From: Selaginella tamariscina
Taxonomy: Eukaryota; Streptophyta; Lycopodiopsida; Selaginellales; Selaginellaceae
Direction: 5' to 3'
Assembly (NCBI GenBank): GCA_003024785.1
Contig: PUQB01000131.1
Location: 452,501 to 516,500, forward strand
Length of the DNA: 64,000 nt
How positions within the stretch are numbered: position 1 is the first letter of the stretch; each line of letters starts with the position of its first letter. Below the pieces are notes generated by a model, which saw only the letters and a list, made by a program, of their open reading frames with translations, was not told the DNA's origin and ran no database searches. This document shows, in pieces, positions 1 through 64,000 of this stretch. Position numbers and translations under genes: made by a program.

Positions 1-128
1 CAAATATATTCCTCGCTTGATCCATTAATCCATTTCGAACATACGCATGCATCATGGCATTCCATGAAGTTGTGTCTTTCCTTGGCATTGAATCAAACAA
101 TGCCTATCAAACGTACAATATCAGTATG

Positions 129-161
<33 letters not shown>

Positions 162-715
162 CTGTGCTTTCTCAAGTTGCCCATAACTAGCATAAGCTAC
201 AAACATAGTAGTGGACGTGATTGAATCAATATCAGAAGAAGGTATGGAAGAAAACACTCTTTCAGCGTCCCGCAAATGCCCGGACTTGGCATTTGCTTGA
301 ATAATGGAGGTCAACACAACTACATTCGTCTGCGGCATTCTCTGGAAGAGATTCATAGCTTCCTGTATCTTACCACTCACAGCATACATCTGCACAAGCA
401 CACTCCACACACAATGTTCCTCACAGGCGCAACGTCAAACAAGCTTTTGGCTTGCTGCAAATGCCCGTTCCGGGCAAATGCAGCAAGAAGCATATTATAT
501 GAGAAGACATTCTTATCTTGTATTGAGTGGAATACTGCAACTGCGTCCTCGATTGCGTTGCATTTGCTGTACATTTCTATGAGCAGGTTTCCAATGAATC
601 TGTCCTGGGCATATTCTGTTTCCAGTACCTGCCTGTGTGCTTGCCTGCATTTGAATACCTTTCCCGTTACTCCACATGATTTGATTATTTCCACTAGCTT
701 GTTTCTTCTTTCCAT
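1..715 (-). CDS. PPR-repeat protein, 5' part, with one intron and one frameshift; runs off the window
   Basis: Pentatricopeptide-repeat protein; the family binds organellar RNA in plastids or mitochondria for editing, splicing or stability. The start at 715 opens a reading frame with the usual seed-free-plant N-terminus (a KSCG segment, then GNLLIEMYSKC, then NVFSYNMLLAAFARNGHLQQA), followed by successive roughly 31-35 residue repeats down to 162. A GT-AG intron of 58 bp (161-104) is almost entirely a GT/GA microsatellite. The next exon (103-1) continues in phase with ALFDSMPRKDTTSWNAMMHAYVRNG and leaves the window. Around 398-412 the frame shifts by one base in a GTGTGTGG run inside a repeat (after PVRNIV, before WSVLVQMY), so the gene is either a recent pseudogene or carries a sequence error. 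No C-terminal E or DYW domain is visible, so editing versus other roles cannot be decided. A paralogous fragment lies at 18.1-18.9 kb. Confidence 0.8.
122..161. repeat. CT/CA compound microsatellite forming most of the PPR intron
   Basis: A (CT)n run followed by a (CA)n run. On the coding (minus) strand the intron begins directly with the GT repeat, so the repeat supplies the splice donor itself. Confidence 0.9.
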
Positions 716-721
716 TTAGCC

Positions 722-752
722 TCTAGGGTTTAGTGTCGACTGTATTTAAAGA
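722..752 (-). promoter_or_regulatory. Telo-box and TATA-like element upstream of the PPR gene
   Basis: Just upstream of the start codon at 715, the minus strand reads AAACCCTA at about 730-723, a plant telo-box frequent near transcription starts of translation and organelle-biogenesis genes. A TATA-like CTTTAAATAC lies at about 753-744. Both are short matches; the spacing to the ATG is tight (about 30 nt), so the true transcription start is uncertain. Confidence 0.35.
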
Positions 753-2958
753 GAAAGTAGAGTATATTTCTATTTTACGTGTAGAGAGTGACTTATGTAT
801 GTATAAACATATGTATACATATATGTTATTATTTTTTTTTCCAGTTTAAAAGTGTATTTTTTGGTTTATTTTGAATAAATATATTAATTAAATTTATTAC
901 ATTTCTAACTCACAAGAATTTAACTCATAACTTAATTTTAATCAACTTCGTTCAACCAAAATCTAAATCATTTATGGATTTGTGTGTGAATTTCATAACA
1001 AGTCAAACTTTGCTGCAGCTAATGCAGTATATAGTGTGAAATGTTAATAATACGATAAGAACATTAAAAATTAAATTGTAGGTTCACTTATTGTAAATTA
1101 TACATTATAATAATTTAATTAGCATAAAAACACATTTCACTTTAAGCTAACTTTTTGGAAATAAGAAATAGCTAGAGATTGAAGATTGATAATCTGCTAA
1201 AATATGTTACATTTTAAATGATTTTATACGGTGTTAAATTTACTTGTGGCCATATTTGTATGCCCATTTTAAACATTTGCAAGAATTATAATTGCAAATA
1301 TTAATGCCACATTAACTAACAGTTAAACACAACCATAATTGTTCAAATATTATTGTTTACATTAAGTAGTCTACCATAACACATCGTATACATAACATAA
1401 TATCCATAAATTATGTACATATATGAGTATTTGTTGTGAGTGTTTATATTTATTTAATAACATATATACAGTTGAGTTCACTTTATTATTTATATTTGTA
1501 AAGTAGTTATACGAGTGCAGTGTAAACTATTTTCAATTTAATTATGTTTACTTATTATACTGATATTAGTTCATAATTTTAATTTATTATTTGATTAAAA
1601 CACTTATGTTGAATTGGATGGAAAGTCCAATACATGCATAGAAAACGAACTGACAACACGTGTACAAAATGAGACAATTCAAATACATACTATAAATCTT
1701 ACAATTTGATTGAGTTATAATTTTGTGTGCGTATTTATTTTCTATTTTCAGTAAATATTATTAAAACTTGTGTGTGTATTTATTTTTTATTTTCAGTAAA
1801 TATTATTAAAACTGACACATTTATCATTTACTGAGATTTCAATGCAAATTTAAAATGTTAAAAATTAAGGTTGGATGCATTTTGTGTTATAAATTTGCAT
1901 TCACAAGTTTGAGTTCAAGAAAAAGTGGCTGTGAAATTGACAATAACATGCAATGTGCATATAACTCTAGTAGTAGCTGTGAGCACTCCCTATAAGTCTT
2001 GTACTTCGTTCCAAGAGGTACAGCCACAAGCATTTCATCATTTATGACATTTAAAATAATGTTAGTGTTGTTGTATATCTTGGGAAAACAAGTCTAGCAA
2101 CCAACCAACTAGTGATCTCTTTAGTAAATGACACTTTCAATAGGAGTGTAAGTTTATAAAAATGATTGAATAAAAAATGTAATGTACCTTTCATAATTTA
2201 TTGTCAACTTAAACTTGAACACTGTTGTAAACTAGAGACTCCAATTTGTATTCTTTAAAGTGTATTTGATGGAGAGCATTTTCAAGGATAATAGGCCAAT
2301 ACAAAGACACTAGAAAAAAAGACGAGCATGCCAACATGACTAAGATAATGTTCCAGTGCATGAATAACATCTTTCTCACTAAGTTCATTTCATTAAGTTT
2401 CTTAAACACACATTTCAAGTTGTTAGATTATACTAAAGAGGAAATAAAAAGACAAGTTAAGCTTCTTGATGTACTTATTTACAAATCTTATCAGCAAAAC
2501 CCACTTATTGATTATAAAGTCGAAACTTCTAAGTGACTTACAAATATAATTCTTTAATGCCATTTGCCAAGAACCTTAAGTGTGGCATTATATTTAGTTT
2601 TTAGACAACTATCTTTTATCAATTATGAAATTATTAATTTTAAATTTCACTCCCATTTTTAGATTTGTCATGAGTCACAACTAAATTATTTTTTTTAAAA
2701 CTTGGACTTATTAAGTACAAGAAGTATAGTTGCAACTTGTGTGACTACAGGATGATCGGTATGCAGTATCGAAAGGATAGATTCACTCATTAAAATGTAC
2801 AAATACCTGAAACAAAGACTTCTCACTAGTATTTGAAACTAGTGATTTATAATTTATGAATTTAATTCTATCTCATTGTACATATTTAGTGAGTAATTTT
2901 GATCTTCATAAGAAGAATTCAGCAAACATTCTCACCATTTCTAGTGACAAGTCATAGG
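753..2958. other. AT-rich intergenic spacer without recognisable genes
   Basis: Low-complexity AT-rich DNA. The few open frames (for example 2209-2536 on both strands) are short, composition-driven and resemble nothing I know. Apart from the 45-bp duplication at 1723-1812 I see no structure. Confidence 0.7.
1723..1812. repeat. 45-bp tandem duplication in AT-rich spacer
   Basis: Two adjacent 45-bp units (1723-1767 and 1768-1812) differ at about two positions; each ends in a CAGTAAATATTATTAAAAC block. A simple recent tandem duplication. Confidence 0.85.
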
Positions 2959-3549
2959 GTGGGTGTCATAGTTTTTACTATGACTCAACTCTTTACTTTG
3001 GACGTTGACTGTTATTACCTATTGTACTATGTTGATAAGCTCTAGATATAGTAGGAAACAGGCCCGCTTAGTGCACTTGGGTATCTAGTGATGGTTCGGC
3101 GGGGTCATTAGGTATTTACAGGAAACTCTAGGCGAAGCTAGAACTTACCTTCTAGAAAACTCTTACCCTGGTTTTTCGTGTCCCGATTGGGTTAATGGTT
3201 TTTCGGTGAGTTCGGCATGTCGGATATGTTTAGAAATACCCCTAGGTTTGACAGGTTAGGGTTTAGGGGTCGATGAATAACTCACCAAGTATGTTCCCTC
3301 TGGGAATGAGATTTCAATGCTAGCCCACTTATGTAAACAGGGGGGCCTCTGTCACATAAATAAGGTAGTATATAGGAGTGAGGTTCCTGGGTTCATGACT
3401 GAGCTCGTTACTCTTCTCCCGGTGCAAGCTTTAGCTTGTGTCGTCAAGGCACAACACTCTGTTGTGCTGCCCTAACTTCCAGATGCCAGGGGTACGTCCC
3501 ACTTTCGGGGTAACTTACCCTTAACGTTGGCGAATCCATGCCTGGAAGG

Positions 3550-4091
3550 TGTCAAGCCACGATCCAGGAACCAGGAAGCAAGTAGGATTCCAGGGACAGG
3601 AAGGCTTGACTCAGGAACAGGACGGATCCAGGATCAGGATGGGATCCGGGAGCAAGATAGCAGAATAGGAACTGGGACCTCAGGAATCAGGAGTAGGACA
3701 GGATTCAGGAGCGAGACAAGAACAGGACAGGATTCAGGAGCAAGACAGGAACCGGATAGGATCCAGGAGTAGGACAAGCAGGAGGCAAAGGAGCAAGACA
3801 AGATCAAGACAAGAGCAAGGAACAAAATAATCGTAGAATGACTGGTGTTGATAGTAACTGATTGTACAACAATTAGGTCGGAGCTTTTATGCTCACAACT
3901 CCAAGCTAATCTGATCATGAGCCTAATCTAGTCACTAGCCAAAATTGGTCATCCTTATCCTATAGGAATATCCTGCGGAATATCCTGTGGCATATCCTGT
4001 GGGAATATCCTGCGGGCCGAAATCCTGTATCGCATATCCTGTAGGCTGAATCCTGTATGTCGTATCCTGTATCCTGTATCGGGTCGTGACA
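3550..4091 (-). repeat. Element A 3' LTR (542 bp)
   Basis: Starts TGTCAAGCCACGATCC and ends GGGTCGTGACA as written on the plus strand. It has two simple-repeat zones: AGGA/CAGGA-rich 3560-3830, and ATATCCTG-type repeats at 3958-4080. Confidence 0.93.
3958..4080. repeat. ATATCCTG minisatellite in the U3 of the A family
   Basis: About ten copies of a TCCTG core in 120 bp, many as ATATCCTGYRGG. The same zone occurs in the other A-family LTRs at 9541-9690, 24340-24515 and 33885-34005 with different unit numbers. On the element strand it lies upstream of the TATA-like box, the position of an enhancer array, but a regulatory role is inference. Confidence 0.7.
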
Positions 4092-4104
4092 GCACCTCCT
4101 CCCT
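4092..4104 (-). other. Polypurine tract of element A
   Basis: On the element strand AGGGAGGAGGTGC directly abuts the start of the 3' LTR, the position needed for plus-strand priming. Confidence 0.7.
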
Positions 4105-4124
4105 AAGGACGAGTTCCACGAGTC

Positions 4125-4245
4125 TTGGGACCTGGTTTAGCAGATAACGCCGATGGAAAGCAGCAACTTTGGAAGAAGCATGGAGTAAGTTGGATGCAGG
4201 TTCCCAAGTGCGATCGGTAGGCAAATAACCTTTCCAATCCACCAA
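4125..4245 (-). pseudogene. Element A chromodomain at the integrase C-terminus
   Basis: The frame reads VDWKGYLPTDRTWEPASNLL, the conserved core of a chromodomain (WKGY ... TWEP), followed by an FHRRY segment. In chromoviruses this module reads histone marks and directs integration into heterochromatin. It is separated from the integrase core by a frameshift near 4630. Confidence 0.85.
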
Positions 4246-4632
4246 GTATTAAAGTTGACGGCGATGAAGACGAGAATCAAGGATGGCTGCAACTTCGTAC
4301 TCAGGTTCACCAGCAATGACCACAGGAGGGGAGGAGAAGAAGCACGACCGGAAGAGAAGAAGGATGATACGGCTCCAACAAGGAAGTGTGAAACACAGGA
4401 TGAAGTTTCACCGTAGGTGGTAATCGAGTCGGAAAGCTACAGGATTTACCTCCGCCACGATCCTGTAAGGGCCCAATCGTTGAAAATCCAACTTAGAAGA
4501 AGGCCTGTTGGTGCGAATGTGTCGACGAAGAAGCCACACGAGATCACCAATCTTGTATGCAGGTGCCGGCTGACGGTGAGCATCAGCATGATGCTTGTAC
4601 CGTTCCTGTGCCTGTGAAGATGAACCTGGAGA

Positions 4633-5560
4633 TCATCCTGTACCTGCGAAGATGCTGGAGACGATCCTGTACTGCAGGAGCGGAAGAAGGAGAAGCAGGA
4701 GAGCAAAGTCAAAACGTGGATGGTGGCCTGTAAGAGCAAAGAAAGGTGTCTGGCCTGTAGATGCGTGAATGGAGTTGTTGTAGGCAAACTCCGCCATAGG
4801 AAGAAGGTCCAACCAATTATCCTGTTGGTAACTGATGAAGCAACGAAGATATTGCTCCAAGGTCTGAATTGTGCGTTCTGACTGTCCATCAGTTTGCGGG
4901 TGATATCCTGAAGAAAGATCCGCTTTAACCTGTAGACTCCGAAGAAGCTCTCGCCAAAACTTGGACATGAATTGTGGACCTCGATCGGAAACAATGCTCT
5001 CAGGAAGACCATGATGTCGGAACACCTCACGGATCACCAACTCGGCAGTTGTCTGACCTGTAGCTGTCTTGTTGCAGGGTAGGAAATGAGCCTGCTTGGT
5101 GAAACGGTCAACCACCACAAGAACTGCATCGAATCCACGAGAAGGAGGAAGATCTGTGAGGAAATCCATAGAAATGGATCTCCAAGGAGCAGAAGGAACA
5201 GGAAGAGGACGAAGAAGACCAGAAGGTGCATGAGGCATCTTCGACCTGTTGCAGGTGTCACAACTCCGTACAAACCTTTCCACAAAACCTCGCAACCCAG
5301 GCCACCAATAGTTGCGAGTCACCAACTCAACTGTCTTGGCCACACCAAAATGTCCTGTAGCCGGGGTATCATGACAATCCTGTACCACACGAGTCCTGCA
5401 AACACCAACAGGAACGTACAGGAGACCTTCCCGGTACAGGAGTCCATCCTGTATGGTGAACAGGTTGTAGTCTGGACGGGAACTGGAGGAAGAGGAACTT
5501 GCAACGTCAGGATGAATGTGTGAGAACACATTCTTTGCCAAGTCGTCTGTAGCCAACTGC
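4633..5560 (-). pseudogene. Element A integrase
   Basis: Carries the H2C2 zinc module ([11 protein letters not shown] then SCDTCNRSK) and the catalytic core with all three acidic residues visible in context: [16 protein letters not shown] and [12 protein letters not shown]. It joins proviral DNA into the host genome. The reading frame is open from RNase H (start of the open stretch near 6000) to 4633, then breaks before the GPY-like tail and chromodomain. The length to that point is normal for Ty3/gypsy. Confidence 0.92.
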
Positions 5561-5659
5561 GAACGGACGTCCTGTAGGAGTGTTGAATTTGCTGGAGCCT
5601 GATGAACCTGCAGTGCCGCAAGCCGGAATCGATCAGGACCCAACAACACTTGCCTTTGA

Positions 5660-6090
5660 CAGTCAAATGCAGGATCGCCCGGGCTTGGTGCAAGGTAAGA
5701 GCGCCTAGACAATGCGTCCGCCTTGCCATTCCGAAAACCGGGCCTGTAGACGATGACGAAGTCAAAACGTGATAGGAACTCCGCCCACCTAGCCTGTCGC
5801 CGACTGAGAACTCGAGCCGTTTGAAAGTACTCCAGGTTCTTGTGATCCGTAAGAACTTGTACAGGATGTGCAGCACCTTCCAGGAAATGCCGCCACTCCT
5901 CAAACGAATCCACAATGGCCTTGAGTTCCTTGTCATGAATCTCGTAATTGATCTCCGCCGACAGGAACTTACGAGAGTGAAAAGCTACAGGATGAAGCAA
6001 CTTGTCCTTCCAACTTGCGATAGGACGGATCCTACTGCAAAATCCGAGGCATCTGCTTCAACGAAGAAAGGACGAGAAGGATCAGGATGT
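5660..6090 (-). pseudogene. Element A RNase H
   Basis: Motifs seen: [18 protein letters not shown], then [33 protein letters not shown] and KADALSRR. These are the acidic catalytic blocks of the Ty3 RNase H that removes genomic RNA from the RNA-DNA hybrid. One frameshift lies near 6000 between the first block and the rest. The same domain in element B is where a Y LTR inserted. Confidence 0.9.
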
Positions 6091-6091
6091 G

Positions 6092-7075
6092 CTAAAATCG
6101 GAGCTGTCGTGAAGGTGTCCTTGAGTGTTGTGAATGCATGTTCCGCCTTGTCGGACCAAGAGAAAACCTCTGTGCGCTTGGTGAGTTCCGTGAGTGGAAG
6201 TACACGCTTGGAGAAGTCCTGTATGAACGCCTGTAGAAGTTTGCAAAGCCAAGGAAACATTGTACATCTCGTACAGACTTGGGCCTCTCCCACTCCACGA
6301 TGGTCTTCACCTTGTGCATGTCCATGGAAACGCCAGCAGGAGAGACGATGTAGCCCAAGAACTCCACAGAATCCCTATCGAAAAAACACTTCTCCAACTT
6401 CGCATACAGCCATGCTCACGAAGCCGCTGTAGAACCAACGTACATGCTTGTCATGTGCCGCCTGGTCCTTGGAGAAAATCAAAATGTCGTCGAGGTAGAT
6501 CACCACAAACTGGTCCAAGAAGTCACGAAAGATGTCGTTCACCATGTGTTGGAACACGGCTGGGGCATTGGTAAGGCCGAAAGGCATCACCGTGTACTCG
6601 AAGTGTCCATACCTTGTACGAAAGGCAGTCTTCCACTCATCGCCGGACGAATCCGTACAAGGTTGTAGGCCCCTCGTAAGTCGATCTTCGTGAACACCTT
6701 TGCTCCTCGCAGCCGATCGAGAAGTTCCGGGATCAATGGCAACGGGTACCGATTCCGAATGGTACTTGATTCAAACCCCTGTAGTCCACAACCAAACGTA
6801 AGCTCCCATCCTTCTTCTTGACAAAGAAGATAGGCGCTCCTGCAGGGGACTTTGAGTGACGAATGAAGCCGGATGCCAAGTTGTCCTCGATGTACTGGCG
6901 AAGAACCTCCAACTCTGTGGGTGACAATGCGTAAATCGGTCCGAACGGTGGGTCTTTCCTTCTGCAAGATCAATAGGACAGTCGTAGGACCTGTGAACAG
7001 GAAGAACTGTAGCCTTGTGCTTGTCAAAAACGTCCTTAAAGTCGTGGTACTTGGATGGTAGAGAAGAAGGAGGAG
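6092..7075 (-). pseudogene. Element A reverse transcriptase
   Basis: RT blocks in order on the minus strand: [65 protein letters not shown], the catalytic [11 protein letters not shown] (about 6510-6480) and [13 protein letters not shown] is intact. At least three frameshifts (near 6780, 6590 and 6400) break the frame, so no functional enzyme is encoded as sequenced. Confidence 0.92.
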
Positions 7076-7079
7076 AAGG

Positions 7080-7560
7080 AGAAGGAGTAGGCGAAGGAGA
7101 TTGAAAAACAGGAGAGTCAGACACAGGAAAGGTAGAAGAGGACGTAGGAGTTACTTGAAAGGCAAAAAGGTGGAAAGGAGCAGGATCAGTGGTAAGTTCA
7201 TGCATGGTAGTGGTAAGAACTCGGAGAGGAGCAGGAGGGAGCTTGACTGAAAAAGAGGAAGGATCTTGGGGGGTGGAACAGAAGAGTAACAAAAGGAGGC
7301 AGGATTGGGAGAAACCTGTGTGGATGTTGACGAGTGTACAGGATTGGAAGAATCCTGTACAGAAGTCCGTGGTTGCACAGGAGTGAGGAGCCTGTGAGTG
7401 TGCTGACGAACCAACAGGAGGTGGATCCTGTTGAGGAGGAACCTTCGACACTGATACAGGATTGGAAGAACCCTGTACAGGAATCCGCAAACTTACAGGA
7501 GTGGAGAGAACCTGCGGATGTGCTGAGGAACTGACATGAGGTGAATCCTGTCGAGGAGAG
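7080..7560 (-). pseudogene. Ser/Pro-rich linker between protease and RT of element A
   Basis: A low-complexity stretch rich in S, P, T and V, with [18 protein letters not shown] before the RT. The DNA holds at least three imperfect direct repeats built on a TACAGGATTGGAAGAA core (about 7339, 7455 and related). It is shared with element B, where it has been rearranged, but absent from C, D and F. Probably a flexible spacer; no function can be assigned. Confidence 0.6.
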
Positions 7561-7599
7561 TCTTCAACACTGGTACAGGAACAGGCACGGTCAATCCTG

Positions 7600-8073
7600 T
7601 AGCTTGTACTGCCTCAGACACCAAGGATGTATCCTGCACGCAGGAAGGTACAGGATTGATCCTGGCTGCTGGAGAGGAAAACGTGAGCGTCCTAGACCTC
7701 CAGTCGATCTGCGGATTTGCAACAACGAACCATGGCATGCCAAAAATGATGGGAGTCGACCGAGTCTTGATCAAGTTGAAGGAAATCGAACAGTTGAATG
7801 CACCATGACTGCAAGAGAGAGGTGTGGTAGCGTGGGTAACTGCGCCAGAAGCAATCAAACGACCATCGGCCACCTCTACAGGAATGCACGCTTCAACTTC
7901 ACCACCGGAATGCCATGCTGAGCTGCAAAAGTGTCATCCATGAAACATGCATTTGCACCAGTGTCTAACAGGGCAAACTCCTTGAGCTCTCGATTATTGA
8001 GGCGAATGTGTACAGGAAACTTGAGTGATGGAATGGTATGAGCAGCACCAATGGAGCCTGCACCTACGTCCAA
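7600..8073 (-). pseudogene. Element A aspartic protease
   Basis: Contains the active-site block ALLDTGANACFMDD (about 7975-7935) and downstream TPIIFGMPWFVVANPQIDW, the second half typical of gypsy proteases. It cleaves the Gag-Pol precursor. A frameshift near 7875 separates the halves. The equivalent Asp is lost in element B. Confidence 0.85.
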
Positions 8074-9060
8074 CTTCGCGGCTCCTAGACGAAGTGGACA
8101 TTGAAGTTTTCCGACTGAACTTCAGCTTCGGCTTCACGCGTCTTGAACTTCTGGCTTTATTAGGACATTCCGCCACCTTGTGTCCTGCTGCACCACAATA
8201 CAAGCATAGGTTCTCACCCCGACGACGTTGCTTCTCAGCAGTTGAAAGTGGGCCACGCTTGGATTTGTTAACCTCCATAGGAACTGCTCCAGAAGGTGTC
8301 GTAGGAACATGTGCTACGGCTACAGGATTGTTGGCAGGAACTGCTGACGGAATTTTTCCTGACGGCGCTCGAACAAACGGTTGTCGCAGCGAACGGCCTG
8401 TTGCATGATCTCCGCTAACGTTTGAGCATCCGGTAACGTAAGGAGAAGGTCCTTCACATCATCCCTCAGCCCAAAACGGAAGTGTTCGATCAATGCAGTC
8501 TCGTCCCATGGAATGTTCGTGCACAATTGCTGGAATTCGGATGCATAAACGGAAGCTGGTCTGGATCCTTGTGTGAGCCTTCCGTAACTTGTGCATGCAG
8601 AACGGTACTTATCAGGATCTCCAAAACAGGCTTCAAAGGCAGCCACGAAACCTTCAAAGTCTTCCATCAATGGGTCGTCACGCTCCAGCAAGGGAGCAAC
8701 CCAAGCTCGTGGAGATCCACTTAGTAAGGATGCCAAAAGGCCAACCTTTTGTGCATCCGTCGAGTAGCGGCGTGGTTGCATGCGGATCAAGAGCCGGATC
8801 TGATTCAGGAAACCTTGGAAATCGGCACGGTTGCCACTGAACTTCTCTGGCATGCTGATCTTCGGCTCCGGAGAAAAGTTCGATGAAGAAGGAACCACCG
8901 ATGCCTGAGAGAGAGCCTGCGCAGCAGCCTTGGAGGATGCATCAGCAGCTGCATGTGCCGCATGGGTGGAGCCTTGCAGATCGGTGACCACTTGGCGCAA
9001 AGTGGCCAGCTCATGAAGCAACATTTGGTGCTCGCGTTGAAAGTGCTCAAAATCAGCCAT
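7994..9060 (-). pseudogene. Element A Gag with CCHC zinc knuckle
   Basis: The start codon at 9060 follows a leader of about 98 nt after the 5' LTR. The first 246 codons are open: an N-terminal coiled-coil-like segment (FQREHQMLLHELATLRQVV), then a retrotransposon gag domain (SPRAWVAPLLERDDPLMEDF, and DETALIEHFRFGLRDDVKDL). After a frameshift near 8320 comes the nucleic-acid-binding knuckle CLYCGAAGHKVAEC (CX2CX4HX4C) and a basic tail. Gag forms the particle that packages the RNA. Confidence 0.9.
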
Positions 9061-9144
9061 GATCTTATGAAAGAAAGAAAGGAGAAAAACGAAGGAAAAG
9101 AATCAAGGAAAAAAAAGTAGCTGGAAACGAAGAGCTATGAAAGC

Positions 9145-9156
9145 AGTTACTATCAA
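9145..9156 (-). promoter_or_regulatory. Self-complementary primer-binding site of element A
   Basis: Two nucleotides after the 5' LTR the element strand reads TTGATAGTAACTG. This does not look like the initiator-Met site used by most plant LTR elements. It is the perfect reverse complement of CAGTTACTATCAA inside the LTR (about 9448-9436). The pairing partner lies where transcription should start, which is the layout of self-primed reverse transcription in the Tf1/sushi group. Confidence 0.75.
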
Positions 9157-9158
9157 AC

Positions 9159-9695
9159 TGTCAAGCCACGATCCAGGAACCAGGAAGAAGTAGGATTCCA
9201 GGACAGGAAGGCTTGACTCAGGAACAGGACGACAGGACAGGAGGATCCGGAGCAAGATAGCAGAATAGGAACGGATCAGGAATCAGGAGTAGGACAGGAT
9301 CAGGAGCAGACAGAACAGGACAGGATCAGGAACAAGACAGGAAAGGATAGGATCCAGGAGAGACAAGAGCAGGAGGCAAAGGAGCAAGACAAGACAAGAC
9401 AAGACAAGAACAAGAATATCGTAGAATGACTGGTGTTGATAGTAACTGATTGTACAACAATTAGGTCGGAGCTTTTATGCTCACAACTCCAAGCTAATCT
9501 AGTCATGAGCTAATCTAGTCATAGCCAAAATTGGTCATCCTTATCCTATAGGATATCCTGTAGGATATCCTGCGGAATATCCTGAGGAATATCCTGTGCA
9601 TATCCTGTGGAATATCCTGGCCGAAATCCTGTATCGCATATCCTGTAGGCTGAATCCTGTATGTCGTATCCTGTATCCTGTATCGGGTCGTAACA
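9159..9695 (-). repeat. Element A 5' LTR (537 bp)
   Basis: TG..CA ends and the same internal layout as the copy at 3550-4091, with several short deletions in the AGGA tract. On the element strand it holds the ATATCCTG array, a TATA-like box and the putative RNA start. Confidence 0.93.
9436..9479 (-). promoter_or_regulatory. LTR core promoter: TATA-like box and predicted RNA start
   Basis: The element strand has CATAAAAG at 9479-9472 and, about 31 nt downstream, AGTTACTATCAA at 9447-9436. The same spacing occurs at 24579-24622 in element B and at 33815-33772 in the third LTR. If transcription starts at this block, the RNA 5' end is exactly the sequence complementary to the primer-binding site. 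Confidence 0.65.
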
Positions 9696-10580
9696 GAAGG
9701 TCTTGTCGGAATGCACGTTCCAAGAGGCAGAGGTTGAGGCTTGTCTCCAGCCTCCTCCTCCACGCCAAGCTAGGTGTAGCATTCATGGTTAAGCAAGCAC
9801 ATCCGTGTCCTTGTCCAACTGTGGGCGTGGGATCTTGTTTGACAAGTTCACCTTACCATTTCCTGAGGGTTCACTAAGGGGTTCTAGAGTTGGCATTTAG
9901 GAGCCACGTTTGTGGCACTTGGTGCAACTCTTGAATCTAAGGGCTATGGCATGATAGCCCACATCGGGGAAGGCAGTGTCACATGGAGATGTAACACTGG
10001 GCTAAAACGTCACATGGTACAACGCCTGAGACACGCCCTTTGGGGTTATGTCATGGGCTTGTCGCCAAGGGGTTGGATACTTTAGCAATAGACATGTTTG
10101 TGCTTACACTAGGGTGCTAAACCTTGGGCATCCGCTCAAGGGAGGTTAGGTCTCATAACTAGGTGTGTTTTGGCACACTTGGCTAGGGGAGTGTTCTCCT
10201 TGGAATTCAAGGGTTGAACAACCTAAACATGTTAGTAGGAGCCCTTTCGTGAGGCACTCGCAAGGTCATGTGCTTAGGGTTATCCCAACCTAGCCTTAGG
10301 GAGTTTGCTTAGCAGAACACTCGTGTCCGCCTACGGCGCACACTCGTGTCCTCACTAAGTACTAGTCCTAGGTCTAGGGTATAACTTGGCCACTCAAACC
10401 CTTAGGGGTTAGTCGTGGTTCAAGGTACCCCTTGTTGCCCTAAAGGGGTTGTACTCCTGGATGAGGGTGATTCCTCAAGGGGTAAGTGACGATGCCTTAG
10501 CTCTGTCCAGGGGTATGTGTGGAACACACATCTCCTTGATGGGGGTTAGGGCATGAGCTTGTCTAGGTCTTCTAGGGCAA

Positions 10581-10735
10581 GACCCTAAGTCAACTAGGGT
10601 TATCCCTCAAGGGTTTTGGGGGCAGACACTCTAGGGAGACTTAGGCTAAACCCTAAGTCAACTAGGGTTATCCCTCAAGGGTTCTGGGGGTGACATTCTA
10701 TGGAGACTTAGGCTAAACCCTAAGTCTCTTGTCCA
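10581..10735. repeat. Internal tandem repeat of family Y
   Basis: Two units of roughly 80 bp, each with CCCTAAGTCAACTAGGGTTA followed by TCCCTCAAGGGTT and GGGAGACTTAGGCT. The same block occurs at about 28370-28500; the copy at 30.6 kb has only one unit, so the number varies between copies. Confidence 0.75.
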
Positions 10736-10860
10736 CTTGGGCATTAGAGTCTAACCCTAGGGGTCGTTGGGGTTGTTCTGGGAAACTAGTGTTGCTCTGA
10801 CGCCAAATGGCAACCTAGCAGCCACGTGTTGGCCATTTGGGTTAAAACTCTGACAGTGGG

Positions 10861-11370
10861 CAAGGTTTCATTAGGGAGAGGGAGGTTGTCTGGCAAGTCA
10901 AATATCATAAAATTTATACATTTGCCTATTTTACCACAAATCTTTTTAACCCATGTACCAAGCCTTTAATAGTTATCCAAAATCTTGTGGCAATGGTATA
11001 TATTGACCATTCCAATGTAATCACTATGAATGATGTCGATCTCAGGGAAGGTGTTTGGATGTGTGTCCAACTACAAACAAAATTTAATATGAAGGTTAAT
11101 AAGAATGTGCGGTTTGTAATGAATGATAAAATAGGATTGCATTCATGGTGTTCGTTAGCAAACCCTATGAAAGGAAGATGCAAGAGTAAATTTTAGAGAA
11201 AATTTACATATCTAAACTCCAAATACACATTAATTACAAATCTAGACCTTGAAGTTTGCATATTTACAAGAATAGACCCATGAAGTTTGAGTAATTACAA
11301 AAATGTTTTTGAAAGGGAAAAATCAATTTCTTTCATGAAACGACCATTTCATTACAGTCGTTGCAATCAG
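10861..11370. other. Unassigned sequence between the Y solo LTR and the MULE remnant
   Basis: A short plus-strand frame at 10987-11196 (DHSNVITMNDVDLREGVW and onwards) is protein-like but matches no family I recognise. It could be part of a DNA transposon related to the adjacent MULE remnant. No other feature is visible. Confidence 0.35.
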
Positions 11371-11375
11371 GTTGG

Positions 11376-12860
11376 TCATAATTCATGTACATATCGACAA
11401 GCTATTTGAGGTTTCACTCTACCAATATCCTCCATACGCACCCGCTTCTTTTTGGGACGACCTGGTGGTCGATGAGTTCTTGGAGGCAACATGTCATCGA
11501 TGGCAAGACCTTCCAAATCCATCGAAAAAATGATGCCAGCATATGATGAACAATATCTCTCCAACAAATAGCATGGATGGGCATATGCTTGCATCAACAA
11601 GTTCCAAAACAAAAGCGACATGTGAAAAGGAATACCTTATTTCTGCCATCCAAAACAAGAACATGTTCTCTCCTCAAGGTTGACAGCCAGAACGTGCTTG
11701 CTGGTGTGGATCTCAAAAATTTGAGAATTTGCTGGTTGTACAATAAAAAGCGCCCATGAGTACATGATTCATTTAGTTGCTTCTCAGTTGTGTCTACTAG
11801 AGGAGTTGATAGACCATGATCTTGAACAGAATCCCATGCTTTAGCACCTTCACTTCTCCGCTCAAAAAACCAACTCATAAGCTTCATCTGAATCACCTCC
11901 AACATGTTCGATATTGGTAGCTCTCTTACATCAAGTAGCCACAAATTCAGCGACTCAGCAATGTTGGACGTTAGGTGACCAAATCTCTCATCTTCAAAAT
12001 AAGCTGTTGCCTAATGCTTCTTGTCTACACTCAATAGCAGCTAGGTTTGCTGCCCTAGTGTTCTTTGCACAGATCTTAGTCAACATGACTTCAAAATCCA
12101 TTGAAGAAATAGCTCGTGCAACCTTCCAAAAAAATTGATGAGCTCCAAACTTTTGAACTCCTTGCAAAAGTTCTCGGCTAAATGCCTCATGCAAAATCTG
12201 TGATGTACATCACCATATACTGCCTCAACAGCCTCAAGAACTCCTTTCTGTCTATCATCGCAGGGTTATGCTTCACCATCTGAACAGGAGGTTCCCCACT
12301 TGCCTTTGTTGGCGTTGGTATAATTTCTGTCTATTTGACAAAATGTGAATCTCCTCTAATCATTGAGTGCTGTTTTCAGCTCTTGCAAAAACCACATCCA
12401 ATTGGAATCATTCTTAACATCAACGACACCAAAAGCCACAGGAAACAAACATCCTTTTGCATCTACTTCGGTGGTAGTCAATAGACAACCAAGATAGCAA
12501 CCCTTGAGATGAGTCTCGTCCAAGTCAAGGAATAGCCTACAATGCCAAACACCTGCTAAAGAAGCTCCATAAGCCACAAACAAATGCTTAAAGCTCTTGT
12601 TCTCCTCACTTTGCAAAGAAACCTTGATTCGTGGTCTTCACCATTGCATAATACTCTTGACTTCAAAGCTAGTTCTTCAACCAACGTTTCCTGAACTTTT
12701 CTGCAATCGAAGAGGATGAAGCCTCCTTGTTCCCTAAACTCCTAGATCCACTACATGCATGCCCACTGGAGAAGGTTTTGATGGAGCACATTGATCCACT
12801 TTCCAAAACAGAAGCGTGCAATCTCCAAGGACATACATCGGTTCAGCATCGTACTATATA
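11376..12860 (-). pseudogene. MULE (MuDR-type) transposase remnant
   Basis: Scattered minus-strand frames give the order of a Mutator-like transposase: the DDE-region block LFLDLDETHLKGCYLGCLLT with FPVAFGVVDVKNDSNWMWFL (12616-12356), a middle block (SRELLQGVQKFGAHQFFWKV, 12194-11994), the LPISNMLEVIQMKLMSWFFE block (11944-11800), a SWIM-like zinc-finger region (GIPFHMSLLFW, with the expected Cys and His already changed) and the characteristic C-terminal PPRTHRPPGRPKKKRVRMED (11480-11430). Many stops and frameshifts show it is long dead. Terminal inverted repeats were not found. Confidence 0.8.
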
Positions 12861-13436
12861 TTGCCTCTTGTTTGACGAAATGACAAGTAGCTCGTAATGG
12901 CCTTTAGTTCCTTCCCTTTTTCCATCCTCAAGCGATTCAAACATGTCTCTAATTGCAAGCACCATTTTCTATTACACCCTAATCACAATTACTTACCCTA
13001 AGCCAAAATTAATCCTAAACGATTCTTTTTTGAAAGGTGAAAAACTTTTTTTGTAATTAGTCAAACTTCATGTATGCAAACTGAATAATTTAAGAATACT
13101 TGAGATTTGAAAAGTTTTTCCTTACCTTTCTTCTCTTGTGAAATTGTAGAAATTTGCAGCTACATGTACATTCTGAGGTACAAGGCTTGATTAGATAACA
13201 TGTATAAGATATTGTAAATAAAGAGTTTAAGCTTAGCAAAGATTTCTGTGGTGCTTCATGTATTCTTGAACTTTTGATGGTTGAATCTTGTTGATTAGCA
13301 GGAGATATTCCAAACAATTGTGGCACCTAATCGAGATCTTTATGCTTACTACTATGTTTTGATGAATGGTACTTTTGATAAATGTTATTTTCAATGTCAA
13401 AGATTTTACTTGGTGCCACAAAGGTAGCTTGCCAGG
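12861..13436. other. Spacer without recognisable genes
   Basis: Short composition-driven frames only (for example 13090-13442, minus). I see no domain, repeat or RNA gene. Confidence 0.5.
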
Positions 13437-14348
13437 TGTCAACCCTGGAATCCCCTCTCTGAAAACTCCATGGAATCTAGTAAAGTAACCCGTATTAGAA
13501 ACCCAACCCCTAGGAACTTAAACCCCTAACTGACCAAGTCCACAAACGAGACTCACCTTATGAATCAGGATATGCAGACTAGCCAAGTTATAGGTGTCGT
13601 TTCTAGCTTGGCGTGGTTGAGGCGGCTGGAGCAAGGCCTCAACCACTAGTTCTGCGGAATGTGGACTCGGGCAATGCCTTTGAGTTTGCGAGCAGGTTTT
13701 CGGCCCAAGGAATTTGACTAACTCCTTAGAAATAACGTACCCCTGTCACAAAGACGAGATCCTGCCAACGATAAGGATAGTCTATCCCAAAGGGGAATGT
13801 ACCCCTGTCGTGTGGAAGTTTGGGCGGCACAAACAGAGGGTTGCGCCTTGACGACACAAGCTTAGCTTACACCGATAGGAGGTTAACAACTCTCTTTTGA
13901 ACCCAAGAAGCCTCACTACATATACTCTATCTTATTTATGTGACGGAGCCCTCCCCCTGTTTTCCTACATGAGTAAGTGGGTTGGCACGGAAATGCCAGC
14001 CCTTAGATAAAAGAGATGCCTAGCCTAACCTAACCCTAAACCTAGGGGGGTATTAGGGCGTGGGGTTAGGGCTACCCAGGGTTAGATCAACCCTAGGGGT
14101 GTTATTTTGACAAGCTATACTTTGCGAAAAACCCTAATTTGGAACATCAAAACGGGGGAGAGTTTTTTAAATGGAAGTGCTAGCTTTGCCTTGCAAATAC
14201 CTAACGACACCCGGCCGAACCATCACTAGATACCCAAGTGCACTATGCAAGCCTGTTTTTTCTACATCTAGGGTTCGTCATATAATCCAGTAGGTAACAA
14301 CAATTAAACCCCAAAATAAATAGTCAAGTCATAGTAAAAACTATGACA
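13437..14348 (+). mobile_element. Divergent or truncated family Y LTR
   Basis: The right part matches the other Y copies: the CTTATTTATGTGACGGAGCC block, the AACCATCACTAGATACCCAAG block and the terminal hairpin GTCATAGT-AAAA-ACTATGAC ending in CA at 14348. The left boundary is set at TGTCAACC (13437), but homology is weak before about 13600 and the flanks do not show a target duplication, so this end is uncertain. Confidence 0.65.
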
Positions 14349-17300
14349 CTCAAACTCCCCGACTAGTTTCTTGCTTTGTAGTTTTAAGTACCAAGGGCAA
14401 TGGATTAGTTCTTCCAAGGAGTGTGCCTTGAAGCCTTGAGGATACATTTTATAACTATTGTGTTTTGAGAAGAGCATCCTTGAAATGTCCTTTTTAATAT
14501 TCATAAAGTATTGGACTGATTCAAATGTGTCTGCAGTGACATATCTGCAAGTGGCTTGAATTTTTGAAGGGTAAGGAGCTGGAGCTTTTCAAAGGAACAA
14601 CATTCTTTCTAAGCATTCTAGTACGTAAAAATAGAAAGTGACACCTTGTGAATCTTCATAGGCGAGCTTGCCTTGGGCAATCAATTTTTGGAGAATCTTC
14701 TCCCTTTCATCCATAGTCTGTTGATAATAGACATGGACAACAAGGTATCTATCCATTTTTGCGTTGACTTTTTTCTCATTGTTAAACAACCAATCTTTCA
14801 GTTGTTTAAGTGCGAGAGCTTTATGTTCATAAGTAAGTTTGGATTTGGCAATATTGTATATAGCAAAGTGATTTGTTTTTTTACCTCCAATAATTTCTTC
14901 TATTTATCTTCATATAAGCGCAGATGTTTGGTCATGAATGTTTGCCTTCCTGCATTTAATTTTGGTTGTGAAGACAAAACAATTAAGAATATGTGTGACT
15001 TTACCTTGATCAAGATGCCCAAAATGAAGTCAAATGAAATTTAACCCCAAGGGGTTATCTCTAGGTTTTGCTTCTGAAACTTTAACTCAAGGACATTATA
15101 AACTTCCAGTGGGTATGTTTTTTTAATGTTTTGCATGGTCATGCTTTCCAAATGTCTTATTTGCTCCACATCCTACAAAGGAGTTCTGACTTGGATAACA
15201 AATTGGCTCAACTTAATAAAAACCACAATGTGAGTAAATATGTATGAATATACTTAGATATTTACTGGTTTATCTTTATGTAGACCATATGTAACTTTTT
15301 AGATTCTCTCTAAGTACAAGCCTTGATAATCACTATCAAAACCTAGATGTGTGTGTGCAAATCATGTCTCAAGTGGTCCTCAATGGCCTTCATAATCGCA
15401 GTACAATGATGATTAATGTCTATAACATGAAAAGCCTTTATAACCATAAATTTCTTAGATATCAGTAACTGTCATTCTTATCTTGAACGGACATATTAGA
15501 AACATGTTGGTTTCACCCAACCCATTTTGAAGGAACACAAAGTACATATGGGAATTCACAATTGTGGTTGACCTTACAAAATTTATAATTTGTAGTCTAC
15601 ATAAAGAGATGTATTCCACCATCTATGACTTAGTGTACCTCATATCTTTTAGCTCATTGATGGTTTAGTATTTGGCTTGTAACACCGTTCTCCTAACTCT
15701 GTCCTTGACCTATCTATATGTGAAGTGCCTTTGCTAGTTAGATTTATATGTTGGTTGTCATGTTGATGATTGGTATTGCCATTAGGTTCCTTTGAAGGTG
15801 GGGAGGAGCCTTCAATAGTTTGGTTTTGTGCTGGTTAATTCATTAATGAATTTGTAATTCATTATTTAATTCAAATTTAGAGTTTAATTTAAGTATTTTA
15901 TTTAAGAAAATATATATAAAAGGGGTTTATTTTTATTGCTTACAATGAAAATACCATGTATAGTATTACATCCTTACGTATTTTTCATACACATATATAT
16001 GCATATGCTACATATCTTTTTATTAAATTATATATGTATTACATTATATTTTCTGCCTCTACATCCACAAAGCTCTCCTCTTGTTTTCTTTGTCCTGGTT
16101 ATTTTATATACACTTATTAATGTATTTAATTTAAAAATAATTTAATCTTAACATTTTATATATTTTTTATTAATTAAAATGTTAATTTTCATACATATAT
16201 AAAGGAAATGTATCTACATACATACATTTATATACACATGGACATAATCATCTCTATGCATTACGTTTACAAATTATATTTGTTTTTACTAACTTATACA
16301 TGTATTTATGCACGTGTTGTGTTTTTATCATTGCTTTAATCCTTCAAATCTTCTCGCTGACACCTTGTTTTTATTATTAATTATGTTTTAAATGTACTCT
16401 TAACACGCAGATCGAATAGAATCTACCTTGCCATCTTGTATATAAAATTCCTGATTCAATTTATCGTTTAAACAAAAAAATCTTAATATTTTGATTATAT
16501 AAGTATAGCATATGTTTTTATTTGATTAAACTACTAAACAAGTGCATATATACATAATAAGCTCCTTGACCTAGTTTGAATTATATATAAAATATATTTT
16601 TTATTTGTATATATTATACATTTATACCTATTTTAACTTTATATGACTATTTCTTAAACAAATTGTGTGTGTGTGTGTGTGGGTGGGTGCGTATGTAAAT
16701 TTATATTATATTAACTTATGGTTGGTATGCCACGATGCATGCATATGTTTAAAATTGGTGTATACAAAATTGTGTTAGCCTTTGTGGCTCTCAACATAAA
16801 TGTTACAGGTTTAGGTCCTGTTAACAAATTAGTGGTCTGGTGGTACTTCCAATGCTTTTAAAATTGTTATACAGGCTTATGTTTTAAAGGTTGTTATATA
16901 GGCTTAGTAGGTGCTATACATGGGCTGGTTTTAGTTTATTCTTCTTTGTTCCCATAAAAGTCTTATAGCCTTAGTAGGTGGTTGGTTTTTGTTTATTCTT
17001 CTCTATTCCCATATAAGTCCAATTGGTTTGATGGACAACCACATTTCCCCCTTTTCTGTGTGGGCTCCCTCTGCTTAGTTTTTTCACTTTCTAGATCTTC
17101 CTCCCCCATTGTCTTTCGTTGAGGAACGCACTGTTAATGCATTCCTCCATTAGAAGGACCTGACCATAGTTCACAACTAACAAAGGATTGCTAGAAACTT
17201 GGTATTGACTCTTTCTGAATGTTGGAAACTTATTATTGACTCTTTCTGACCATTGGAAACTTGGTATTGACTCTTTTGACTCGTTTATTAAATGAGCAAT

Positions 17301-18060
17301 AACCTTTTGTAGTTTCTGATTGAGTGCATCATTCAACATGGGTGAAAAACTTAGTAAAAGATAAGGTGGGTTTTGTAGATTAGGATAAGCGGCTATGTTG
17401 TCAATTTTGTTAGTTTTACTATGACAATTGAGTTTGCATGGCAGTTTATTTTTTTATTTTTTGTTTTGCTACTACTAGTGCTGGTTCATGTGGGTTAGAT
17501 GCTTGCTAGTGCTACTGTGGCATGTTTGTGTGGGGTGTGTGTCAGATGATCCATTTATTGGCTTGGCTCTTGTGGGTTGTTTGCGTTTTTGGTAGCACAA
17601 GTGGTGATATAGGTTTTGTAGGGGTGTTGGTTAGTGTGGGTTAGGCACTTCGTAGTGCTTTGTGGAGGAAGGACTTGTGGGCTTCTTGGGGTTGTGTATA
17701 ATGTTGGTTGGTGATAACTTTCACATGTTTTCACCTTCTTAAAGAATCTTTGGAGTTAAATCAATATTCTTGGGATATGCTATTGGGAATGTACTAATAG
17801 AATATGTTACTTTATGTAGCGTGTTTCTATAGTATATAGAGAGTCTCCCAGAGGTTTATTTAGTGGCTATTATTGTATATATTGTTTCATCTAAGTTGTT
17901 TCTGTATGTGAACTATTTCATAATAGAGAAGACCGTTGAAGGTTTGAAGCATGACAAAACCAGGTATATGCAAACTTGAGTTTTAAGTGCAAAACTCTAA
18001 GGTATATGAAATATTCTTTAAATATTTTAGGGTATTTTATAGTTACATATAGAATATTTT
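14349..18060. other. AT-rich spacer
   Basis: No convincing gene. A minus-strand frame at 14789-14589 (DRYLVVHVYYQQTMDEREKI) is lysine/glutamate-rich but matches nothing I know. A (GT)n run lies at about 16665-16690 and a 31-bp tandem repeat at 17194-17281. Confidence 0.55.
17194..17281. repeat. 31-bp tandem repeat, about three units
   Basis: Three units beginning GAAACTTGGTATTGACTC or a close variant follow one another with a period of about 31 bp. Confidence 0.8.
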
Positions 18061-18066
18061 GTTTTC

Positions 18067-18900
18067 TCGTACTTTAATTCAATTATGGTTTGAAATGGAT
18101 TAATGGATCGAGGTATATATTTGGTATGATGATGTGTAGAGATACTTATGTATACTTGTATATAGATTAGTATTATACATCAATGCATGTACATTTAGTA
18201 TACAGGTGGGTGGTTACGTCCAAGACAGGGAAAAGATGGATTTGGCTGCTGCAAAGAGGTAAAGCTATATAATATAAGTGTGTATGTGTGTGTGTGGAAC
18301 AAATCATACAATCAGTACGCACATATCACAACAGCAAATAATATATGCTAGAGTATACAGACATACATACAAATGTGTTCTGAGAATTGAATGGTAACAC
18401 ACTGACACTGTTTCTATTACCAGTTTCTCTATAAGACTACCGTACAGGGACGCCGTGTGTCATGTGACACAATGTTGTCTGCATAGGCAAAGGAGATATT
18501 CAAGAATATGCTTATTTGTGATGATATCAGCATCTTTGCAAAGTCTTTGATGACCAAGCAAGCCAATGAGATGCTTGAGAAGATTCCTAAGTGGAACCTT
18601 GTATGTTGGAACTCACTTATGATAGGTACTTATATATTTATTACTTGTGATGAGTTTTTAGTTATATTGTGCATGTGCCCTATGCGGGTGTATGTTTCTA
18701 TATTATATGCTCTTGTGTGTGTGTGCTTACAACAAGTTTATAACAGGGATATGCTCAGTGTGGGCATGTAGAGGAGGCACGGTGGCTACTTGACAGGTTG
18801 CCTGAGAGAGACATTGCAGCATTTTCCAACATGTTACGGACGTATGCACATAGCAGTTAGTACAACGAGGTCTTGGAGCTCTTCAGAGTAATGGATGTGT
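18067..18900 (+). pseudogene. PPR-gene paralogue fragment, broken
   Basis: Exon-like blocks on the plus strand: 18087-18125 resembles the last visible exon of the PPR gene at the window start (NGLMD context) but with a stop; 18207-18262 reads GGYVQDREKMDLAAAK; 18487-18624 reads AKEIFKNMLICDDISIFAKS and ends at a GT donor; 18749-18892 follows an AG acceptor and reads GYAQCGHVEEARWLLDRLPE, then SNMLRTYAHSS, an in-frame TAG (18858-18860) and YNEVLELFR. The 124-bp intervening sequence at 18625-18748 is GT-AG. Blocks of PPR type split by introns, with stops, indicate a decayed intron-containing relative rather than a processed copy. Confidence 0.7.
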
Positions 18901-19149
18901 GTGCGTGCGTGTGTTTGTTTTACATGTATCACAACATACTTGCAGGTATACATGTCTTTCTTAATACTCTTAAGTGCCTGTGCACACGCGGGACTCTTAA
19001 GCATATGCTGGGAATTATAAACTAAACAGCATATCCCCTTGCCCAAGAGCCTAATGCATTTGTATATAAATAATACTAATACAAGCTTCTCCTCTTCTAT
19101 TATATATATATATATCTTATAAATATGGTTGTGTACGTACTCCACTGAA

Positions 19150-19740
19150 TACCCTTAACTTGTGTTAATCGAGACGCGTCCCTACTCCACTCTAATTGAG
19201 ATGTGTCCCAACACTCCCCTTTGATAAATTTGCAAATACCCACGTCTCTCTCAGCTTACCATGTTGATCCAGCCCTAGGCTTTAGTGAGCACATCTGCTA
19301 CCATATCTTGTGTTCTCATGTGTATAAGTTCCACCTCACAATTCTCCATTCGCTCTCTAATGAAATAGTGGTGCATCTTTATGTGCTTGTTTCATGCATC
19401 AAGAACCTGGCTGGAAATCATGGTCAAACAAGCTACTAGTGACCTACATAATAGGAACCCTAATTCAAAAAATAACTTTCTTGCAACTGTAACTGCATTA
19501 TATTCTGCTTCACGTGTAGACAAGGCCACCTATGTTACTTCTTAGAACACCATGACACAACTTCCCCAAGGTACATATAGCACCACCTTGTTTGTGATCT
19601 CTATCATCCAAGTCTTCAGCCCAATTAGCATTAGCAAAGCCTTGGATACTTTGGTCCTCCCTCACATACCTTATCACTAAGTCTTTTGTCTCTTTTAGCA
19701 TACCAATGCTTAAGTCTATGATTTAACATTTACTCGCTCA
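19150..19740 (-). pseudogene. Ty1/copia RNase H fragment
   Basis: On the minus strand, IQGFANANWAEDLDDRDHKQ is the copia RNase H block (normally GYSDADWAGD..DR). Further downstream, MRTQDMVADVLTKA (about 19310-19270) is the usual end of copia Pol. Stops and frame changes lie between them. No LTRs were found around it. Confidence 0.75.
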
Positions 19741-20044
19741 CATTAGCAATATAAGCTAAAATATGGACTAGAATTTGCTAAATACATTAAGGCTTAGAGA
19801 ATTCGGAGTTTTGCACTGTTGGTGTATGGGCAATCCGTATAGGAATTTATTTAACAAACCTATTTAATATAGTATCTACAAATTCTCTTTCATGAAAATA
19901 TATAGTACGCTTAGATCTATTTCTTGATATTTGCAATTGTAAGTTTACCTAAATATGAAATTTTAAATCTACTTATAAGTTTATCTTTAATGTTTTGAAG
20001 AATATTCTCATTTATGTATATGAAATTAATATTATGCATATAGA

Positions 20045-20048
<4 letters not shown>

Positions 20049-20090
<42 letters not shown>

Positions 20091-20117
20091 ATATTATATA
20101 TATATATATATATATCC
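20049..20117. repeat. (CT)n/(TA)n compound microsatellite
   Basis: About 38 bp of CT repeats followed by CTAT and TA repeats. Confidence 0.9.
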
Positions 20118-20416
20118 CAATCTACATCTATTATAACAAATCTTACACTACTGAGAAACATGTGTATTGTATTATACCATATATGAGGTGATTGTTTAAG
20201 GCCGTATATACATTTATTTAACTTATAAACAAGATGCTCTTTTTTATTAATTTCAAAACCAGGTGGTTGTTACATGTACACTTCCTGTGTAAGTTAACTA
20301 TTAAAAATTGTATTCACATTCATCTAAGTCTAGCTTTGCTACAACTGCAAGTATAATTTAAATAAAAGTTAATTTTGCAATAGGAGAAAAAATGTATGTA
20401 TAATCAAATCTCTTTT

Positions 20417-20480
20417 TTAAGAAAAACCCTTTGCCACCAAAAAAGCTTTAAACATGTTGATACTTCCATCCTCACAGTAG
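20417..20480 (-). pseudogene. Possible copia RT N-terminal fragment
   Basis: The minus strand reads CEDGSINMFKAFLVAKGFS, close to the copia RT entry block (DGS..RYKARLVAKGF.Q). Only about 20 residues support this; it may belong with the RNase H fragment at 19.2-19.7 kb. Confidence 0.4.
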
Positions 20481-20643
20481 TTGGACCACTTCTCTCCTTT
20501 GGCAGCACCGTATTTGCCATTTATGCATCTCATCTCACATAGCAACGTGCCCCTTACAAACATGTGGTCCATTAAGTGCTTTGTGTAAAGTTTATGGCTC
20601 ATCTACAACATTAGTAAAATTATAAATAAGGAGTTGAAGGTAC

Positions 20644-23600
20644 TGATGGTTGACGGTGGTTTGACCACCATCAAACTGCCAGATGGAGCAAAGAGCAATG
20701 AGGATGGGGAAGGTACAATGGGTACTAACTGAAAGCAATGGTTGTCAGGCAGCACCGACAACGGCTAGATCCGATCGTCCAGATCAACTACCAAGATACT
20801 CAGGATATCACACATGAGGGAGGTACATTAAGACAATAGACCATAGGACCAGACTAGTAGGAAAGTGCCACCTGGGCCTATGACCTAGCACCAGTTGACC
20901 CACTATTGAAGGAGAAAGGCAAGTAGTGGGTCGAGGTCCTTCTAGTTCGTCTCTTCTTCATTGTATCTTGCTCTGACCTTCTTTGGGAAGGAGCCATCTT
21001 GTATCAAGGTAGGCCATGCATATAAATGGTCTCTTTTGTCTATTGTTGCCTTCTTGCCAGATCTCCCTTCTCCCTCTCCTCACCAACTTCCCCATCAGGT
21101 TGACAATAGCACCACCAGACACGAGCTCCACCCCACTTGTACACAGACCCTCGTGGCTTTTGATTAGAGGCTACCACAACACTTCCCTGTTTACCTTGAG
21201 GTAAAGGTCGGGCCCCCAGCTCGGACCCCCAGGGCTGGGCAACAGTGTCCTAGTGACCATCGAGGCTACATAAGTCACCCCACATCTGGCATATGGAGTC
21301 CTCGACGACCATTTGCGACGACCATGGAAGGATATTAATTATATGTGGATAGAGTTCACTGTAGCCGAGCAAAGTTATGGCCCAAAGGAGAGATTACAGA
21401 GCTAGGATTAACTTGTTTGAACAACTGGAGATCAATGAGTACTAGCTGGCCAGGAGGATGCATCGGGCTAACTAGGAGAGGCTAATGGAGGGCAAGGAGG
21501 TACCCGAATGCCACAATTGGCCCCAGTCTTGCATGTCCAAGGGCATGACATAAACACCACGTGGCCAAACCCTCGAGAAGTGGAAAACCCGGGAACAACA
21601 ATATGAGTCATCGCCTCTCCAATGATATGAGTCATCGCAACTTCATGTTCTCTAGTTCCATGTCATAAGCCATAGACAATGAAAAAAGGTATGAAAAACC
21701 CCTAGCACATCTTGACAAGACGGGTGAGACCGCCTAGTGATGGTCTATGATGTAGAGTGGGACGGATGATCAAACAATGGAAGCCCTCCACCCCTCTCGA
21801 CATAGGTGAAAGTGATGGCTATGATGAGCCCCCACACCAAAGAGCTGAACCCATATTTGATGAGTACCCCCGAGGGAGGAGACCTTGTGCAGAAGAACCC
21901 CAGGAAAGGGAATGCCTGCATTGGAGGCAGAAAACTTGAAGCAGCAACAATAGTGCAAGTAGTGATAGGGGATGAGAACTGGAAGTTTTGAGTGGCCAAC
22001 ACTACAAGGGAGACAAGGTAGTAAACCCAGGGCCGTCATCACCCAATAAGGCAAGGTAGGTGGGTTGTGGATGCCCAAAAAGAGGGGAGGAAGAGCCTCA
22101 TCTGAAAGGCCCCCACAGGGAGTGGTGCCGACAAAGAAACCTCTACACCAGGACTTCAACAAGTCGAATGATGCACCAGGCCAAGGTGAGTACCAGGATG
22201 GTGGCTCGAGGCTCTGAAAGGCCGGGCTACACAAGATGAGGTGTTGGTGGGGGGCCACATGGTGGTCACTCTGGGCAAGGGATGAGGGGATTACGTCCTA
22301 GGGCAAGGGAAATTTGCCTAGGTGAGCGAGACCATACCAACCATGCGAGGGGATTTTGCAAAGGCGTATGACATAGCTGCAACAACTACGAGACAAGGAG
22401 ATACCATCTCAGGGTGAGGAGAATCCACTTTGGTAACCACAACCGTTCTGACACCACGAGGGAATTTTGCAAAGTCACACGGTCCTGCCAAGTCACCTGT
22501 TGGGCGAGGGAATATCGTCCAATCGAGGTATGCCACACCACCAAAAATTTGGTCTCACAAAGAGGGCCTCTAATGGACAACCAGGAGGAGCCCATCCTCG
22601 TCACCAACCCTCAATAGAAGGGCGAGGCAAATGAAGGAGCTCGCTAGAAGACTGTGCAGAGGGCATTCCTAGACACTTTCTGGGGGGAGTGAGGAAGATA
22701 AGCTAGCTAACTTGAAGCAGAAAGCATGAAAGTCGGTCGACGAATACATGGTCTGCATGTTATGATACATCGCTTGGTTAAGGGATCCCCCTATCCACTT
22801 GACCAAGAAGATGTGGTATTAGAAGGGATTGCAACCGAAGATTTGGAAGTGGATCGGGCTGGATGAGGGCTTGATGATGACCAAATGTTTGACAAGTTAC
22901 TTAGGTATGCCAAGAAAGTAGAAAAGTGGGAAGCTGAGAGACGTCAAGAGAGAAAGACACATGACAAATCAGATGTTGAGGGGGCGAATGACACCATCAT
23001 AGACGAGGAGAACCTCTTGGATGCCCCAAAGCTCACCAAAAAGGAGCTATAGTCAGAAGCCAAAGAGCAAGTGCAACCACAACCAGAGGAGGCCCACAAG
23101 GAGGCAATGTGGAAGGAGGACCTAACTGCAACACTTGCCCAACTAGGATACACAACACATGAGTAACAGGCTACTGCATGTAGCTGCATTAGTGGTGGAA
23201 CGAAAGTCGGAGGAGGACATAGAGAGTTGAAGGAGCCAAGGGTGTAGGACTGATGGAAATGATTAACCCCACAGAAAGTTGCGGTCAAGAGAGTGCAACA
23301 AGAGGTCCAACTCCTAAGAGTAGCAGCCCTACCGGCCAAGGTATGACGACAAGGATAGGCGGCCAAAATGCCATTGAGATGATTTGTGCCCTATGTGGTG
23401 GGCAACACCCGCTCTACCGGTGCTCATGGATCTCGTTGATCAAGCCAATGCTGGAAGCACAAGCACCTAGCACCGCAAGGGTGGCAAACGGACAGGCTTT
23501 TGCTGGCTTGACACCAATAGTAATGGTGGTATTATTAGGATTGAGAACACAACATTGCAAGCTCACCTAGCAGAAGAGGTAAGGTGTCCATACGCTCGCA

Positions 23601-24333
23601 GAATTGAAGGAAGGGGGGGGCATGGCGAGAAAGAACTAGCAGCAAAACCCTTGGGGTTGGGGTAGTGGACAAGAAGGCAAGTCGAAGTGACAGCCACTCT
23701 AGAGCCGATGAGACTCACCTATAGCCAAGGACCATGGTGAGTGGCAGCGACACAAGAACACTTCACAGATAGAACAAAGGAGGACCAAGCATCGGTAAGA
23801 GAAGCCATCACTCAACCCAGGGTTGCAATTATCATAGCTGACTTTGTGAACGATGTGTTGATCATCCTCTTCCAAGTCACAGGCTGCACGATCCACAACG
23901 TGATAGTAGATGGAGGTTTGGCTGTAAGCATCATGTCGATAGAACTCCACCAGGAGTTGGGCATGCCAACCATGGAGCCTTCTCCCTTCCATGTATGCAT
24001 GGCAAACCAAGTTGAGGTAAAACCTAAGGGCATTGTAAGGTAAGTGAAAGTCAAGATCCAAATTGTCAAGTTCTGAATAAATGTTGTCATCCTCGACATG
24101 CACAAAAAAGGGGGATTCGACCTACTTCTTGGCTGCCCCTGGCTCAGGAACACAAAGGTGCAGCATCACTGGGAACACTAGCAAGTGATTTTGCACCGAG
24201 AAGGGATTGTTGTCTATAACAGTGAAGCAAGTTTGGGCACTCCTACCAGAGTTTCGGGCACAAGAATACTACGGGATGGACTAAAGTGGTGGATTGGGCA
24301 ATGACAAAGCAGCACCCTTCCGCGCCCACCCAT
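20644..24333 (+). mobile_element. Family Z gypsy element, copy 1 (LTR-gag-protease only)
   Basis: Shares its whole layout with 35226-38525: a roughly 600-bp LTR (20644-21244, ending CAACA), then a leader, a long gag and a second CCHC-like knuckle. This copy extends further, into a protease, and stops where the LTR of element B begins at 24334. No RT, RNase H or integrase follows. Since the element-B LTR sits immediately after, the insertion or a later deletion probably removed pol. The element is heavily mutated with many stops. Confidence 0.7.
21352..24060 (+). pseudogene. Family Z copy 1 gag-protease remnant
   Basis: Frames from about 21352 correspond to the copy-2 gag (PLDIGESDGYDEPPHQRAEP at 21794-21853). 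Later there are a knuckle-like CALCGGQHPLYRC (CX2CX3HX4C, about 23388-23430) and a protease-like block VIVDGGLAVSIMSIELHQEL (about 23904-23960), in which the usual D-S/T-G is D-G-G. A cleavage-competent protease cannot be asserted. Frame changes and stops are frequent. Confidence 0.65.
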
Positions 24334-24862
24334 TGTCACAACCCGATACAGGATGCAGGATTCCGGATAAAAGATATAGGATACAAAATACATGATATGC
24401 GCACAGGATATGCCTATAGATATACCTACATGATATGCCAAAAGGATATACCTACAGGATATTCTTATAGGATATTCTTACAGGATATGCTACAGGATAT
24501 ACCTTCAGGATAAGGGTCACCACTTTTAGCTCATGACTAGATTAGGCTCATGACCAGATTAGCTCTTGGAGTTGTGAGCATAAAAGCTCTGACCTAATTA
24601 TTGTACAATTAGTTACTATCAACATCAGTCTTTTTACGATCAATCTTGTCTTGTTCTTGCTTCCTGTCCTGCTCTTGTCTTGTTCCTAGTCCTTGTCCTG
24701 CTCGAGTCAAGCCCCTTGCTCTTGGACCGTGGCTGGTTCCTAGTTCCTATCATGCTCCAGTTCCTATCCTGTTCCTTGTCTTGCTCCTTGTCTTGCTCTT
24801 GAGTCAAGCTTTTTGTTCTCAGAATCTTGCTCTTTTCCTTGTTCTTGGATCGTGGCTTAACA
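24334..24862 (+). repeat. Element B 5' LTR (529 bp)
   Basis: Begins TGTCACAACCCGATACAGG and ends CGTGGCTTAACA. It contains the ATATCCTG-type array in reverse sense (about 24345-24515), CATAAAAG at 24579-24586 and AGTTACTATCAA at 24611-24622. Confidence 0.9.
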
Positions 24863-24864
24863 AT

Positions 24865-24876
24865 TTAATAGTAACT
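24865..24876 (+). promoter_or_regulatory. Self-complementary primer-binding site of element B (11/12)
   Basis: TTAATAGTAACT, two nucleotides after the LTR, pairs with AGTTACTATCAA at 24611-24622 except for one G-to-A change. The same arrangement is in element A and in the LTR at 33514. Confidence 0.7.
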
Positions 24877-24964
24877 GCTTTCATAGCTCCCTAATTTCCA
24901 ATTATTCTTTTTTTCCTTAGCTTTCCTCCCTTGTTTTCCTTTTCTTTCCTTTCTTTCACGAATC

Positions 24965-25960
24965 ATGATAGATTTTGAGCAATTTCAACGCGAGCACCAA
25001 ATTTTACTTCATGAACTGGCCACTTTGCACCAATGGTCACAGATCTGCAAGTTCCACCAATGTGGCGCATGCAGCTGCTGATGCATCCTCCAAGGCTATT
25101 GCGCAGGCTCTTTCTCAGCATCCATGGTTTTCTCTTTCATCAAACTTTTTTTTCAGAGCCAAAGATCAGCATGCCAGAGAAGTTAGTGGCAATCACGCCG
25201 ATTTCCAAGGTTTCCTGAATTTAGATCAGGCTTTTGATCCGCATGCAACCATGCCGCTACTCAACTGATGCACAAAAGGTTGGCCTTTTTGACATTCTTA
25301 CTAGTTGGATCTCCACGGGCTTGGGTTGCCCTTATGCTGGAGCATGATGACCCATTGATGAAAGATTTTGAAGGATTCGTGGTTGCCTTTGAAACTTGCT
25401 TTGGAGATCCCAATAAGTACTGTTCTGCATGCATGAAGTTACGTAAGCTCACATAAGGATCCTGACCAGCTTCTGTCTATGCATTCGAATTTTAACAACT
25501 TTGTACGAACATTCCATGGGACGAGACTGCATTGATCGAACATTTTCATTTTGGGTTGAGGGATGACGTGAAGGACCTTCTCCTTACATTATTGGATGCC
25601 AAAAACATTAACGAAGATCATGCAATAGGCCATTTGCTGTGACAACCGTTTGTTCGAGCGTCGTCAGGAAAAAATCTTGTTAGCAGTTCCTGCAAGCTAA
25701 TCCTGCAAGCCAATCCTGCAGCTGTAATACATGTTCCTGTAACACCTTCTGGAGTAGTTCCTATGGAGGTTGAGAAATACAAGCGTGGCTCACTTTCGCT
25801 ACTGAGAAGCAACGTCGTCCGCAGTGAAAACCTATGCTTGTATTGTGGTGAAGCAGGACACAAGGTGGCGGAATGTCCTATTAAAGTCAGGAAGTTCAAG
25901 ATGCGTGAAGTTGAAGCTGAAGTTCAGTCGGAAAACTTTAATATCCACTTCGTCTAGGAG
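24965..25960 (+). pseudogene. Element B Gag remnant
   Basis: Same plan as element A: start MIDFEQFQREHQ, a gag domain with SPRAWVALMLEHDDPLMKDF, and the knuckle CLYCGEAGHKVAEC at about 25831-25872. Several frameshifts and stops break it. Confidence 0.85.
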
Positions 25961-26039
25961 CCAGGAAGTTGGACATAGGTGCAGGCTCCATTGGTGCTGC
26001 TCATACCAGTCCATCACTCAAGTTTCCTTGTACACATTC

Positions 26040-26430
26040 ACCTCAATAATCAGAGCTCAAGGAGTTTGCCCTGTTAGAACCTGGTGCAAATGCATGCTTC
26101 ATGGATGACACTTTTGCAACTCAGTAGGGCATTTTGGTGGTGAAGTTGAAGCGTGCAGTTCCTGTAGAGGTTGTAGATGGTTGTTTAATTGCTTCTGGCA
26201 CAGTTACCCATGCTACCACACCTCTCTCTTGCAATCATGGCACATTCAACTATTCGATTTTCTTCAACTTGATCAAGACTCGGTTGACTCCCATCATTTT
26301 GGGCATGCCATGGTTCGTGGTTGCAAATCCTCAAATGACTGGAGGTCTAGGACGCTCATCGTTTTCTTCTCTAGTAACTAGGATCAATCTTTGTACCTTC
26401 CTGCATGCAGGATATATCCTTAGTGTTTGA
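26040..26430 (+). pseudogene. Element B protease remnant with lost active site
   Basis: Corresponds to the element A protease, but the active-site triplet reads E-P-G instead of D-T-G (FALLEPGANACF, about 26058-26100), followed by an in-frame stop near 26127. The second half (GMPWFVVANPQ) is recognisable. Confidence 0.8.
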
Positions 26431-26642
26431 GGTAGTATAACCTATAGGATTGACCGTGCATGTTCCTGTATCAGTGTTGAAGCTCCTTCTCGACAAGATT
26501 CACTTCCTATCAGTTCGTCAACACATCCGCAACTTCTCTCCACTCCTGTAAGTTCACGGTTCCTGTACAGGGTTCTTTCAATCCTGTATCAATGTCAAAG
26601 GTTCCTCCTCAACAGGATCCACCTTCTGTTGGTTCGTCAGCA

Positions 26643-26730
26643 CACTCGCAATCTCTCCTCACTCATGTGCATCTACAGACTTCTATACAGAAGTCTGTAG
26701 ATGCACATGAGTGAGGAGAGATTGCGAGTG
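26643..26730. repeat. Perfect 42-bp inverted repeat (fold-back) in element B
   Basis: Arms 26643-26684 and 26689-26730 are exact reverse complements with a 4-bp spacer ATAC. It marks the start of a rearranged block reaching to about 26875. Confidence 0.95.
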
Positions 26731-26875
26731 ATGCAAATGCAAGAGGACGGTAAGGATCGTCCTATTTATTATGCTAGTCGCAGGCTCACACCTGCAGAGT
26801 AGAGTAATGAAAAGAGGCAAGATTGGGGAAAACCTATGCGGATGTTGACAAGTGTACAGGATTAGAAAAATTCTG
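26731..26875. other. Inserted RNase H scrap and inverted linker segment
   Basis: 26731-26800 reads MQEDGKDRPIYYASRRLTPA, the RNase H entry of a different gypsy lineage (family A has PVAFHSRKF at this place). From about 26801 to 26875 the sequence matches the element A linker in the opposite orientation (compare 7280-7350). Normal element B order resumes at about 26876. Confidence 0.7.
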
Positions 26876-27204
26876 TTCCATCCCCAAAGATCCTTCCTCT
26901 TTTTTAGTCACAGCTCCCTCCTTCTCCTCTTCAGTTCTTATCACTACTATGCATGAACTTGCCACTGATCTTGTTCCTTTTCATCTCTTTGCTTTTTAAG
27001 TAACTCCTACGTCTTCTTTTACCTTTCCTGTATCTGACTCTCCTGTTTTTCAATCTCCTTCTCCTTCTCCTTCCCCTTCCCCTTCTTCTTTTTCTTCCTT
27101 GCCATCCAAAGTATCACTCCTTTTAAGACATTTTTGACAAGCACAAGGCTGTAGTTCTTCTTGTTCACAGATCCTACGACTGTTCGGACCAATTTATGCA
27201 CTGT

Positions 27205-27820
27205 CACCTACAGAATTGGAGGTTCTTCGCCAGTACATCGATGACAACTTGGCATTCGGCTTCATTCGACACTCCAACTCCCCTGCAAGAGCACCTATCT
27301 TCTTTGTCAAGAAGAAAGATGGGAGTTTTCACTTGGTTGTGGACTACAGGGGTTTGAATCAAGTCACCATCCAGAACCAGTACCCATTGCCATTGATCCC
27401 GGAACTTCTCAATTAGCTATGAAGGCAAAGGTGTTCACAAAGATCGATTTACGAGGGGTTTACAATCTTGTAGGGATTCGTCCAGGCGATGAATGGAAGA
27501 CTGCCTTTCGTATAAGGTATGGACATTTCGAGTACACGGTGATGCCTTTTGGACTTACCAATGCCCCAGCCGTGTTCCAACACATGGTGAACGACATCTT
27601 TCGTGACTTCTTGGACAGTTTATGGTGATCTACCTCGATAACATTTTGATTTTCTCCAAGGATTAGGTGGCACATGATAAGCATGTACGACTAATTCTAC
27701 AGAGGCTTTGTGAGCATGGCTTGTATGCGAAGTTGAAGAAGTGTTTTTTCGACAGGGATACTATGGAGTTCTTGGGTACATCGTCTCTCCTGCTGGCGTT
27801 TCCATGGACATGCACAAGGT
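27205..27820 (+). pseudogene. Element B reverse transcriptase remnant
   Basis: RT blocks are present: [62 protein letters not shown]. The catalytic YLDD has become YLDN (about 27630-27641), consistent with a G-to-A transition, and stops follow the palm. Inactive. Confidence 0.88.
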
Positions 27821-27924
27821 GAAGACTATTGGAGTGGGAGATGTACGAGATGTACAATGTTTCCTTGGCTTTGCAAACTTCTACATGTGATTCATACATG
27901 ACTTTTCCAAGCGTGTACTTTCAC

Positions 27925-28204
27925 TCATGGAACTCACCAAGCACACAGGAGTTTTCTCTTGGTCCGACAAGGCGGAACATGCATTCACAGCACTTAAGGA
28001 TGCCTTCACGACAGCTCCAATTTTAGCACATCCTGATCCTTCTCGTCCCTTCTTCATTGAAGCAAATGCTTCGAATTTTGCAGTAGGTTCCATCTTATCA
28101 CAAGTTGGAGAAGACAAGTTACTCCATCCTGTAACCTTTCACTCTCGTAAGTTCCTTTTGGCAGAGATTAATTACGAGATTCATGACAAGGAACTCAAGT
28201 CCAT
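27925..28204 (+). pseudogene. Element B RNase H, first part
   Basis: Reads FFIEANASNFAVGSILSQVG and [13 protein letters not shown], then is cut by the Y LTR at 28205. The first catalytic Asp of the DAS block is changed to Asn. Resumes at 30072. Confidence 0.85.
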
Positions 28205-30066
28205 TGTCAGAGTTATTACCCGAAGGGCCAACACATGGCAACACGTGGCTGCTAGGCGGCATCTAGTGTCATAACCCTGTATGAGCAGTGCTAAGTCTTC
28301 TAGAACAACCCCAATGACCCCTAGGGTTAGACTCTAATGCCTAAGTGGACAAGAGACTTAGGGTTTAGCCTAAGTCTCCCTAGAATGTCTGCCCCAAAAC
28401 CCTTGAGGGATAACCCTAGTTGACTTAGGATTTAGCCTAAGTCTCCCTAGAGTGTTTGCCCCCAAATCCCTTGAGGGATAACCCTAGTTGACTTAGGGTC
28501 CTGCACTAGAAGACCTAGACAGGCTCATGCCCTAACCCCTATCAAGGAGACGTGTGTTCCACACATACCGTCAATAGGGTTAAAGCATCACCCTACATCT
28601 TGAGGAATCACCCTCAATTAATTACAACCCCTAAAAGACGACGAGGGGTATCTTGACCCACAACTAACCCCTAAGGGTCTGAGTGGCCAAATCATACCCT
28701 GGCTTAGGGTTAGTACTAGAGAACACACGAGTGTCCGCAGTCAGCGGGCACGAGTGATCCCCTAAGCATTCCTTAGAGGCTAAGGTTGGAAAACCCTAAC
28801 CCTTATTCCCCAGAGGAAACCATGCCTATGTCTAAGAAGACCCTTGCTAAGGAGCTTAGGTTGTTCAACCCTCAGAACATGCTCCACATCCTGAGAACGA
28901 ACACCCTTAAACCATGTGTGCCAGTAAGCACACTTGGCAAAGAGACCTACCCTCCTTGGGCATGTGCCCAAGGCTTGGCCCTAGTCCTAGAACACGAAAT
29001 GGTTCACCAATCCCTTGGCCTTAGGCTCGAGACACGACCCCGTGGGTCATGCCCTGAGTGTTGCACTTGTATGAAACCCATCCTAGTGTCACATGTGTGT
29101 TGGGATCGTTTCATCACAGGACAAGGCTATTTTCATAGCCCCCTTAGAGAACAAGAGTTAGACCCAGTGCCACGATTGTGGCTCACTAGATGCCAACTCT
29201 TAGAGCCCACACTCGGATACCCCTTTGGGAACCTGTCTGCCTGAGAGCTCATCCCCACAGTTAGCTAAGTGCACGGACAATGCTCACATTGTGAGTCAGG
29301 ATGCGTGACTAGTGAGTTGTGAGTGCTGCCCTCAGCTTGGCATGGACGAGGAGACTGAAAAGAGTCTTAACTGATTACCCAGATGTGCGAGCGGGTTACC
29401 GAACGAAAGGAGTTGGCTAACTCCCTGGATGCGGCATACCGGGCACAACAGTGCAGATTTGCCAACGATAAGGGTAGGCTACCCCTAAAGTGTGACGTAC
29501 CCCCGGCAGTGGGACACGGCACATAGCGAGTATGCCTTGACGAATGAGACAACCCATGCCGGCGGGGAGGAAGGAACCAGAGACTCTCAGTCTCTGGCCT
29601 GCTTGCCCCACACCTACTCTACCTTATTTCTGTGATGGAGCCACCCCCCCTAAAATGCCATTCTAATAAGTGGGCTGGCACGAAATCTATCCCCAATGCA
29701 AAAGAGACAGTGAGTTTACCCAATCGACCCCATCAACCCCTAAACCCTACCCCAAGGGGTTTAGGGCGTGGGGTTGAGTCAACCCTAGGGGTGTTTCTAA
29801 CCATATCCGACACATCGAACTCACCAGAGCCAACCAAAAATCCAAATGGGACACAAATCGCTGAGAGGGGGCTTTCTAGAAGGTAAGTGCTAGCTTCGCT
29901 AGAGTTTCTTATAAATACCTAGTGACACCCGGCCGGACCATCACTAGATACCCAAGTGCACTAAGCAGGCCTGTTTCTTACACCCTCTAGGGTCTGTCAA
30001 CGGACTCGGTAGGTAACAACATTCAACGTCCAAAGTAAAGGTCGAGTCATAGTAAAAACTATGACA
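28205..30066 (+). mobile_element. Family Y solo LTR inserted in the RNase H of element B (1862 bp)
   Basis: Starts TGTCAGAG and ends ACTATGACA; flanks are TCCAT (28200-28204) and ACCAT (30067-30071), and element B sequence continues on both sides. It carries the internal tandem repeat and a TATA-like TTATAAATAC at about 29909-29918. A 152-codon frame at 28786-29244 has no domain and is not conserved in the other copies. Confidence 0.85.
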
Positions 30067-30071
30067 ACCAT

Positions 30072-30446
30072 TGTGGATTTGTTTGAGAAGTGGCGGCACT
30101 TCCTGAAAGATGTTGCGCATCTTGTACAAGTTCTTACGGATCACAAAAACCTAGAGTTTTTCAAATGGCTCGAGTTCTTAGTCGGCGACAGGCTAGGTGA
30201 GCAGAATTCCTATCACGTTTGAGTTTGTCATCATCTATAGGCCCGGTTTTTGGAATGGCAAAGTGGACGCATTGTCTAGGGCTCTTACCTTGCACCAACC
30301 CGGGCAATCCTGCTTATGACTATCAAAAGCAAGTGTTGTTGGGTCCTGATCAATTTTGGCTTACGGCACTACAGGTTCATCAGGCTCTAGTAAATTCAAC
30401 ACTTCTATAGGACATCTGTTTGCAGTTAATTAAAGATGACTTGGCA
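30072..30446 (+). pseudogene. Element B RNase H, second part, and pre-integrase spacer
   Basis: Continues the domain broken at 28204 (VLTDHKN-like block, then [10 protein letters not shown]), then the spacer matching element A (LLGPDQFWLTALQVHQALVN). It ends where the second Y LTR begins. Confidence 0.85.
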
Positions 30447-31700
30447 TGTCAGAGTTTTAACCCAAAGGGCCAACACGTGGCGACACGTGGCTGCCAGGTG
30501 GCTATTTGGCGTCATCACCCTGGTGTGAGCAACGCTAAGTTTCCCAGAACAACCTCAACGACCCCTAGGGTTAGACTCTAATGCCCAGGTGGATAGGAGA
30601 CTTAGGGTTTAGCCTAAGTCTCCCTAGAGTGTCTACCTCCAAAACCCTTGAGGATAACCCTAGTTGACTTAGGGTCTTGCCCTAGAAGACCTAGACAGGC
30701 TCATGCCCTAACCCCATCAAGGAGACATGTGTTCCACACATACCCTAGACAGAGCTAAGGCATCGTCACTTACCACTTGAGGAATCACCCTCATCCAGGA
30801 GTACAACCCCTTTAGGGCGACAAGGGGTACCCTGAACCACGACTAACCCCTAAGGGTTTGAGTGGCCAAGTTATACCCTAGACCTAGAGCTAGTACTTAA
30901 TGAGGACATGAGTGTGCGCCGTAGGCGAACACGAGTGTCCTGCTAAGCAAACTCCCTAAGGCTAGGTTTGGGATAACCCTAAGCACATGACCTTGCAAGT
31001 GCCTCATGAAAGGGCTTCTGCTAATGAGCTTAGGTTGTTCAACCTCTGGATTCCAAGGAGAACACTCCCCTAGCCAAGTGTGCCAAAGCACACCTAGTTA
31101 CGAGACTAACCTCCTTGAGCAGATGCCCAAGGCTTAGCACCCTAGTGCAAGCACAAGCATGCCTATTGGCTAGAGTATTCAACCCCTTGGCGACAAACCC
31201 ATGACACAACCCCAAAGGGCGTGCCTCAGGTGTTGTACCATGTGACATTTAACCTAGTGTCACATCTCCATGTGACACTGCCTTCCCCGAAGTGTGGCTA
31301 TCATGCCATAGCCCTTAGATTCAAGAGTTGCACCAAGTACCACAAACGTGGCTCCTAAATGCCAACTCTAGAACCCCTCAATGAACCCTCAGGAATTGGT
31401 ACTGTGAACCTGTCAAACAAGATCCCACGCCCACAGTTGGACAAGGACACGGATTGCCTTGCTTGGCTTGAGTGCTACACCTAGCTTGACGTGGAGGAGG
31501 CTGGAGATAAGCCTCAACTTGGAACGTGCATTCCGACAAGACCTCCCAGGCATGGATTCGCCAACGTTAAGGGTAAGTTACCCCAAAAGTGGGACGTACC
31601 CCTGGCATCTGGAAGTTAGGCGGCACAACAGAGGGTTGTGCCTTGACGATACAAGCTAGAGCTTGCACCGGGAGAAGAGTAACGAGCTCAGTCATGAACC
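30447..31700 (+). mobile_element. Family Y LTR, 3' truncated
   Basis: Begins TGTCAGAGTTTTAACCC and is much closer to the 2964-10855 copy than to the 28.2-kb one. It stops matching after CAGTCATGAACC at 31700, about 430 bp short of the end. It preserves the uninterrupted target into which element A inserted in the other copy (about 31541-31556). Confidence 0.8.
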
Positions 31701-33440
31701 TAAACGAAAGCCCATCTATGGAGGGGATTCAATTAGATGTCTATTTTGAGGATCTTAATACTCATCAAGTAGGTGTATTCACAATAGATATTGCTTCATA
31801 TTACAGAACATGCACAAGTGAAGCAATCGTCCATGTCATATTGAAAAAGAACACAGCGACATCATTAGGGAAATTGAGAGGGTGGCTCTGCCCCAGGTTC
31901 TTTGCATATCATGTTCAATTTGTTTAGGAATCTTTGGAAGCTAGAAGAGTGTACCAAGAACACTAGAATAGTTGCAGTCGAGGCTACACATGTTGATTCT
32001 GACCGCAAAAGAAAGTCATCAGTCATTTTGTTAGTTGCACTAGTGGCATCCCATGCTGCAATAAGCCACAAAAAAATGATGTTGGATGATAGGATTTACG
32101 AGTGTAGGGTTAAGTATTGCAACGTTAATCCCAACTTCAATTATAGGCCACTCAGCCAAGAACGTGTAGCTGAGCTCATGGAGAAGATGAAGGACAACAA
32201 TTCTTACACCATTCTACATAATGTTCTTTTGTGCCCATACATTATGTAGAATTAATGTGATGTAAGAATTGTTGTCCTTCATTAAAAGAAAGACATTAAA
32301 ATAGTGTAGGTAACAACATCAAAACAAATTACAAAGATTCAGATGGAGAATAAAAGATTAATAAAGTACTACATTATTAGCGGCCAACACACAATAACGG
32401 CAGTCCAATGACTTCTTGATGAACACAATAAGGAAATGATGAAACAAAACTTTTTGAGCATATGAGAAGCTGACAAAAAGATCAGTGTTTTTAGCTAAGC
32501 CAAATCTCACAATCGAGTAACACCTATAAGCTATCAGCGGAATGGGACGCTGCCAACACTAACCACTACAACAACAAAATATGAAAAAAGTTCAAACACA
32601 TGCGATCCATGTGGGAAACTCTTGGGCGGCGCAAAGAGCTACTACAGGGAGAGACAAAGTGTAGAATATTAGGTAAGAAATTGTTTTAGCATAACTTATC
32701 TCACCATTATATTAATTTGTTACTTTTCTCATCTATAGAGAGTTAAAGAAATTCCAATAGTTGATTTTTCTCAAGTGGGCGGGAAGGAAACATCCTTCCT
32801 AATGATACTGATTCTTGTCCCAAGGACAAAGTCTTGCCAAATGAGTGGGGATCATGGAATCGTTTGCTAGAGGAACACTGAAGAAGAAGTAGACAAGTGA
32901 AGGGGAGCCCTTCAAAAAGTCTACAAAGAAACCCAATAAGACTCCCAAGGCTAAGTTTGTTCAAGCTACGAAGTATGTAGACAATGACTGAAACTCACAT
33001 GGTTGAAGCCTTTGAACGGAACAACAGTGGAGGAGATGGATGTCTTAGCTGATTTGATGACTGATGGCAAATTACAGATTAACAACAGCACCCACCTCTC
33101 CTTTTCATCTCAAGGCAATAGAGTTGAAGACGATCAGACACTTCAAGGAGTGGTTGGGAATACATTGTCACAAATTGGGTTGGACTTTGGCTTTAGCATA
33201 CGAGAAAGTCAAATATCTGCATGTGACAGACGATGATATGCTTGTCCAATGGGGGAACAATTCAGAAGATCTAAGCAAGAATCTATTACATGCCAACGCC
33301 AGAAGGAGAACATCGTAATGACGCCTTCTCTTATGATAGTCCTCAGCAGCAAAGAACCGAATTGAACCTTATAAAGGAGGACGCTATGAATTATGACAAG
33401 CCTACAAATGTTTATTGTCGGATTTAGAGGCTTTATGGGG
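31701..33440 (+). other. Unassigned, partly protein-like sequence between broken elements
   Basis: Plus-strand frames at 31695-31927 (MEGIQLDVYFEDLNTHQVGV, DIASYYRTCTSEAIVHVI) and 31940-32249 (SHKKMMLDDRIYECRVKYCN, RPLSQERVAELMEKMKDNNS), and later at 33064-33318 (LKTIRHFKEWLGIHCHKLGW), look like real protein but match no family I recognise. They may be a captured or broken host gene, or an unfamiliar transposon. An imperfect inverted repeat sits at 32186-32283. Confidence 0.4.
32186..32283. repeat. Imperfect inverted repeat, about 40-bp arms
   Basis: 32186-32223 is repeated in reverse complement at 32240-32283, apart from a 6-nt insertion and a few substitutions, around a 16-nt spacer. Confidence 0.85.
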
Positions 33441-34012
33441 TAACATCACTGCTTGTTAAGGAAAAAAAAAGTAACTAGAAATCGGGGAGCTATGAAAGCA
33501 GTTACTATCAAACTGTCAAGCCACGATCTAAGAACAAGGAAGAGAGCAAGATTCTGAAAACAAGAAAGCTTGACTCAGGAGCAGGACAGGAACTAGGATC
33601 TCAAGTAGGACAAGGAGCAGGACAGGAACTAGGATCTCAGAAGTAGAACAAGGAGCAGGACAAGGAGCAAGACAGGAACTGGAGCAAGATAGGAACTGGA
33701 GCAAGATAGGAACTAGGAGCAAGACAAAAGCAAGAGACAAAACAAGGAACAAGATAATCATAAAATAATTGTTGATAGTAACTGATTGTACAACAATTAG
33801 GTCGGAGCTTTTATGCTCACAACTCCAGAGTTAATCTAGTCATGAGCCTAATCTAGTCATGAGCTAAAATGGTGAACCTTATCCTGAAGGTATATCTTAT
33901 AGCATATCCTGTAAGCATACCTGTTAGGTATGTTCTATAGCATATCCTGTGGGCATATCCTGTATTTTGTATCCTGTATCCGGAATCCTACATCCTGTAT
34001 CGGGTCGTGACA
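33441..34012 (-). mobile_element. A-family 5' LTR with leader, remainder lost
   Basis: A 499-bp LTR (33514-34012) in minus orientation, preceded on the window's left by about 50 nt of leader similar to element A. TATA-like box at 33815-33808, putative RNA start at 33783-33772, and primer-binding site at 33511-33500 that is a perfect complement. No gag follows. A relic of a third family member. Confidence 0.85.
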
Positions 34013-35000
34013 GGTGAAATCAACAAGCATTCGACAAAGGAGCCAGCTTCCAGAAACCACATGAGTGGCCAGCTCACAGGTCACATGGTCCACATGGATG
34101 TGAGACACGTACTATGAGTGTAATGATGGTCGGGCAGTGCCATCGTTGCATAATCAAGGGGCAATGATAGACACAGTCATCATTGATGACATCACTGAAC
34201 TACCACATCAACACTCCCTTATAAAGGCACAGAAACAGCATGAGAACCGTTGTTTTCCCTACAGTAGATGTACCACTCACCACCAAGTCTCTCCGACGCC
34301 ATGCTTGTGGAATGGACCGAACACATCAGACCAACATCAATTTGGGAAATCCACATAACCTGGGGGCACGGCAGGATAACAAAACTCGTATTCTCTAGGT
34401 ACTCCTTATTGGAGTTAATCCAGCTACCAGAAGTAGTGCAAGTCAGGAGAAAGATGAGATTGATGGGGTTTTTCATTCTCTCGTGGAAACAGGTGGAGGA
34501 CTGAGCATTTGCAAAGATAGCAAGGTGGTTCATAAAGTTTGCCATCTCGAGACTTGAAAACCAAGCGATCCGAAATCAGATTTAACTTAGGAGGTAGCGC
34601 ATCATATTATGTAGGGATTGATGACTTAGCATTGGTTTTCAAGTTAAAAAAAAGATGGGCTGCCATTGGACGGTGTCCTTGTTAATGATCACACACATGA
34701 ATAAAAGAATAGAAAAGAAAGGGAAAACATGAGATGAACTCATGACACAAAAGATACACTAAGTAATTTTTATATTTCATCATAAGAGTACACACAAAAT
34801 AATGTCATCACACCTATTTACAAAGTAAATAAAGAAAAGAAGAAATTAGAGACTCTTCTCTATATCTATATGTGTCCTATACTTCAAACCCTTGAGCCTT
34901 GGTTCCTTATATACCCAAAATAATATAAAGAATGTATGTAGGGTAGGGTAGGGGTGTAAGAGAGGGTGTAAAATGGGGGTTACATAAAATAATGGCAGTG
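34013..35000. other. Unassigned repeat-like sequence
   Basis: No domain recognised. A minus-strand frame at 34545-34219 and the opposite 34268-34504 frame are both short and unlike known families. Probably part of a degraded element. Confidence 0.4.
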
Positions 35001-35140
35001 GGTTATGGAAGAAGGTGGGCTTGACCCATAAATGATGGGGGTTATGAAAGAAGGTTGACTTGACCCATAAATGATGGGGGTTATGGAAAAAGATTGACTT
35101 GACCCATAAATAATGGGGTGTTATGGAAGAAGGTGACTGA
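35001..35140. repeat. 39-bp tandem repeat, about 3.5 units
   Basis: GGTTATGG-type starts recur at about 35001, 35040, 35079 and 35119, each followed by AAGAAGGT and TTGACCCATAAATGATGGG. The last unit is partial. Confidence 0.85.
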
Positions 35141-35225
35141 CTTTGACTTGGGAAGGTGACTAGGAAGGTGCATGGAAGAAGACAAAGAAAATGTGCATGG
35201 TCAAAGCAAGCACTAACCATATGGA

Positions 35226-38200
35226 TTATGGTTGACGATGGTCTGACACCATCACACGGCCAGCCGACGGGGACGCCAACTAACGCGGATGAGCGATGGG
35301 ACAAAGCCCCGGATAAGGGAGGTACTTCAGGTACAAACTGATAGCGACCGATGTCAGGCGGCGATGTAACTAGGCATAGATCCGATTGTCCGGACCAACT
35401 ACCCAAGGTATGAAGGACAACACGCGTGAGGGAGGTGCATAAATGTGACAGGCAGGACTCTGTCACCAGGCGACAGACCAGTGGGAAGGCGCCACCTGTA
35501 CCTAGGGTTTAGCGGTAGGTAACCCACTATATAAGCTGAAAGGTAGGTAGTGGCTTGGGGTCTTTTAGGAGTAAAGTCTGCGTCTAATATCTTGCTCCTC
35601 TGTCGAAGATAGTTTATACTCGGACAATCAATATATATATATATTCATTTTCCTTTTATTCACTTTACAAGCGGGCTTTCCCCGCTTGCCCTACTCCTAG
35701 GCCTGGCAACACTCTCTGTCAAGTCATTGCAGTAGAACTTCCCCTACCTGTACACGGGCCCTTGTGGCGTCCGGGTAGAGGCCATCCAATACCTTCCATA
35801 ACTCCTACAGTAAGGCCCGGTTTGCCGGTTCGGACCCCCGGAGTTAGACGCTCCCCAACAGCGTCCTGGCGACCACTATAACTTCCTGAAAAGCACTAGA
35901 TCTGGCCTACGGAGTCCTATGGCGACCACGGAGGGATAAATAGTACACACAGATGGAGTTCACTATAGCAAGTAGAGTGGCGGCCCAAAGAAGAGCAGGG
36001 ATTAACTCATTCAAACAAATAGAGATTGACGAGCAACAGCTGGCCAGGAGGATGTGACAGGCCGGCCAAGGGAGGTTGATGGAAGGCGGTGAGGCACCTC
36101 GGCTGTCGCAATCGGCCCCTGCCTCACCTACCCGAGGGAACGACGGAAATGCCGCATGGTCGAATCTCTGAGCAGCAGTAAACCCGGCACAACAATGGCA
36201 GAGGCGGTCACACGCCGTCGACGACGAAGAAGGATATGAAGGAACTGCAGCACGTCCGAACGACAGTCCAGGCATGACAGCATGCGGGTATGAATAGCAC
36301 CCGGACAGGCGACTTCGCTCGACAATAACCTACGATGCAGTGTGGGATGGATGGCAAGACGACAAAAGGCCTCTGCCTCTCGACATAGGTGAAAGTGACG
36401 GCCACGAAGAACCCCCACACCAAAGAGCAGAACCAGTGTTTGACGAGTACCCCTGAAGAAGGAAACCTCGCACAAGACAACCCCAGGAAAGGGCAGGCCT
36501 ACGACGGAGGCAGGAGTCTCGAGGGGGCAAAAGCAAACCTAGGGCCGTCGTCACTCACCAGGGTGACGTGGGGGGCCCGTGTTTGCCCGAAAAGAGGGGA
36601 GGAAGAGCCTCATCCGGAAGGCCCCCATATGGAGGGGCATCAATTGCCAACAAGGCAACCTCTGCACCAGGAGTTCAGCCGATCGAACGACGCAACAGGT
36701 TAGGGTGGTTACCAGGATGATAACCCAAGGCTTCGGAAGGTCGGGGTACACATGGGATGATCACCTGCGTGAAGGCGACTGGACATCGACGAGCTGACAG
36801 ACTGGGAGGAGGCATCAGAAAGAGGGGCCACACAGTGGCCACCTCGGAGAAGGGACGAGAGGAATTCGTCCAAGGGCAGGAGAGATTCGCCCGAGTGACC
36901 AATATCGCACTGGCCCCGCAAGGGAAATCTGCCAGGGCACATAGCAGAGCCGCAACCATCACTAGACGGGGGATACCGTCTCAGGGCAAGGAGGAATCAC
37001 CCCATCGATCACGACCGTCTAGACGTCGCGGGGAGATTCTGCACACGGTCCTACAAAACTACTCGCTGGAGGAGGGAATACCGTCTAGCCAAGGTAAGCT
37101 GCACCACCAGCCTTTAGGTTGGTCCCGCAGTGGGGGCCCCCGAGGGACAACCGGGAGGAGCCCGTCCTCGTCACCCACCCTCAACGGGAGGGCAGGGCCA
37201 CAAGGAAGGAGAAAGGTACCCGCAAAATACCGGGATGTGGACTACACCACATCCGAAGCGAAGGGTCCGGATTGGAACACTTCTCAGGCACAACGGGACG
37301 CCATGGGAACCGACCCGGTTACCTTATTAGCCCGTGCACTCAATCGGATGTAGAAGAGCACCGTAACAGTGCCCTTACCCGTGTTCCGTGGAGCGAAGGG
37401 GGAAGACACAGACCAACACATACACAAGTTTGAACAGGTGTGCGAACTTTGGAGTGTAATCGACAATCACAAGGAGTTGAGTGCCTTCACATGCACTCTG
37501 GACAAGAAGGCACACGCCTAGTAGATGCGATTCCACGAGGCAAACGGAGGAGCCCGCTGGGAAACCGCACGAAGGGCGTTTTTGGATACCTTCCGGGAGG
37601 AAAAGAGTGAAGAGGAGGTGATCCACAAGCTAACGAGCTTGAAACAGAAAGCGGGAGAGTCGATCGACAAGTACACAGTCCACATGCTGGGGTATATCGC
37701 CGGTTAAGAGATGCCTCAGTTGACCTGATCAAGAAAATGTGGTATCGAAAGGGATTGCGGCCAGAGATTCACAAGTGGATCGGCTTAGATGACAACCAGA
37801 CGTTTGACAAATTACTCCGGTACGCCAAGAAGGCTGAGAAGCGGGAAGCTGAAAGACACCAAGAAAGGAAGGCGCAAGACAAATCAGATGCATAAGAGGC
37901 GAACGACACCGCATCGGGTGAGGAAAACCTCTCTGATGCTCCAAGGCCGGCCAGAAGGGAGAAACAGACAGGTACCAAGGGACACAGGCAGCTACAGCAG
38001 GGGGAAACCCAACAAGGGGCCACATGAAAGGAAGACTTATCCACGACACTGGCTCAAATGGGATACACCGCACGGGAGATAAGTACTGTCAGGTATGTAA
38101 CGTCCGCAGGTCTCACAACATGGATGATTGCTACTGGCTGGCCGAGCTCCTGAGCAAAAGGTTACCACAGGCAGCCGCACTGACGGTAGAATAGGGGACC

Positions 38201-38525
38201 GAAGGGGGGCAGATGGCCGAAGGAGTTACGGCCACAAGACGGAGGGAGATAACCAACCCCGTAGGAGGTCTTGTTCGAGAGACCAGAATCGTAGGTCCCG
38301 TTCCCGTGAGCGGCCACCATATTGACCTAGGTATGGCGAGAGAGAGACGACCGGAACGGAAGGAAGTGTTGTGTGCAGTGCAGAGGCCCACACCCACTCT
38401 ATCGGTGTTCATGGGTATCATTAATCAAACCAATGCTAGAGGCACGAGCAACCAGCGTCGCCAGTGATAACAGGCAGATCCCCGCTAACCCAACTCCAAC
38501 CCCGCACCGCAAGTGAACCAAGCAA
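35226..38525 (+). mobile_element. Family Z gypsy element, copy 2 (LTR-gag only)
   Basis: LTR about 35226-35860, ending CCCCAACA, with a TATA box TATATAAG at 35528-35535. TGGCGACCACTATA at about 35867-35880 is a plausible tRNA primer site. The long gag region ends at 38525, where exon-like sequence on the other strand begins. GC content and conservation are clearly higher than in copy 1, so this copy is younger. Pol and the 3' LTR are absent. Confidence 0.72.
35952..38500 (+). pseudogene. Family Z copy 2 gag
   Basis: From ATG 35952 (EFTIASRVAAQRRAGINSFK) through a disordered region (PLDIGESDGHEEPPHQRAEP, 36376-36435) to a retrotransposon gag domain: GAKGEDTDQHIHKFEQVCEL, then ETARRAFLDTFREEKSEEEV with LTSLKQKAGESIDKY (37340-37700), KMWYRKGLRPEIHKWIG and a lysine-rich segment. 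A Cys/His cluster YCQVCNVRRSHNMDDC is at about 38085-38135 and a second cluster near 38370-38410. A capsid-type protein; several stops and frameshifts break it. Confidence 0.7.
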
Positions 38526-39011
38526 CAGTGGACTTCCTCTTGTGTGTCAAGGCTCTTGCGAAGCTGAACACCGAGCGTTCTCTTAAAATATGCCAATAAA
38601 CAGGTGTAGTTAAGACGCACCGAATAAAATATATGCCCTAGCATCTGCCCATAAATATACATCAAACTATATCTAAAAATGATATATATAAAAATTATGC
38701 AATATTAAAATATTTGCTGTTAACTTACAAGAGCCTTCATCGCATATTTTGGTTTGCCTCTACAATCTCTTTTGGAATCCTGGGAGTCCAAATCTAAACA
38801 CATTATAGATTATTATCTGGGAAGTAAATATATGTGTATACACACATATATTTGTATCATTAATATGCATATACATACGTACAGACACACACATACACAC
38901 ACATATGTGTGTGTGTACCTCGAATTCTCCAAGAGGAAACTCAGCCTGAAGTGTTGTACGGAGAGCATCAGCCGCTTCAACTTCGTTATTAGAGAATACC
39001 CGTAAAATACA

Positions 39012-39012
<1 letters not shown>
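38526..39012 (-). pseudogene. Exon-like remnants of an unidentified gene
   Basis: Minus strand: 39012-38919 reads VFSNNEVEAADALRTTLQAE then FPLGEFE between an AG acceptor and a GT donor. 38793-38726 follows an AG acceptor and ends at GTAAGT; depending on phase it reads IWTPRIPKEIVEANQNMR with a stop, or LDSQDSKRDCRGKPKYAMKA. 38607-38526 reads RTLGVQLRKSLDTQEE and is cut by the end of the Z element. These look like true exons, but I do not recognise the protein. The block at 44270-44546 may belong to the same gene, with element C in an intron. Confidence 0.45.
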
Positions 39013-39048
<36 letters not shown>

Positions 39049-39106
39049 CATAATTTCTTGTGTGTGTGTGTGCGCGTGCGCGGGTGTGTGTGTGTGTGTG
39101 TGTGTG

Positions 39107-39136
<30 letters not shown>
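39013..39136. repeat. (TA)n, (TG)n and (GA)n microsatellite cluster
   Basis: Three adjacent dinucleotide tracts, the first directly preceding the acceptor of the exon-like block at 39012. Confidence 0.9.
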
Positions 39137-39142
<6 letters not shown>

Positions 39143-39302
39143 TGTATACATGTATGCTTTTAATTCTCTTTTGGTAGATAAGAACACAGCATATACACAA
39201 GTTGGGATATTTCATGCATGCATGTATATATACGAATATATATATATGAATGCCCAATCTTAGCATTGCATTAAGTAACAAAACTATTTTTCATGGTGCA
39301 TT

Positions 39303-39512
39303 TGTAAGATACTGTATATTAGGTAACGTACCGTATATACGCATGTGTATATACGCACATGCGTAGTGACACATGGGTGGTGATCTGGCCCCCATGTGTG
39401 TCAGCGCCACGTGTCGCATGTTGTGCCACGTGGCAGGAGACCTCCTGTAATATAGCAGGGTTTTTTTGTAAACTAATATATCAGATTTTTCATTAATATA
39501 TCTGCTCTTTCA
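39303..39512 (+). repeat. Element C 5' LTR with paired G-boxes
   Basis: 210 bp. CACGTG at 39408-39413 and 39427-39432; the second lies in the palindrome GCCACGTGGC. Upstream is a near-palindromic TATACGCATGTG/CACATGCGTA segment and downstream an AT-rich TATA-like region. G-boxes bind bZIP and bHLH factors in plants. Confidence 0.88.
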
Positions 39513-39530
39513 TTGGTGGAGAAGTTGGGT
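39513..39530 (+). other. Putative primer-binding site of the C/D/E family
   Basis: TTGGTGGAGAAGTTGGGT follows the LTR directly and is conserved in D (44791) and E (51091, one change). It begins TGG one base in, as expected for a tRNA 3' end, but it is not the initiator-Met site and I cannot name the tRNA. No complement is seen in the LTR. Confidence 0.55.
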
Positions 39531-39564
39531 ATTCCTTTCTTCCGCATTTTTTTTTCTTGTTTCC

Positions 39565-40645
39565 ATGACAATGAACATGGAGACGGCTTTTAGCATTATT
39601 GCTACTGCTATTGATGCACAAACTAAGTTGTTGGAGCGCTTCGTTGAGGGTCCGTCCTCCTCTTCCCCGTCTGAGCCTCATGCCGGGGGATCTGCTTCTA
39701 GTACTCCTTCATCTTCTTCACAGGCCACAAATCCGAGGGTTCGACCCCGATCTTTTTGTGGTGATCCGGGAGATGATGTATACCACTGGTTTGATCATTT
39801 CCAAGTCATTGTTCGTTACCATGGTTGGGATGAGGCCCGTGCTCTCAGAGAATTCCCTACATGTTTGGAAGGCCCTGCGCTCAAGTGGTATAATGGATTG
39901 GCTGCGGAGATTCAAGCCAATAGTAATCGGTTAACGGAATGTCTCAAACGTACGTTTGGCAAAGTTGAGGATTCAGATGATGCTTTCCAACAACTGCATG
40001 CGATACGACAACATCCTGGTGAGTCTGTTATGCGGTTCAGTATTAGGTTCGGGGATTTAGTTCGGCGTGCATATCCTAACATGCCTGAGCCTATTAAGCT
40101 CGGTATGTTATGGCCAACTATGCGACCCGAACTTGTTCGATTCGTTCGGGCTCTTCGTCCTACCACATTGGAGGAAGCTTTTGCACTAGCTCAACGTTTT
40201 GAGTTGGTGCCTGGTGAGGGCCGTGTTCCCCTTGGGTTACCTGCTCCTCTTGTTCAGCGTGCTGATCCAATGGAGGTTGATGCTGCTGCATATGTGCCCG
40301 CACGACAAGCCTTTCGTGGTCGACCTCGGGGCCCACCCCGTGACCACCTCCACGAAATCGTCCTGCACCTGCTCCAGTTCCTGCCCGTGGTGGTCAAAAT
40401 CCACGGATTCGTGACAGGAGGAATCGGAACAATGCAGGTCAACCCAATCAAGTTCATTGTGGGCCTGTTGGGCACCTGGACATACTTGGCGGGCATGCGA
40501 TGTGTATCCTGATTGGCGTCCACCACATCCAGGCTGGCGACCATATGTTCCGGATGGTGTACCTGTGGCGGCCATTATGTCTGATGATGAGCTTCCAGAT
40601 GATGACGCTTCTCTTGCGGGTGGATCTGTTGCGGAAAACCAGTAA
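39565..40645 (+). pseudogene. Element C Gag
   Basis: ATG 39565 begins MTMNMETAFSIIATAIDAQT, followed by a Ser-rich segment and a gag domain (YHWFDHFQVIVRYHGWDEAR, CLEGPALKWYNGLAAEIQAN, GESVMRFSIRFGDLVRRAYP). The knuckle at about 40453-40500 (in D: CWACWAPGHTWRAC, CX2CX4HX4C) is shifted out of frame here by small deletions near 40340 and 40452. The gag frame is open for about 250 codons. Confidence 0.88.
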
Positions 40646-40739
40646 TCGTACGGGCGACGGAGGGATCCCGTGCGATGGAAACTCCACCTCCATGTTTTTT
40701 CCTATGCATATCAAGGGTTGCAAGTTCCACCAAATCATC

Positions 40740-41060
40740 CAGTTTTCACATTTTCTGCACGAGTGAATGATGTTTCAGTCACAGTACTTGTGGATACAGG
40801 ATCTAGCATGTCTTCCATAACTACTTCTCTGGCGCATCGGTGCTCATTACCCTTGAGACGAGCAGATAAGGTCTTGCACATTTTATATGGTAATGGGCAG
40901 TCTCGTGCAGTATCACAGTACACCACTTCGACTACACTGTTATGGGTGCCAACTGTAAGTTTCCCTCTGGGTCTCTTAGGGTTGTCCCTTCCCAGGTCTT
41001 TGACATCATTCTGGGATGTGATTGGTTAAAGCAGTCGAAAGGTACATGTGATTTTTCACT
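40740..41060 (+). pseudogene. Element C protease
   Basis: Active-site block VTVLVDTGSSMSSITTSLAH (about 40780-40840) and the downstream FDIILGCDWLKQSKG (about 41000-41040), typical of retropepsins. A one-base deletion near 40940 breaks the frame relative to D. Confidence 0.87.
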
Positions 41061-41299
41061 CTCTCCTCCTGTATTACGCTTGGAGTCTGTGTCTTTGCAG
41101 TCTGTTCCTTTACGTCCAGAGAAGTTTGTTGCTGTTTGTATCACGCATACAGCTCCTTTGATTCCGGTCTTGGGATGGTGTTCATCTCAACAGGTTCAAA
41201 TGCCGGATCCGTCACCTGAGTGTCGAGCACACTGCATCGAACAACTTAAGAAACAGTATGCAAGTTTGTTCAAATTTGATCTGTCCCAAGGTGCACGTG

Positions 41300-42000
41300 T
41301 GAAGACTCGACACTGTATACCCACCGGCAATGCAAAGCCTTTCAAAGTCCCGGTTCGACGCAGGTCACCAAAGGAGTTATCAGCCATGCGAACAGCTGTT
41401 ACTGATATGATTGGTAAACGAGTGTGTCGTCACGGAGTCCATGGGCATGTGAACCTCATTTGGTTCCCAAGCCTGATGGATCTCTCCGATTTTGTGTGGA
41501 TTACCGACCTCTTAACGATGTTACCATCAAAGATGTCTATCCACTTCCGAACTCTGCCGATCTATTAGATCGTTTGGGTCAGAGTCGATGGTTTACTAAG
41601 TTGGATTTGGCATCAGGATATTGGCAGGTTCCTATGACTGAGGAGGATATTCCAAAAACGGCCTTCCGGACACCATTTGGTCTTTACGAGTTTTTGGTTA
41701 TGCCTTTTGGATTGACTTCAGCTCCTGCCACCTTTCAACGCATGATGGATGAGCTTCTTTCCGATATGCCTGATATCACTGCCGATTTTATCGACGATGT
41801 GCTCATTCATGGGTCTGGTTCTTGGGAGGATCACATTCGTGATGTACGGCGCGTTCTTGATCGATTTCGAGAAGTTGGCCTGAAGTTGAAACTTGAAAAG
41901 TGTGTGTTTGGTTCGACCGACACCACTTACTTGGGTTACCGTATATCTCGAGAGGGTTTACAGGTGGATCCAATGAAGTTGCGAGCTGTTCGAGAGTTCC
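41300..42000 (+). pseudogene. Element C reverse transcriptase
   Basis: RT blocks in order: PWACEPHLVPKPDGSLRFCV, DYRPLNDVTIKDVYPLP, WFTKLDLASGYWQVPM, YEFLVMPFGLTSAPATFQRM, catalytic ADFIDDVLIHGS (about 41780-41815) and TTYLGYRIS. A 4-nt deletion near 41430 separates the first part from the palm; element D is intact here. Confidence 0.92.
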
Positions 42001-42033
42001 CGTCCCCGTACAGTACAGGAAGTCCAACGTTTC

Positions 42034-42981
42034 TTGGGCACGGTGCAGTACTTGGGTCGATTTATCGATCATCTCACTGATCGAACTGCCCCTCTTCGGG
42101 AGTTAGTTCGTCCACAGGTATCTTTCAGGTGGACTCGCAGGTGTCAGCAGGCATTTGACCAGTTAAAAGAGTTCCTGACAACTCCACCATTGCTTCAATA
42201 CCCAGATTTTACTCGTCCGTTCATTTTACGAGTAGATGCCTCAGATGTTGGTATTGGTGGTGTATTGATGCAAACTGATGCTGTGGATTCTTCAATTCGA
42301 CACCCGGTGGCTTACATTAGTCGAGTACTCACGCCGGCTGAGCGGAATTATTCCACTACTGAAAAAGAATGCCTTGCTGCTGTTTGGGGTTTTGAACGAC
42401 TTCATGCCTACTTACATGGGAGTGAAACGCTTTTGGAGTGTGATCATGCTGCTGTCACTTCCTTATTAAAACGGAAGAATTTAGTGGGTCGCGTAGCCAG
42501 ATGGGCATTACGTCTCCAGGTATATAACTTTAAGGTGGTGCACAGGCCTGGGCGAACAATGGTGGATGCGGATGCACTTTCTCGAGCACCCCTCTCCGAT
42601 TCCACTTTGCCTGCTCATGCAGTAGCTGCAGCATTCGGTTTGATACAAGCCCCTCAGGTATTCGATGCCGACTTACCATCCTTGGAACAGTGGCAGGATG
42701 CTCAAAAACATGAACCATGGACGAGGCAATTACGCGATGCGTTTGCAATTCCGTCTTCCGAACCTCGGTTTCGACAATATCATGCTCAGTTTCGACTTCA
42801 GGATGGTTTATTGTATTTTATTGGGACAAATCCAGAGGACAATGGCGTTTGTGTACCCTCTACATATGTTCCACACCTTCTTCGAGCATATCATGATTCA
42901 CCTATTGTTGGAGGTCATCTTGGTCACAACGAGTGTTGGAGAAGCTGCGCCGATCATTTTATTGGCCAGCATGCGTGGTGA
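42034..42981 (+). CDS. Element C RNase H and pre-integrase region (open frame)
   Basis: A 315-codon open frame with RFIDHLTDRTAPLRELVRPQ, RNase H blocks FILRVDASDVGIGGVLMQTD, PVAYISRVLTPAERNYSTTE and VVHRPGRTMVDADALSRAPL, then the spacer and start of the integrase zinc region (IVGGHLGH). A frameshift after about 42925 breaks the H2C2 module, so this open frame is a fragment of the polyprotein. Confidence 0.9.
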   Translation: MGTVQYLGRFIDHLTDRTAPLRELVRPQVSFRWTRRCQQAFDQLKEFLTTPPLLQYPDFTRPFILRVDASDVGIGGVLMQTDAVDSSIRHPVAYISRVLTPAERNYSTTEKECLAAVWGFERLHAYLHGSETLLECDHAAVTSLLKRKNLVGRVARWALRLQVYNFKVVHRPGRTMVDADALSRAPLSDSTLPAHAVAAAFGLIQAPQVFDADLPSLEQWQDAQKHEPWTRQLRDAFAIPSSEPRFRQYHAQFRLQDGLLYFIGTNPEDNGVCVPSTYVPHLLRAYHDSPIVGGHLGHNECWRSCADHFIGQHAW

Positions 42982-44026
42982 TGTGATCAGGTATATTCAA
43001 AGTTCCCACTTGTCAAACTCGGAATTCCTCTACGACTCGGGCCATGGGAGTGTTGGAATCCATCAATGTCTCTCGCCCTTTTGAGTTAATTGCAGTGGAT
43101 TTAATGGGACCTTTTCCACGTTCTTCTCAAGGTAACCAGTACATCATTGTTGTATCCGATTATTTAACTCGATGGGTGAGGTTGGTGCTCTTCCGGATGC
43201 AACTGCCATGTCAACAGCTTTGTTTCTGTTCGATAATGTGGTTTTGCAGCATTCTTGTCCAGAGCGGATGTTATCAGACAATGGCCCCGCTTTCATTGCA
43301 GAGGTATTCCGAGTGTTGTGTGAGAGGTTAGGGGTAAAACATTCATTTGCCTCTCCGTATCATCCACAAACTGATGGTTTGGTGGAGCGATTGAATCGGA
43401 CCTTCAAGGGTATGATCTCGAAGTATGTGAACTTCAATCACACGGACTGGGATTGGTATTTGCGATGTTTGAGATTTGCTTATGTAACAGGCATTCAGAG
43501 TTCGATTGGTATCTCTCCATTCAAGGCATTGTATGGATATGATCCTAAGTTGCCTAGTGAATTGGGGTTATCATCGAATCTGCCACGTGCCGAGGATGCA
43601 AAGATGTGGGCTCGACATTTGGATGCTGTTTTGCCTCTTCTGCGTGCAGAGTCTGCTGAACATCTTGGTCGAGCTCAAATGCGGCAGCAATCTTCTTACA
43701 ATGCACGACATCAAATTCCACCAGATTTTGCTGACGGTGACTTAGTCCTGGTACGTTTTCCCAAGCTGACTGCACCTGGGCTTGCAACTGGTTTATTACA
43801 CAAGTGGCTTGGTCCCTACCGAGTACTCCGAAAGGTTGGTCCTCAGGTATATCAAGTAAAGTTGGTGGGATCTCATGAGGTTGAGATAGTTCACGTGGTT
43901 CGAATGAAACGGTTTGTCGTTCGAGACTCGTTGAGTACATTTGGTCATACCTTAGATGGCCCAGCTCACACGGATCCAGGACCATCAGATCCATCACCAT
44001 CTACACAACCGCAGAGGGGAGGATAG
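42900..44026 (+). pseudogene. Element C integrase
   Basis: Catalytic acidic residues seen in IAVDLMGPFPRSSQGNQYII, RMLSDNGPAFIAEVF and GLVERLNRTFKGM. Then comes a GPY/F-like tail (LLHKWLGPYRVLRKVGPQVY) and a Pro/Ser/Asp C-terminus ending at 44026, with no chromodomain. Frame breaks lie near 42925-43010 (zinc module) and 43175. The last 284 codons are open. Confidence 0.9.
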
Positions 44027-44232
44027 TGTAAGATACTGTATATTAGGTAACGTACCGTATATACGCATGTGTATATACGCACATGCGTAGTGACACATGG
44101 GTGGTGATCTGGCCCCATGTGTCAGCGCCACGTGTCGCATGTGTGCCACGTGGCAGGAGACCTCCTGTATATAAGCAGGGTTTTTTTGTAAACTAATATA
44201 TCAGATTTTCATTTAATATATCTGCTCTTTCA
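44027..44232 (+). repeat. Element C 3' LTR
   Basis: 206 bp; differs from the 5' LTR mostly by one- to two-base indels. CACGTG at 44129-44134 and 44147-44152; TATATAAGCAGG follows. Confidence 0.92.
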
Positions 44233-44269
44233 CATTATAATATAATGACAAAATTATATATATATAGAG

Positions 44270-44546
44270 GCCAGAGAACGGAGGCGGGTGAGAAATGAGC
44301 GCAGGTTCTCCTCAATTCCCAAGTTTCCCCAAGAATCCCATGAGAATCCAGACCTCAGTATGAGCTACAGGAAGAAGGACAACAGGATGGGAATGAGGTG
44401 TGCGTGTGTGTGGAGGAATGTGATGAATCTGTTGCTATTGTAGACAAAAATGTGGCGTTTGGGAGTACATTGTCAAATCTTGAGGGAATTTTGCTCGCAA
44501 ATGCACCCAGCTGCACCACATCCATAGCCCCCAGCTTAACTTCCAT
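44270..44546 (-). pseudogene. Exon-like block between elements C and D
   Basis: The minus-strand frame from ATG 44546 reads MEVKLGAMDVVQLGAFASKI and PSRFDNVLPNATFLSTIATD, then enters an AC repeat. Further on, 44345-44270 in another frame reads NLGIEENLRSFLTRLRSLAS. Both look like genuine coding sequence on the same strand as the exon-like blocks at 38.5-39.0 kb. Protein family unknown. Confidence 0.4.
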
Positions 44547-44587
44547 ATGTATGTTAATTAATAATAATCAATTATATATTAAACATC

Positions 44588-44790
44588 TGTAAGATACTGT
44601 ATATTATGTAACGTAATGTATATACGCATGTGTATATACACACATGCATAGTGACACATGGGTGGTGATCTGGCCGCCATGTGTCAGTGCCATGTGTTGT
44701 ATGTGTGCCATGTGGCAAGAGGTCTCCTGTATATAAGCAGGGTTTTTGTAGCTTAATGGATTGACATTTTAATATATATCGGCTCTTTCA
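44588..44790 (+). repeat. Element D 5' LTR
   Basis: 203 bp. Both G-box positions read CATGTG instead of CACGTG, the change expected from deamination of methylated CpG. Confidence 0.92.
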
Positions 44791-44842
44791 TTGGTGGAGA
44801 AGTTGGGTATTCCTTTCTTCCCCTTTTCCTTTTCGTGTTTTC

Positions 44843-45960
44843 ATGACGATGAATATGGAGACGGCGTTTAGCATTATTGCTACTGCTATTGATGCACAAA
44901 CAAAGTTGTTGGAGCGCTTTGTTGAGGGTTCGTCCTCCTCTTCCCCGCCTGAGCCTCCTGCCGGGGATCTGCTTCTAGTACTCCTTCGTCTTCTTCACAG
45001 GCCACAAATCCGAGGGTTCGACCCCGATCTTTTTGTGGTGATCCGGAGATGATGTATACCACTGGTTTGATCATTTCCAAGTTATTGTTCGTTACCATGG
45101 TTGGGATGAGGCCGTGCTCTCAGAGAATTCCCTACATGTTTGGAAGGCCCTGCGCTCAAGTGGTATAATGGATTGGCTGCGGAGATTCAAGCCAATAGTA
45201 ATCGGTTGACGGAATGCCTCAAACGTACGTTTGGCAAAGTTGAGGATTCAGATGATGCTTTCCAACAACTGCATGCGATACGACAACATCCTGGTGAGTC
45301 TGTTATGCGGTTCAGTATTAGGTTCGGGGATTTAGTTCGGCGTGCATATCCTAACATGCCTGAGCCCATTAAGCTCGGTATGTTATGGCCAACTATGCGA
45401 CCCGAACTTGTTCGATTCATTCGGGCTCTTCGTCCTACCACATTGGAGGAAGCTTTTGCACTAGCTCAACGATTTGAGTTGGTGCCTGGTGAGGGCCGTG
45501 TTCCCCTTGGGTTACCTGCTCCTCTATTCAGCGTGCTGATCCAATGGAGGTTGATGCTGCTGCATATGTGCCCGCACGACAAGCCTTTCGTGGTCGACCT
45601 CGGGGCCCACCCCGTGGACCACCTCCACGAAATCGTCCTGCACTGCTCCAGTTCCTGCCCGTGGTGGTCAAAATCCACGGATTCGTGACAGGAGGAATCG
45701 GAACAATGCAGGTCGACCCAATCAAGTTCATTGTTGGGCCTGTTGGGCACCTGGACATACTTGGCGGGCATGCGATGTGTATCCTGATTGGCGTCCACCA
45801 CATCCAGGCTGGCGACCATATGTTCCGGATGGTGTGCCTGTGGCGGCCATTGTGGCTATGATGAGCTTCAGATGACGAAGCCTCTCTTGCAGGTGGATCT
45901 GTTGCGGAAAACGAGTAATCGTACGGGCGACGGAGGGATCCCGTGCGATGGAGACTTCAC
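44843..45960 (+). pseudogene. Element D Gag
   Basis: Same protein as element C Gag. One-base losses near 44965, 45050 and 45112 break the N-terminal half; the second half (45140-45530) is open with GESVMRFSIRFGDLVRRAYP. The knuckle at about 45727-45770 is complete. Confidence 0.85.
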
Positions 45961-46019
45961 CTCCATGTTTTTTCCGCTATGCATATCAAGGTTTGCAAGT
46001 TCCACCAGATCATCCAGTT

Positions 46020-46435
46020 TTCACATTTTCTGCACGGTGAATGATCTTTCAGTCACAGTGCTTGTGGATACAGGATCCAGTATGTCTTCCATAACTGCTT
46101 CTCTAGCGCATCGGTGCTCATTACCCTTAAGACGTGCAGATAAGGTCTTGCACATTTTATATGGTAATGGGCAGTCTCGTGCAGTATCACAGTACACCAC
46201 TTTGACTACGCTGGTTATGGGTGCCAACTGTAAGTTTCCCTCTGGGTCTCTTAGGGTTGTCCCTTCCCAGGTCTTTGACATCATTCTGGGATGTGATTGG
46301 TTAAAGCAGTCGAAAGGTACATGTGATTTTTCACTCTCTCCTCCTGTATTACGCTTGGAGTCTGTGTCTTTGCAGTCTGTTCCTTTACGTCCAGAGAAGC
46401 TTTTGCTGTTTGTATCACGCATACAGCTCCTTTGA
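46020..46435 (+). CDS. Element D protease (within an open frame)
   Basis: Contiguous frame holding the LVDTGSSMSSITASLAH active-site block and FDIILGCDWLKQSKG; unlike in C the two halves are in one frame. A shift near 46402 separates it from the RT frame. Confidence 0.85.
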
Positions 46436-47385
46436 TTCCGGTCTTGGGGTGGTGTTCATCTCAACAGGTTCAAATGCCGGATCCGTCACCTGAGTGTCGA
46501 GCACACTGCATCGAACAACTTAAGAAACAGTATGCAAGTTTGTTCAAATTTGATCTGTCCCAAGGTGCACGTGTGAAGACTCGACACTGTATACCCACCG
46601 GCAATGCAAAGCCTTTCAAAGTCCCGGTTCGACGCAGGTCACCAAAGGAGTTATCAGCCATGCGAACAGCTGTTACTGATATGATTGGTAAACGAGTGTG
46701 TCGTCCGTCACGGAGTCCATGGGCATGTGAACCTCATTTGGTTCCCAAGCCTGATGGATCTCTCCGATTTTGTGTGGATTACCGACCTCTTAACGATGTT
46801 ACCATCAAAGATGTCTATCCACTTCCGAACTCTGCCGATCTATTAGATCGTTTGGGTCAGAGTCGATGGTTTACTAAGTTGGATTTGGCATCAGGATATT
46901 GGCAGGTTCCTATGGCTGAGGAGGATATTCCAAAAACGGCCTTCCGGACACCATTTGGTCTTTACGAGTTTTTGGTCATGCCTTTTGGATTGACTTCAGC
47001 TCCTGCCACCTTTCAACGCATGATGGATGAGCTTCTTTCCGATATGCCTGATATCACTGCCGATTTTATCGACGATGTGCTCATTCATGGGTCTGGTTCT
47101 TGGGAGGATCACATTCGTGATGTACGGCGCGTTCTTGATCGATTTCGAGAAGTTGGCCTGAAGTTGAAACTTGAAAAGTGTGTGTTTGGTTCGACCGACA
47201 CCACTTACTTGGGTTACCGTATATCTCGAGAGGGTTTACAGGTGGATCCAATGAAGTTGCGAGCTGTTCGAGAGTTCCCTCGTCCCGTACAGTACAGGAA
47301 GTCCAGCGTTTCTTGGGCACGGTGCAGTACTTGGGTCGATTCATCGATCATCTCACTGATCGAACTGCCCCTCTTCGGGAGTTAG
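46432..47385 (+). CDS. Element D reverse transcriptase (intact open frame)
   Basis: 317 open codons covering the whole RT: DYRPLNDVTIKDVYPLP, KLDLASGYWQVPM, VMPFGLTSAPATFQ, FIDDVLIHG and TYLGYRIS. Only the extreme C-terminal end shifts, near 47285. The best preserved enzyme of this family in the window. Confidence 0.92.
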   Translation: MIPVLGWCSSQQVQMPDPSPECRAHCIEQLKKQYASLFKFDLSQGARVKTRHCIPTGNAKPFKVPVRRRSPKELSAMRTAVTDMIGKRVCRPSRSPWACEPHLVPKPDGSLRFCVDYRPLNDVTIKDVYPLPNSADLLDRLGQSRWFTKLDLASGYWQVPMAEEDIPKTAFRTPFGLYEFLVMPFGLTSAPATFQRMMDELLSDMPDITADFIDDVLIHGSGSWEDHIRDVRRVLDRFREVGLKLKLEKCVFGSTDTTYLGYRISREGLQVDPMKLRAVREFPRPVQYRKSSVSWARCSTWVDSSIISLIELPLFGS

Positions 47386-47900
47386 TTCGTCCACAGGTAT
47401 CTTTCAGGTGGACTCGCAGGTGTCAGCAGGCATTTGACCAGTTAAAAGAGTTCCTGACAACTCCACCATTGCTTCAATACCCAGATTTTACTCGTCCGTT
47501 CATTTTACGAGTAGATGCCTCAGATGTTGGTATTGGTGGTGTATTGATGCAAACTGATGCTGTGGATTCTTCAATTCGACACCGGTGGCTTACATTAGTC
47601 GAGTACTCACGCCGGCTGAGCGGAATTATTCCACTACTGAAAAAAATGCCTTGCTGCTGTTTGGGGTTTTGAACGACTTCATGCCTACTTACATGGGAGT
47701 GAAACACTTTTGGAGTGTGATCATGCTGCTGTCACTTCCTTATTAAAACGGAAGAATTTAGTGGGTCGCGTAGCCAGATGGGCATTACGTCTCCAGGTAT
47801 ATAACTTTAAGGTGGTGCACAGGCCTGGGAACAATGGTGGATGCGGATGCACTTTCTCGAGCACCTCTTCGATTCCACTTTGCCTGCTCATGCAGTAGCT
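47310..47900 (+). pseudogene. Element D RNase H
   Basis: FILRVDASDVGIGGVLMQTD is intact. A one-base deletion at about 47583 shifts the rest (C has PVAYISRVLT here). HRPG and DADALSR-type blocks follow in another frame. Confidence 0.87.
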
Positions 47901-47952
47901 GCAGCATTCGGTTTGATACAAGCCCCAGGTATTCGATGCCGACTTACCATCC

Positions 47953-49280
47953 TTGGAACAGTGGCAGGATGCTCAAAAACATGAACCATGGACGAGGCAA
48001 TTACGATGCGTTTGCAAATCCTCTTCCGAACCTCGGTTTCGACAATATCATGCTCAGTTTCGACTTCAGGATGGTTTATTGTATTTTATTGGGACAAATC
48101 CAGAAGACAGATGGCGTTGGCTGTGCCCTCTACATATGTTCCACACCTTCTTCGAGCATATCATGATTCCTATTGTTGGAGGTCATCTTGGTCACCAACG
48201 AGTGTTGGAGAAGCTCCGCAGATCCTTTTATTGGCCTAGCATGCGTGGTGATGTGATCAGGTATATTCAGAGCTGTCCCATTTGTCAAACTCGGAATTCC
48301 TCTACGACTCGGGCCATGGGGGTGTTAGAATCCATCAACGTCTCTCGCCCTTTTGAGTTAATTGCAGTGGATTTAATGGGACCTTTTCCACGTTCTTCTC
48401 AAGGTAACCAGTACATCATTGTCGTATCTGATTATTTAACTCGTTGGGTGGAGGTTGGTGCTCTTCCGGATGCAACTGCCCTGTCAACAGCTTTGTTTTT
48501 GTTCGATAATGTGGTTTTGCAGCATTCTTGTCCAGAGCGGATGTTATCAGATAATGGCCCCGCTTTCATTGCAGAGGTATTCCGAGTGTTGTGTGAGAGG
48601 TTAGGGGTAAAACACTCATTTGCCTCTCCATATCATCCACAAACTGATGGTTTGGTGGAGCGATTGAATCGGACCTTCAAGGGTATGATCTCGAAGTATG
48701 TGAACTTCAATCACACTGACTGGGATTGGTATTTGCGATGCTTGAGATTTGCTTATGTAACAGGCATTCGATTGGTATCTCTCCATTCAAGGCATTGTAT
48801 GGATATGATCCTAAGTTGCCTAGTGAATTGGGATTATCATCGAATCTGCCACGTGCCGAGGATGCGAAAATGTGGGCTCGACATTTGGATGCTGTCTTAC
48901 CTCTTCTGCGTGCAGAGTCTGCTGAACATCTTGGTCGAGCTCAAATACAGCAACAATCTTCTTACAATGCACGACATCAAACTCCACCAGACTATGCTGA
49001 CGGTGACTTAGTACTGGTACGTTTTCCCAAGCTAACTGCACCTGGGCTTGCAACTGGTTTATTACATAAGTGGCTTGGTCCCTACCGAGTTCTCCAAAGG
49101 TTGGTCCTCAGGTGTATCAGGTACAGTTGGTGGGATCTCATGAGGTTGAGATAGTTCACGTAGTTTGAATGAAACGGTTTGTTGTTCGAGACTCGTTGAC
49201 TACATTCGGTCATACCTTAGATGGCCCAACTCACACGGATCCAGGACCATCAGATCCATCACCATCTACACAACCGCAGA
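47953..49280 (+). pseudogene. Element D integrase
   Basis: Open from 47953 to 49011, with a complete zinc module (HLGHQRVLEKLRRSFYW, then SCPICQTRNS) and the catalytic DLMGPF, SDNGPAF and VERLNR blocks. A frameshift near 48770 moves the tail to the 48726-49154 frame, and another near 49095 breaks the C-terminus. Confidence 0.9.
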
Positions 49281-49290
49281 GGGGGGATAA

Positions 49291-49494
49291 TGTAAGATAC
49301 TGTATATTATGTAACGTAATGTATATACGCATGTGTATATACACACATGCATAGTGACACATGGGTGGTGATCTAGCCGCCATGTGTCAGTGCCACGTGT
49401 CGTATGTGTGCCACGTGGCAGGAGGTCTCCTGTATATAAGCAGGGTTTTTGTAGCTTAATGGATCTGACATTTTAATATATATCGGCTCTTTCA
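49291..49494 (+). repeat. Element D 3' LTR
   Basis: 204 bp with both CACGTG boxes kept; preceded by the polypurine GCAGAGGGGGGATAA. Confidence 0.92.
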
Positions 49495-49498
49495 CATC

Positions 49499-50913
49499 TA
49501 ATTTAAAAGAAAATATTTTGGTAAATATTAAACTGTAGATAATGATTCTTTTTCAGATATATACATTATTACCATTGTAGGTAATTTTTTATATATATTT
49601 AAATGGTGCTGAAGAATTTTTATAAATTTGAAAATTTAATAAATGGTACTTTAATTTGCACATACAAAAATATACATATATCCATAGCACACATAAAATT
49701 AGTAAATGTAATACGGTACATATATAAATAAATATGGACTCTCTCTCTCTCACCTTCTCTGTCTATATATATATATATATATAAATTAGATGTTATATGT
49801 ATATGTGTGTATATTTTGTAAGTATGAATGAATTTAGATGCATGCCCCACATATACATATACATAGAGTTTATATGTACAAAGTTTATTTACAATATACT
49901 ATTATCATAGTAGTGTTTTTTAAAAATTTATATTTGTGCATGTGAACGTCCAAAAATCTAATTTTAAATAAAGAATATTCGGAGTTTAATGAATCATTGT
50001 AAACATATTTACTGTAGTTACCTTACATATGTAATTTATCATAATTTTACTGTTTTTATGCTAAAATGTGAGCTATTCAAATGGTAAAAAGAAAGAAACT
50101 ATCCAAGAAAAATATAAAAAGTTAATAATTTATTAAAACACAAATGAACTTAAACATAATATCATAATTGATAATTATTATATAATTATTTTCCTAATTA
50201 AGTCAAATGAAAATTACACATATACCTCTGAAATTTCTCGTATTTCTATACTTCCAAAATTCTAAAATTTACATTTTTATTTTTGAAAAAGTTTACATAA
50301 ATGCATTTATCAAACTTCAACACACTTTAAAATATAATAGAAAATATAATAAATTTCAATTATAACATTTCAAATTTTAACCATTATAAATAAAAAAGAC
50401 TTTCAATTTTTTTAAAAAATAGTTATAAAAAACAATTATTATAAAGAATTTTATATAATATTTCTAACTTTTTATTTAAGCAAATCCAAATATTTTTCAT
50501 ATTATTTAAAATTTAATAAAAAATTCTTTAGGCTTGGTAAGTGTGGGTTGCGGACTATAATGTTAGCATAGTAGTCTTTTTATCATTGTTAATTTTGTTG
50601 TGCTAGAATTTAAAATGAAATAGAGGGATAATAATTTAATATATATTTAATCTATAATTTTCTTTAATGAAATAGAATAAAAGAAAATAATTATATATAT
50701 CTAATTAATATTTATGTTTAATTAATTTTGTTTTAAACTATTTAATGATAAAACTTATATATTTATTAAAAAAAAAAGTGAATGAAGTTTTAAATTAAAG
50801 TTTTATAAATAAAAATGTAAATTTCAAAACTATATAACTAAAAAAGATTTATATCATTATTATAATCTTTCACAATAGTTCAAAACATAAAATTTTCTAT
50901 TAAAAACAAATAT
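49499..50913. other. AT-rich spacer
   Basis: Very AT-rich with short TA and CT tracts (49740-49785). No gene, repeat family or RNA seen. Confidence 0.65.
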
Positions 50914-51147
50914 TGTAAGATACTGTATATACGCATGTGTATATACACACATGCATAGTGACACATCTAACCCCCATGTGTCAGTGCCATGTGTCACATG
51001 TGTGCCACGTGGTAGAAGGTCTCCTATATATCAACATGGTTTTGAAGCTAAATAAAGCATCACATTCTGTGATATTTATCTGTTCTTTCATTGGTGGAAA
51101 AGTTGGGTATTCCTTCTCTTCTACCTCCCCCTTTTCTTGTTTTCATG

Positions 51148-53722
51148 ACAATGAATGTGAATACAGCTTTTAGTGCTATTGATGCACAAACTAAGTTATT
51201 GGAGCACTTTGTTGAGGGTCCGTCCTCTTCTTTCCCGCCTGAGCTTCTTGCCGGGGGATTTGCTTTTAATACTCCTTCGTCTTCTTCGACCTCGATCTTT
51301 TGTGGTGATCCGGGAGATGATGTATACTATTGGTTTGATCATTTCCAAGTTATTATTTGTTATCATGGTTGGGATGAGGCTCATGCTCTCAAAGAATTCC
51401 CTACATGTTTGGAAGGCCCGACGCTCAAATGGTATAATGGATTGGATGTGAAGATTCAAGCCAATAATAACCGACTGACGGAATGCCTCAAATGTACATT
51501 TGGCAAAGTTGAGGACTCAGATGATGCTTTCGAACAACTGCATGCGATACGATAACATCTTGGTGAGTCTGTTATGTGGTTCAATATTAGGTTTGGGGAT
51601 TTAGTTTGGCATGAATATCCTAACATGTCTGAGCCCATTAAGCTTGGTATGTTATGGCTGACTATGTGACGCGAACTTGTTCGATTCATTCGGGCTCTTC
51701 GTCCTACCACATTTTTGCATTAGCTTAATGATTTGAGTTGGTGCATGGTGAGGGCCATGGTCCCTTCAGGTTACCTGCTTCTCCTATTCAGCATGCTAAT
51801 CTAATGGAGGTTGACACTGCTGCATATGTGCCCACACAACAAGCCCTTTGTGGTCGACCTCTTGCACATGGGCCACCTTGGGGCCAACCCCACCTCCACA
51901 AAATCCTCTTGCACTTGCTCCAGTTCTTGCATGTGATGGTCAAAATACACGAATTCGTGATAGGAAAAATCAAAACAATGTGGGTCGACCCAATCAAGTT
52001 CATTGCTGGGCGTGTTGGGCACTTAGACATACTTGGCAGGCATGTGATGTGTATCCTGATTGGCATCCACCACATCCAGGTTGGCGACCATATGTTTCGA
52101 ATGGTGTGCCTATGATGGCCATTATGTTTGATAATGAGCTTCTAGATGACAAAGCCTCTCTTACAGGTGGATATATTGGAAAACTAGTAATCGTATGAGC
52201 AATGGAGGAATCCTGTGCAATGGAGATTTCACCTCCATGCTTTTTTCACTATGCATATCATGGATTACAAGTTCCACCAGATCATTCAGTTTTTTACATT
52301 TTTTGCACGGGTGAATGATTTTTCAGTCACAGTGCTAGTGGATATAGGATACAATATGTCTTTCATAACTACTTTTCTGGCACATTGATGCTCATTACCC
52401 TTAAGACGTGCATATATGGTCTTGCACATTTTATATAGTAATGGGCAGTCTTGTGCAGTATCACAATACACACACTTTGACTTCATTGGTTATGGGTGAC
52501 AACCGTATGTTTTCCTCTAGGTCTCTTAAGGTTGTCCTTTCCCAGTTATTTTGAGATGTGATTGGTTAAAACAATCAAAAGGCATGTGTGATTTTTCACT
52601 CTCTCCTCCTGTATTATGCTTGGAGTTTGTGTCTCTGCAGTATGTTCCTTCACGTCCAGAGAAGCTTGTTGCTGTTTGTATCACGCATATAGCTCCTTTT
52701 ATTCCGGTCTTGGGGTGGTGCTCATCTCAACAAGTTCAAATACCTGATCCGTCACCGGAGTATCGAGCACACTGCATTGAACAACTTAAGCATTAGTATG
52801 CAAGTTTGTTCAAATTTGATATGTCCCAAGGTGCACATGTGAAGACTCCACACTAATATATACCCACTAGTAATGTAAAGCATTTCAAAGTCCCAGTTCA
52901 ACGCATGTCACCAAAAGAGTTATTAGCCATGCAAATAACTATTATTGATATGATCGGAGTCCATGGACATGTGAACCTCATTTGGTTCCTAAGCCTTATG
53001 GATCTCTATGATTCTGTGTGGATTACCGACCTCTCAACGATATTATTGTCAAAAATGTTTATTCACTTCCAAACTCTACCGATCTATTAGATCGATTGGG
53101 TTAGAGTCGATAGTTTATTAAGCTAGATTTAGCATCAAGATACTAGCAGGTTCCTATGGTTGAGGAGGATATTTCAAAAAAAGGCCTTTCGAACACCATT
53201 CGGTCGTTATGAAATTTTGGTCATGCCTTTTGGATTAACTTCAGCTCTTGCCACCTTTTAATGCATGATGGATGGGCTTTTTTCAAATATGCTGATATCA
53301 CTGCCGATTTCATCGATAATGTGCTAATTCATAGGTCTAGTGGATCACATTCAAGATGTACAACGAGTTCTCAATCGATTTCAAAAAGTTGGCTTGAAGT
53401 TGAAACTTGAGAAGTGTGTGTTGGGTTTGATCAACACCACTTACTTAGGTTATCGTATATCTCAAGAGAATTTACAGGTGGATCCAACAAAGTTGCAAAC
53501 TATTCGAGAGTTCCCTCATTCCCTATGGTACAAGAAGTCTAGAGTTTCTTGGGTAATATGCAGTTACTTGGGTTGGTTCATCGATCATCTCGCTAACCAA
53601 ATTGCCCCTTTTTAGAATTAGTTCGTCCATAGGTACCTTTCAAGTGGACTCGCAGGTGTTACCAATTAAAAGAGTTCTTACAACTCCACCACTACTTCAA
53701 TGTCCAAATTTTACTTGTCCGT
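51148..53722 (+). pseudogene. Element E gag-protease-RT remnant
   Basis: Recognisable by alignment with C and D: gag (FDHFQVIICYHGWDEAHALK), protease with the DTG site changed (LVDIGYNMS), RT palm in pieces (IDNVLIHRS in place of IDDVLIHGS). Many stops; no frame longer than about 150 codons. Confidence 0.85.
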
Positions 53723-53933
53723 TGTTAGGCACCTCTACACAATCTAGAGACCCTCACAATACCACCCGACCTCCCCCGAGCTGTCTCTAGTCTCCACACG
53801 CTGCTCTCCAAGAAAGGCTTCTAATAATAGTGTACCCTTAATTCTCTCTTAGATCTAGGTATAGCTCCTTAGGAATATTCTAGCTTATACCTTTTTGGGG
53901 AATATTCTTTGATTCGTTATATGGGTCATAACA
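53723..53933 (-). repeat. Element F 3' LTR
   Basis: 211 bp; differs from the other LTR by a handful of changes. The polypurine tract GGGGGGAGGAT lies at 53944-53934. Confidence 0.93.
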
Positions 53934-53962
53934 ATCCTCCCCCCATTAGCAAGTCCTTGTCC

Positions 53963-55050
53963 TCAAGGCAGTATAACTTCCTCAATTGGTCTTGTATCAT
54001 TAGCCTCATACATCCACAAAGAATCTACCCGGGACTCGTTCCTTGTGAGTACTCTCTTTAACTGGCTAACATGAAACACTAGGTGCACCCTCACTCCTTC
54101 TGGCAGCCGTAGTCGATATGCCACCTTATCGATACGCTCCAGAATCTCATAAGGACCTGAGTACCTGGGAGACAACTTATCATTGCGTCCCTTCCGTAAG
54201 GCCACAACTGTGTTCCGCCTTACATGTGTGGCAAATACCACTCAGAGATATACATAATCCCCCACCTGGAACTCTCGGAAGCTTCTATGCTCATTAGCAA
54301 ACTTGATAGCTCGGCTCTGAGCTGCTTGTAAGTTTTTCTTGCACAAACTCTGAATGTTTTCAAGTTCAACACTCAGATCTTTAGCTTCCTCATCCATGTT
54401 GCCTTGAGTCTTCTTACTTGCTAAACCAAGCTCAAAAGCTGTCTTGGGATGTCGTCCAAACATAGCATAGTATGGACTCATTCCAATGCCACTGTGCTGG
54501 CTGTTATTATAAGCAAACTCGAGTAATGGAATATACTTATCCCACTGACCTTCCTTCTAGTTAATAGTGCACCTTAGCATATCTTCTAGAACTTGGTTCA
54601 CCCTCTTTGTTTGCCCATCTGTTTCAGGATGATCTCCACTACACAGCTTAAGCTTCACTTCTATGCACTTAGAAAAGCCTTTCCAAAGCTAGAAGTGAAC
54701 TTGGAGTCTCTATCACTTATAATATCATCTGGAAATCCGTGGATAGGAAATACATGTTGTAAATACATCGTAGCCAGCTCGGATGCATTCACATTCTTCC
54801 CCAAGGGAACTAACTTGACAAACTTTATCAACCTGTCCACAATGACCCACACCTGTTCATTCTGCCTCTGTAAATGGGTGACAAAGTCCATAGAGATACT
54901 GCCCCATCGCCTGTCTGGAATAGGCAATGGTACTAATAGCCCACCTGGTTTCTCCTTGGGCACCTTTACTTGCTGACACTTGTCACAAGTCCTGCAGTAC
55001 TCTATGATATCAACTTTCATATTCCTCCAGTAGAACCTCCTCTTGATCAA
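53963..55050 (-). pseudogene. Element F integrase
   Basis: Zinc module CRTCDKCQQVK, catalytic Asp blocks ISMDFVTHLQRQ and IISDRDSKF, then a break near 54660. In the remainder the block normally reading DGQTER reads DGQTKR (about 54622-54600), so the catalytic Glu is replaced by Lys. The tail has GPYEILERIDKVAYRLRLPE and no recognisable chromodomain. Inactive as sequenced. Confidence 0.9.
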
Positions 55051-55120
55051 CTCATACGTTTTTCTCCCCCAAAATGACCAGCCTCCTGGCGATCATGATG
55101 AAAATATAGTTCCTGATTGA

Positions 55121-55720
55121 TCAAATGGTCCACACAAGGAAGGTACACACGGCCATTGTAGTACAAACCCCATCCTGAAATGAGAATGGTGGCTCTAGCT
55201 GTCCTCTGAGCTCCTGCACCTCGGCGTCTTGTGCTTGAGCATGTTGAACTACTTGGCTAAACTCACTGACCGTCCTTGTTAATGCATTACATAAGCGTGT
55301 TTGGAATTCTCCCACTACTGTGGCTCTCCTAACGTGTGACAAAGCATCTGCCACCACGTTAGTCTTTCCTGCGTGATGCTCAATAGGAAATTCACCAAAC
55401 TCCATGAGCTTAACCATCCAGCGAGCTTGCCGAGAGTTTAACTCTTTCTGTGTGAACAGATACACCAAAGGCTTATGATCTGTAAACACCTTGAAACTTG
55501 CACCATAAAGATAGTGCCTCCAAACTCGTAATGCATTAACAATAGCCAGTAGTTCTTGCTCATACGTTGAGTACCGTTGCTCTGCAGGATTCAAAGTATG
55601 ACTCTCATAAGCAATAAGCCTTCCCTCTTGCATAAGTACAGCTCCAATGGCCACTCCACTTTGCATCACACGATACCTCATAAGGCTTAGAGGGATCTAC
55701 AATACATAAAATTGGTGCAC
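55121..55720 (-). pseudogene. Element F RNase H
   Basis: Reads GVAIGAVLMQEGRLIAYESH, YSTYEQELLAIVNALRVWRH, FKVFTDHKPLVYLF and TNVVADALSHVRR. A frame overlap near 55640 marks a one-base shift at its start, where the DAS block reads SCDAKWSG. Confidence 0.88.
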
Positions 55721-56504
55721 GTACCAAAGCTTGTTTTAAAGCTTGGAAACTGCTCTCCTCTGAAGCACTCCATGCAAAGGGAACGTCCTTCCTTAGCAAC
55801 CTAGTTAACGGAGAAGCTTTCTTGGCATAATCCTTGACATACCGCCGGTAATAACCAGCCATGCCCAAGAAACTCCGTAACTCTTGTGCATTGCTAGGAA
55901 CTGGCCATTGCTCCACCACTGCCACCTTCTGTGGATCAGTCTTCACTCCACTTGGCGTCACAATGTGACCCAAATACTCCACTTCGCACTGAGCAAATGC
56001 ACATTTGCTCTTCTTTGCATAGAGCTTGTTCTCCCTCAGCAATTAAAGAACTCTCCGCAAATGCTCCACATGCTTCTTCATACTATAAATAAGAATATCG
56101 TCGAGGAAGATCTCCACAAAATCATGCAAGCAGTCACCAAACACCTTAGTCATCAACCGAGTGAATGTGGCTGGGGCATTTGTTAAGCCAAACGGCATAA
56201 CAGTGAACTCAAAATGCTTGAAGCTAGTGTTGAAAGCAGTTTTGTAGATATCTGCCTCCTTCACAGCAATCTGATGATACCCGCTACGCAAGTCTATTTT
56301 GGTGAACACTCTGGCTCCACCGAGATGATCCATGATAGTATCCACATGTGGCATGGGCATCCTGTCCTTCACTGTTTGCTTGTTGAGAGCTCTGTAGTCT
56401 ATGCACATCCTCATGGTGCCATTCTTCTTCCTGACAAGCAATACTGGTGCACCAAATGGAGACTTGCTCGGTTGTATGAAGCCATATTCCAATAGCTCCA
56501 TCAC
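55605..56504 (-). pseudogene. Element F reverse transcriptase with one nonsense codon
   Basis: Blocks [70 protein letters not shown], catalytic [11 protein letters not shown] and VEYLGHIVTPSGVKTDP. A single in-frame TAA at 56045-56043 splits an otherwise continuous 300-codon frame. Confidence 0.92.
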
Positions 56505-56536
56505 TTGTCTCTTAACCTCTTACTCCTCAGCATGGC

Positions 56537-57196
56537 TCAGTCAGAACGGCTTACGGTAAATGGCTTTCGTACCCTGTTCCAACACAATCTCATGCTCCAC
56601 ACCTCTTGCAGGTGGTAAGCCATGAGGTAGCTCAGGAGGAAGACATCAGCAAATTCCTCAAGGACAACTTGCACAGCAGCCTCGCCCAATGTGACATTAG
56701 AAGAATCTAACTCACGTATATACATCAGAAAGACTTGATCTTCTTTATTACGGAGATATTTCTTCAAAGACATAGCAGAAAGATACTTGTTTGGAGACTC
56801 AAGCCTTGTTCCAAACCAAGTGTCTTTCACTCCACTGTACTCAAGCTTCACTCGCTTGATGTTCCACTTGATCTCAGGATCCACATGCTCCAGCCAGCTC
56901 ATCCCAAGGATGAGGTCCACACACGCTAGCTCCGCAAGAAAGAACGTCTCCACCAACTGAGTTTTGCCAACCGTCAGCTGTAACTCCTCCACACAAGCAT
57001 TCCAGCTCTGTGTGACAGTAGCTGAGCCCTCAATCTCGTATTGAGGCACAGTCTTCATGGGCAAGCTGCACTCCTGCACTAACTTTGCTGATACAAAGTT
57101 ATCGCTACTTCCACTATCCAAGAGGATTCGCACTGGACGTTCACCAAGTCGTCCCTCCACCACAATAGCACGTGTGTGTGGCTCCTCCCGTGCCAT
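56537..57196 (-). CDS. Element F protease region (open frame)
   Basis: 219 codons: ILLDSGSSDNFVSAKLVQE active site, VDLILGMSWLEHVDPEIKWN downstream, then the linker toward RT (EEFADVF). It looks complete, though its C-terminal end shifts out of frame before RT. Confidence 0.87.
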   Translation of the reverse strand: MAREEPHTRAIVVEGRLGERPVRILLDSGSSDNFVSAKLVQECSLPMKTVPQYEIEGSATVTQSWNACVEELQLTVGKTQLVETFFLAELACVDLILGMSWLEHVDPEIKWNIKRVKLEYSGVKDTWFGTRLESPNKYLSAMSLKKYLRNKEDQVFLMYIRELDSSNVTLGEAAVQVVLEEFADVFLLSYLMAYHLQEVWSMRLCWNRVRKPFTVSRSD

Positions 57197-57208
57197 GCAG
57201 TTTACCTG

Positions 57209-58194
57209 TCAAGCAAGAACAGACAAAAATTTACCTCGTGGCTTAGAACTATCTCCCTTGTGTTCCTCTCCACGCTCCATCTCCTGAAGCTTCTTAGGTG
57301 TCTCCTTGTCCTTGTCACCATTGAACCCCTTGCCCTTGGGCTTGTTCCTCCTGGGACAATTGGCCTTCCAGTGTCCCACCTCTCCACACAGGTGGCAACG
57401 TTCACTATCAAACACCTTGACAATCTTCTTAGGCCGATTGTCGGTGCGATAAGAACTAGAAGCTACCAGCTTGGACTTCGGCCTAGCACGATGGCTATTC
57501 CCTCTATACTCCTGGTGCTCACGAGGACTTGGAGAGGTGCTCCTACCACGCTTCTTGCCATGTCGCTCATTCTCCTTAAACACCTTATCCTCTTCATTTA
57601 GCAAGCGAGCATATTCGAACAACTCCTTTAAAGTCTTGGACTGAATCACCGAGTTAGCACTTCGCAGCCCATCTACAAAATAATCCTTTTGCTGGTTGAC
57701 AGACACGTCAGGTACACGGCAAAGTAATTGACTCAATTTCTCAATGTAATCGTCCAAGGTCATCTTCCCTTGCTCTAAATGTCGCAATTCACGCCTTGCA
57801 TGAGACACATCAAACCGAGGAGCATACTCCTTAAATAGCTCAGAGAACTCCTCCAAGTTGCAATCATCTCCTGGTGAACTAACTGGCGCTGATTTCGAAT
57901 GCGTGTCCACCACCTCGCAGCTTTATCCTTCAAGGCTACTGATACAGCTATCATAGCCTGCTCGGTAGTCACTCCCTGTGCAGTGAGCAAGTTCGCTGCT
58001 ATCTCAAGCCAACTCATAGCCTCATCCGCAAATTCTTTACCGGTAAAAGGTGGAACGCGAAGACGATCTAGCACCCTGCTCTTACCAATCACGGTTCCTT
58101 GAGCAAGTTGATCTTCAATAGTATCCAACCGCTCACGAATCACCTCCAAGGAACCAGTCACGTACTCTTGAAATTGCTTGGAATCCTTCGCCAT
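57209..58194 (-). pseudogene. Element F Gag
   Basis: Start at 58194 (MAKDSKQFQEYVTGSLEVIR), gag domain with VPPFTGKEFADEAMSWLEIA and DKAARWW, a frameshift near 57900, then DYIEKLSQLLCRVPDVSVNQ and the knuckle CHLCGEVGHWKANC (about 57398-57357). Confidence 0.9.
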
Positions 58195-58282
58195 AGCGTA
58201 TAATTTGAGCACGATTTCCTAGTTCGTCCACTCCTCATTGGTGTTGTCTTCTCCTTCCCACCGGTCACTCATCTCGAACCTC

Positions 58283-58294
58283 CCTCCGATACCA
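58283..58294 (-). other. Element F primer-binding site (initiator tRNA-Met type)
   Basis: The element strand reads TGGTATCGGAGG three bases after the LTR, against the usual plant TGGTATCAGAGC. Contrasts with the self-complementary site of the A family. Confidence 0.75.
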
Positions 58295-58297
58295 AAT

Positions 58298-58507
58298 TGT
58301 TAGGCACCTCTACGTACAATCTAGAGACCCACAATACCACCCGACCTCCCCCGAGCTGTCTCTAGTCTCCACACGCTGCTCTCCAAGAAAGGCTTCTAAT
58401 AATAGTGTGCCCTTAATTCTCTTTTAGATCTAGGTATAGCTCCTTAGAATATTCTAGCTTATACCTTTCTAGAGAATATTCTTTGATTCGTTATATGGGT
58501 CATAACA
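58298..58507 (-). repeat. Element F 5' LTR
   Basis: 210 bp, TG..CA ends, flanked on the right by TCCAT. Confidence 0.93.
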
Positions 58508-58512
58508 TCCAT

Positions 58513-58806
58513 TCATTTTTTGAGTAAATGCGTTAAATATTGGTATTGGTGGTGTGTTGATACAAACCGATCTTGTGGATTTTTTAATTCGACACCTAGT
58601 GGCTTATATTAGTCGAATATTTGAGCTTACTAAGCGAAATTATTCTATTATTATAAAGAATGCCTTGTTGCTGTTTGGGGTTTTGAACAACTTCATGCCT
58701 ACTTACATTGAAGTGAAACATTTTTAAAGTGTGATGATGCTGCTGCTGTCATTTCTTTATTAAACGGAAGAATTTAGTGAGTTATGTAACCATATGGGTA
58801 GTCATG
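58513..58806 (+). pseudogene. Element E RNase H remnant, distal part
   Basis: Continues exactly where 53717 stops: GIGGVLIQTD-type block, then LVAYISRIFELTKRNYS-like and VWGFEQLHAY sequence in broken frames. Confidence 0.85.
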
Positions 58807-59002
58807 TTGTGTTATAAGAACATTTCCAAGGTATATTCTCAAAAATAATTTAAGCATTTTACTGTTCATTCAATTAACATTTTATTCATATTAATATTTG
58901 ATCGACGGCCAAAACTGCATATACATAATTTATGTGTATATATTTATATTCTTTAAATATAGTATTATTAATAAATTAAAATATACCAGTAGTAGTTTAT
59001 CC

Positions 59003-59043
<41 letters not shown>

Positions 59044-60350
59044 CATATGCATATACTTAAGTAAAATGTTATTTCACTTAAATTTTAGAACATATATACA
59101 TGTTATAAGCTTTCCAATTTTATCAAAATTATAATGTTCATGTTTTTATAAACATTTTAAACTCATATATTGAGTTAGAACTTTGAATATAAAATTAAAG
59201 ACCATATTATTGTTTAGTTAACCTGAAAGTTTAATTATGAAAATATTGAAATATTTAATAATATGCTATGTTTAAGGTTCAATAAAGTATATATATAAAG
59301 AATAATAATCTGTCCAAACTTTAATTTAATTTTAAATTTTACTTAAGAAATTTTAAGTATATAAAAATTAAAATGTATGTACAAATATGTTTATTGTTTA
59401 AAGTTGCTGCACATGGGAACAAATGTCTACTATTTAAAATTTTAATATTAATATATGTGTGTATAATATGTGTATATTAAAATGGAACTAGGTTATGCTT
59501 ATTTTAATACCATAGTTATATATGCACAAATGAAACATAATAATTGAGATGGAATAATATTAATAATAAATTAAATTTTAAAGTACAATATGAATTTTGA
59601 ATGAGTTTGTATTATTACTTAATTGAAGAAAGCTTGAAGTTTCTTATTCAGATGTTATATTATATCTATAATTTTTTTACATTAAATGTGTTAACAAGTA
59701 ATGTGCATGCTAAATTTTTGAAGAATATTCCTTTGCAATTTTTTGGCATAAATTTTATTTGAAAATCAGATTAACATGTATTTCATTAACATCTACAAAA
59801 ATTATTTTAAAAAGTTCCCTTTTGCCGGAATTGAAAAAATAATATACTTGTCTTCACTTTCTGCTTAGTGAACTATATAAAAATAATACATATGTGTGCG
59901 GGCGCGAGCGTGTGTGTAGCATTAGAAAGTTTAGCATCATGAATTAAGCTAATGTAATAATTAATAAGCTACACACACACACACACGAAATTAATATACT
60001 CGGAGAATCGAGAATAGTAAAGGGTCTCCATGGGATGTCGGGGTTATCAGATCTAACGAACGGTCGATAAGCAACAAAGCAGCAGGCCTGGTGGCTCGTC
60101 CGAAGCTGTCCGATGAGAGAAACTAGACCCAGACTAAATAGCTAGATATATACCAGATATTAACCCTCATGTACAACTATCCTATTTCACATACATAGCT
60201 TGATGATATGCCAATCTTCAGTATAAATGGTATTGTCTAACTGCATATATGCTCCCTGTGTGTGTCACACACACACACACACACAGTGGAGGACTAAACA
60301 ATTGACTACAAAACCAATTATGACACACACAGAAACATGTGTATGCACAT
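58807..60350. other. AT-rich spacer with microsatellites
   Basis: TA tract at 59010-59038, CA tracts at 59973-59988 and 60269-60285. No gene recognised; 60020-60120 is locally GC-richer but shows no domain. Confidence 0.6.
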
Positions 60351-60358
60351 ATATACCT

Positions 60359-60719
60359 GGGCACCCAAATGATGAAGAAATGTGCATGTAACGTAGCTCC
60401 AGATGGAGGAAGTTCATCCTCACCCCATGCAATTGCAGGAAGTCCTTTACATAGAAAAGAAGCCTCTTTTTAACTACTCAATGGTGCTGTAAGAAAAATA
60501 TCATAATATATATTAAACGTTAATAAACATATGAACATAATAATTAAAAATTAAATGAAGAAAAAACGAAGACACGTGGAGTTAACCAGCAGCAAAGAGC
60601 TTAATTGTAATCGAATATTCACCAGAACGTTCTTTGAGAACATCATGTAATAGGAAGTCTCTGTATTCTGAGAAAGCATCGGTAGTGTCTCCACAACTTG
60701 AATGTGACTCCTATGATAT
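60359..60719 (-). CDS. Two exon-like blocks of an unidentified protein
   Basis: Minus strand: 60719-60583, after a TAG acceptor, reads ESHSSCGDTTDAFSEYRDFL then LHDVLKERSGEYSITIKLFAA and ends at a GT. 60475-60359, after a GTAG acceptor, continues in phase with KKRLLFYVKDFLQLHG, VRMNFLHLELRYM and ends at CCCAG/GTATAT. The intervening 107 bp is GT-AG. Composition and continuity support real exons, but the family is unknown. They could be a separate gene, a 3' extension of the NTPase gene, or an upstream part of the exon remnants at 44.5 and 39 kb. Confidence 0.45.
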
Positions 60720-61150
60720 AGATATGTGACGACAGAAACTCAGTGGTTATTGAGTTAAAACATGAAAACTAAATTAATCTATGCCCACATACCTCCTATT
60801 TAAAGCATATTCCGCATATATTCTTATAATTCATCAAAGTAACTATCCAAATACTAAAATGAGATAGAATAAAGGAAATATATGCACAGTTACACAGACA
60901 TTTCGGATATGAGATTTTAAAATGTGTACGTCCAGCTTATAGATTTAGGTGTGTGTATATTTATGTGTGTTGCATTTAATCATATGAATGTCAGATGCGT
61001 TTAATAAGATAAGTTATAAAGCTTTATCTCTGTTATTCTAATCTTAATGTAAGTCATAAAGTAGCTTCATTTATTTCAAAAACCTAGAGAACACTTATAT
61101 TTAAAAACACATACCTCTGGAACAAAATGAAACACATCAAGTCTCCGGTC

Positions 61151-64000
61151 TTACGCATCCTTCTCCTTCAGGAAGCGGCCGAATGGATCTTCCATGGGCT
61201 ATACAAGAGAAACATAATATAAGGCCAAAGCAAATTGAGAGACCCAACACGCCCCACCTCCTCCGGCTTGAAGTAGTTGGTGAGACTATGCTTTACGATT
61301 TCTCCTCCCTTGCCTTGAATATGATCTGCCAGCTTGAAGAAGGCTGACCGCAGATTCCGTAAGGCATTCAGCTCGTCCGGCTGCACATCGGAATATGAGA
61401 ATGCCAAAGAAACGTATGTACTAAATAATACCTTGAGGAATGAATACTTCAGCCGATGAATGATCAAGACCTGGCCTTCCTCTGCCAACTCTACTGTCTT
61501 AGACTTGTTCCGGCCTCCAAGATGCATATAAATGCCGAATGGCATTTTCAGCTCTGCCTCCTTGTCAACACGTATTCTCTTTGGATTTCGTACATCATCA
61601 ACATCTTCGGCTTCGTCTGCTGAAGGTAGATAATCAGGATCCCAGTCTTCTTTCTTGGGATCATCCGAATCAGAGAACTCACGGTAATCCACCCGGTCCA
61701 CATCGCGGCTACTGTATCATCACATTAGTTCTTTTACCAGAAAAGAAACTAGAGGTAAATTTACCTTCTTTTACGAGGTTCAGAAGGTGCTGTATCGTCC
61801 TTCAAAAGTCTGAAAAACATACAGAAAACTCAAATTTGTCAGGGCACAGAACCAAAGCATTTACCTTTCCGTTGACGCTGTTGCCGCGAGCTCATGGACA
61901 TGTGGTATCTTTGGTGGTAGATCACTGGTACGTCCGCCCTCCGCCATTGGTACCTTTGCTGGTAGATCACTAGTGCGTCCCCCTCTGCTGTTGGTACCTC
62001 TGGACGCCCCCTCAGCGGTTGGTACCTTTGGTGGTAGCTCACTGATGTGTGTTACAAGCGATCCACGCGCGAGCTCACAGATATGTGGTAGAAGAGAACC
62101 AGACCCGACTGTGTATGTATCCCTGTTTCTAATCTGAACTGGCACCCCTTGCATATTCTCTGCCCTCGGCTCGTACTTCCCATCCTTCCCTGGAAGTAGT
62201 ACTGGCAAAATGGCATCGAACCCCTTCTGATTGCGCTGCGGAATAATGGCTACGCAGCAGATGAAACAAAGGAGCAGGTGCTCCCCGGTGATCTTTTCTC
62301 TGTCGAGCATGATGAACCTGTTGAAGCATACAAGACCTTCAACTTCAATCTTTAAGTCCCCGCACAACTTGGTGAGAAAATCAGCAATTTTGACGGGGTG
62401 GCTGTACATGTTGAAGAACTTTGCACCTGGGTGGCCACTGCAACAGGCATGCATGGCCAAGACCATGATCAGGCGCCCGACTATCTCTCCTCTCGGACCC
62501 TCTATAACAAAGGCCTGCTTGAAAACCCTCTCAGCCACCTCCAGCACTGCGCTCAGATTGGATCGCAAGATTTTGGCAGCGGCCTCACCCAATATCGGCT
62601 CCAACGCATCGGCCGAGAAAACTCGATCACGCTCTTCAGCAATATGACTGACCGTCCGCATGTGCATTGCTACCATATCTTTGGCTAAGTTTGACCAGGC
62701 CGCCACTTCCAGGCCAGCTGATACCCCGAGAATGGCCATACCCATGGCCTCTGTCATGTTTTCTCGTGATACTTGTGCCGACGGGATCCCGCCCAGGAGT
62801 TTCTGCATGGCAAACGTAAGGGTCGCATCCAAGTCAGTCTCTTCCAAAGCAGACTTCCACAGAGGCCGACCCCACTTAAAAAGCTCCAATGACATCTTCC
62901 GAGGGGATGGTCGGATCGACTGCCTCTTTCAGGTGTGAAGACATCAGCCGCAGAAGCTCTTTACCGCGGCCCTGCAGAATGCCCACCACGCTGATCGGCT
63001 GGAAAAACTTTGTCTCGGGAGCCGTTGCACGCGCGCTGGGATCGTACATCTTATCGGGAAACACCAGGCCAAGCTTTCCTGCAGTGTCTGCCACCAGTCC
63101 GAAAATCCACGATCCACGCTGGATACAGGAGAAGAACCGCCTGGTGGCTAAGAATGAGCCTTGTACCTCTCCAAAGAGTGATGCGGCCTCGTCCAGGCAA
63201 ATCACAATCTTCATCTTCTCCAACGAGACATCTTTGGTGTTGGTCTTCTCCAACAAATTGGAGAAGACAACGTCAGTCTTTTTCTTGACCCAATTCCTCA
63301 ACAGGGGACAATCCCATTGCTCTCCCGGGCCAGGATTCGGAAGAGTCACTTGCTTATAAACCTCCTCCCGGAGTTGGTGATAGCTGGAACGGACAAGCAC
63401 AAAAATCATCCAGAAGCACAAAGCACAGATAGAAAAGAGGAAAACGTACCACTGCTTCACTTGTGTCTTATGTTTTTCGACCTTCTCCTTGGCCTCTTGT
63501 TTGCCTTGTCCTTGGCCTCTTGTTTGTCATCTATAATTCCCACCCACTCCTCCATCTGCATTGCCAGCCAATCCTCGGGACTTGAAGCTCCATTTGAGAG
63601 CTCCAAAAGCACAGCGAAAACCCATGCCGCAACACTGCGTGGGTCGTTGGCGTCCGTCAATACGTCGGCTACGGGGCTTCGCTTGGGAAGCCCTGAACTC
63701 CCGTGTTTGAGGAAGGAGACGTAAGCCACGTGAACTCCCTTGGTAGACAGCTGACATATTGTTCTCGACTTTCCCCACCCAGAGCTCTGTATGATGGCGG
63801 TCCATGCTGCGTAATATGCAGCCTCGTTGCACCAGGTCTCAACATAGCCCTCGAGCACGTCGTGAACGTAGTCGACTACTTTGAAATCGAAAGGATCCTC
63901 GTAAGGACGAGTCCACCCGCGCTTGAGCACAAGTTCTACACCTGGAGGTTCCTGGGGTGCGCTTGCATACTCAAGTATGGCCGGAAAAAGAGCATCTGCG
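61151..64000 (-). CDS. Crinkler-like P-loop NTPase gene, multi-exon, 5' end outside the window
   Basis: Exons on the minus strand: 64000-63450, 63383-61865, 61809-61765, 61708-61432, 61380-61258, 61198-61151 (stop TAA 61153-61151); introns 66, 55, 56, 51 and 59 bp, all GT-AG. The 51-bp one is in frame and may be retained. The product has a Walker A loop SSGWGKSRT (about 63790), then PKRSPVADVLTD, a Walker B MKIVICLDEAASLFG (about 63215-63170), a GRPLW motif (about 62870) and a helical C-terminal region. This combination is the NTPase core of Crinkler (CRN/RHS-type) proteins known from oomycetes, fungi and scattered other eukaryotes. After it come Pro/Arg/Gly-rich repeats and an acidic segment (SDSDDPKKEDWDPDYLPSAD). 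No nuclease motif is visible. Two lesions: a 23-bp tandem duplication near the end of the first exon and a one-base shift near 62890. Function unknown. Confidence 0.72.
61875..62075 (-). repeat. Internal repeats in the NTPase gene
   Basis: Coding repeats of LPPKVPTAEG, LPAKVPMAEG and LPPKIPHVHE separated by GRTSD or ISE segments; the DNA repeats a GGTACCTTTG-like core (plus strand). A rapidly evolving linker. Confidence 0.75.
63485..63530. repeat. 23-bp tandem duplication at the end of the first visible NTPase exon
   Basis: On the coding strand ACAAGAGGCCAAGGA recurs at a 23-bp period. Because 23 is not a multiple of three it shifts the frame before the donor at 63449. A donor-like AAG/GTCGAA about 24 nt upstream of that donor would restore phase with the next exon. 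Confidence 0.85.

Follow-up and report, generated by a model that had tools for sequence, protein, structure and literature searches.

Self-priming of reverse transcription has been demonstrated in Tf1 of the fission yeast Schizosaccharomyces pombe (PMC4600332, PMC7175516), a Ty3-type element whose primer-binding site (PBS) lies behind the 5′ LTR and is complementary to the first nucleotides of the RNA; 11 nt are used there, with the cut between nucleotides 11 and 12 (PMC7175516). Tj1 was proposed to work like Tf1 (PMC4600332), and self-priming was also proposed for Tcn1 of Cryptococcus neoformans (PMC7175516). For plants, Neumann et al. (2019; PMC6317226) described the majority of the Tcn1-clade elements of moss and club-moss (REXdb) as lacking tRNA sites and predicted them to self-prime; these elements have a chromodomain and group with Tf1/sushi. 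The same source predicts self-priming for another plant lineage, TAR (Houba, Osr-1), which differs in belonging to the Ty1/copia superfamily. For SM-Tcn1 of Selaginella moellendorffii, Novikova et al. (2010; PMC2864245) reported evidence neither of self-priming nor of a tRNA PBS, and their PCR survey gave no Tcn1-like clones in ferns. The original prediction knew of no characterisation of the mechanism in lycophytes; that it is new to them is not supported, self-priming having already been predicted for the club-moss Tcn1 clade (PMC6317226). Within the open-licence literature, PMC6317226 and PMC2864245 were the only papers found on self-priming of Selaginella LTR retrotransposons.

The window analysed here, a stretch of 64,000 nucleotides from Selaginella tamariscina, contains on its minus strand an LTR retrotransposon with both LTRs, element A (Table 1). 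The family to which it belongs is very probably a Tcn1-like chromovirus that would begin reverse transcription by self-priming as in Tf1. Element A has the TG...CA LTRs, the 5-bp target-site duplication and the order RNase H before integrase of Ty3-type LTR retrotransposons, and it resembles Tf1/Tf2 in the Tf2-1-like SH3 piece of its integrase. EYEV and VDWKGY, possible parts of the aromatic cage of a chromodomain, can be read in its frames; the 5′ piece of the chromodomain alone gives no PF00385 match. SM-Tcn1, which we compare by description, is a Tcn1-clade element likewise with TG...CA LTRs (440 bp) and a T-rich leader (PMC2864245); it differs in that its authors found neither kind of priming site. 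Unlike the 11 nt of Tf1, the block proposed here is 12–13 nt long (11–12 nt in the relatives described below) and is followed by the LTR end and a 2-nt spacer before its complement, as read from sequence alone. Many genomic places close to element A's integrase give equal scores, with open frames of up to 1,410 aa. The equal scores and long frames of its kin may be a sign of recent activity, element A itself being older, with 44 differences between its 3′ and 5′ LTRs over 519 aligned columns.

Table 1. Positions, in the window, of element A, of the related copies B and C, and of a contrasting family (D).
Feature	Position	Strand	Remarks
Element A 5′ LTR	9159..9695	-	TGTTAC...TTGACA, 537 bp
Element A 3′ LTR	3550..4091	-	542 bp
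Target-site duplication CCTTC, 5′ side of element A	9696..9700	-	
Target-site duplication CCTTC, 3′ side of element A	3545..3549	-	
TATA-like CATAAAAG, element A 5′ LTR	9472..9479	-	first base 31 nt from R block
R-start block CAGTTACTATCAA, element A 5′ LTR	9436..9448	-	13 nt; predicted RNA 5′ end
R-start block CAGTTACTATCAA, copy in element A 3′ LTR	3848..3860	-	
Spacer GT, element A LTR to PBS	9157..9158	-	2 nt
Predicted self-primer binding site TTGATAGTAACTG, element A	9144..9156	-	exact reverse complement of R block
gag ORF, element A	8320..9060	-	Retrotrans_gag PF03732
RNase H-integrase ORF, element A	4633..6000	-	RT_RNaseH, Integrase_H2C2, rve
Tf2-1-like SH3 piece of integrase, element A	4411..4632	-	PF24626, 7.9e-10
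Chromodomain, element A	4081..4407	-	two pieces split by a stop; PF00385 in 3′ piece, 1.1e-9
Element B 5′ LTR	24334..24862	+	
R-start block TAGTTACTATCAA, element B	24610..24622	+	decayed
PBS TTAATAGTAACTG, element B	24865..24877	+	decayed
LTR C, a 5′ LTR	33514..34012	-	then ~56 nt matching element A's leader, no match beyond
R-start block CAGTTACTATCAA, LTR C	33772..33784	-	
PBS TTGATAGTAACTG, LTR C	33499..33511	-	
Family D LTR (another Ty3 family), contrast	39303..39525	+	one nt, then TGG-starting tRNA-type PBS TGGTGGAGAAG from 39514

According to the original prediction, a block within the 5′ LTR, about 31 nt past a TATA-like box, has its exact reverse complement two nucleotides behind that LTR. 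In element A all 13 of 13 nt agree, the distance from the TATA-like box is as predicted, and the interval proposed (9145–9479) was correct to within one base. The TATA distance and the edge of the PBS together point to the A at the second base of the R block as the likeliest RNA start. A perfect pair had likewise been proposed for LTR C, where R and PBS are fully complementary. The claim of a single mismatch in element B stands for the 12-mer; over 13 nt there is an additional G-U at the first base. Both changes in the R and PBS blocks of element B are C:G to T:A. Alignment of the three LTR sequences (A, B and C) shows ~74–83% identity, so that they represent one family, and we reject counting them as independent cases.

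A chance match between R block and PBS was rejected on three counts. Firstly, the window has 8 places that match the 13-mer with up to two mismatches; shuffled sequence averages 2.2, and none of 100 shuffles reached 8. Secondly, when the LTR letters were shuffled 1000 times, no shuffle equalled 13 nt for A or C; element B did not pass this exact-match test (1000 shuffles). Thirdly, the 13-mer is found 4,950 times (2482 + 2468) in the genome (300,702,823 bp searched, in 1,391 contigs), and the reversed control pattern 8 times (7 + 1). The PBS with base 13 intact is present in 1,016 copies genome-wide in one exact leader context. Among the 21 5′ LTR–PBS pairs read in the host genome and the window, both blocks are exact in 16, an altered PBS faces an intact R block in 4, and the remaining one is element B; the 16 perfect pairs do not measure a decay rate, because the regions concerned (L067–L086, L179–L186) were picked for an intact 13-mer. 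One further row of the original 22, L072, was a false fuzzy match and was removed. Five leaders that were anchored on the integrase and not on the block, taken mainly from odd-scoring matches, carry the same R–PBS pair, perfect in L189 and L190 and with one change each in L187, L188 and L191. No second self-primed family with a different block was found among the leaders read, all of which carry the block of element A (protein queries L001 and L009; best 97 of ~18,500–18,800 candidates each, within a narrow score range). Because the host leaders share one block, the evidence for covariation comes from the contigs of other organisms.

With 27 aligned integrases as the query, a scan of genome contigs yielded 58 loci; these are Ty3-like contigs within records titled as bacteria or archaea and presumably represent eukaryotic contamination. 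The loci nearest to element A lie in a MAG titled Trichormus sp. ERR2144891. As Trichormus azollae lives as a cyanobiont in the fern Azolla, the contigs with relatives of element A are likely fern host DNA. The species-representative Trichormus MAG (CAKZGI01) has at least 14 contigs with Ty3-type sequence (L001–L006, L012, L016, L017, L026–L028, L034 and L054), and the contigs of L001 and L005 share an exact 55-bp end overlap; these Ty3-type contigs are presumably contamination of a reference genome. Of two scans of viral contigs for relatives, one gave no match and the other 48 pattern matches with no relative among them.

In the integrase tree, element A and nine Trichormus-MAG loci form a 10-row plant clade (SH-aLRT 96), nested in a 31-row clade (SH-aLRT 95) with fungal (Absidia, Claviceps, Meripilus, Candolleomyces) and frog (Leptobrachium) proteins; the tree comes from a quick search without bootstrap, and its outgroup is not one-sided. 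Rows with fewer than 250 filled columns were left out, L048, L056–L058 and element B among them, and L021, L036, L045 and one Closterium row were also dropped. Judged by its integrase, element A groups with fungal and frog elements of the Tf1/sushi type, Tf1 and sushi themselves, like named Tcn1 sequences and named seed-plant chromoviruses, being outside the tree. The likeness to Tcn1/sushi-type elements, which live in other hosts, is thus drawn through these fungal and frog rows. Proteins of the zygnematophyte alga Closterium (P0009 and P0025) are among the nearer named matches, with 45% over about half the query, but the single Closterium row used for the tree is placed outside the Tf1/sushi clade.

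The junction of LTR and leader is present in six of the nine plant-clade MAG loci and absent from the contigs of L004, L012 and L016. In five of these six, we find perfect R–PBS pairs of 11–12 nt with sequences other than that of element A: the R block ACTCTTGATCAA of L001, AAGGCGAACAA of L002, L003 and L005, and AAGGTGAACAA of L017 each match their own PBS perfectly, and in the sixth locus, L006, the match is down to 7 nt. All five perfect pairs are found 2 nt behind an LTR end that reads TGACA, a TATA lying 33–34 nt upstream of the R block, and they share with element A the primer end CAA^CAC(C/A)AG, where element B has CATCAG and C has CAATTA. Between L003 and L017, one R base and the complementary PBS base both differ, a compensatory C-G to T-A change. 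When the R and PBS blocks of eight block types were crossed, 0–7 positions paired (4–7 among the four plant types), the only exception being L003/L017 with 10 of 11. The two blocks therefore vary jointly across related families and not independently, and as they keep matching with different sequences, R and PBS evolve together. Self-priming predicts such joint evolution, since the PBS of every new copy would be rewritten from the RNA 5′ end.

These sites were called from their position behind the LTR end and not from the inverted repeat alone, which means little, since the 58 loci also contain many inverted repeats of 10–15 nt within coding or unrelated sequence. Those of L007 and L014 fall within coding regions and those of L016 in other sequence, with no element leader in the part read; all of these were rejected as R–PBS pairs. 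Outside the plant clade, junctions were inspected where they were easily found, in L009, L041, L046 and L047 of the 58 loci. Self-complementary sites behind the LTR measure 13 nt in L009 and 14 nt in L046 within the wider clade, and 12 nt in L041 at its base, the last equalled in 1 of 1000 shuffles; that of L047 (9 nt, likewise equalled in 1 of 1000) is weak.

We also observed that part of the R block recurs once more in inverted form in U3, directly before the predicted start, in L002, L003, L005, L017 and L046 (7260–7280). This copy reads GTTCGCCTT...AAGGCGAAC, and in L017, co-varying, GTTCACCT..AGGTGAAC; it was not found in L001 and not seen by eye in element A. In the loci that have this copy, R at the 3′ end could pair with U3, leaving R at the 5′ end available to the PBS.

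Folding of the leader, from R to 30 nt past the PBS, agrees with the proposed pairing. In the predicted minimum free energy (MFE) structure of element A, 13 of 13 R–PBS pairs form (mean probability 0.95), and the helix is also complete in C, L001, L002, L003, L005, L017 and L041. Eleven of 13 pairs form in L009 and 9 of 13 in element B; the MFE structures of L046 and L047 are without an R–PBS helix. Priming could then proceed as follows. Transcription would begin at the R block of the 5′ LTR, with the TATA box 31–34 nt upstream, and the first 12–13 nt of the RNA, which are complementary to the PBS 2 nt behind the LTR, are predicted to pair with it. RNase H would cut the RNA after CAA, leaving a primer of 12–13 nt with its 3′ end on the PBS, a cut suggested by analogy with Tf1 and by complementarity that stops sharply at CAA^CAC. 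Minus-strand DNA would be extended from there into U5. Plus-strand DNA would finally copy the primer, so that the PBS of new copies is rewritten from the RNA 5′ end and the blocks stay matched while they drift. Such rewriting predicts both the covariation and an abnormal variation of the outermost PBS base.

The helix might instead be structural, serving the RNA in packaging, dimerisation or the control of translation, with the primer lying elsewhere. The stable R–PBS helix predicted by folding fits this idea, and covariation alone argues for pairing and not for priming. However, the paired site occupies the place expected of a PBS, 2 nt behind the LTR, its partner is the expected beginning of the RNA, and no tRNA-type site is seen behind element A's LTR; furthermore, the same geometry in Tf1 and Tj1 is described as priming (PMC4600332, PMC7175516). 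We regard a purely structural role as very improbable.

That the 3′ end of a host tRNA primes at the element A site, its likeness to the LTR being incidental, is very improbable, even though most plant LTR elements carry tRNA-complementary sites (PMC6317226). There is no TGG, with which a site for a tRNA 3′ end starts, within 38 nt behind element A's LTR, a result on which tRNA priming of this element was rejected; there is an exact LTR match instead, and the relatives retain such a match with other sequences. The best of 53 tRNA models matches 9 of 12 nt at an offset of 2, so that, within this incomplete set, no tRNA 3′ end fits the site better than the LTR does. The 53 models derive from 62 genomic matches and were indexed by name, which may have merged models with the same label; the set is biased, is without initiator Met and did not explain the PBS of family D, and is used as supporting evidence only. 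A primer from an internal tRNA piece, as the half-tRNAs known from some plant Ty1/copia lineages (PMC6317226), is scarcely credible, since A and C share no exact fragment longer than 6 nt with the same incomplete set, and the covariation with the LTR would go unexplained. Self-priming in place of a tRNA, as originally proposed, is thus favoured by the covariation of the blocks, the predicted leader fold and the lack of TGG behind the LTR.

Family D, which lies outside the clade of element A, provides a contrast: the PBS behind its LTRs has no self-match. L034 and L054 of the Trichormus MAG, also outside the clade, carry TGGTATCAGAGC as a candidate site. Family D itself is arranged in tandem (39303–51150 in the window), with LTR-like repeats at 39303, 44027, 44588, 49291 and 50910, two units that are 95.7% alike over ~5 kb, and a TGG-type PBS, TGGTGGAGAAGTTGGG. 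Elsewhere in the window, 61168–63930 holds four minus-strand ORFs of 157–344 aa with no Pfam match at E 0.1; for the 344-aa ORF, the one of the four that was searched, there was no homologue at E 0.001.

In the host copies, the PBS shows a pattern of its own at its outer edge. Substitutions of base 13, the partner of LTR base C1, affect 321 copies, and 100 listed of these have 79 C, 19 A and 2 T, whereas the 65 copies substituted at the interior control G7 have 64 A, 1 T and no C (change to C, 79/100 versus 0/65, Fisher p 8e-28). Loss of base 13 is seen in 70 copies and loss of base 11 in 8. Each control is one interior position (G7 for substitution, base 11 for deletion), and the base-13 spectra were tallied by eye. 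Ordinary PBS decay is thus mostly to A, and C and loss are peculiar to the outer edge. The leader reads TTTC in 82 and TTC in 11 of 100 listed of 162 C13 copies, TTTC in 57 and TTC in 40 of 100 listed of 1,016 G13 copies, and TTTC in 39 and TTC in 17 of 57 copies with base 13 deleted, so that C13 and the deletion each occur with both leader types. LTR base 1 remains C in three copies with base 13 altered or missing (L076, L082 and L191). Among the MAG relatives, complementarity ends at an A preceded by C, and in 5 of 5 perfect cases a C follows in the PBS; in L041, L009 and L047 the base after the match is not C.

The outermost PBS base is thus abnormally variable, which would be the expectation for a PBS copied from an RNA whose 5′ end has two start points. 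We tentatively suggest, as a possibility that is rather unlikely, that this edge preserves the RNA 5′ end in fossil form: starts at C1 or A2 (pyrimidine-purine rule) and a cap-templated C added on copying of the primer would yield G13, C13, the absence of base 13, and the C after the PBS in the five MAG relatives. Among the matches listed in the open-licence literature, no paper contained the term cap-templated. An older C13 subfamily accounts for the change of G13 to C equally simply, and is the plainer explanation. Among the listed copies, the TTTC leader is indeed commoner with C13 (82/100) than with G13 (57/100), but C13 and the deletion occur with both leaders. Under either account of the edge, complementarity has its boundary at the point where the RNA is expected to start.

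The mechanism and the clade were already known; within the open-licence literature, and with the plant Tcn1 clade compared by description, our additions are the block-by-block covariation, the contigs that probably come from a fern and the variable base at the outer end of the PBS. The nearest relatives of element A are probably fern DNA, from a group in which an earlier PCR survey had no Tcn1-like elements (PMC2864245). A variable base at the PBS edge offers a hint of the RNA start from DNA alone, and if the edge were a fossil RNA 5′ end, the start sites of self-primed elements would be readable from DNA alone and each copy would record its founding transcript. Plant self-priming, otherwise only predicted in the open-licence literature, gains the support of covariation in a very abundant family, with 1,016 PBS copies in one context. 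Elements that need no tRNA should evade control by tRNA fragments and should be able to vary their primer site freely.
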